Of a stretch of DNA of 32,362 nt, positions 1 to 32,362 are shown piece after piece. Every line of letters starts with the position of its first letter. Within the stretch, counting starts at the first letter, position 1. The notes beneath the pieces were generated by a model. That model saw nothing but the letters and a program-made list of their open reading frames with translations. It made no database searches and had not been told where the DNA came from. The translations under genes were made by a program, and so were the position numbers. Origin of the DNA: a virus; IMG/VR virus record IMGVR_UViG_3300026094_000019, positions 1-32,362 of that record, one strand, 5' to 3'.

Positions 1-2048
1 TCTTTGCCAAAGTCATAGACGACCAAACATTTGAAGTCTACTCTCGCTATGACCTAGATCCCGCATTTAAAGTTCTGTTTACGTCTAGTCAGTCAGGCAC
101 TCATATCTTGCGCAAACGAGTAGTAACTCTGTCTGCAAACAGACTAATACTTGAAAATCACGGATTTGTTCCAGGCGATCCTGTAAGACTGTTCGGTAAC
201 GATCTGCCAGGTGGTCTAACCTCAGGTAATTTCTATTACACAGGAGCGCTTACAGAAAACTCATTCACACTGCATACTGGACAAGCAGCAGCAGAAGCCA
301 GCATAAACGGTGTTATAGATTCGGCGGTGCAGTTAACAACTAGTACAGGAACAGGCACTGCAGAATTAACCATACAAAATGTAGAAATTTCAGGCACAGT
401 CAATACTTCTAGTCAAAATCCGGACAACTACAGTTCTCTGTCGGGCACAAACATTGATGCAGATAATATAATCAGCGGAATAATCTCGCCCAGCAGACTA
501 GCAAGTGGCGCTGCAAATTCTGACACATTCCTTAGAGGAGATTCAGTTTGGACCGAAGCCGTTACGACACTGAGAGTGAATTCAGGAAGTGCTCTAAACC
601 TTGTAGGCGACTCCAAAACAGAAGGTGCAGACACTCTGTATTATGGTGATATAAGAATAGATATTCTGCCAGCCAGTGACGACAATGGCGGTCCGGATTA
701 CACTAACCTTGGCGTTAGCGCATTTAACAAGAGTCAGTTTACTGTGTCACCACAAGGCGAAGTTGATATTACTTCAACAGCAGACGGCGGCACATTGGAT
801 GCTGCAACACTAGGCGGAAATCCTGCTTCTTTCTTTGTAAATCCGGAAAACCTAAACAGAGCCATACCAATCAACAAAGGTGGCACAAACCTGCAGAATT
901 ATACTGCTGGTGACATCATCTATGCTGCTGCAGATCTCAGCACAAACACAGACACTCTAAGTAGATTGCCTATAGGTGCAGACAATACCATTCTTACAGC
1001 AGTAGGCGGCGAGCCTTTTTGGTCTAACGAAATTACTATAAATGATATCAATATAACAGGCGACCTAAATGCAGGAGATGTTCTTTATGTTGATACTGTA
1101 GAAAATGCTGTAGGCATAAACGAACCCACACCTTCTGTGTCGCTTGATATCGCAGGCACAGATGCAATCAAAGTGCCTGTAGGTACTAACCAAGAAAGAC
1201 CTGTAGGCGAAAACGGATATGTAAGATACAACACAGATTCTTCTAGTTTCGAAGGGTATGCCAGCGGCGCTTGGAGTTCACTAGGCGGTGTTAAGGATGT
1301 TGACCAAGATACATTTATTCAAGCAGAAAGCACTCCGGGAGCAGACGAAGACATCTTGTCTTTCTTCAATGCAGGCGCTCTTACTACAAGCCTGACAGCA
1401 GATGGATTTACGGTACTAGATGTAGACGACATTAACATTAACGACAATATCATCGGTATTACTACCACAGATACTGATCTTGTTGTTGAAGCCAACGGCA
1501 CAGGCGTTGTGTCAGTCAATTCCGACAGTATTATCACAGGAACACTAGGCGTACAAGATGCTGCAATATTAGACAGTGCGCTCACAGTCAATGATACACA
1601 ACTAGCCGCAGGCGACTTTACTGTCAAAGGCGAAACTGCTACTCATCTAATCTTTGCAGACGCAGATCTAGAAAGAGTCGGCATACTAACAGACAGTCCT
1701 AAAACTGCACTGCAGATCAAAGACTTTGGTCTAGATTCGGAAACTGTGAGTTTTGCCAGCAATTCACCAGAAATAATTGCTACGTTTGACGTTGCAGAGT
1801 TTAGAACTGCTAAACTGGTGATACAGATCACAAACACAGAAACTGATCAATATCAAAGCCAAGAAATACTGTTGGTACACGACGGTGTTAATGTAGACTT
1901 TGTGGAATACGGCATTGTGTTTACTTCGCCTAGCAGTCTTGCAACTTTTGATGCAGAAATAGTTTCAGGAGAAGTACAACTGCAGGCCATAGCAGCAACT
2001 CAGGATCCTACCACTTACAAGGTAGTGAAAACACTGATAACCAACTAG
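1..2048 (+). CDS. Tail-fibre-like structural protein, 5' end outside window
   Basis: The reading frame is open to the left edge (first full codon at 3), so the gene starts upstream. The TTG at 108 is only an internal codon, because in-frame sequence before it already reads as ordinary protein (FAKVIDDQTFEVYSRYDLD). About 682 residues are visible. The protein is rich in T, S, N, D and G, without signal peptide or membrane segment. Fibre-type motifs are present: LGGNPASFF, then GGTN..Y.AGDI.YA leading to LPIGADNTIL, near 810-1010, and a VPVGT..ERP..ENGYVRYNT module near 1170-1230, also found in downstream fibres. The last ~100 residues form a separate beta-rich domain containing LLVHDGVNVDFVEYG, which I remember from marine T4-like phage fibres. 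A virion tail-fibre or baseplate-attached role is inferred from composition and neighbours; the exact role is unknown. Confidence 0.7.
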   Translation, partial: FAKVIDDQTFEVYSRYDLDPAFKVLFTSSQSGTHILRKRVVTLSANRLILENHGFVPGDPVRLFGNDLPGGLTSGNFYYTGALTENSFTLHTGQAAAEASINGVIDSAVQLTTSTGTGTAELTIQNVEISGTVNTSSQNPDNYSSLSGTNIDADNIISGIISPSRLASGAANSDTFLRGDSVWTEAVTTLRVNSGSALNLVGDSKTEGADTLYYGDIRIDILPASDDNGGPDYTNLGVSAFNKSQFTVSPQGEVDITSTADGGTLDAATLGGNPASFFVNPENLNRAIPINKGGTNLQNYTAGDIIYAAADLSTNTDTLSRLPIGADNTILTAVGGEPFWSNEITINDINITGDLNAGDVLYVDTVENAVGINEPTPSVSLDIAGTDAIKVPVGTNQERPVGENGYVRYNTDSSSFEGYASGAWSSLGGVKDVDQDTFIQAESTPGADEDILSFFNAGALTTSLTADGFTVLDVDDININDNIIGITTTDTDLVVEANGTGVVSVNSDSIITGTLGVQDAAILDSALTVNDTQLAAGDFTVKGETATHLIFADADLERVGILTDSPKTALQIKDFGLDSETVSFASNSPEIIATFDVAEFRTAKLVIQITNTETDQYQSQEILLVHDGVNVDFVEYGIVFTSPSSLATFDAEIVSGEVQLQAIAATQDPTTYKVVKTLITN

Positions 2049-2050
2049 AG

Positions 2051-2058
2051 GATAAATA
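2051..2058 (+). promoter_or_regulatory. T4-late-type promoter octamer (GATAAATA), putative
   Basis: GATAAATA differs at one base from the T4 late consensus TATAAATA. It lies just past a stop codon (2046-2048) and 37 bases before the next start (2096). The T4 late promoter needs only this -10-like box, so it could serve the fibre genes that follow. Similar octamers also occur inside coding sequence, so position is the main support. Confidence 0.45.
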
Positions 2059-2095
2059 CTCTACAACCAGAGCCAGTTTGGGGAAAGGGAACTAA

Positions 2096-3535
2096 ATGGC
2101 AACAAAAGACTTCAAAGTCCGCAATGGCCTCATTGTGGGCCAAGACGATTTCACAATCGACGTTTCAACGGACACTGCTGATTTTGCCAGCGGTTACACA
2201 GTAAACATTGGCACCAATCGTGTTCTCAAACAGTCAGACAATGTTTCTGAACTGGTCAATGACGCTGCCTATATAGATCTCACTGCTCTGTCAGGCGGCA
2301 CTGGTGTGACTTATAATAGCACAACTGGTGAAATTTCAATAGGACAGTCCGTTGCCACCACAGACGACGTCTCTTTCAATCAAATAACTGCATCCAGCAA
2401 ACTGGTATCAGACACTCTAGAAAGTCAAGGCACAACAGTCACAGTAAACGACAACCTGTCAGTTTCAGGCAATTTCACTGTAACAGGCACAGAAACAGAA
2501 TTACAGAGTGATTTAGTCAGTCTATACGGCAACCTTTTAGTGCTGAACAGCAACACAACCGGCGCTCCCGGTCAGAGTGCAGAAATACAGGTTGAACGCG
2601 GCGACAGTGAAAACGTCTCTGTACGCTGGAACGAAACCACTGACAGATGGCAGTTCACTAACGATGGCACTAACTTTTTTGATCTTGCAACTGAAATATC
2701 TGATCTCAACAACGACAGTGCATATATCACTCTAGAGGACCTGTCTAGTACTGGTGATATCTCGTACGACAACACCACAGGTGAAATATCATTCAACAAC
2801 TCTACAGGATTTATAACAGATCCCGGTGTGTCAGATCTTTCAGGCACAGTAGACGAAATCGATATTGATCAAAGCACAGGTTCTGTGAAAATTGGACTTC
2901 CTAACAATGTAGTCATACAGGGAAACCTAACAGTAAAAGGCACCACTACCACAATCGAATCCAACACACTCAGTGTTGGCGACAACCTGGTTGTTTTAAA
3001 CAATGACGTCACAGGTGCTCCCACTGAAAATGCAGGCATTGAAGTTGAAAGAGGCACAGAATTCAATGTGTTTGTGCGTTACAATGAGTCCAGTGATAGA
3101 TGGCAGTTTACCAATGACGGTTTTACATTTATCGATCTGCCCACACAGGTTTCAGACCTTATCAATGATGCTGATTATGCAAGCACCTTACAGGAGGTTG
3201 CTGATAACGGTAATGTGTCCACAACTTCTATCAGAGTAGACAACATTAATCTTGAAAACAACACAGTTTCTAATGCAGGATCAAACACTGATTTATCCTT
3301 GCAAGCGAATACAGAGGTTATTAAAATTGAAGGCGGAGGCGCATTGGTTCTACCAACAGGTAACGATACTAACAGACCACAGGGTCAAATTGGCATGATT
3401 CGTTACAATACCCTGTCAGCAGAAATAGAAATTTTCAATGGCACAAGTTGGGTAAGTATAGTAGAGAACATAGACGTAGCAACAATATCAGATGTGGAAG
3501 ATCTGTCTTTTGAAGCAGCACTAATATTTGGATAA
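2096..3535 (+). CDS. Tail fibre protein with duplicated internal domain
   Basis: 479 aa, starting MATKDFKVRNGLIVG, an N-terminus typical of marine T4-like phage fibres. The ATG has a purine-rich AAAGGGA upstream. Two copies of a ~155-residue unit can be aligned, starting near residues 115 and 270. Each has a GN.TV.GT beta stretch, then NLLVLN or NLVVLN, TGAP, an EVERG or QVERG element, RWQFTNDG and a D..T..SDL.NDA.Y end. Near the C-terminus is the LPTGNDTNRPQGQIGMIRYN module shared with neighbouring fibres. No enzymatic motif is seen. It is probably a trimeric fibre or fibre connector in the virion. It lies four bases before the next gene and is probably cotranscribed with it. Confidence 0.72.
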   Translation: MATKDFKVRNGLIVGQDDFTIDVSTDTADFASGYTVNIGTNRVLKQSDNVSELVNDAAYIDLTALSGGTGVTYNSTTGEISIGQSVATTDDVSFNQITASSKLVSDTLESQGTTVTVNDNLSVSGNFTVTGTETELQSDLVSLYGNLLVLNSNTTGAPGQSAEIQVERGDSENVSVRWNETTDRWQFTNDGTNFFDLATEISDLNNDSAYITLEDLSSTGDISYDNTTGEISFNNSTGFITDPGVSDLSGTVDEIDIDQSTGSVKIGLPNNVVIQGNLTVKGTTTTIESNTLSVGDNLVVLNNDVTGAPTENAGIEVERGTEFNVFVRYNESSDRWQFTNDGFTFIDLPTQVSDLINDADYASTLQEVADNGNVSTTSIRVDNINLENNTVSNAGSNTDLSLQANTEVIKIEGGGALVLPTGNDTNRPQGQIGMIRYNTLSAEIEIFNGTSWVSIVENIDVATISDVEDLSFEAALIFG

Positions 3536-3538
3536 AAA

Positions 3539-3868
3539 ATGGCAGTAAATCTAAGAAATAGAGTAATTAAAGATATAGGCACCGTGCCGCAAACAATTCT
3601 TGCAACGGGTCCAACTGACAAAGTTACTGTCATAGGATTAAGCATTACTAATCTGATTCAATCATTTGTATATGTTGATATTCTTTTGAGAGACGATTCA
3701 TCAGTTACAGGATTTTATTTGAAAGAAACACTGGTTGCAGCAAACACCAGTTTGAGAGCAGTTAATCAAGGCGAGAAATTAGTGTTAGCTCCTAATAATG
3801 AGCTTCTTGTAGTTTCTAATACTACAGATTCAGTTGATGTAATCTGCTCGTTTGCGGAGATTGTATAA
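3539..3868 (+). CDS. Small conserved virion-type protein
   Basis: 109 aa with alternating hydrophobic and polar residues suggesting an all-beta fold; no signal peptide, membrane segment or catalytic motif. The N-terminus MAVNLRNRVIKDIGTVP and the stretch NTSLRAVNQGEKLVLAPNNE resemble small proteins I remember between fibre genes of marine T4-like phages. Its pattern (hydrophobic strands, a polar loop, a short glycine/asparagine turn, C-terminal SVDVICSFAEI) resembles the 106-aa protein at 17276 in size and layout, but not clearly in sequence. The stop overlaps the next ATG by one base (TAATG), so translation is probably coupled. A minor structural or fibre-adapter role is inferred from position only. 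Confidence 0.6.
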   Translation: MAVNLRNRVIKDIGTVPQTILATGPTDKVTVIGLSITNLIQSFVYVDILLRDDSSVTGFYLKETLVAANTSLRAVNQGEKLVLAPNNELLVVSNTTDSVDVICSFAEIV

Positions 3869-4308
3869 TGACATATTTTGTAGGCGGATCACCACAAGAC
3901 ATACTAGGAGGACTTGCTAAAAAGTATCTTTATGGTTTAAGAAGAAACGACGACGGCGAATTATTTCTTATAAGAATTGACCAACTTGACGGCGGCGCTG
4001 ATAACTCTATTGTAATCAACGAACAAGGCACAAGTGTGGAAAATTTTCCTGATTTCGAAGAAGGAATTAATTTTCTTGACGGAATCGATGTTGACCATAA
4101 TCAAGTTTATCCCAACCTTCGTTATCCGCAGTTGAAATGGGATTCGCGTTCACTGACTTTTTATGTAGAAGAAGGCACAGGACAATTTGTGCAGAGAGTT
4201 TCAGAAGACTACAATTATCCTGAAGGGATATCAACTCCGGGGTACGGCGAAGGCAAAGAATCACAAGTATTGTCTAACACAGATTTCACAGACGCAGCGA
4301 GAGAATAA
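3868..4308 (+). CDS. Hypothetical protein in the fibre operon
   Basis: 146 aa, not recognised. The ATG shares its A with the previous stop codon, and a GGAG lies at about 3856-3859, supporting this start. The protein is acidic and contains a hydrophilic segment with LDGIDVDHNQVYPNLRYPQL and RSLTFYVEEGTG, suggesting strands joined by loops; the C-terminal 30 residues are polar and probably flexible. There are no Cys pairs, membrane segments or known motifs. It sits three bases before the 1850-aa gene, so it is likely made with it and may be an accessory or adapter for that protein; this is inference from position. Confidence 0.55.
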   Translation: MTYFVGGSPQDILGGLAKKYLYGLRRNDDGELFLIRIDQLDGGADNSIVINEQGTSVENFPDFEEGINFLDGIDVDHNQVYPNLRYPQLKWDSRSLTFYVEEGTGQFVQRVSEDYNYPEGISTPGYGEGKESQVLSNTDFTDAARE

Positions 4309-4311
4309 AAA

Positions 4312-7300
4312 ATGAGCGAATTTAAAACAGGCAGACTAAGCTACAATTTTGTAGGTGAATGGAGTGCAGGAACTGAATATATCAGAGACGATGTTGTAAG
4401 TCTCAATGGTAAAAGTTACGTCTGTCTTATAGGTCATACCGCAGATGACGTTTTTGCAAACGATTTGAATAACATTCTGCCTGATTCAGATCCACCGCAA
4501 CCACAGCCGCGCTGGGTCTTAATGACCAAAGGACAAAGTTTTTTAGGAGACTGGCAAACTGGTCAACAATATAACGTAGGTGAGATTGTATATTACAAGG
4601 GATCTGTTTGGATTTGTGAAGTTGCTCATGTTTCAGATATCTTTTCGGACGAAAGAAATAATTGGGGATTTGTAGCACAACACATTGAATATCTAAACGA
4701 TTGGACGTCAAATGAAGATTATGTAAATGGTTCTGTTGTAAAATACAACGGTGTTATATATCGTTGTGAAATTTCTCACACTTCAAGAACACTACTAGAA
4801 GAAGATGCACTAAATTGGAGCGTGTTTTATAACGGGATAGATTATAGAGGTGACTGGGAACCTGAAATTCAATATCGTACAAACGATCTTGTAAAATACG
4901 GAGCCAGTATATATAGATGTCTTGAAACACATACTTCGCAAGAAACAGTTACTCATGAAAATATCGGAAACGACGAAGTTCATCATCAATTAGGATTTGA
5001 CAGTGGCAAATTTCAGATTGAATTTCCTGGTTTTCAATACGATTCTGAATGGGATTCTCAAACAGAATATCAACAAGGCGATGTGGTTAGGTACGGCGGC
5101 GTTCTTTGGATTGCTGTCAGACAAAATAAAGACTCAGATCCTTTTCGTCTTCCAGAAGACTCTACTATCGATTGGATTGAATTTTCGTCGTCATTGAATT
5201 TTAAAGGAGAATGGTCTTTAACTGAAGAATATAGAAAAGGCGATGTTGTACAAAGAGGTGGACAAGTATATGAAGCAATTGCAGACGTTAATAGAAACGA
5301 AGGAGCAAGTGCTGTAAGCGGCGACGAGGACGATGACAAATGGAAATTGCTAATACCAGGATTGGTGTTTGCAGGCGAGTGGGACGCTGGAAACCTATAC
5401 AGTAAAGGGTCTATAGTTTATTTCCTTGGTACTGCATATCGCTGTAACTTTGAACATATTTCTGACAATACGAATTTTCCAGGCGATAATGCAAATGATG
5501 TAGATTACTGGGATATTGTCATACAAGCTGGACAACCCGGGGGATTACAAGAGAAAGGTGATTTGTTAAGTTATGGTCTTAACCGGACTATAGTAGGCGA
5601 CGGTAGCTCAGAAGGTGCAATTGATATACCAATTGGCGAGAATGAACAATTTCTTTCTACGTCAGAAGCATTAGAAGTATTCTGGCGTCACAGAGACAAG
5701 CAAATAGATCAAATCTTTGTTGCAAATACCGGAATAGACGACGCCGGACTTGATCGAGATAGAGGTCTAGTACCTGACAGACCATTTCGCACTATTAGAT
5801 ATGCTGCAGAATATGTGGAAGATAATTTCTTCCCAACAGAATTAGTTAAGATATTTGTTGCTACCGGCGACTATGAAGAAATTGCACCTATAACTGTCCC
5901 CCAAGGCACTGTAATTATGGGTGACGAGTTGCGTTCAACCACTGTTAGACCAGCAAAACCGCTTGACGAATATCAAGATGATTATCAATATGTGAACTAT
6001 TATCTATCTGAACTATCAAAATTTATTAATGAAGTTTTATCAAATGAAAAAATAGAACCGACACCGGGGAACGACGAGCCTCAGTTGTTAGAAACTACTA
6101 CCACCGACGTAGACGGAACAAATGCAATTTTAAATCTAGTAGATATTTATAGACAATATATAGATGCTACGCTTAACAATATAGACAATGTTCCCCAAAT
6201 GACCGGCAGCAATGAACTCAATACCAACGGCAATATAAGTGCAGCCGGACAAGCACTTTTAGAAAATACAAGATTTATTGAGACCGAACTATGGGCGCGA
6301 GTTCGACAGCGATACGACACTGTAGACTTTGATAGATTACGAGTGCGAAATGATGTTTTTGCTCTTGTAAGAGGAGTTGCAAGAGACCTAAAGTATTCGG
6401 GAAATTATGCAACCATTGTTGCTGCACAAAGATACGTGAATGCCGTGCAAGGCTCAACTACAAAAGATTTATTTTTAGTTAGAGATACCACCGGCATAAG
6501 GCAGATGACCACTAGAGGTGCAGAAGGCACATTAGATGATCCTGCTGAAGGAAAAAGATATCGCTCAGTAACCGGCGGAAGTTTTGTTGCTCTCGATCCA
6601 GGCTGGGGCCCTGCCGACGAAAGAACCTGGATTAAAAATCGCTCACCTTATATTCAAGGTGTGACTACAATCGGCACAGGCTGTGTAGGCAAACGCATTG
6701 ATGGCAGTTTGCATAACGGCGGTAACCGTTCAATGGTTTCCAATGATTTCACGCAGGTATTATCCGATGGCGTTGGAGTATGGGTGTCAGATGGAGGCAG
6801 AACAGAACTAGTGTCGGTGTTTACCTATTATTGCGCAGTAGGATACCTAGCAGAAACAGGCGGCACTATTAGAGCAACAAACGGCAACAATTCTTATGGT
6901 AGGTTTGGCTCTGTTGCAAACGGCAATGACCCTACTGAAACTCCGCAAAACATAACAGTGTTTAATAGAAATAACGAAGCACAAGTCAAAGATGCATTTG
7001 CCGGCGGCAACTTAGACGAAATACTTGTTTTTCAATATACCAATGCAGGCGAGCAGTATAGTTCTGCAACTGCCTTAATAGAAGGCGCCGGCACTTTTGC
7101 CAGTGCAGAATATTCAGATTTTCGAGATGGTGCATTATTTGAGGCAAGAATAATTAATACTACAGGATCTGGCCAGGCCGGTGGATCAGGATATCTTGTA
7201 AGACAAGGTTTTACACAGGCAGTAAATGATGCTTCGTCGACAGTAAAATTATCAAGTTCGGACAGTACAGTAGATGATACTTTGTACGAAGGCGCAAGAA

Positions 7301-9864
7301 TTATTATAATTGCAGGTCCAGGAACTGGACAGTATGGATATATAAGTTCTTACGATTCTCCTACCAAAGAGACAGTAGTTCGAAGAGAAAGCGATAGTGA
7401 ATTAGGGTGGGATCATGTTATCTCGGGCACACCATTAATAGAAAGTTTTGATACTACTTCGCAGTATAGAATTGAACCGAGAATAGAAACAAATCATCCA
7501 GGCTTTACGTTTGAGACCGGATCTTTTCCTGAATCAAGTGAAATACGTGCCTTTAGGTTCGGAACAACCACTGCAATTTTTGAAAATATATCTATTGGCG
7601 AAGGCAGCGAAACCACGGAAGGTATTCCGTTAATATCAGCAGAATTCACTGTTACGCGAAGGGGCCTTACATACGAACTTGAAATAACAGAAATAGGCGC
7701 GGGTTATGCAATAGGAGATACATTTACTATATTAGGCAATGATCTTGACGGAGTTTCTCCTGATAATGATATTACAGTAAGGATTACAGAAGTCACCGAC
7801 GATTCTACAAATTCAATAGTCGACTTCACAACAGATGGTACAGGAAGAGGCGGAAGATTTGTTGCAATATCTAATGACACTGCTTATTACAGCGACGACG
7901 GTGATACATGGAACATATCGTCTTTGCCGTTCACTGGTAATAACTTCAGTGATCTTGTCGCAGGTGGCGATCAATTTATAGCAGTTGCAGAAGGAGAAGA
8001 TCGGGTTGCACGAAGTCCTGACGGAGAAACTTGGCAAATCGAAACTCTTGTCAGCCGAGAAAATTGGATATCAGGAATTTATGGTGACAACAAATTTGTT
8101 CTTGTTTCTAACAATTCAAATTTCGTACAGTATTCAGAAGACGGAATAACCTGGCAAGAAACTGCCATACCCGAAGATACTGTGAGTGATTCTACAGGAG
8201 ATTCTACTGTAAGTTCATACACAGATATTGTTTACGGCAAAGGACAATTTGTAGCAGTTTCTACGTCAGACAGAGCCACAGCCGTTTCAGAGGATGGTGT
8301 GACTTGGACCCGCAATAATGAAGCCATAGTTGATCGAGGCAGTGAGTATTTTTATGATTTTGTAGGTCTGCAGTACGGCGACAACAGATACCTTGCTGTC
8401 AGTTCTGACGGTGTTGTTGTATACAGTTTTGATGCGTTAACCTGGTACGAAGGCACTAATTTAGACCTTGCACCAGCGGAAGAGGTTATAGACATCAGAT
8501 ATTCTCAAGGAATATTCTTTGCAATATACGGTGAAACAGGCAGTTTTTTCAACACTGTTGCAACTACAGAAAACGGTTTATTATGGCGATACGAGACAAT
8601 AGACACGCAAGACTGGAGTGCAGCAGAGTACGGTTATGTTGGCAATACACATAAGTGGAAAGTGCTAGCAAATAACACCACTGTGCAAAACACAGTAAGA
8701 ACAGGAAAGCAGGCCCTATTAAGGGCAAATGTGCGCCAAGGACAATTTAGAAATATAATTATATGGGATCCAGGTTCAGGGTATACTGAAGAAACAAATG
8801 TAGAACCTATAATAACTGATTCTACATTCACAGTAGCAGTCGAAACCGAATCAAGATTGGGCGATGGTGTGTTGCCGCAGCCAGACTTTATCAACAGAGG
8901 CAGCGGTTACAGAACAGACACTTCCGACATTACTATTTCAGGAGACGGATTTGCAGATATTATTCCTGAGGATAATATTTTAGTAGTAGCCGGTGTAGAT
9001 CAAATTCCTGGCGTTGGCGCCCAAATTCGAATTGACGGAATACTAGCAGAAAACGAAGACGACAGTGAAGAAAGAGAACTATTTACTGCTGCAGATGTTA
9101 CTGATCTTGGCGACGACGGGTCAGGAAACGGAACTAGACTTGTTCGCTTCCAAATTAATCCTAGTTTAGAAAACGAATACAACCTTGAACACAATACTCC
9201 AGCAACTTTAAGGGTCAGATATTCGCAAGTACGTATTACAAATCACGATTTCCTTGACATTGGAACAGGTAACTTCATCGAAACTGGATATCCCGGAATA
9301 TATGCTGGAGGTAACTTCTTTACTGCATCTCCGGAAAACGAAGTGTTAGCAGAAAACGGCGGCAGAGTGTTTTATGTATCCACCGACCAAGATGGTAACT
9401 TTAGAGGAGGCGATTTATTTGCTGTTGATCAGGCCACTGGCGTTATCACTATATCAGCAGAATTTTTTGATCTAGGAGGACTGTCAGAACTTGCTTTAGG
9501 CGGAATAAGACTAGGTGGTTCAGGCACAGTTGTAAGGGAATTTTCAACCGACGAAACCTTTGCTGCAGATTCCGATAACGTTGTTCCTACGCAACAGGCA
9601 ATTGCTGAATTTTTAGCTTCTCGATTGAGTGTAGGCGGTCAAGACATTGAGACTAATAATTTGTTAGCAGGTCGAGTACAAGTTGGCGGAAGTGAAAATA
9701 TAATAGACAATGCAGCAGGCGAATATGTGCGAATTACAAGCGATACAGATTTCACCGGTGCTGACGAATTTGGAAATACCTCTCATGTAAGTGGCACTTA
9801 CGTAAGTCAGCAATTGTTTTTGGCATTTAATGATAATGCAATGCAGTCCGACAACATGCAGTGA
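4312..9864 (+). CDS. Giant virion adhesin with W/GD repeats, beta-helix and Asp-box propeller
   Basis: 1850 aa. Residues ~14-410 hold seven repeats of the form F.G.W....Y..GD.V.Y.G..Y.C...H, with their key Trp near residues 17, 80, 131, 182, 246, 300 and 356; they resemble CBM5/12-type carbohydrate-binding modules. Residues ~470-850 look like a right-handed beta-helix: PDRPFRTIRYAAEYV, then VPQGTVIMGDELRSTTVRP, and near 783 GVTTIGTGCVGKRIDGSLHN. Residues ~1180-1390 contain Asp-box-like units (YYSDDGDTW, RSPDGETW, YSEDGITW, VSEDGVTW), suggesting a beta-propeller. The last ~210 residues contain HDFLDIGTGNF, STDQDGNF and DNVVPTQQA, shared with the 2457-aa paralogue downstream. It is probably a tail-fibre or baseplate adhesin binding surface glycans. 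No sialidase active site was identified. The family is remembered from marine T4-like phages; the role is inferred. Confidence 0.75.
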   Translation: MSEFKTGRLSYNFVGEWSAGTEYIRDDVVSLNGKSYVCLIGHTADDVFANDLNNILPDSDPPQPQPRWVLMTKGQSFLGDWQTGQQYNVGEIVYYKGSVWICEVAHVSDIFSDERNNWGFVAQHIEYLNDWTSNEDYVNGSVVKYNGVIYRCEISHTSRTLLEEDALNWSVFYNGIDYRGDWEPEIQYRTNDLVKYGASIYRCLETHTSQETVTHENIGNDEVHHQLGFDSGKFQIEFPGFQYDSEWDSQTEYQQGDVVRYGGVLWIAVRQNKDSDPFRLPEDSTIDWIEFSSSLNFKGEWSLTEEYRKGDVVQRGGQVYEAIADVNRNEGASAVSGDEDDDKWKLLIPGLVFAGEWDAGNLYSKGSIVYFLGTAYRCNFEHISDNTNFPGDNANDVDYWDIVIQAGQPGGLQEKGDLLSYGLNRTIVGDGSSEGAIDIPIGENEQFLSTSEALEVFWRHRDKQIDQIFVANTGIDDAGLDRDRGLVPDRPFRTIRYAAEYVEDNFFPTELVKIFVATGDYEEIAPITVPQGTVIMGDELRSTTVRPAKPLDEYQDDYQYVNYYLSELSKFINEVLSNEKIEPTPGNDEPQLLETTTTDVDGTNAILNLVDIYRQYIDATLNNIDNVPQMTGSNELNTNGNISAAGQALLENTRFIETELWARVRQRYDTVDFDRLRVRNDVFALVRGVARDLKYSGNYATIVAAQRYVNAVQGSTTKDLFLVRDTTGIRQMTTRGAEGTLDDPAEGKRYRSVTGGSFVALDPGWGPADERTWIKNRSPYIQGVTTIGTGCVGKRIDGSLHNGGNRSMVSNDFTQVLSDGVGVWVSDGGRTELVSVFTYYCAVGYLAETGGTIRATNGNNSYGRFGSVANGNDPTETPQNITVFNRNNEAQVKDAFAGGNLDEILVFQYTNAGEQYSSATALIEGAGTFASAEYSDFRDGALFEARIINTTGSGQAGGSGYLVRQGFTQAVNDASSTVKLSSSDSTVDDTLYEGARIIIIAGPGTGQYGYISSYDSPTKETVVRRESDSELGWDHVISGTPLIESFDTTSQYRIEPRIETNHPGFTFETGSFPESSEIRAFRFGTTTAIFENISIGEGSETTEGIPLISAEFTVTRRGLTYELEITEIGAGYAIGDTFTILGNDLDGVSPDNDITVRITEVTDDSTNSIVDFTTDGTGRGGRFVAISNDTAYYSDDGDTWNISSLPFTGNNFSDLVAGGDQFIAVAEGEDRVARSPDGETWQIETLVSRENWISGIYGDNKFVLVSNNSNFVQYSEDGITWQETAIPEDTVSDSTGDSTVSSYTDIVYGKGQFVAVSTSDRATAVSEDGVTWTRNNEAIVDRGSEYFYDFVGLQYGDNRYLAVSSDGVVVYSFDALTWYEGTNLDLAPAEEVIDIRYSQGIFFAIYGETGSFFNTVATTENGLLWRYETIDTQDWSAAEYGYVGNTHKWKVLANNTTVQNTVRTGKQALLRANVRQGQFRNIIIWDPGSGYTEETNVEPIITDSTFTVAVETESRLGDGVLPQPDFINRGSGYRTDTSDITISGDGFADIIPEDNILVVAGVDQIPGVGAQIRIDGILAENEDDSEERELFTAADVTDLGDDGSGNGTRLVRFQINPSLENEYNLEHNTPATLRVRYSQVRITNHDFLDIGTGNFIETGYPGIYAGGNFFTASPENEVLAENGGRVFYVSTDQDGNFRGGDLFAVDQATGVITISAEFFDLGGLSELALGGIRLGGSGTVVREFSTDETFAADSDNVVPTQQAIAEFLASRLSVGGQDIETNNLLAGRVQVGGSENIIDNAAGEYVRITSDTDFTGADEFGNTSHVSGTYVSQQLFLAFNDNAMQSDNMQ

Positions 9865-9870
9865 TAAATA
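9863..9870 (+). promoter_or_regulatory. T4-late-type promoter octamer (GATAAATA), putative
   Basis: GATAAATA overlaps the stop codon of the 1850-aa gene and lies 19 bases before the ATG at 9890, which also has a CGGAG ribosome-binding site at 9878-9882. It is one mismatch from TATAAATA. The short intergenic position favours function, but it is unproven. Confidence 0.45.
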
Positions 9871-9889
9871 TAAGATACGGAGTATATAG

Positions 9890-12800
9890 ATGGCTGAATT
9901 TAAATTAGGTAGAATAAGATTTGTATGGAAAAATGCCTGGGGGCCAGGAAATGAATACTACAAAGATGACGTAGTCAGTGTAGGCGGCAAGGCCTATATT
10001 TGTATCATAGGACATATTTCCTCTCCAGACTTTTTTACAGATCTTGACACTGTGCCTTCCAAATGGAGTCTTATTGCTGACGGTCAAAAATATGCCGGTC
10101 AATGGACTAACAACCGTTCTTATATTAATGACGACATTGTTTCTTACGGTGCTAGATTGTATATATGCAACAACAGTCACACATCGACTTCGCAGACTGG
10201 AAATGATATTTACAACATCACAGTTCAATCAGAACCCGGTGTTGCTAACGGAGTATTCTACATAGACGGAGTAGCGGCCCCTGATATACAGATGCCGCGA
10301 GGAATTACATTCATTTGGAATCAGGACGATCCTAGCAACTTGTACGAAGGTGCCGGTGTGCCTGTACATCCAATGGTGTTGAGTACCACGCAAGATGGTA
10401 CACACAACGGCGGCGAAATATATACCAAAGGAGTTTCTTACTTTCTAGATAATGTAGAAGTTGCAGATGCTGTAGCATACGCAGAAGGTTTTGCAGATGC
10501 CACAACAAGACAGATGAGGTTCACTGTACCTGATGATGCACCAGATACCATGTATTATTTCTGCTTTTACCATCCAAACATGAGCGGGGATGCATCGGCA
10601 GAAATAATTTCTCTAGGATTGCAAGATGATTCTGCAAACTGGGACCTGTTTGCCGAGGGACTAGATTGGAAAGGCGAATGGCACGAAGATTTCAATTATC
10701 GAATAAACGATATGGTAAAATATGGCGGCACGACCTATGTTTGCACAGTGCCACATCAATCTGCAGGTATAGGGTCAGGTAGAGGAATAGAAGTTGACCT
10801 TGGTTTTTGGGAAGTTTTTAATGCAGGATTTGAATACCTAAACGAATTCGAGCCTAATTTTAGATATAAGAAAAATGATATTGTGAAATATGGCGCAGGG
10901 CTATGGATTTCTCTTAATGGCCATACCTCAGCAGCCGATTTTGAATCAGATATCGATAACTGGGACAAATTTGTCGAAGGGTTCCAGTTTGAATCTGAAT
11001 GGGAAGCATATAAAGATTATCAAACCGGCGATATAGTAACATACGGCGGCAATCAGTACATTGCAGTGTCAGATAACAGAGAAACATTTCCTACTCAATC
11101 TGCAGCAGATTGGAGTTTATTTTCAGAAGGTTTAAAATTTGTAGGTGACTGGAATGATGATTCTTCTCAGATAGAATATAGAGAAGGCGAAGTAGTTCGT
11201 CTAGGCGGATTCACTTATCGCTGTGTAAAAGATCACGCCAATCAACAACCGCCTAATGATGAATTCTGGCAGAGACTTAATTCAGGATTTGAATGGAGAG
11301 GCGAATGGATCGACGGTGGCGAATACTACACCGGCGATACTGTGAGATTTGGAGATAATTCCTATGTTGCACTTTCCTACCACATAGCAGAAGACGGTGT
11401 AAATTCACCAGACATAGCAGACTCTTCGGAATTTTGGAGTGTGATTGCTGTTGGTACAGAAGAAAGTGTGCTTACTACACAAGGCGACTTGGTATACTAC
11501 AGCGGCTCTGCTCCAGTAAGACTGCCTATAGGACAAGACGGACAAATACTGCAGGTTAGTTCAGAAGGTATACCAGAATGGGCATTTTTAGATTTTGTAA
11601 ATGATGTATATTATGTTGCAGAAGACGGCAAAGACGAACCTGCTCCAATTTACGGTAAATCTATAGACAGACCTTTCCGTTCAATTCGTTATGCTACAAA
11701 ACAGATAGAAAACGGCGCACGCAACCCTGATGCTAGAGAACTGTTAGAAAAAAACAGACGCTTTATACAGAGAGAAATAATTTCTTTTGTAGATTATCAA
11801 ATTGCCAATGAAATTTCTCCTTTTGCTATAGACTTTGATTATGATAGTGCAAAATGCGAAAGAGATATGGGACTGATTGTAGACGCAGTTGCATGGGATG
11901 TTGCACACGGCGGCAATGTGAGATCAAGAGAAGCAGCGCTTGCATACGTAAATCAGTCTGGTAATTTTTATACACTGGGTCAGGAAGCAGAAACTGTTGC
12001 TGCTATCAATTATGGATTAACTGTGATCGAATCAGTGCTAGACCAAACCGATCCGGTAGAAAACTATCAAACACTAGCAGGCGATAACAGCACCAGCATT
12101 GTTAGTCAGTATAAGGATTCTGCGCTAACAGCAGAAGAAGGTGTGTATGCAAACACAGTGGAACTTGTGCAGATAATTACCAATACTATTTCAGCAGGCA
12201 CAGACACAGAAATTCCGCCAAGAAGAATTAGAAACACACTAATTAAAGTAGCCACCGGAAAGTATTACGAAACTCTGCCAATCATAGTTCCTGCAGAATG
12301 CTGCGTGTTGGGCGATGAACTGCGTTCTACCAGAGTAGAAGCAAGAACCGATGCAAATTTTACACTTCTTCCTGTTGACGATTTTAGATATCACAGTGTT
12401 GCATTAGACAGAGTAGAGCAAATTGTAGGCGATATCACAGAAGGCGTGCTTGTAACACCTTCCACTTCTAACAGTTTATCACAATACAACGACTGGCCTG
12501 TTGCAGAAACCCAGTGGGTAGCACCAGAAGCGGAACGACTGGCTCGTCTGATTAGAAGAGAAGCGGACTTTAAAATAGGTACGAAGCAGGAGGCAATTTT
12601 CAAACCCTATTATAATATGACAGATCCTGCAGACGGCAGAGGTAGGGATCTTGTACTGAGGAATAGACATTTCCTAGAAGCAGAAGCAGTTGCGTTTGTG
12701 AATGAAAATGCTGCTGGCGAAAGAGCATATTATTCAAGAACTCAGTTGAAAAGAGATGTTAGTTACGCTTTAGAAGCAGTTTCTTATGATGTCACCTACG

Positions 12801-15800
12801 GTGGCAACTGGCAGAGCGTTCAGGTAGGAGAAGCCTACCATCAAGATGATGTGCTTACACTGGGGTCTGAAGACAAGAGTCTTGTGCTATCAATGATTGA
12901 CAGACTGAACGAGATTACAAAAAGTGTTGCAACCGGAGTCGAAGTTGTGCCTTTGCAGACAGGCACTGCACAGATATTTGGGCCCGCTAGCGGTGATACT
13001 AACACAGTCAACAAAATAGATAGTCTGTTTACTGATATAAAAAATATTATAGATAATGGTGCAGGTACTGTTGCAATAACCTATCCTACAGTATCAGACG
13101 CAGATGCCACTACTATTGTAAATGCGCTTGAATCGGCAAAAGCACAGATAGAAGATGACGCAATTACATTTATAAACACAAATTTTCCTAACCTCGAGTA
13201 CGACACTGCAAAATGTGAAAGAGATACAGGGTTAATAATTGATGCAGCAAAATACGACCTTGCATTAGGATCGAACTTTGCTACTATGGTTGCTGCATAT
13301 GCTTACAGACGTTCCTCTGGCGAGAAAGTTCTAGAACAGCAAAAAACAGCATCTATCGCTAATCTAGAATTCACAAGGCAAAGAACTAGGCAAGAAGTTC
13401 CTACTGGTTCGCAATACGACTTTGGCAGAACAGGCGTAGACAATACCTTTGAATTTGTATCAGATATTATACTCATAGGCACCACAGAAGGCAATGTAGA
13501 CCAGGTAGAAGACATCGAAGTCTATAACGGTCAGCATCAGATAAAAATAAATGAAGCGTTTATTGACGAGGAATCTCAATCTTACGTAGATGAGTATTTT
13601 AGTGCCACGGTTACAGGTATCAATCTTTCAACCAATACGCTAACTATAGATTCAACAGCATGGTTATACTACAATCAACCTATTCAATTTTCTGACAACA
13701 CATCAGGACTAGCGGAAGAAAACATTTACTACGTTTATGATATCATTTCGGATACCGAGTTTCAAATCAGCGAAACATCCTTTGGTCCGCTGCTGACTCT
13801 TGAAACAGCATGGGCAGCAGAATTTGTAGTAGAAGAGGCTTATAATTATACTACAGATTTAGATGTAAAAGATATACAAGAAATCATTTATGCCATGCTT
13901 TGGGATCTAACATGGCCGCAACAGTGGAATAGGCAGTACACAGGTGTTGCCGGAATCAGCGACTTTGAGATATACGTTCCTGCAATTTATCGTACTAAAC
14001 AAGCAGCAAGATGGTATGCAAATTCTATTATTGGATCCAAAGAAGAAGATATGTACTATCTTAGAAATGGTACAGGAGTTAGACTGCAGACAGTTGCAGG
14101 CTTGCAAGGTGATTTATCACCTGAGAATGAATTTGGCACACGCAGACCAACTGCAGGCGCGTATGCGTCACTGGATCCGGGCTGGGGACCCGCCGATGAA
14201 AGAGTATGGATCACAGCACGTTCGCCATATGTACAAAATCTTACCACATTCGGTTTTGCCTGTATAGGTCAAAAGATCGACGGCGAACTGCATGACGGCG
14301 GCAATGATTCAATTGTATCCAACGACTTTACACAGGTGATATCAGACGGCATTGGAGCATGGATCACAAACAACGGCAGAGCAGAATTGGTATCAGTGTT
14401 CTCGTATTATGCACACATTGGCTATCTAGCAGAAAGGGGCGGCAGAATACGTGGCACAAACGGCAACAACTCTTATGGAACATTCGGTTCTGTCGCAGAA
14501 GGTGTTGACCCAGAAGAAACACCTGTAACTGCTGTTGTGGATAATAGAACACAATTCAATGCAACTGTTGGAAGTGTTTTTGTAGCAGATGAGATATTGT
14601 CCTTCGAATTCAATCACGCAGGTAACGAATACACAGAAGCAGAATTTGCGGTGTTTGGACCGGGCGCAAATGAAGAAGTTGTTGCAGACGAATTCAGAGA
14701 TAATGCAGTTTATAGAGTAAAAATAGATGCTCCGGTTGATCCAGAAGACGATGCAGGCGGCGCTGGATACTTGGTAGTATCCAATACAGCACAGCAGGGA
14801 AGTCTTACAGGAATATTTCTAGCAGCCACAGACGGAAATATATCAAGTGCATATCCTGGAATGAAAATCTATCTCGTAGGCGGCGCCGGAAGAGGACAGT
14901 ACGGAATTATAGATACTTATAATTCAGGCTCGAAAGAAGCAACAGTTGTAAAAGAAGACGGCACTGCTGGTTGGGAACATGTTGTTCCAGGAAAAGAAAT
15001 TATTGCACCCAATTCTACTACAACGTATCAGATAGAACCTAGAATAGAATTTTCTGCTCCTCCGCAGACTTCTAGTGCAATCACAGTTTCGTCAGCAGAA
15101 TACGCCGCGCTAGACTATGTAGAAACAGTAGAAATTTACACAGCAGTTTCTGCCACAGGCGGCACAGGCACTGGTGCCGCCTTTGATGTCACTAGAGTAG
15201 GCTCCAAATATTATGTTGCTATAAATGCAGCAGGAGAAGGATATATTCGTTTAGAAGAACTCACAATAGCAGGAACAGATCTTGGAGGAGCATCTCCTCT
15301 CAACGATATTACAATAACTGTGCTTAGTTTAGATTCTCAAGGAACAATACTAGAGTTCGAATTCGAAGGTTACGGCGAAAAAGGATTTTTCTTTGGTCTA
15401 CCTGCATCAGGACAGACGGCGTACACGTCAGTAGACGGCTCGTCATGGTCACCTACTACTCTTGCAACTTCAGAAACCTGGTCAGACGTAGCATCTGGAC
15501 TGTTAGATGATGGTTCATCGGTATTCAAGCCAGATAGTGTAATTGCAGTGTCAGTCGACGGTACAGCAAACTACTCAACAGATGGTGCGGCAACATGGAA
15601 TTCTAGTTTAACAGGCCTTCCGACTACAGGATCTAAAAACATATCTTTTGGTAATGTAGGCGTAGATAATAACAGATTTGTTGTAATATCTGATAATTCG
15701 CAGGATGTTGCTTTTACTGTAGATGGCGGTGTAAACTGGACTGTGACAAGCAGCGCACTTCCGGACACAGGCTATGATGTGCTTGCATATGGCAAAGGCA

Positions 15801-17263
15801 TATTTGTTGCTTTAGCTTCTGGAACTAGTAGAACAGTTAACTCTGAAGATGGAGTAACATGGGCTGTTGGCTCTAATTTACCAACCAAAAACTGGCAGGA
15901 TCTTGTTTGGGGCAATGGTAGATTTGTTGCACTTGCAGACGACGGAACTGTAAGCTATTCTTTGGATGGCAAAAATTGGAATGATGTTGCAAATACACAG
16001 GAATCTTCAGGCAGAAAAATATCTTATGGTCACGGCGTGTTTGCTGTAACCACAGCAACAACTGCGATTCAATATTCAGAAGACGGAATAAACTGGAGTT
16101 CTGCTACAGGACTGTCTACAGATTACAACACAATTCAGTTTGGTAATCCTGATAGAACCGGCCGCTTTATTGCTATATCAGACGGCGTTACTACTGCAGG
16201 TATTGACTTCAAAGCAGGCGCTAGAGCACGCGGTAGAGCAAGTGTGTCTAACGAACAGATATTTGAAATTAGATTGGCAGAGCCAGGGTCTGGTTACGAT
16301 ACTGCTCCTTCAGTTACAATAACTGATCCTAATAACACCGAAGAAGTTCAATTACTTGTAAGAACAGGAGTAGGTGCATTAGCTAATCCTACATTCGTGT
16401 CAAGAGGTGAAGGTTTTTCAGAAGCAACTGCAGAAATTGTTGCAAGTGAAAGCAATGGATCGGCTGATTTTCTTCAAGACGGTGATTTGATTGCTGTTAA
16501 ACGTCTCAGCGAAAGACCAGTGAACGGATCTAACGTTGAATTTGCTGGCCTGCCTGGACAATTCTTCAAGTTAGTGAATACTCTTACATTCCTTGGAGAC
16601 AACGACGGTTCCTACACGGCATTTCTTCAGGTGTCACCAGACATTCCGTTAGGGGATGCGCCTCAGGACGAGGAAGCAGTTGAACTTAGAATTAGATATT
16701 CTCAGGTGCGTCTCACAGGTCACGATTTTCTTGATATTGGCACAGGCAACTTTGAAGAAACAAACTATCCTAACGAACCTGAATATCAGCCAGATCAAAA
16801 CAACGAAACTAGAGATAGAAACGGTGGCAGGGTGTTCTTCACTTCAACCGACCAAGACGGTAACTTCCGAGTAGGTGATTTGTTCTCTATTGAACAGGCC
16901 ACTGGCGTTGCTGCCATCAATGCTGATGCATTTAATCTTGCTGGGTTGCAAGAACTTTCATTGGGTGAGGTAACACTGGGCGGTAATTCTGCTTCTATAA
17001 CAGAATTTTCTACTGATCCATTCTTTACTGCCAACTCTGATAACGTTGTACCAACGCAGCGAGCAGTTAAGTCATTTATAGAATCACAGATTGGCGGCGG
17101 CGGCGCTAGTCTAAACGTAAATAGTGTTACAGCAGGTGACATTTTTATCGGCGGCGATCAAATTACTACAGTAAGCGGCGCTCCGATAAATATACGAGCA
17201 AATGTAGTGTTTGAAGGCTCAGTGCTTGGGATTCCGCTTGCATATCATTACTTTTTAAGATAA
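9890..17263 (+). CDS. Giant virion adhesin, paralogue of the 1850-aa protein, with cupredoxin-like insert
   Basis: 2457 aa, the largest gene here. Architecture parallels the preceding gene: seven W/GD repeats (residues ~11-500), beta-helix start near 573 (SIDRPFRSIRYATKQIE), GELRST-like VLGDELRSTRVEAR, second beta-helix block near 1445 (TTFGFACIGQKIDGELHDGG), Asp-box-like units near 1831-2060 (TSVDGSSW, NSEDGVTW, YSLDGKNW, YSEDGINW), and the shared end with HDFLDIGTGNF, STDQDGNF and DNVVPTQRA. Two additions set it apart. Residues ~104-245, between repeats 2 and 3, form a cupredoxin-like domain with H160, C225, H228 and M231. Three helical copies of C.RD.G.I.DA...D...G.N (near 655, 960 and 1105, with a weaker fourth near 1325) interrupt the beta-helix. 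It starts at an ATG with CGGAG seven bases upstream. A virion adhesin role is inferred. Confidence 0.75.
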   Translation: MAEFKLGRIRFVWKNAWGPGNEYYKDDVVSVGGKAYICIIGHISSPDFFTDLDTVPSKWSLIADGQKYAGQWTNNRSYINDDIVSYGARLYICNNSHTSTSQTGNDIYNITVQSEPGVANGVFYIDGVAAPDIQMPRGITFIWNQDDPSNLYEGAGVPVHPMVLSTTQDGTHNGGEIYTKGVSYFLDNVEVADAVAYAEGFADATTRQMRFTVPDDAPDTMYYFCFYHPNMSGDASAEIISLGLQDDSANWDLFAEGLDWKGEWHEDFNYRINDMVKYGGTTYVCTVPHQSAGIGSGRGIEVDLGFWEVFNAGFEYLNEFEPNFRYKKNDIVKYGAGLWISLNGHTSAADFESDIDNWDKFVEGFQFESEWEAYKDYQTGDIVTYGGNQYIAVSDNRETFPTQSAADWSLFSEGLKFVGDWNDDSSQIEYREGEVVRLGGFTYRCVKDHANQQPPNDEFWQRLNSGFEWRGEWIDGGEYYTGDTVRFGDNSYVALSYHIAEDGVNSPDIADSSEFWSVIAVGTEESVLTTQGDLVYYSGSAPVRLPIGQDGQILQVSSEGIPEWAFLDFVNDVYYVAEDGKDEPAPIYGKSIDRPFRSIRYATKQIENGARNPDARELLEKNRRFIQREIISFVDYQIANEISPFAIDFDYDSAKCERDMGLIVDAVAWDVAHGGNVRSREAALAYVNQSGNFYTLGQEAETVAAINYGLTVIESVLDQTDPVENYQTLAGDNSTSIVSQYKDSALTAEEGVYANTVELVQIITNTISAGTDTEIPPRRIRNTLIKVATGKYYETLPIIVPAECCVLGDELRSTRVEARTDANFTLLPVDDFRYHSVALDRVEQIVGDITEGVLVTPSTSNSLSQYNDWPVAETQWVAPEAERLARLIRREADFKIGTKQEAIFKPYYNMTDPADGRGRDLVLRNRHFLEAEAVAFVNENAAGERAYYSRTQLKRDVSYALEAVSYDVTYGGNWQSVQVGEAYHQDDVLTLGSEDKSLVLSMIDRLNEITKSVATGVEVVPLQTGTAQIFGPASGDTNTVNKIDSLFTDIKNIIDNGAGTVAITYPTVSDADATTIVNALESAKAQIEDDAITFINTNFPNLEYDTAKCERDTGLIIDAAKYDLALGSNFATMVAAYAYRRSSGEKVLEQQKTASIANLEFTRQRTRQEVPTGSQYDFGRTGVDNTFEFVSDIILIGTTEGNVDQVEDIEVYNGQHQIKINEAFIDEESQSYVDEYFSATVTGINLSTNTLTIDSTAWLYYNQPIQFSDNTSGLAEENIYYVYDIISDTEFQISETSFGPLLTLETAWAAEFVVEEAYNYTTDLDVKDIQEIIYAMLWDLTWPQQWNRQYTGVAGISDFEIYVPAIYRTKQAARWYANSIIGSKEEDMYYLRNGTGVRLQTVAGLQGDLSPENEFGTRRPTAGAYASLDPGWGPADERVWITARSPYVQNLTTFGFACIGQKIDGELHDGGNDSIVSNDFTQVISDGIGAWITNNGRAELVSVFSYYAHIGYLAERGGRIRGTNGNNSYGTFGSVAEGVDPEETPVTAVVDNRTQFNATVGSVFVADEILSFEFNHAGNEYTEAEFAVFGPGANEEVVADEFRDNAVYRVKIDAPVDPEDDAGGAGYLVVSNTAQQGSLTGIFLAATDGNISSAYPGMKIYLVGGAGRGQYGIIDTYNSGSKEATVVKEDGTAGWEHVVPGKEIIAPNSTTTYQIEPRIEFSAPPQTSSAITVSSAEYAALDYVETVEIYTAVSATGGTGTGAAFDVTRVGSKYYVAINAAGEGYIRLEELTIAGTDLGGASPLNDITITVLSLDSQGTILEFEFEGYGEKGFFFGLPASGQTAYTSVDGSSWSPTTLATSETWSDVASGLLDDGSSVFKPDSVIAVSVDGTANYSTDGAATWNSSLTGLPTTGSKNISFGNVGVDNNRFVVISDNSQDVAFTVDGGVNWTVTSSALPDTGYDVLAYGKGIFVALASGTSRTVNSEDGVTWAVGSNLPTKNWQDLVWGNGRFVALADDGTVSYSLDGKNWNDVANTQESSGRKISYGHGVFAVTTATTAIQYSEDGINWSSATGLSTDYNTIQFGNPDRTGRFIAISDGVTTAGIDFKAGARARGRASVSNEQIFEIRLAEPGSGYDTAPSVTITDPNNTEEVQLLVRTGVGALANPTFVSRGEGFSEATAEIVASESNGSADFLQDGDLIAVKRLSERPVNGSNVEFAGLPGQFFKLVNTLTFLGDNDGSYTAFLQVSPDIPLGDAPQDEEAVELRIRYSQVRLTGHDFLDIGTGNFEETNYPNEPEYQPDQNNETRDRNGGRVFFTSTDQDGNFRVGDLFSIEQATGVAAINADAFNLAGLQELSLGEVTLGGNSASITEFSTDPFFTANSDNVVPTQRAVKSFIESQIGGGGASLNVNSVTAGDIFIGGDQITTVSGAPINIRANVVFEGSVLGIPLAYHYFLR
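17185..17192 (+). promoter_or_regulatory. Possible T4-late-type octamer inside the end of the 2457-aa gene
   Basis: GATAAATA, identical to the boxes at 2051 and 9863, lies 83 bases before the ATG at 17276. It is inside coding sequence and could be chance; it could also give separate late transcription of the small fibre genes downstream. Confidence 0.28.
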
Positions 17264-17275
17264 ACGGAGAAAAAA

Positions 17276-17596
17276 ATGGCCACAGGCGTATTAGGAAGAG
17301 AAAATTTAACCAGCACTGCAGACACCGCAGTGTACGTAGTACCTGCAGATACATTTGCAGTTGTTACTGTAAATGTTGTAAACAGGACTGCATCAGATGT
17401 TGCAATTAGAATAGCAGTTTCGGATAGTGCTACACCTGTTGACGCAGATTACATAGAATATGATACCACACTAGTAGGTAATGGTGTGCTTGAACGCGGT
17501 GGACTAGTAGTCGACGCAGGCAAGAATGTTGTGGTAAGAACAGACACAGCCGATGTAAGTGCTGTGGTATACGGTATAGAAACACCTACATCATAA
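17276..17596 (+). CDS. Small beta-rich virion-type protein
   Basis: 106 aa, ATG preceded by CGGAG at 17265-17269. The sequence alternates strands and short turns: AVYVVPADTFAVVTVNVVN, then IEYDTTLVGNGVLERGGLVV, DAGKNVVVRT, and a final VSAVVYGIE. I remember this pattern from small structural proteins lying next to marine phage fibre genes. No catalytic residues, membrane segment or signal peptide. It lies between the giant adhesin and the S74-containing fibre with gaps of 12 bases on each side, so it is in the same transcription unit. It could be a fibre cap, adapter or decoration protein; the sequence does not decide. Confidence 0.6.
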   Translation: MATGVLGRENLTSTADTAVYVVPADTFAVVTVNVVNRTASDVAIRIAVSDSATPVDADYIEYDTTLVGNGVLERGGLVVDAGKNVVVRTDTADVSAVVYGIETPTS

Positions 17597-17608
17597 CAGG
17601 AATATAAC

Positions 17609-18454
17609 ATGCGAAGAATAAGCACAGGACAAGTTGGCAGTACGGTACTAGGCACACTGGTAACAGAGAACAATACAATTAGAACTCTGTCAACCTCAGA
17701 CGACCTTACTTTATTGGGTTCTACTGTAGAAGTAAGCACAGGGCTAGATCTCACAGGCGCCAATCCTTTAAGGATCTACGACGCAGGGTCAAATTATGTG
17801 GAAATAAATGCTCCTTCTTTGAGTGGCGTTGTTAATTTCACATTACCGTCTGACACAGGTGCTGCAGGCCAATTTTTAAGATCCGATGGCTCGGGCAATC
17901 TCAGTTATGCAGGCGCGGCTATATCAGTACAGAATCAAAGCGCAGATGCTACTACATATTATCCCTTGATGAGTACCAGCACTACTGGAAATATCACAGG
18001 TGTTTCAGTAAGCAACAACAAATTAGAGTTTACTCCTTCAACTGGCACCTTGAGTGTGTCACTAGTGTCTGGCGATCTAAATTCTAATAATGTAGACATA
18101 AATGGCGGCGCCATCGACGGAACTACTGTAGGTGCAAACAGCGCGGCAAACGGAACATTTACCAACCTTACTGCTACTAGTATTACAGAAACTTCCAGCA
18201 TTGCTCTAAAAGAAAACGTGTCTCCCATAGTAGATGCTCTTGATGCTGTTACAAAACTGTCAGGCGTAACCTATGACCGCAAAGACGGCAGCAGCATAAA
18301 CGAAGCAGGCCTTATCAAAGAAGATGTTGAAAAAGTGCTGCCAAATCTAGTAACTAATGACGGCATTTATTACACCAAACTAACTGCCTATCTTATAGAA
18401 GCAGTAAAAGAATTAACCAGAGAACTTGCTGTTTTGAAGGATAATAAAAGTTAA
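17609..18454 (+). CDS. Tail fibre with C-terminal S74 intramolecular chaperone/autoprotease
   Basis: 281 aa. Residues 1-195 are a beta-rich fibre shaft (GQFLRSDGSGNLSY, NKLEFTPSTGTLSV, then GGAIDGTTVGANSAANGTFTN). Residues ~196-281 match the peptidase S74 / intramolecular chaperone domain: SSIALKENV, then VDALDAVTKLSGVTYDRK, the GLI.EDVEKVLP element and a C-terminal helix YTKLTAYLIEAVKELTRELA. S196 and K201 are five residues apart, as in the Ser-Lys dyad known from endosialidase chaperone domains, so self-cleavage releasing about 85 residues after trimer folding is plausible. The canonical SD..LK start is altered to SSIALK. AGGA at 17598-17601 supports the start. The stop shares one base with the next ATG. 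Family assignment is strong; cleavage is inferred. Confidence 0.8.
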   Translation: MRRISTGQVGSTVLGTLVTENNTIRTLSTSDDLTLLGSTVEVSTGLDLTGANPLRIYDAGSNYVEINAPSLSGVVNFTLPSDTGAAGQFLRSDGSGNLSYAGAAISVQNQSADATTYYPLMSTSTTGNITGVSVSNNKLEFTPSTGTLSVSLVSGDLNSNNVDINGGAIDGTTVGANSAANGTFTNLTATSITETSSIALKENVSPIVDALDAVTKLSGVTYDRKDGSSINEAGLIKEDVEKVLPNLVTNDGIYYTKLTAYLIEAVKELTRELAVLKDNKS

Positions 18455-19269
18455 TGGCTGTTTTAAAAAACACAACGATTGACGACACTGGGTCTGTGTA
18501 TCTGCCTGTAGGTACAAGTGCAGACAGACCTAGTAATCCCCAAGACGGCGATTTTAGGTACAACACCGACTTGGGGTATGCAGAATTTTTCTTCAAGGGA
18601 TTTTGGGTTAATGCCGAAACCAACAAAGGTTCAGTGCCTATGCAGGGGTTGATATGCCTGTTAGATGTAAATAATCCCAACAGTTTCACCCCTGGAGATA
18701 GCACAATTTTTGATATCAGTGGCGGTACCAGCTACAACGGAACTATTATAGGTACACCCACTGTGGAAAGCACAGAAACAGGCGCACTGTATCTAGCAGG
18801 AAACACTAGTGAAGGAATAGATATAGGGATTAACGTAGATTCTGTTACTGGCAGAGAATACACAGTAATGACTGTTGCAGGATACAACGGAGGAAATAGA
18901 GAACGAATCACAACTTCTACTGGAAACAATTGGCTGTTAGGCCATTGGAGTAGCGGAACTGTTAGATACTATCCAGAAGGATGGGTCACGCAAGAAACTA
19001 CAAGCGGCACAGGCTCCACGTTGGATCAATGGGGAGTACATGTAGGCACAGGAAACGGTCAAACTGATCAATGGCAATACTTTAAAAATGGCGGATATAG
19101 AACTATTACTCTTTCAGGAGGATCACAAGGCCCTACTAACTTAACTATTAATATTGGACCTGAAAACAGTGACTGGAAATGGCAACTGATTGCTGTTTGG
19201 GACAGAGAGTTAGGACAGGAAGACATAGTCCAATTAACCAGTTCAATAAGAGCACGAGGCGGATTTTAA
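18454..19269 (+). CDS. Fibre/adhesin with concanavalin-like (LamG-type) lectin domain
   Basis: 271 aa. Residues ~1-55 are the short connector found in several neighbours (MAVLKNTTIDDTGSVYLPVG, then RPSNPQDGDFRYNTDLGYAEFF). From ~62 the order of motifs fits a concanavalin A-like jelly roll: GLICLLDVNNPNSF, then IFDISGG.SYNGTI, ALYLAGN, a central YTVMTVAGY strand and the closing WQLIAVWDRELGQEDIVQL, a typical LamG_3-like end. Such domains in phage fibres usually bind glycans. The ATG overlaps the previous stop by one base, and its own stop overlaps the next ATG by one base, so translation of three successive fibre genes is probably coupled. The fold is a pattern-level call; the ligand is unknown. 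Confidence 0.65.
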   Translation: MAVLKNTTIDDTGSVYLPVGTSADRPSNPQDGDFRYNTDLGYAEFFFKGFWVNAETNKGSVPMQGLICLLDVNNPNSFTPGDSTIFDISGGTSYNGTIIGTPTVESTETGALYLAGNTSEGIDIGINVDSVTGREYTVMTVAGYNGGNRERITTSTGNNWLLGHWSSGTVRYYPEGWVTQETTSGTGSTLDQWGVHVGTGNGQTDQWQYFKNGGYRTITLSGGSQGPTNLTINIGPENSDWKWQLIAVWDRELGQEDIVQLTSSIRARGGF

Positions 19270-20312
19270 TGGCAACACTTAAAAATACCACAGTTAACGA
19301 CAGCGGCTTTTTAAGGCTGCCTGTTGGCACAGGGCCGCAGCGTCCGCCAGAAAATGCAGATAATCTAGGTGCAATGCGAGTCAACAGCAGCACAGGCAAA
19401 CTTGAGTACTGGAGCGGTTCTGACTGGGAAATAAATACTGTAGCCTTTCCATTTAGAACAATTATTACCACTGCTTTTATGCAAGGCGGGTATGAAAGTT
19501 CGGTTGCTTGGAATAATTGTAACAAAACATTCACTGCAACCGATACCACTGTGAATTTAGGCGACGGGGCAATTGATAGAACCCACAATTATAACTGGGG
19601 TGCCTGTTCCAAAGACGACGCTTATGTTTTTGGAGCAGCCGGTCATAGCACTGATTCCAACAGAACAATTGCATTTAACATGCGCACCGAACAGAACACA
19701 ACGGACATTGAAAGAACTCTGCCTCGTGCTAGATGGAGATTTGGTGGAGTATTTCAGGAACATTTTCAAACATGGTTTTCTGGAGACGGTTCGTCTGCGA
19801 TAGACAAATACAATCTTGTTACAAAAACAGTACAAAGCACAATCTCTGACACGTATAGAACCGGAGCAATATGGGGAATGAGTCACGAAGACTATGCAGT
19901 ATTTTATTCAACAGAAACTGCAAGCAATTTCACCTTTGCTACAGAAACTGTGTCCGGAAGAGGAGGTACTGCACCGTCAAATCACCATCAACAAAAGTCC
20001 ATAAACTCAAAATGGAATCTTGCCTGGTGCGGTAACGAAGGCAGTTATAACGGAGGCAACAGCTTTCGTAGAAGTAATTGGACCACAAACACCACTTCAG
20101 GAACTGTGCCCAAGCCAGTTACCAACTCTGGAGAAGAGAACCTCACAATGGGACAGGACCATCAGTACATGTTGGGCATGTACAACGGCGCTCAAAACAA
20201 CATTTCCTGGAGATGGAATTATGCAACAGAAAGCGGTTTTCAAGGAGCCTCGTCCATGGAGCCCAAAGGCAAACCCGGTTCCAGTTCGGGCGTGTGCAGT
20301 TGGATCGACTAG
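19269..20312 (+). CDS. Propeller-like adhesin, first of a tandem pair
   Basis: 347 aa. The ATG at 19269 shares one base with the previous stop and opens MATLKNTTVNDSGFLRLPVG, the same N-terminal connector as its neighbours; an in-frame GTG-type extension back to 19179 would run through the preceding gene and is unlikely. After the connector (R..ENADNLGAMRVN, W-containing strand) a ~285-residue domain has recurring CSKDDAYVFG, RWRFGGVFQE, SSAIDKYNL, W.MSHEDYAVFY, NSKWNLAWCGNEG and MGQDHQYMLGMYNG units, consistent with a Kelch-like beta-propeller. It ends GKPGSSSGVCSWID. The following gene is a close paralogue with blocks of identical DNA. A distal receptor-binding role is inferred from the position and duplication. 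Confidence 0.68.
   Translation: MATLKNTTVNDSGFLRLPVGTGPQRPPENADNLGAMRVNSSTGKLEYWSGSDWEINTVAFPFRTIITTAFMQGGYESSVAWNNCNKTFTATDTTVNLGDGAIDRTHNYNWGACSKDDAYVFGAAGHSTDSNRTIAFNMRTEQNTTDIERTLPRARWRFGGVFQEHFQTWFSGDGSSAIDKYNLVTKTVQSTISDTYRTGAIWGMSHEDYAVFYSTETASNFTFATETVSGRGGTAPSNHHQQKSINSKWNLAWCGNEGSYNGGNSFRRSNWTTNTTSGTVPKPVTNSGEENLTMGQDHQYMLGMYNGAQNNISWRWNYATESGFQGASSMEPKGKPGSSSGVCSWID
20076..20161 (+). repeat. Identical 86-base block, copy 1 (second copy 21132-21217)
   Basis: These 86 bases read identically at 21132-21217 in the paralogous adhesin. A further 48-base identity links 20256-20303 with 21312-21359. Regions between them differ at many positions, which suggests recent duplication with diversification or local gene conversion. 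Confidence 0.85.
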
Positions 20313-20321
20313 GAAACCAAA

Positions 20322-21368
20322 ATGGCAACACTGAAAAATACCACAATCAATGACACGGGCTTTTTGAAATTACCCAAGGGCACTACGGCGCAGCGCCCCG
20401 GAAACGACGAAGGCAGAATTAGATACAACACCGACGACGGCGATGTAGAGTTTTACACCAACAGACAGTCTCGAGGTTGGAGCAAGTTAACTATTCCTTT
20501 TAAGACCAGACAGATTATTACCACTGCTTTTATGCAAGGCGGATATGAAAGTTCTGTTGCTTGGAATAACTGTAATAAAATCCTTACTGCTACAGATACT
20601 GCTTATAATCTAGGCGACGGGGCAATTGAAAGATCGTTCAATTATCAATGGGGTGCCTGTTCCAAAGACGACGCTTATGTTTTTGGCGCCGGTGGCGGGC
20701 ATTCTGTAACGTCTAATTACACAATTGCGTTTAACATGAGAACTGAACAACAGACCACAGACATTGATCGAACACTTTCTTTTTCGCGATGGAGATTCGG
20801 AGGCGTGTTCCAAGAAGACAAAGTTACATGGATGGCAGGAGATTCATCAAGCGCCATAGAAAAATACAATTTAACAACTAAAACTGCACTAGGAACAATA
20901 GGACAAAACTATCGCAGCGGCGATACCTGGGGAATGAGCACAGAGACATACGGATTATTTTATACGGACAATACTGCTGAAAGTTTCACCTTTGCAACAG
21001 AAACTCTGTCTTCAAGAGGAGGTACTGCTCCTTCTAACAGTCATCAACAAAAAGCAATCAACTCAAAAGACGGATTTGCTTGGTGCGGTAACGAAGGCAC
21101 TTTTAACGGAGGCAACAGCTTTCGAGTAACCAATTGGACCACAAACACCACTTCAGGAACTGTGCCCAAGCCAGTTACCAACTCTGGAGAAGAGAACCTC
21201 ACAATGGGACAGGACCACCAATACATGTTAGGCATGTTCAACGGCAATCAAAACAACATTTCCTGGAAATGGATTTATGCTACTGATTCTGGCTTCAGAG
21301 GTGCTTCGTCTATGGAGCCCAAAGGCAAACCCGGTTCCAGTTCGGGCGTGTGCAGTTGGCGTGATTGA
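20322..21368 (+). CDS. Propeller-like adhesin, second of a tandem pair
   Basis: 348 aa, starting MATLKNTTINDTGFLKLPKG with the RP....GRIRYNTDDGDVEFY connector, then the same propeller-like domain as the previous gene: FMQGGYESSVAWNNCNK, CSKDDAYVFG, RWRFGGVFQED, SSAIEKYNL, AWCGNEG and the end GKPGSSSGVCSWRD. AGGA at 20312-20315 precedes the start by six bases and overlaps the previous stop. The two proteins differ mostly in loops (for example GAGGGHSVTSN against GAAGHSTDSN) while the strand-forming motifs are kept. Probably alternative or hetero-assembled tail tips that recognise receptors; the family is remembered only as recurrent in marine phages and its ligand is unknown. Confidence 0.68.
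   Translation: MATLKNTTINDTGFLKLPKGTTAQRPGNDEGRIRYNTDDGDVEFYTNRQSRGWSKLTIPFKTRQIITTAFMQGGYESSVAWNNCNKILTATDTAYNLGDGAIERSFNYQWGACSKDDAYVFGAGGGHSVTSNYTIAFNMRTEQQTTDIDRTLSFSRWRFGGVFQEDKVTWMAGDSSSAIEKYNLTTKTALGTIGQNYRSGDTWGMSTETYGLFYTDNTAESFTFATETLSSRGGTAPSNSHQQKAINSKDGFAWCGNEGTFNGGNSFRVTNWTTNTTSGTVPKPVTNSGEENLTMGQDHQYMLGMFNGNQNNISWKWIYATDSGFRGASSMEPKGKPGSSSGVCSWRD
21132..21217 (+). repeat. Identical 86-base block, copy 2 (first copy 20076-20161)
   Basis: Second copy of the 86-base identity described at 20076-20161. The spacing between copies is 1056 bases, matching the tandem gene duplication. Confidence 0.85.
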
Positions 21369-21417
21369 TAATTACAATAGCACACCGATCTAGTGCAAAA
21401 TTTAAGGATGGTGAAAT

Positions 21418-22254
21418 ATGGATAGACTACAACAATATCATTTCGCAGAAAAATATATCAGTGAACTTAACACAGATGTATCAATGCTTGCCGAAAAAGA
21501 TCAAGAAATTTTGAACTACAGTTTGAATAAAGAATGGTGTAATCCCAAGTACAAAATGCGTTGGTTTGTAGGCGAGACGCAGATTACGCCATTCAGCAAA
21601 CTAAGACAGTGGCTGCTTGAAATAAAAGGCAGGGAGGAAGCAATCGAAGGGTTAGAATACGATATTGCAAAATGGCAGATTGAAATAGATAAAACCAATC
21701 ACATTGCTGAAAATACCACAGATGAATTTGAACGTAGATCTGCTGAACTTGAAGCTTGGAACCTAGAAAGAAAACAAATTGCCACTAAAAGAAGATTGTC
21801 AAATTGGTATCTTGAAAGACAGCAGTTGATTGATTTAGTGAATGAATTCCTAGAATCAGAAGAAGCAATTGTACCTGACGGTACTGGCAGAACTTATATG
21901 GATATAATGGACACTGAGGAAGAGGACCAATACGAAGCAGAATATTGGACTAATAGGTTGGCCAAGCAAGCAGCAACAGACATGTTGTTTTACGGCAGAA
22001 TAAACACAGGTAACATGGACGCAATTCTCAGCATGAGTTCAGAACAACAGACCGAAACTTTGACCTTAGCACTAAAATATGGCACTCAATTGCAGCAGTC
22101 GCAAGATCAAATACAGTCAGAAGTCAACGAGCAATTGGAACTAGAAAAACAGAATCAAAATGCGGCTCTCGCACATTCAGCAGATGGCAAACACACTAAC
22201 AACGTTTCTATCGATACAGAAGAGGACAATATGCTAAATGTATATAATACATGA
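21418..22254 (+). CDS. Hypothetical, helical/coiled-coil protein
   Basis: 278 aa, highly charged and mostly helical, not recognised. An AAGGATGGTG stretch precedes the ATG at 21418. Residues ~60-145 have a heptad-like pattern rich in E, K, R, L and W (EAIEGLEYDIAKWQIEIDK, ELEAWNLERKQIATKRR) fitting a coiled coil; the C-terminal ~60 residues (LQQSQDQIQSEVNEQLELEK) are polar and again coiled-coil-like. There is no membrane segment or enzyme motif. It directly follows the adhesin genes and could be a fibre assembly chaperone, as many phages place a chaperone gene after the fibre; this is inference from position, not homology. Its end overlaps the next gene by 17 bases. Confidence 0.55.
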   Translation: MDRLQQYHFAEKYISELNTDVSMLAEKDQEILNYSLNKEWCNPKYKMRWFVGETQITPFSKLRQWLLEIKGREEAIEGLEYDIAKWQIEIDKTNHIAENTTDEFERRSAELEAWNLERKQIATKRRLSNWYLERQQLIDLVNEFLESEEAIVPDGTGRTYMDIMDTEEEDQYEAEYWTNRLAKQAATDMLFYGRINTGNMDAILSMSSEQQTETLTLALKYGTQLQQSQDQIQSEVNEQLELEKQNQNAALAHSADGKHTNNVSIDTEEDNMLNVYNT

Positions 22255-22753
22255 AACACTGTCGGATCATGATCCAAGAATAGATTCTAGAACTACGTTA
22301 ATAGGTGATTATTGGCATTTCACAGTTCGGTACATTCCAGACGAATCAGTATACCTCGACTGGCTGTTATATGAAGAAATCTCAGAATCAGTTGCTAAAT
22401 CTTATAAAATCACAAAGTCCTATAAAGGAGTCATTAGTATTTCAGAACCTGTTACTAACATTGATGAAATTACTCAGGTATCTGCCGACACAGAGTATAA
22501 AAAATACATATATGAGTTAACTGACACTGATAAATCCAATGTTACAGAGTTAATGAAAGCTAGCATGAGATTGTATGCTAAAGCAAGATTGCAAAATCCA
22601 ATACTAGAAAAATTATTAGTAGAAGTAGATCTTGCAGACTCTATTGAAAGATGCGAATATGTTATGCACCACTATTACGGCGTGGGTTCAGCAACAATGG
22701 ATAAAACTCCCCAAAGGCCTGCATTCGAAGTAAACTGGCCTAGAGAAATTTGA
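22238..22753 (+). CDS. Hypothetical protein overlapping the coiled-coil gene
   Basis: 171 aa, not recognised. The start at 22238 overlaps the previous gene by 17 bases, and a GAGG near 22222-22225 lies at workable distance. The N-terminal half looks mixed alpha/beta (MYIIHETLSDHDPRIDSRTT, YWHFTVRYIPDESVYLDWLL), the C-terminal half helical (KSNVTELMKASMRLYAKARL, SIERCEYVMHHYYGVG). No signal peptide or membrane segment. It ends 38 bases before the enzyme cassette, so it is the last gene of the upstream unit. It may partner the overlapping coiled-coil protein, but nothing in the sequence shows a function. Confidence 0.5.
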   Translation: MYIIHETLSDHDPRIDSRTTLIGDYWHFTVRYIPDESVYLDWLLYEEISESVAKSYKITKSYKGVISISEPVTNIDEITQVSADTEYKKYIYELTDTDKSNVTELMKASMRLYAKARLQNPILEKLLVEVDLADSIERCEYVMHHYYGVGSATMDKTPQRPAFEVNWPREI

Positions 22754-22782
22754 TTGACTTTCTGTATATTCGCTGTTAAACT
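22754..22782 (+). promoter_or_regulatory. Possible sigma70-type promoter before the enzyme cassette
   Basis: TTGACT at 22754-22759 matches the -35 consensus at five of six bases. TAAACT at 22777-22782, 17 bases further, matches -10 TATAAT at four of six. It fills the only gap (22754-22791) before the five-gene cassette. The expected start of transcription would fall almost on the ATG at 22792, giving a very short leader, so this is weak evidence. The nearby TATATT at 22765-22770 lacks a -35 element. Confidence 0.3.
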
Positions 22783-22791
22783 TAACGAGTA

Positions 22792-24459
22792 ATGAAGAAT
22801 TTATTTAGTATTCCACTCAATCCAAAACTCTCTCCTCAGCAATATGAAGAATTCATAGAATTTGCTGTCAATTATAAACATTTAATATACGATATATATT
22901 TTACCAGCAGAATTGCTCCGTTTGGACAAGATGCAATGGGCGATGTGTTTGTGCTTCAGGAAGATTACGGATATGCAATTGATATAGCGCTGAAAATACA
23001 AGAATTTACCGGTGTGCCTGTAAGTGCTACCTTTAATAACATTCAAGTGCCTCCTACACAGAAAAATCTTGATATTTTTATTTACAATTTTAAACGTCTG
23101 TACGATGCGGGAGTACGCAAAGCAACTATTCCGCATACACACTGGATGGCAACTGGACAAATCGAAGCAGCATTTCCTGAGCTAGAAGTTAAGAACACGA
23201 TACTGCGAGATGTTCGAACTGCAACCGAAATTGTAAATCTTGCAAAATACGGATTTGACTATATTAATTTGGACCGAGATCTTATGCGGGATAGAGACAC
23301 ACTATTGCGCTTGAAACAAGCAAAGGAATGGATTAAAGAAAACCTAGGACGAGAAATCAAATTCAGTTTGCTAGCAAACGAAGGCTGCATCGGAAATTGT
23401 CCGATGATGGTTGAACATTTTGAATTTAATAATAATCGGGAAGGAGCATCTCCTCAGTACTTTAATGATCCAATAAGCCGAGTCAGTTGTCCTAAGTGGA
23501 ATGTTGAGGATCCGTCTGTCCATCTAAAAAAAGCAAATTTACCACCGTGGAAAGCTGATTGGGAAGAGCTTGTAAGAGACCTTGGTATAGATGTCTTCAA
23601 AATGCACGGCCGCGAAGCAATTAGTCGAATGTACGAAACAATGGATATTGTTAAAAGATGGGATAACAACGAAGTGTTCCTTCATGATACGTTTAGCAAC
23701 TATCTAGAAGAAACAAATCTCTTGAACAAACCTATCAATATATGGCGCGATAAAATAAAAAATTGCAAGTTTGACTGCTGGGAATGCCAATATTGTGACA
23801 AGATATATCAAGCCAAAACTGCTATGGATCACAGTGATCTTGTTAAACACACTGCAGATAGCATAGCAAAATCAGGCATTCCGACCGTTAATATTCCAGT
23901 TATAGGACTGACCTCACCTAGAGTACAAACACTACTAAATTTACTTGCACAAGGAGTAGACACCTACCTAGAAGTAGGTTCGTATCAAGGAGCAACACTG
24001 TGTGCTACAATGCTGGATAATCCAATAACTGCGGTTGCTATAGATAACTGGGAAGAACAGATTCAATCAAAAAACGGAAGCGTAAAAGCAGAAAACGATA
24101 TAAACACATTCATGAAAAATGTAGAAGAATACAGAGGTAGGTCGATTGTAAATGTTTTGAACTCAGACCTGTTTCAAGTGGATGTCACTCCGATGTTGCA
24201 CAGCATGAAATTATTCTTCTATGACGGTCCTCATGATCAACAAAGTGTGAAACAATCTGTAGAACATTACTGGCCTGCGCTTACAGAAGAATGTATATTG
24301 GTGTTTGATGATGCAAATTGGAAAGGAGTAGTGGACGGTGCTAGAGAAGGCATTAATTCATGTAATGGTATTGCTATCTATGAAAAAATGCTTCTAAATA
24401 GCGAGGAAAGCAAAAACGACTGGTGGAATGGTTTATACATAGTTGTAGCGAGAAAATAA
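22792..24459 (+). CDS. Fusion: Cys-cluster TIM-barrel-like domain + class I SAM methyltransferase
   Basis: 555 aa in two parts. Residues ~1-340 have alternating strand-helix spacing suggesting a TIM barrel (SIPLNPKLSPQQYEEFIEFA, VPVSATFNN, GVRKATIPH, GFDYINLDRDLM, IKFSLLANEGCIGNCPM) and a cysteine set: C199, C203, C233, C325, C329, C332 and C335. The NEGC...CP and C...C..C..C spacing recalls iron-sulfur U32-family/UbiU-like proteins, but I do not claim a peptidase. Residues ~375-555 fit a Methyltransf_24-type class I methyltransferase: glycine-rich motif I EVGSYQGATL (394-403), AVAIDNW after strand 2, FFYDGPHD (475-482) and LVFDDANWKG. Together with the abutting halogenase and oxygenase, a tailoring role on a small molecule or amino acid is plausible. 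The substrate is unknown. The two halves could have acted as separate enzymes in an ancestor. Confidence 0.68.
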   Translation: MKNLFSIPLNPKLSPQQYEEFIEFAVNYKHLIYDIYFTSRIAPFGQDAMGDVFVLQEDYGYAIDIALKIQEFTGVPVSATFNNIQVPPTQKNLDIFIYNFKRLYDAGVRKATIPHTHWMATGQIEAAFPELEVKNTILRDVRTATEIVNLAKYGFDYINLDRDLMRDRDTLLRLKQAKEWIKENLGREIKFSLLANEGCIGNCPMMVEHFEFNNNREGASPQYFNDPISRVSCPKWNVEDPSVHLKKANLPPWKADWEELVRDLGIDVFKMHGREAISRMYETMDIVKRWDNNEVFLHDTFSNYLEETNLLNKPINIWRDKIKNCKFDCWECQYCDKIYQAKTAMDHSDLVKHTADSIAKSGIPTVNIPVIGLTSPRVQTLLNLLAQGVDTYLEVGSYQGATLCATMLDNPITAVAIDNWEEQIQSKNGSVKAENDINTFMKNVEEYRGRSIVNVLNSDLFQVDVTPMLHSMKLFFYDGPHDQQSVKQSVEHYWPALTEECILVFDDANWKGVVDGAREGINSCNGIAIYEKMLLNSEESKNDWWNGLYIVVARK

Positions 24460-25971
24460 ATGTATCTTAATAAAATCAAAAAAATTACAATATTTGGAGG
24501 AGGCACAAGCGGTTGGCTGACTGCTGCATTCCTGCTGAACAATCTTGCTGTTCCTACAGAGATAGTATTGATAGAAAATTCTAAACAAGGGCCTATCGGT
24601 GTCGGCGAAGGAACACAGCCATTGACTGCAAAGTTTCTGAGTCAATGCGGTATACCTCCGCATCTGTGGATGAAAGACAGCAATGCAAGTTTTAAATACG
24701 GAGTAGAATTGGTAGGATGGAATAATGATTCCTATTTTGTAGACAATGACAATTTTACAAATGCAATAATCGCTGATGATTTCTTTACCAGCGATTATTT
24801 CATAGACAGATCATATTCTGAGTTTGCAGAATGGCATCCTGCTTATAGATTAGCAAAAAAGAACATCTGTCAGAAATACGACGACTACCTTGACGTGAAT
24901 CTTGGAATGAGTCCGCACGATTTTGGCGCTGTTCATTTCAGTGCATATGCCATTATTGCTACAATAAAAAAATTAATTGAAAAAGATATAACATACATAG
25001 ACACAGATATCATCGAAGTTGAATCATCAGACCATGGTATTCAGGCTTTAATCGATTCAGCAGGATCTCAATTTACATCTGATCTTTTTATTGACTGTTC
25101 AGGATTTTCCAGTAGATTATTAGAACAAGAACTCAAAGTACCTTTTAATTCTTTTTCTGATTACCTGCTAAATGATAGTGCTGTTATGATACGGTCACAG
25201 TACACAGATCCGCAATCTCAGTGTCATCCTTACACAAAAGCAACTGCAATGGATGCAGGATGGCGATTTACAATACCGACTTTCAAAGACATAGGCAATG
25301 GATACATATATTCAAGCGACTTTATTTCTGAGGAAGATGCTGAGAAGGAATTACGCACTGCAATATCTGAGTATGTATCTCCAGCAAAACATTTAAAAAT
25401 GAAGTGCGGAAGTCATAAAGAAATTGCAGTAAAAAATGTTTGTGCAGTTGGGCTCGCTGCCGGATTTGTTGAGCCTCTAGAAGCAACTGGAATAACATTT
25501 ACAACTGCAGCAGTGTCGCAAATAGCGGCTGTGCTAAATCAAAGTGGAAATGTTTGGGGTGATCATCAAAGAGCAAATATAAATCATTATTTTGAATTTA
25601 TGACCTATGAAATTTTGGCTTTTGTGTGGGCGCATTATTTTTATTCTTCAAAAAATGACACAGAATACTGGAAACAGGTTCACAAACAAAAACTAGAGAA
25701 TTTACCTAGATTATCGAGAGAAATTTTAGATATGTTTATTCCAGAACCAAAAAGATTCTTTAATTTAACATCTTACTCAATGTTTAACGTAGTCCAGTGG
25801 TTCAGTGTGTTGCATGCCGGCGGCGCCTATTCAAATACCCAATCAAATCTTACGGACAAACAGAAAAAATATGCAGAATATTTTCTTGAAACTCACAATC
25901 AAAGAGTGAAACTGGCAGAAGAAATGTTTGATAATCATTATGACTATCTAACCAAATGGTACAGCAAATGA
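24460..25971 (+). CDS. Flavin-dependent tryptophan-halogenase family protein
   Basis: 503 aa, starting directly after the previous stop. The FAD-binding motif GGGTSGW (13-19) and GVGEGTQP (47-54) fit the tryptophan halogenase family. K79, in SFKYGVEL, aligns with the catalytic Lys79 of PrnA, and E341, in FVEPLEATGI, with PrnA Glu346 (known chemistry: FADH2 and O2 make HOCl, which is relayed to Lys). The usual WxWxIP motif is present as WRFTIP (268-273), with Phe for the second Trp. A flavin reductase partner is needed in this family and none is seen here, so the host may supply it. Cyanophage Syn10 encodes a characterised relative, VirX1, reported to iodinate and halogenate diverse substrates. 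Halide preference and substrate here are unknown. Family call is strong; activity is inferred. Confidence 0.9.
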   Translation: MYLNKIKKITIFGGGTSGWLTAAFLLNNLAVPTEIVLIENSKQGPIGVGEGTQPLTAKFLSQCGIPPHLWMKDSNASFKYGVELVGWNNDSYFVDNDNFTNAIIADDFFTSDYFIDRSYSEFAEWHPAYRLAKKNICQKYDDYLDVNLGMSPHDFGAVHFSAYAIIATIKKLIEKDITYIDTDIIEVESSDHGIQALIDSAGSQFTSDLFIDCSGFSSRLLEQELKVPFNSFSDYLLNDSAVMIRSQYTDPQSQCHPYTKATAMDAGWRFTIPTFKDIGNGYIYSSDFISEEDAEKELRTAISEYVSPAKHLKMKCGSHKEIAVKNVCAVGLAAGFVEPLEATGITFTTAAVSQIAAVLNQSGNVWGDHQRANINHYFEFMTYEILAFVWAHYFYSSKNDTEYWKQVHKQKLENLPRLSREILDMFIPEPKRFFNLTSYSMFNVVQWFSVLHAGGAYSNTQSNLTDKQKKYAEYFLETHNQRVKLAEEMFDNHYDYLTKWYSK

Positions 25972-26540
25972 TAACTCTTTTTGATTCAGTGCTTGAAACA
26001 GTTCCTAATGTAGGAAATGACGAACAACTTCGTTCTCTTTTAGGACAAATTGAAAACAACAGAAACGAACCGTCTAACAACAATACAAATGATGGATGTT
26101 GGAGATCCAGTAAAAAATACAAAGATATTGATTGGCTTATTAAGGAGATAACAAACACAGTCTCTAATGCAATCAAGTACTACAGCAATAAAGATCAAGT
26201 TTTTGCTGAAGCCGTAAAAAATCTTAATATAAAAGATTTAAAAATTTTTTATTGGACAAATGTAAATCAACCCTTGTCACGAAATGTCATCCATTCGCAT
26301 AAAAGTGCAATATTTTCTGGTGTATATTACCTACAAGGAACAGACACAGGAAATCTAAGATTTATAAATCCTGCGAATATTTTAGGAGAATGCAATAACT
26401 GGTCACCTTTTACAAGAGACTTTTTCTACACGCCTTCTGACAGAGATCTAACTATGTGGCCATCATGGCTACCTCACGAGGTTGAAACAAACCTTTCAAA
26501 TCGTGAAAGAATTAACATAGCATACGATATTATAATATGA
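25968..26540 (+). CDS. 2OG-Fe(II) oxygenase (2OG-FeII_Oxy_5-like)
   Basis: 190 aa from the ATG at 25968, whose ATGA overlaps the halogenase stop by four bases; an in-frame ATG at 25956 would add four residues. The motif H109-S-H111 in NVIHSHKSAIFSGVYYLQG, H170 in PSWLPHEVE and R181 in NRERINIAYD give an HxH...H iron triad with a 2-oxoglutarate-binding Arg, as in the PF13759-type family that often shows HSH and SGVYYL. It likely hydroxylates a small molecule, amino acid or peptide in the cytoplasm using Fe(II), O2 and 2-oxoglutarate. Substrate unknown; proximity to the halogenase suggests a joint pathway. It overlaps the next gene by four bases (ATGA), so translation is probably coupled. Such oxygenases are common in cyanophages, so it need not act with the halogenase. 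Confidence 0.82.
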   Translation: MITLFDSVLETVPNVGNDEQLRSLLGQIENNRNEPSNNNTNDGCWRSSKKYKDIDWLIKEITNTVSNAIKYYSNKDQVFAEAVKNLNIKDLKIFYWTNVNQPLSRNVIHSHKSAIFSGVYYLQGTDTGNLRFINPANILGECNNWSPFTRDFFYTPSDRDLTMWPSWLPHEVETNLSNRERINIAYDIII

Positions 26541-27271
26541 AGAGAATAGAGTTTTATTCAAAAATACCAGGTGTAGCCGATATGTTTCCTATTGTGCATG
26601 CTCGTGATGCACTGCCTAGATGGGCCAAATCGGCTAAAAAAAACTACGTAAACACAAAAAAAAGCACAATTGGCAGAAACAATCACATTTATCAATGTCC
26701 GGGCATATTCAATCTAATGACTCAGGGATACATTGTGCCAATGTGGCACGATGTGATAATTTCTACTAACGGTGATCCAGACTCCTTTTCGTGGACTGTT
26801 CCAACATCTGATTTAAACGAACTAGACAACGAAACCGATATAATAGAAAATCAAACTAACGGCGTAGGATCATTGATGCCTATGAAACCCTGGAGTATGA
26901 ACACCTTGATTAAAATCAATACTCCGTGGAACGTTGTTGCACCTAGAGGTATCAAATTATTGATACTGCCAATATCTTATCCTGACAGTTTTGAGTTTGA
27001 AAGTTCGATCGGCATTCAAGACCCTGGGATATCTAATGAAATAAATGCACAATTGTATTACAACGTAACCAAAGGAGATTATTTGATAAAAGCGGGAACT
27101 CCTTTGTTTCAAATAGTTCCTTTGAGTGAAAAAAATATAGATATGACTTGCAGAGAAATGAACAATTTAGACAAGTTATGGATTGCAAAAAGGCGATATT
27201 TTAACACAGCATCGTTTAAGATTAAAAGAAATATTGTCAAGGATATATACTATCGTCACTTTGGGAAATAA
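26537..27271 (+). CDS. Conserved marine-phage protein of unknown function (DUF6065-like?)
   Basis: 244 aa. It has P-rich WAKSAKKNYV near the N-terminus, CPGIFNLMTQGYIVPMWHD in the middle and a C-terminal beta-rich half with INTPWNVVAPRGIKLLILP followed by IKAGTPLFQIVPL. I remember this order (C.P.FD..T.GYI, NPW.I.TP.G.S.L, GTP..Q..PF) from a protein family widespread in T4-like cyanophages, possibly the one named DUF6065, but I could not check. The function of that family is unknown to me. It may form a cupin-like barrel. The ATGA overlap with the oxygenase and two-base gap to the next gene place it in the cassette. Cytoplasmic; no membrane segment. Confidence 0.6.
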   Translation: MKRIEFYSKIPGVADMFPIVHARDALPRWAKSAKKNYVNTKKSTIGRNNHIYQCPGIFNLMTQGYIVPMWHDVIISTNGDPDSFSWTVPTSDLNELDNETDIIENQTNGVGSLMPMKPWSMNTLIKINTPWNVVAPRGIKLLILPISYPDSFEFESSIGIQDPGISNEINAQLYYNVTKGDYLIKAGTPLFQIVPLSEKNIDMTCREMNNLDKLWIAKRRYFNTASFKIKRNIVKDIYYRHFGK

Positions 27272-27273
27272 AA

Positions 27274-27678
27274 ATGTTTAGCGAAATATTTACTGATGAT
27301 TTAGCAGTTTATACTGTGGTACCGAGAGAGATAACAGACGATACTGCTCTCTATAAATTTCAGCGAGATCGACAAAAGAAACGAAAATTTATCCAGGAAC
27401 TGCTGAAACACAATGAAATTATGATATTTTATATAGAAGAGGAGGACGGTCTTGAAAAGTTTGTTGTTGCTACGCTGAAAAACATAGATGTTGATGCTTT
27501 TGATTTGCCAGAAGCAATTGACGAATGGCGAAACAATACCTATCAAGTTAAACATCATGTTCCTTTTATCAGTGTACCGGATAAGACTCCCTTTTATATA
27601 CATGTTGACGATATAACAAAAATAGTTTTACGAAATGAAAATATACAGGAAGTTACAAAAAATTTAAAATTATGGTAA
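27274..27678 (+). CDS. Hypothetical protein closing the enzyme cassette
   Basis: 134 aa, not recognised. It starts two bases after the previous stop. Acidic and basic residues alternate in helices (TALYKFQRDRQKKRKFIQEL, FVVATLKNIDVDAFDLPEA), followed by strands and IHVDDITKIVLRNENIQEVT; the pattern suggests a small alpha/beta fold. No Cys, metal site or membrane segment stands out. The end overlaps by nine bases the convergent NUDIX gene. It may be a late-regulated partner of the cassette enzymes, but that rests on position alone. Homologues may exist in cyanophages. Confidence 0.5.
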   Translation: MFSEIFTDDLAVYTVVPREITDDTALYKFQRDRQKKRKFIQELLKHNEIMIFYIEEEDGLEKFVVATLKNIDVDAFDLPEAIDEWRNNTYQVKHHVPFISVPDKTPFYIHVDDITKIVLRNENIQEVTKNLKLW

Positions 27679-28110
27679 CTGATCTATTTGGTCAAGCACA
27701 TCAACAATGGTAGAAATTTTGACCTGATTGACTTTTTTGTTTAAAGTGTTTTTGACGCCGTAATGTAAAGGATTTGGCCAACAGTTATAAGTTACCCATG
27801 CATATCCATTGTGCTCGCAATTTAAACAAGGTTGAAATTCTTCTTGTACAACACATAGATAGGTATGATATACAAATAAAGAATCGCGAGATTTAAACTT
27901 CTCAAGTGGCATGGTTTTTGAAATTGAAACAACTCCTATTTCTTCCTGAATTTCGCGCTCACAGCCCTCCCATTCTGTTTCTTCTCCTTCCAGTGTTCCT
28001 CCAACTAACCCCCATACATTAGATCGTTTACTTTGAGCACGGTGTACAAAAAGAAATCTTTTTGTATCTAAGGCATAAAATAATGCTCCTGAACAAATAG
28101 TTGATATCAT
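27670..28110 (-). CDS. NUDIX hydrolase
   Basis: 146 aa from the ATG at 28110; an in-frame TTG at 28137 would add nine residues, but neither start has a clear Shine-Dalgarno. Residues ~38-60 contain a complete NUDIX box, GX5EX7REUXEEXGU: G, five residues (TLEGE), E, seven residues (TEWEGCE), then REIQEEIGV. A preceding VHRAQSKRSNVWGLVGG strand is typical. These enzymes hydrolyse nucleoside diphosphates linked to another group (for example dNTPs, NADH, ADP-ribose, mRNA cap-like ends); the substrate here is not determined. It is alone on the minus strand in this stretch, converging with the cassette (nine-base overlap) and divergent from the 28187 gene. NUDIX genes are common in T4-like phages. 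The catalytic assignment is strong; role and expression class are inferred. Confidence 0.85.
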   Translation of the reverse strand: MISTICSGALFYALDTKRFLFVHRAQSKRSNVWGLVGGTLEGEETEWEGCEREIQEEIGVVSISKTMPLEKFKSRDSLFVYHTYLCVVQEEFQPCLNCEHNGYAWVTYNCWPNPLHYGVKNTLNKKVNQVKISTIVDVLDQIDQLP

Positions 28111-28159
28111 ATGTTTATATACTTTATCATGTGCCAAAATAATTGCAATTGTGATTCTA

Positions 28160-28167
28160 TATAAATA
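28160..28167 (+). promoter_or_regulatory. T4-late-type promoter (TATAAATA)
   Basis: An exact TATAAATA lies 19 bases before the ATG at 28187, in the 50-base divergent gap after the NUDIX gene. It matches the full T4 late consensus and precedes a structural gene, so this is the best-supported late promoter in the window. A GAGG at 28175-28178 could be the ribosome-binding site. Confidence 0.65.
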
Positions 28168-28186
28168 TGTTATATGAGGCCAGAAA

Positions 28187-30589
28187 ATGTCAGAATTATT
28201 TGATAGAATAAGACTTATTCCCAGAGCGGGCGACTTCCTTGGTAGAATTACAGGCTCTAGCGGACAAATTTATACCAATAAAACAACTGGCAGTTTGCGA
28301 GTTTACGACGGTGATAATCAGGGAGGCGCTGAACTTGCAAGAGCAGACTTTGCAAATATAGAAGACAACGCTGCACTAAATTTAAAGGGCGAAAAAAACC
28401 GCATACGGTTTGCATGGACTACTCTAACAGAATTAGAAACTGAAGTAGATCCTAGTATTTACGCAGGTATGATTGCGTATGTTGCTGCTGAAAACAGATT
28501 ATATTTTGCAGAAGTAGACGGATGGAAACCAGTTGCCAATTTATCAGAGATTAGCGAGTCTGGCACACAGATTCCTTACACACCAGACGATTCGAATACT
28601 CTGCTTCATGTAAGCGGAACATACGATTTTGGAAACAATATATTAAAGTATGCTAATGCTATTGATCAGGAATCACAGTTGTCAAACTATGACCCGTCCG
28701 TATACCACGGCATGACTATGCATGTGCATTCTACCGGAGCCTTGTACTATGCTCATGACGGTGCTTGGCGCAAATTACTGACTGATACAAGCTTTAACAA
28801 TGTAGAAGCAGCAGGCTATGTTTCGCCTCTCGGGCCAGTAGCGTATTCGAACTCTTATGTTGATTTAGATAATACTCCTAATAGCATATTAGATTTTGGT
28901 ATTGTAGACGGCGCTTCAGGACAAGTTCTTTCTACTAACGGTGCAGGCTCTTTCAGTTTTATTGATGTTGCAACCGAGTCTGGCAGTTCGTTTGACCTAA
29001 TAGAAACAGACAACGGATCTTTTGATCCTAGCGAGTTATCAACCCTGTCTTTCTCGGGCGGCGATAATATTTCAACAGAGGTAGTAACAGATTCAGATGC
29101 GGTTACTATCAACCTTAATAGTTTTTCTATCAACTTTCTTTCGGATGTAGATACTCAGAGTAACCCACCTAGCACAGGAGAAGTTTTAAAATGGGACGGT
29201 GCAAAATGGTCTCCTGGCACAGATATAGCAGAAGGCGGCACCGGTCTTGATGCCGACACACTTGACGGCCAGGACGGATCCTACTATCTCAACTATAATA
29301 ATTTTACAAATACACCGGACGTGTTGACCTTAGACGAGTTAGGGGTAAACAATGAAGCAGCAGCTAGCGGCAATGGAGCAATTAGTTACGACAATACTAC
29401 AGGATTATTTCGATACACGCCCCCTACTGCTGCAGGAATAGGTGCAGCATCTCTATCAGATTTCAGTGTCACAGTTGATCCACCAGGTGTTACCAGTTTA
29501 ACATACAATGATTCTACTGGTGTTTTTCGTTATACTCCTCCTCAACTGGGCGATTTTGAATTTACAGGGACTATACTAGATACTGTTGGTAGTGCGCAAA
29601 TTACAGTAACACCGGATGTTAATTTCTCTGGTGCAGTATCTTTTACTACGCTGTCATCAACTGGTGTAGGAACACTTACTTTGGATAGTGCTAGTTCTAT
29701 TGCGCTTGTTGCAGAAGATGATATATCTTTTTCTGCAGGCACAGGTAGTATTATCTTAGACAATCAATCCTGGCCTCAGGCAGACGGCGCGAGCGGCGAA
29801 GTTTTATCTACCGACGGCCAAGGTCAATTGAGTTGGCAATCCGTAAGCGGAAATGATCAAAATCTATTTGAAACAATATCAGCAGATTCTGGATCCACAA
29901 CAGCAGATACAGTCACAGACACACTAACTGTATCTGGCGGAACTGATATAACAACTTCTGTCAGCGGAGATGTCCTCACAATTGATTTTACAGGAACAGG
30001 CAGTAATCAAAATGTGTTTGAGACAGTTAGTGGAGATTTTGGAAGCACCACTGCTGACACAAGTTCAGACACACTAACTGTATCTGGCGGTACTGATATT
30101 TCCACTTCTGTAAGCGGAGACACACTCACAATAAATTACACCGGCGGCGGCGGAGGTGTGACAGATTTCAGTCAATTAACTGACGCACAAAATGCTAATC
30201 AAAGAACAATAGACCAAGTATTTGAAACTGCTATTTGCACACTGCGAGGTATTGCTAATGGATTTGTATCATACAGTTGGGAAGATCATTATACAGGAGA
30301 AAATCCCACAATCTATGCTTTATCAGGGACCACTCTTGCTTTTGATCTAAACAATTTGGCGGGCCATCCTACCGAAATTCAAGATGCATCAGGGAATCCA
30401 TTAACAACTGGCTTGACATGGGTTTCTCCTAGCGGCCAGGTTTTAACTGGAGCATCTGCTAATGATCAACAAACCGGAACGCTTTATTGGCGTATAAATG
30501 AAAGCATCAGCGGCAATTTTTTATATCAATGCACTGCGCACGCATCTATGGTCGGCGATATAGTAGTAAAAAGACTAAGTCTACTTTAA
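28187..30589 (+). CDS. Fibre-like virion protein with C-terminal cupredoxin-like domain
   Basis: 800 aa. The N-terminus (MSELFDRIRLIPRAGDFLGR, then IYTNKTTGSLRVYDG and RADFANIEDNAALN) resembles structural proteins I remember from marine T4-like phages. The middle is fibre-like: DADTLDGQDGSYYLN, paired RYTPP units, and two adjacent 50-residue copies (558-607 and 608-657) with DTLTVSGGTDI.TSVSGD.LTI. Residues ~700-800 form a separate domain: PTIYALSGTTLAFDLN, H727 in AGHPTEIQD, then C782, H785 and M788 in FLYQCTAHASMVGDIVVK. This H...C-x2-H-x2-M pattern equals the amicyanin-type copper ligand arrangement. It is preceded by an exact late promoter. The stop overlaps the stop of the minus-strand gene by four bases. 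Virion location is likely; copper binding is inferred. Confidence 0.72.
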   Translation: MSELFDRIRLIPRAGDFLGRITGSSGQIYTNKTTGSLRVYDGDNQGGAELARADFANIEDNAALNLKGEKNRIRFAWTTLTELETEVDPSIYAGMIAYVAAENRLYFAEVDGWKPVANLSEISESGTQIPYTPDDSNTLLHVSGTYDFGNNILKYANAIDQESQLSNYDPSVYHGMTMHVHSTGALYYAHDGAWRKLLTDTSFNNVEAAGYVSPLGPVAYSNSYVDLDNTPNSILDFGIVDGASGQVLSTNGAGSFSFIDVATESGSSFDLIETDNGSFDPSELSTLSFSGGDNISTEVVTDSDAVTINLNSFSINFLSDVDTQSNPPSTGEVLKWDGAKWSPGTDIAEGGTGLDADTLDGQDGSYYLNYNNFTNTPDVLTLDELGVNNEAAASGNGAISYDNTTGLFRYTPPTAAGIGAASLSDFSVTVDPPGVTSLTYNDSTGVFRYTPPQLGDFEFTGTILDTVGSAQITVTPDVNFSGAVSFTTLSSTGVGTLTLDSASSIALVAEDDISFSAGTGSIILDNQSWPQADGASGEVLSTDGQGQLSWQSVSGNDQNLFETISADSGSTTADTVTDTLTVSGGTDITTSVSGDVLTIDFTGTGSNQNVFETVSGDFGSTTADTSSDTLTVSGGTDISTSVSGDTLTINYTGGGGGVTDFSQLTDAQNANQRTIDQVFETAICTLRGIANGFVSYSWEDHYTGENPTIYALSGTTLAFDLNNLAGHPTEIQDASGNPLTTGLTWVSPSGQVLTGASANDQQTGTLYWRINESISGNFLYQCTAHASMVGDIVVKRLSLL
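29858..30157 (+). repeat. Two tandem 150-base repeat units in the 800-aa fibre gene
   Basis: Codons 558-607 and 608-657 encode matching units beginning QNLFETIS or QNVFETVS and containing DTLTVSGGTDI; 25 bases near the middle are identical in both. The unit is exactly 50 codons, so copy number can change without a frameshift. Confidence 0.75.
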
Positions 30590-32055
30590 AATTCTATGCG
30601 CCAGGCTCCGTTAGGATATTCGCCTTCGAATGACATGCGCCATTCAGAATTTTCAAACTTGTATTGAACACCGGTGTTAAGATTTGTAGTGTAAACTGGT
30701 GTTACTGTGGAATCCGAGTCAGTAGAATCAAACACAACCTGCCATTCTGTGCCTGTCCATTCTATGATATCATTAGCAGTTGCAGTAAGGTCCGACCCGT
30801 CTTGGTTCTTCCAAGCGTCTGCTCCGTCTGTGTTTTGAGAGTTGCCAATAGATTCTAGTATTAATATTCTCGGATTGGCACTTAGATCTAGATTTTCGGG
30901 ATTTGATTTTTGAGGATCTATAATATAATCTATCTTAGATCTTGGACCTAAACTACTGGTGATTACAGTGTCAGTAGGAATTGAATCCTCGTCCCAGTTA
31001 ACAACTGCCTGCGAAGTATCCGTAGAAATAGCAAAAGTGCCAACTATTTCTGTTGGTAGATCCGAACGCTGTAACCGTATCGTTGATATACCTTCTTCGA
31101 ACTTGAACGGGAATGCTTCTAGGAATTGCCACCATGATATTCCTCCTACTGCACCATTTTTGACCAGTTGCAGAGTGTTATTCATTACTAGTAGATCAAT
31201 GTCCTGATAGGTGGTTTTGAGAATTGCGAGCACAGACTGTTCTGTGTCATAGTCTTTTCTCGTAGTAGCACGTTCTAGATCTCCTGACTCATTTACAAAC
31301 AGTTCCGTTTGAATATCAGCGTCTCCTTCAGGCAGAGAAAAATCTATGTCTGTTGTAGCGTCAATTAACTCCTGTTTGGAATTATGAATACGACTGACAA
31401 TGTCCGTAATAACACCCATTCGTTTGACTTTCGCAGGAGGCGAAATGTATATAGGTGTAGTAAATGACAGTGTGGAAACGTCTATTTCTGTTTCTGTACC
31501 CTGAGGTATTGTTCTTGAACTCCAAGTTATTGAATCAAGATATACTGCGGATAGAGAAGTCCAGTCAAGATAGTTGTCTGTGGTCTGTAATTCAAGAGAA
31601 GGATTAAACAGCATTAGTATCTGCTCAAGTATCTGCAGTTTCTGATCTGTGTTTGTGCTCCATAGATCTACACTAACTGTGAGAGTGTAGGGTGTTGGCA
31701 TGAGGCGTTCAACTGTGTAATTCTTGCCTTCTGTGTTTAGATACTCGTTGCCTGCAGAGTCAAATTCTCTTTCTCTAATATTAACTTTATTGACATAGGA
31801 TGAATCTGCTAGTCTCGAAGTGTCTAGTTCTAGGCCTGTGACATACAGCGCCATTCGAGGTGCGTTTGGTATTTTGTTTTCTGAATTGTTTCTGATTATG
31901 TTGGCAACCTGACGTGTTAGGTCTCCATACATAGCAGGCACTGTAACAACGTTACCTGAACCGTCTTTGTAGGAAAAGCCACTCATCATTCTTACCATCT
32001 GAGTGATGTATCTTCTTAGTTGTCCGTCGTAAAAATGGTCTAATTGATTTGACAT
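30586..32055 (-). CDS. gp15: Tail sheath stabilizer / completion protein, gp15-like
   Basis: 489 aa on the minus strand. The N-terminal 220 residues fit T4 gp15: HFYDGQLRRYITQM (T4 YFYNSSFRRYATLM), VPAMYGDLTRQVANIIRN, APRMALYVTGLELD, TPYTLTVSVDLWSTN, QILEQILMLFNP, and the TEIDVSTLSF..PIYISPP strand. T4 gp15 (272 aa) caps the tail tube and sheath and joins the head neck. Here residues beyond ~230 are an extension with beta-rich sequence (LDLSANPRILILESIGN, DIIEWTGTEWQVVF), about 200 residues longer than T4 gp15. The ATG at 32055 overlaps the upstream gene's stop (TAATG). Family call rests on remembered motif order, strong for the first half; the role of the extension is unknown. Confidence 0.72.
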   Translation of the reverse strand: MSNQLDHFYDGQLRRYITQMVRMMSGFSYKDGSGNVVTVPAMYGDLTRQVANIIRNNSENKIPNAPRMALYVTGLELDTSRLADSSYVNKVNIREREFDSAGNEYLNTEGKNYTVERLMPTPYTLTVSVDLWSTNTDQKLQILEQILMLFNPSLELQTTDNYLDWTSLSAVYLDSITWSSRTIPQGTETEIDVSTLSFTTPIYISPPAKVKRMGVITDIVSRIHNSKQELIDATTDIDFSLPEGDADIQTELFVNESGDLERATTRKDYDTEQSVLAILKTTYQDIDLLVMNNTLQLVKNGAVGGISWWQFLEAFPFKFEEGISTIRLQRSDLPTEIVGTFAISTDTSQAVVNWDEDSIPTDTVITSSLGPRSKIDYIIDPQKSNPENLDLSANPRILILESIGNSQNTDGADAWKNQDGSDLTATANDIIEWTGTEWQVVFDSTDSDSTVTPVYTTNLNTGVQYKFENSEWRMSFEGEYPNGAWRIEF

Positions 32056-32362
32056 TAGTTATCTGCCCGTGGTCTAAGTGCTTTTGACAGTGCCTGTCGC
32101 TCTGCTTCTCTGTTGCGATAGAATTTCACTTCCCATGCGCCTGTGTAGTCAATTGACTCTTGAACACCTGATATTTCAGGCAATTCTATTGTGATGCGAG
32201 AACTGTCCTGAGTGGTAATCATAGCAGGATAATCCGCAACAGCATAGGATTTTTCTAGTGTGTCATATTTCAGAACCAAGTACTCTGCTTGATCTGTGAC
32301 TGCGATGTTGGTATGTATTTCTGTATCACCTTTTTCTAATTGTACCACATCTTGCGCGGCTA
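32055..32362 (-). CDS. Hypothetical protein upstream of gp15-like gene, 5' end outside window
   Basis: About 102 residues are visible, and the frame stays open to the right edge (…AAQDVVQLEKGDTEIHTN), so the gene starts beyond it. The GTG at 32348 is unlikely to be the start, having no ribosome-binding site. Visible sequence has strands (EYLVLKYDTLEKSYAV, SRITIELPEI, GAWEVKFYRN) and a basic helical end (NREAERQALSKALRPRADN). No known motif; it does not match what I remember of T4 gp13 or gp14. It overlaps the gp15-like start by one base, so it is translated in the same unit. A structural tail or neck role is likely from position only. Confidence 0.5.
   Translation of the reverse strand, partial: AAQDVVQLEKGDTEIHTNIAVTDQAEYLVLKYDTLEKSYAVADYPAMITTQDSSRITIELPEISGVQESIDYTGAWEVKFYRNREAERQALSKALRPRADN

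Follow-up and report, generated by a model that had tools for sequence, protein, structure and literature searches.

Do tailoring enzymes encoded among the fibre genes of a large phage make or modify a metabolite, or do they modify a residue on a component of the phage itself? Phage halogenases and 2OG oxygenases have been cast as metabolic genes (PMC9964418, PMC10452541); the paper describing S-CREM1, for which virion data were also collected, proposes antibiotic protection (PMC9964418), and phage halogenases are likewise treated as metabolic genes in PMC10452541. The question is raised by the IMG/VR record IMGVR_UViG_3300026094_000019, a virus record whose entire length of 32,362 bases is the window analyzed here. 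The original prediction of five plus-strand genes at positions 22792-27678 agrees exactly with the ORF coordinates, including 0 bases between A and B, 4-base overlaps between B and C and between C and D, and a 2-base gap between D and E. The features of the locus are the following.

21418..22254, plus strand: T1, a fibre-region gene of the phrog_1409 family, function unassigned, co-varying with the module.
22238..22753, plus strand: T2, a fibre-region gene, function unassigned, ahead of A in most relatives.
22754..22782, plus strand: sigma70-type promoter-like site, TTGACT-N17-TAAACT, in the T2-A gap.
22792..24459, plus strand: A, 555 aa, a putative U32-like beta/alpha barrel fused to a class-I O-methyltransferase; the constant gene of the locus.
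24460..25971, plus strand: B, 503 aa, a predicted flavin-dependent halogenase (PF04820).
25968..26540, plus strand: C, 190 aa from the second ATG, or 194 aa (the longest ORF begins at 25956), a 2OG-Fe(II) oxygenase (PF13759).
26537..27271, plus strand: D, 244 aa, phrog_7084, a putative remote DUF6065 homologue.
27274..27678, plus strand: E, 134 aa, a small protein with no assigned function, which ends the operon in many module-bearing relatives.
27670..28137, minus strand: Nudix hydrolase, a convergent neighbor that is not part of the operon and forms the right border of the co-varying block.

The enzyme classes initially named for A, B and C are supported by profile matches. A matches phrog_1458; its C-terminal part matches Methyltransf_24 at 393-507 (4e-10; 40.8 bits against a cut-off of 26.3), with G396 and G400 of the O-methyltransferase ExG...G motif invariant, and the N-terminal domain, which had been called a TIM barrel, shows the expected beta/alpha order in an AlphaFold2 model of moderate confidence (pTM 0.58) and contains seven invariant cysteines (199, 203, 233, 325, 329, 332, 335). 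B matches the Trp_halogenase profile PF04820 (3e-87; 293.7 bits against a cut-off of 21), and GxGxxG, the catalytic Lys79 and both Glu residues of EPLEATG are invariant in 28/28 sequences, as are W268, I272 and P273 of the WxWxIP motif, the second Trp of which is replaced by Phe in 12/28, including the window. By family and intact catalytic residues, B is a flavin-dependent halogenase with predicted activity; no flavin reductase was seen, and FADH2 would have to come from the host. The nearest solved structures are tryptophan halogenases, with VirX1 among the matches (E 1.5e-48). In a quick phylogenetic tree with 40 cellular rows and some long branches, the B proteins of the module form a single clade (SH-aLRT 100, stem 1.26) apart from both the cyanophage/VirX1 clade and the cellular proteins. 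This placement rejects B as a VirX1-type cyanophage halogenase, and B appears to represent a deep, phage-only clade. The B ORF is also intact in one relative (L045).

C belongs to the 2OG-FeII_Oxy_5 family (PF13759; 8e-16, 58.7 bits against a cut-off of 27), falls below the cut-off of TIGR02466 (56.0 vs 62.5) and displays the ligand pattern HxH...H...RxN, in which H113, H115, H174 and R185 are invariant. D matches phrog_7084 (1e-40), and its predicted structure (pLDDT 90) is closest, in Foldseek, to dUTPases (E 2e-4, TMt up to 0.69). Identity as a dUTPase was rejected because, in the alignment as read by eye, motifs 1, 2 and 5 were not seen, motif 3 was reduced to its Asp, and motif 4 was present as a GTPxxQ variant. 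Comparison with hhalign aligns D with DUF6065 (PF19541) over 230 columns (96% probability, E 2.4e-9), at a level below the Pfam gathering cut-off, with 1/41 members at E 0.089; D is most readily classified as a remote DUF6065 homologue with a dUTPase-like predicted fold. Domain fusions occur in bacterial DUF6065 proteins, two of which carry Cupin_8/JmjC-type hydroxylase domains and one of which carries SapC. Given the homology of D to DUF6065, the hydroxylase fusions suggest, by gene-fusion reasoning, a hydroxylase as the working partner of D, and D is a candidate partner of C and B. As a halogenase partner in bacteria, DUF6065 was rejected, with no halogenase in 20 bacterial neighborhoods. 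For E, no usable match was obtained in Pfam, PHROGs or PDB, and a resemblance to WYL_2, noticed by eye, was too weak to be retained.

These genes form a conserved unit and are not homologues scattered singly over phage genomes. Among 56 distinct IMG/VR contigs, which were found through A only, extend at least 5 kb behind A, share no 200-mer and are mutually related, so that they do not represent 56 independent events, B-C-D are present in the same order in 37/56, partially (B-C or B-D) in 4/56 and not at all in 15/56; E is present in 20 of the 37. Over 118 sequences, the gene string G20-T1-T2-A-(oxygenase)-B-C-D-E recurs repeatedly, and the order is kept in dozens of contigs at identities from 75% down to about 50-60%, far more than expected by chance. 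The region recurs at 99-100% identity in contigs of two sister datasets, in one (L007) fully and in the other (L024) from inside D onward, which makes an assembly artefact unlikely. To our knowledge, this conserved arrangement, which is built from known enzyme classes, has not been described.

The data nevertheless do not support the transferred five-gene cassette that was first proposed. In 7 distinct contigs, A is followed by the minus-strand Nudix and gp15 genes with nothing in between, and these contigs are natural empty sites for B-E. A is also found in 123 cyanophage records, and B-E are absent behind it in all three neighborhoods inspected. Since A occurs without B-E both at the empty sites and in cyanophages, A is a gene of the locus and B-E are a module; the better description of the unit is a constant gene, A, followed by a variable module B-C-D(-E).

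Nor does composition argue for transfer. The difference in base composition that had been noted by eye is real, with a GC content of 0.33-0.38 in A-E against 0.42-0.45 in most fibre genes, but T1, T2 and the Nudix gene are AT-rich as well. The GC3 values of A-E (0.25-0.35) lie in the range of the neighbors, and in a 155 kb relative (G009) they fall at the 23rd to 51st percentile of the genome. A recent transfer, or a mobile cassette, was rejected on the grounds of this ordinary GC3 and of the nearest cellular halogenases found being only 27-36% identical to B; an origin from cells was rejected because C, D, E and A are absent near the 80 nearest bacterial halogenases. The unit that co-varies also reaches beyond the five genes into T1/T2. 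Computed on one shared set of 10 loci, the pairwise distances of T1, A, B, C and D give mutual correlations of r 0.80-0.95 and correlations of 0.63-0.73 with gp15; on 16 loci, those among T1, A, B and D are 0.88-0.91, against 0.33-0.47 with the Nudix gene, even though that gene is the immediate neighbor of E in the window. These loci are few and not independent. We read T1-T2-A-B-C-D as a block whose genes were probably passed on or swapped as one and which ends on the right behind E; the same co-variation could arise from linkage and recombination alone, without shared function.

The description of the phage as T4-like holds in a wide sense: the window encodes a gp15 homologue, and the gp23 proteins of the relatives are closest to those of jumbo T4-superfamily phages, the major capsid protein of two relatives sharing ~70% identity with its counterparts in Vibrio phage 2.275.O and Sinorhizobium phage Phosso. 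By these markers, the phages belong to a jumbo T4-superfamily group. The suggestion of a cyanophage host was dropped, no psbA being found in 19 related records, which are possibly fragments. As judged by sequence comparison, the operon is real and widespread in large aquatic phages that form a poorly known group.

A-E also appear to have their own conserved promoter-like site. The T2-A gap contains a sigma70-like site whose position is kept in relatives (e.g. TTGACA-N17-TATACT in L009), and 30/44 occurrences, over all loci, of a -10 box followed by AAGTA fall in this gap. In several relatives, the -10 box is nested within a terminator-like hairpin. The window copy is weaker and, taken alone, is at background level within the window, so the evidence for the site is its conservation across relatives and not the single match.

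Related arrays are found in cyanophages, where a halogenase, a D homologue and 2OG oxygenases lie behind fibre-region genes and, in S-RIM44 and Sf-FP1, before neck genes. In 14/16 cyanophage records that carry the D homologue, the tblastn coordinates place it no more than about 2 kb from a halogenase; for the remaining two, Sf-CH5 and Sf-CH8, no halogenase was among the matches listed, and in Sf-CH8 none is nearby. In Syn10, VirX1 (CPUG_00131, 530 aa, a whole-length match to 6qgm) overlaps the D homologue CPUG_00130 by 17 bases. VirX1 is a characterized iodinase that was described without a native substrate and accepts many small aromatics in vitro (PMC8407142). Because VirX1 adjoins a D homologue and B belongs to a separate clade, the pairing of a halogenase with D exists with two separate halogenase clades.

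On the choice between a metabolite and a residue, the evidence leans toward a phage component. We tentatively favor, at slightly less than an even chance, a late tailoring module that acts on the phage's own fibre-region proteins, on account of the late position by gene content, the co-variation with T1/T2, the hydroxylase partner domain and the lack of anything resembling a natural-product cluster. We infer the expression timing, the substrate, the chemistry of the A barrel, the role of D and the benefit within the following scheme. A would be the constant enzyme of the fibre locus, which probably hydroxylates and O-methylates an aromatic group, and B-C-D(-E) would be a module added to it, in which B would halogenate an aromatic side chain, C would hydroxylate using 2-oxoglutarate, and D would be a partner without catalytic activity of its own, offering the substrate to C and B. 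The likeliest substrate would be a phage protein co-made by the neighboring genes, T1/T2 or the fibres, and the modified residues would then be located at the host-contact end of the virion. A collagen-like substrate was rejected because no Gly-X-Y runs were found in the fibre proteins of the window. Several observations count against tailoring of fibre-region proteins: free small molecules are the substrates of many flavin halogenases, and VirX1 takes small aromatics in vitro; proximity to fibre genes can be a product of linkage; and D is found with no halogenase close by in two cyanophages (Sf-CH8 inspected), in haloviruses (HCTV-8 inspected) and in one gammaproteobacterium.

The metabolic role is the current default in the cyanophage literature (PMC9964418, PMC10452541). 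Here, the enzymes would form an auxiliary operon that makes or modifies a small molecule in free form, such as halogenated tryptophan or some other aromatic compound, and this molecule would change the metabolism of the host or shield the infected cell; the explanation is consistent with the resemblance of B to tryptophan halogenases of known structure, but we consider it rather unlikely. Against it, among the window genes scanned, which leave out two very long fibre ORFs, no core synthase or other core biosynthetic enzyme, carrier, precursor peptide, RiPP/NRPS partner, transporter or resistance gene was seen; in two phage lineages the genes have a fixed place behind fibre-region genes, and DUF6065 is linked to cupin hydroxylases. 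If the operon instead modified a glycan, lipid or receptor on the host surface late in infection, for superinfection exclusion or progeny release, this would fit the late structural region indicated by gene content, the TonB-dependent receptor gene that adjoins one bacterial halogenase relative and the fusion of SapC to one DUF6065 protein, but the operon encodes neither a glycosyltransferase nor a membrane enzyme, and we regard this possibility as improbable.

We give a similarly low probability to the idea that A acts on RNA, as a fusion of the two steps of a tRNA wobble pathway in which a U32-type hydroxylase, TrhP, and an O-methyltransferase, TrmR/YrrM, produce 5-methoxyuridine (PMC6599085), B-E being a separate matter. 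The best PDB sequence match of the C-terminal domain of A is indeed YrrM/TrmR (E 0.004), and the barrel, on the model of pTM 0.58, matches the U32 protein Mk0906 by fold (5d88; E 8e-7, TMt 0.62). However, the hhalign match to the U32 profile is weak (11% probability), and membership in U32/TrhP was rejected, A having NEGCxGxC in place of the cysteine motif HGxxCx6C; moreover, A lies in the fibre locus in every neighborhood inspected, and the window contains no tRNA genes or RNA elements. Hypermodification of nucleotides or DNA bases, with D as a dUTPase-like enzyme and C and B modifying pyrimidines, is very improbable, for despite the predicted fold of D and the annotation of its S-CREM1 homologue as 'triphosphate nucleotidohydrolase', D has the missing and altered dUTPase motifs described above, C is a PF13759 protein and not a TET/JBP-type enzyme, and the operon sits among structural genes.

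Returning to tailoring of fibre-region proteins, the locus suggests that phages may chemically decorate their own host-binding fibres. A broader proposal, which we put forward as possible but held with less confidence, is that phages possess a dedicated system that halogenates and hydroxylates, and also methylates, the fibre-region proteins of their own virions after translation, in which D would be a DUF6065-type adaptor and VirX1 a distant member. If this is true, the native substrates of viral halogenases are virion proteins and not metabolites. In the operon, a second clade of halogenases is linked to a hydroxylase, a partner of the DUF6065 type and a fibre locus, which provides a concrete, testable candidate role and a short list of candidate substrates. 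The main new points are that the locus combines a constant gene with a module, that D is related to a family with hydroxylase fusions, and that VirX1 lies next to a D homologue.

Several known systems share parts of this arrangement. With the tryptophan halogenases PrnA, RebH and PyrH, B shares the sequence family and catalytic residues, whereas it forms a clade separate from the cellular proteins sampled, the nearest found being 27-36% identical. TrhP and TrmR, the U32 hydroxylase and YrrM-type methyltransferase that make mo5U34 in tRNA, comprise two similar kinds of domains, which are joined in A; in A, however, the U32 cysteine motif is missing, and the seven invariant cysteines are different ones. 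The bacterial DUF6065 proteins, alone or fused to Cupin_8/JmjC or SapC, are homologous to D over about 230 columns, whereas D is under the Pfam cut-off and a halogenase is absent near the bacterial genes sampled. In the cyanophages S-H25, P-RSM1 and S-CAM4, A (phrog_1458) likewise lies behind fibre-region genes, but no B-E follows. Although its halogenase belongs to another clade, with no A directly before it, often two halogenases and many oxygenases, and E not found, the VirX1 locus of Syn10, like those of Syn9, S-RIM44, P-TIM40, S-CREM1 and Sf-FP1, has a halogenase followed by a D homologue, in most cases with 2OG oxygenases, behind fibre-region genes.

The gap between the fibre-region gene T2 and gene A, the barrel/methyltransferase gene of the operon, appears to carry a compact promoter-in-terminator element in seven related loci (L011, L012, L046, L050, L051, L057 and L065), where a promoter-like -10 box lies within a terminator-like hairpin, as exemplified by GGTGCTATAATAAGTA...TATAGTGCCTTTTTTT.

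A second, diverged paralogue of the DUF6065-related gene D, termed D2, is present in many relatives, being located behind D or the small-protein gene E in L047, L049, L050, L053, L059, L062 and L067, and is absent from the window. Bacterial DUF6065 domains are fused to Cupin_8/JmjC-type or SapC domains (L252, L254, L255); a literature search found no paper naming DUF6065. Some module-bearing contigs (L016, L064, L069, L070, L071, L078) also encode a second halogenase from a clade other than that of the module halogenase B, and those of L016, L069, L070 and L078 are close to the cyanophage clade of VirX1, the characterised halogenase of cyanophage Syn10.

Two fibre proteins of the window contain cupredoxin-like segments, each bearing a type-1 copper ligand set. 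These segments, and two further genes, are as follows.

Fibre protein 9890-17263, about residues 160-240: cupredoxin-like segment, type-1 copper ligand set
Fibre protein 28187-30589, C-terminus, about residues 725-790: cupredoxin-like segment, type-1 copper ligand set
27670-28137, minus strand: Nudix gene
30586-32055, minus strand: gp15-type tail sheath stabiliser gene

In the C-terminal segment of the 28187-30589 protein, the His, Cys, His and Met are invariant across 14 relatives, and its PDB matches, albeit weak, are nearly all blue copper proteins. A literature search combining phage, cupredoxin and tail fiber found no paper. As in the window, the annotation of Pseudomonas jumbo phages places Nudix beside a gp15-type tail sheath stabiliser.

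Follow-up and report, generated by a model that had tools for sequence, protein, structure and literature searches.

A phage-encoded flavin-dependent halogenase (FDH) with phenylalanine in place of the second tryptophan of the WxWxIP motif shows, within a known enzyme family, a change to a textbook motif that appears to be both recurrent and compensated. WxWxIP is widely used as a marker when genomes are mined for FDHs. Here we analyse a window of 32,362 nucleotides, the whole of the IMG/VR virus record IMGVR_UViG_3300026094_000019. Our overall explanation, to which we assign a probability of roughly 0.7, is that the window encodes a working two-component FDH of a T4-like jumbo-type phage, in which Phe270 would be offset by a change at residue 243, the chemistry would be essentially unchanged and the substrate would probably be something other than free tryptophan.

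A phage halogenase with a variant motif

The halogenase gene is a complete open reading frame, from ATG to stop, that begins right after the stop codon of the gene upstream (Table 1). Its 503-aa product matches PF04820 (Trp_halogenase) over residues 8–467 (E = 3.2e-87; 293.7 bits against a curated cut-off of 21) and the phrog_2928 family 'tryptophan halogenase' (1.4e-99). PF04820 is the sole domain found by a Pfam scan, which detected no built-in flavin reductase domain of the single-component, Bmp5-like kind. The motifs that an earlier note had read from the sequence all lie where it placed them: the FAD motif, K79 (within SFKYG), E341 in FVEPLEATGI and WRFTIP at residues 268–273. The FX[DE]PX[EFL] motif, or halide loop, is present as F336-V-E-P-L-E341-A-T-G (residues 336–344). 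In an alignment with PyrH, with residues counted along the rows, K79 corresponds to K75, E50 to E46, E341 to E354, F270 to W281 and M243 to A255. This register, the PF04820 match and the conservation of both catalytic residues in all 59 members of the clade described below agree with the note's description of a viral FDH with an intact Lys/Glu pair. The protein reads WRFTIP where a strict criterion asks for WxWxIP; we did not treat this as excluding it from the FDHs, because the motif is varied or absent in some members of the family (PMC8407142).

The structure prediction that the note had called for supports this assignment. An AlphaFold2 model built from 58 aligned relatives (mean pLDDT 93.4) has the FDH fold, and its best solved structural relatives are PyrH, AbeH, Thal, PrnA and RebH (TM 0.83–0.90). 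Judged on the model, the window protein is closest to PyrH. It has in common with PyrH and AbeH, which are tryptophan 5-halogenases of PF04820, the fold (TM ~0.86), GxGxxG, the Lys, the Glu and the halide loop, but it is ~27% identical to them, has Phe for the second Trp of WxWxIP and lacks their HxF (Trp2) and Trp4 substrate motifs; its C-terminal ~90 residues could not be aligned with Trp halogenases at the sequence level. The indole-type FDHs BrvH, Xcc4156 and metagenomic MHal likewise lack the Trp4 motif, although BrvH keeps WxWxIP and its halide loop reads T-S where that of the window enzyme reads T-G.

Table 1 Features of the halogenase locus (positions are those of the window)
Feature	Position	Strand	Basis or remark
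1850-aa tail-fibre protein	4312–9864	+	six carbohydrate-binding module 5/12 stretches (PF02839)
phrog_1417 protein, first of two tandem similar proteins (~350 aa, one cluster), tail-fibre region	19179–20312	+	
phrog_1417 protein, second of the pair; upstream cassette edge, tail-fibre region	20322–21368	+	cluster 6, 44/59 loci
phrog_1409 protein, 278 aa	21418–22254	+	cluster 4, 47/59 loci
171-aa cassette protein	22238–22753	+	cluster 3, 48/59 loci
555-aa protein, Cys-rich N-terminal part and C-terminal Methyltransf_24	22792–24459	+	stop codon abuts halogenase start codon
Flavin-dependent halogenase, WxFxIP type, 503 aa	24460–25971	+	PF04820, phrog_2928, fold model
FAD-binding motif GGGTSG (GxGxxG), residues 13–18	24496–24513	+	invariant or nearly so across clade
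Lys79 codon, predicted catalytic	24694–24696	+	alignment, PyrH K75; K in 59/59
Met243 codon, covaries with Phe270	25186–25188	+	Ala in W-type enzymes
W268-R-F270-T-I-P273, WxWxIP variant	25261–25278	+	clade: 26/59 F, 33/59 W
Glu341 codon, predicted catalytic	25480–25482	+	alignment, PyrH E354; E in 59/59
Thr343-Gly344, predicted halide-binding backbone site	25486–25491	+	EATGITF in 59/59; role of RebH T359/G360
2OG-Fe(II) oxygenase, overlaps halogenase gene end	25956–26540	+	PF13759 / phrog_81
phrog_7084 protein, weak dUTPase-like fold	26537–27271	+	
134-aa cassette protein	27274–27678	+	cluster 7, 38/59 loci
NUDIX hydrolase, between cassette and tail genes	27670–28137	-	
Baseplate wedge / tail fibre connector protein, downstream edge	28187–30589	+	phrog_677, 2e-57; cluster 8

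Residue 270 changes repeatedly and in step with residue 243

Both states of the motif are common in the clade. A tree with outgroups implies at least four W/F changes at position 270, and leaving columns 243 and 270 out of tree building raises this minimum to five; with gains and reversions together numbering five or more in the clade, the exchange is not a one-off. Each state has its own partner at position 243, Ala with Trp270 (33/33) and Val, Met or Thr with Phe270 (26/26). When every column was compared with the W/F state, 243 alone had zero residue overlap (next best column, 0.12), and on supported branches all four independent contrasts shift 243 in the same, expected direction (sign test p = 0.125). 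The characterised W-type enzymes PyrH and AbeH align with Ala at this position.

The same pairing is found in a wider set of 277 phage halogenases, obtained after three further IMG/VR scans and including P-SSM2-like and short 393-aa groups, in which 64 proteins carry WxFxIP. Here Phe270 is accompanied by Val (53), Thr (7), Met (3) or Ala (1), and Trp270 by Ala (184), Thr (13), Pro (7), Ser (5), Val (3) or Cys (1); that is, 243 is bulky in 63 of the 64 F-types and small in 197 of the 213 W-types. Among 502 columns, 243 is again the best (overlap 0.09; next, 0.23), and five to six independent contrasts run in the expected direction with none opposite (sign test, median p 0.03–0.06); a Fisher p of 7e-46 ignores relatedness and is given for scale only. 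The exceptions to the pairing are one F-type that keeps Ala (L205) and three W-types that carry Val. The short 393-aa halogenase-like proteins (L005, L006, L040 and L083; 16 loci in the wider scan), which read WMFEIP with Val at the position of 243, are by sequence an independent example of the pairing; they are ~110 aa shorter than the window enzyme and have F-F-E-P-I-S-A where it has F-V-E-P-L-E-A.

Residues 243 and 270 both fall in predicted strands (240–247 and 267–273). Because a big and a small residue (W and A) are repeatedly exchanged for a smaller and a bigger one (F and V), with 243 matching 270 each time, the swap is probably a volume-compensated repacking of the core that keeps the shield, rather than a new activity; a modest effect on the tunnel, pocket or substrate shape is possible. 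The string WxFxIP did not appear in the literature searched, although the variant may still have been reported, and the same search returned nothing relevant on W272/W274 mutants.

A virus-specific clade carried by T4-like phages

Two IMG/VR scans yielded 59 unique relatives, 45–100% identical to the window protein, on virus contigs, the longest of 245 kb, and K79, E341, W268, I272, P273, T343 and G344 are invariant among them. Deposited phages offer no match closer than about 31–32% identity, and the best bacterial or archaeal match, in a pattern-limited scan of contigs from 84,980 species, is 27% identical. By sequence, the window halogenase is a member of a new virus-specific clade of a known enzyme family. 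We looked for a bacterial source of the clade and identified no donor beyond this 27% match, in whose phylum just 4 of 294 genomes have a strong match to PF04820.

The capsid protein (gp23) of a 155-kb relative is 70% identical to those of Vibrio phage 2.275.O and Sinorhizobium phage Phosso and 66% identical to that of phage 121Q, all of them T4-like jumbo phages. psbA is absent from the 14 related records searched, and the phage collection holds no near DNA match to the window. On these observations we rejected a cyanophage origin. Given the capsid relatives and the absence of psbA, the carrier is probably a T4-like phage of jumbo type that infects heterotrophic bacteria, and cyanophage biology should not be carried over to it.

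The earlier note had drawn a parallel with VirX1 of cyanophage Syn10 (PDB 6qgm), which breaks down on this point and on the motif itself. VirX1 is likewise a phage halogenase with the Lys and the Glu, and has a phrog_7084 homologue and a tail region close by, but it is ~29% identical to the window protein, belongs to a separate clade and another virus group, and reads WVWNVP, with the second Trp kept. At this sequence distance the window protein would not be placed among the VirX1-type iodinating halogenases. Some viruses of the present clade carry a second halogenase gene: in five (L070, L071, L079, L084 and L010) a VirX1-like enzyme (WxWNIP, ~530 aa) is encoded less than 4 kb from the clade halogenase, and in related phages a 393-aa protein (for example L005:8520-9701) is encoded beside or near the main halogenase as a second group.

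The note's remark that no flavin reductase is visible nearby was borne out by domain searches. Searches of 14 related records for PF01613 found nothing, and PF00175, PF03358 and PF00881 were likewise missing from the window record and seven related records, whereas control bacterial genomes were positive. With none of these four families found, host flavin reductases would have to supply FADH2. Supply by separate host reductases is usual for many FDHs.

A cassette linked to tail-fibre genes

Across the clade the halogenase sits in a conserved gene order: phrog_1417, phrog_1409, the 171-aa protein, the 555-aa protein and sometimes a 2OG oxygenase precede it, and a 2OG-Fe(II) oxygenase, phrog_7084, the 134-aa protein and a tail or baseplate gene follow. 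The 555-aa family occurs in 57 of the 59 loci, in most of them adjoining the halogenase or one gene away, and the 2OG oxygenase family in 54. Because two loci (L011 and L085) carry the halogenase beside DNA polymerase and without these genes, the cassette is not obligatory. The 555-aa protein has seven invariant cysteines (199, 203, 233, 325, 329, 332 and 335) ahead of its Methyltransf_24 domain and homologues of ~45% identity in 123 cyanophage records; an iron–sulphur or U32-type identity, suspected from the cysteines, found no support when Pfam and PDB profiles were searched. Members of the phrog_7084 family also adjoin cyanophage halogenases (VirX1 in Syn10 and the enzymes of S-RIM44, S-CREM1 and P-TIM40), and the family thus recurs next to phage halogenases from two clades that are distant from each other. 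Its model (pLDDT 88.8) resembles the dUTPase fold (E = 9e-5; TM 0.42/0.66), a weak relation that is structural only. In halophages such as HCTV-8, a phrog_7084 protein lies near tail-fibre genes without an annotated halogenase, and the NUDIX gene downstream of the cassette has a counterpart in PA5oct-related jumbo phages of Pseudomonas, where it adjoins the tail-sheath gene.

Free tryptophan is probably not the substrate. In halogenases of free tryptophan the binding motifs Trp2 and Trp4 are reported to be present, and enzymes that lack Trp4 to show no interaction with tryptophan (PMC8269204); FDHs of the BrvH, Xcc4156 and MHal type are predicted not to use it (PMC8269204; PMC7336383). Neither HxF (Trp2) nor either form of the Trp4 motif (YYxxF.../YHG...) occurs in any of the 59 clade members, so 'tryptophan halogenase' would here be the name of a family and not of a substrate.

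What the cassette does instead can be read in several ways. It is possible, if doubtful, that its enzymes synthesize or decorate a polysaccharide or a small molecule, for example a halogenated amino-acid or sugar metabolite. In cyanophages, Iyer et al. 2021 (PMC7824862) interpreted comparable clusters of halogenase, 2OG oxygenase and methyltransferase genes as pathways for metabolites or polysaccharides, and the present cassette, with its Methyltransf_24 domain and one to three oxygenases, resembles them; yet a scan of the cassette proteins showed none of the carbamoyl transferase or HAD genes of those clusters, neither an NRPS nor a carrier protein is present, and the genes lie inside a tail-fibre region. 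That location lends itself to a second idea, which we consider rather unlikely, that the halogenase and 2OG oxygenases halogenate and hydroxylate residues of the flanking tail fibres or adhesins. The gene lies between tail-fibre genes in an order that is conserved among loci whose halogenases are 45–100% identical, S-CREM1 has a row of genes for a collagen-like protein, yorD, halogenase, a phrog_7084 homologue, one short gene, four 2OG oxygenases and JmjC, and the absence of the free-Trp motifs is in keeping with a protein substrate. Adjacency is weak evidence, however, where a T4-like gene order is inherited, and the two loci without a cassette and the metabolite interpretation of the cyanophage clusters both speak against it. 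We also considered the neighbouring tail adhesins as substrates on the basis of Trp enrichment, but Trp is barely enriched in them (2.67% versus 2.13%), which is not convincing. Unlikely as well is a combined proposal in which a tail-linked halogenation and oxygenation cassette, with the dUTPase-fold partner common to VirX1-type loci, would modify adhesins or another virion protein, and the step from W270/A243 to F270/V243 would be a recurrent adjustment of the flavin/substrate boundary for large substrates.

Alternatives to a compensated exchange

The boundary between flavin and substrate could in principle be opened by Phe270, which would widen the substrate range, shift the halide preference or let monooxygenase activity leak, and the earlier note had similarly supposed that the change of motif may tune the range of halides or substrates. 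WxWxIP is proposed to hold the substrate away from the flavin (PMC8407142, PMC10696468), the roles of its individual residues were still called unclear in a 2023 review (PMC10696468), and variants occur in unusual FDHs such as Bmp5 (PMC8407142). Several observations nevertheless make such an opening quite improbable. A bulkier residue nearly always replaces Ala243 when Phe is present; the halide loop E341-A-T343-G344 (EATGITF) is identical in 59/59 members, W- and F-types alike; and the W/F state flips between close relatives within the same gene cassette. VirX1, moreover, reportedly prefers iodide, and since it is a W-type this preference cannot stem from the Trp-to-Phe change. The alignment of phage halogenases that the note had suggested thus confirms WxFxIP as a real variant, recurrent and paired with 243, and goes against the tuning drawn from it. 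It is very improbable that this family member has decayed or been repurposed and lacks halogenase activity, for although the motif is changed, the ORF is intact and K79, E341, E50 and T343-G344 are invariant in 59 proteins down to ~45% identity, which argues for purifying selection on the active site.

Discussion

We favour a working halogenase whose variant motif is compensated. FADH2 would be provided by host flavin reductases. By analogy with the mechanism of PyrH, PrnA and RebH, flavin hydroperoxide and halide would yield HOX near T343/G344, the equivalents of which in RebH (T359/G360) have a role in halide binding (PMC5945002); K79 would relay or activate the HOX, and E341 would aid activation of the aromatic substrate. 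Val, Met or Thr in place of Ala at 243, a coupling observed throughout the clade, would fill the volume lost at Phe270 provided that the two residues are in contact, and the shield between flavin and substrate site would be preserved with halogenation chemistry essentially unchanged. The substrate may be a larger or different electron-rich aromatic than free L-Trp; tentative candidates are a residue within a tail protein or some other protein and a small molecule made by the tail-linked 2OG oxygenase and methyltransferase cassette.

For the family, a search for strict WxWxIP overlooks roughly a quarter of the phage halogenases in our set (64/277), and the repeated natural change from Trp to Phe in phages, nearly always with a bulkier partner, provides a ready two-residue test of the role of the motif. 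For the phages, the conserved cassette points to a role of halogenases in virion or late-infection chemistry outside cyanophages.
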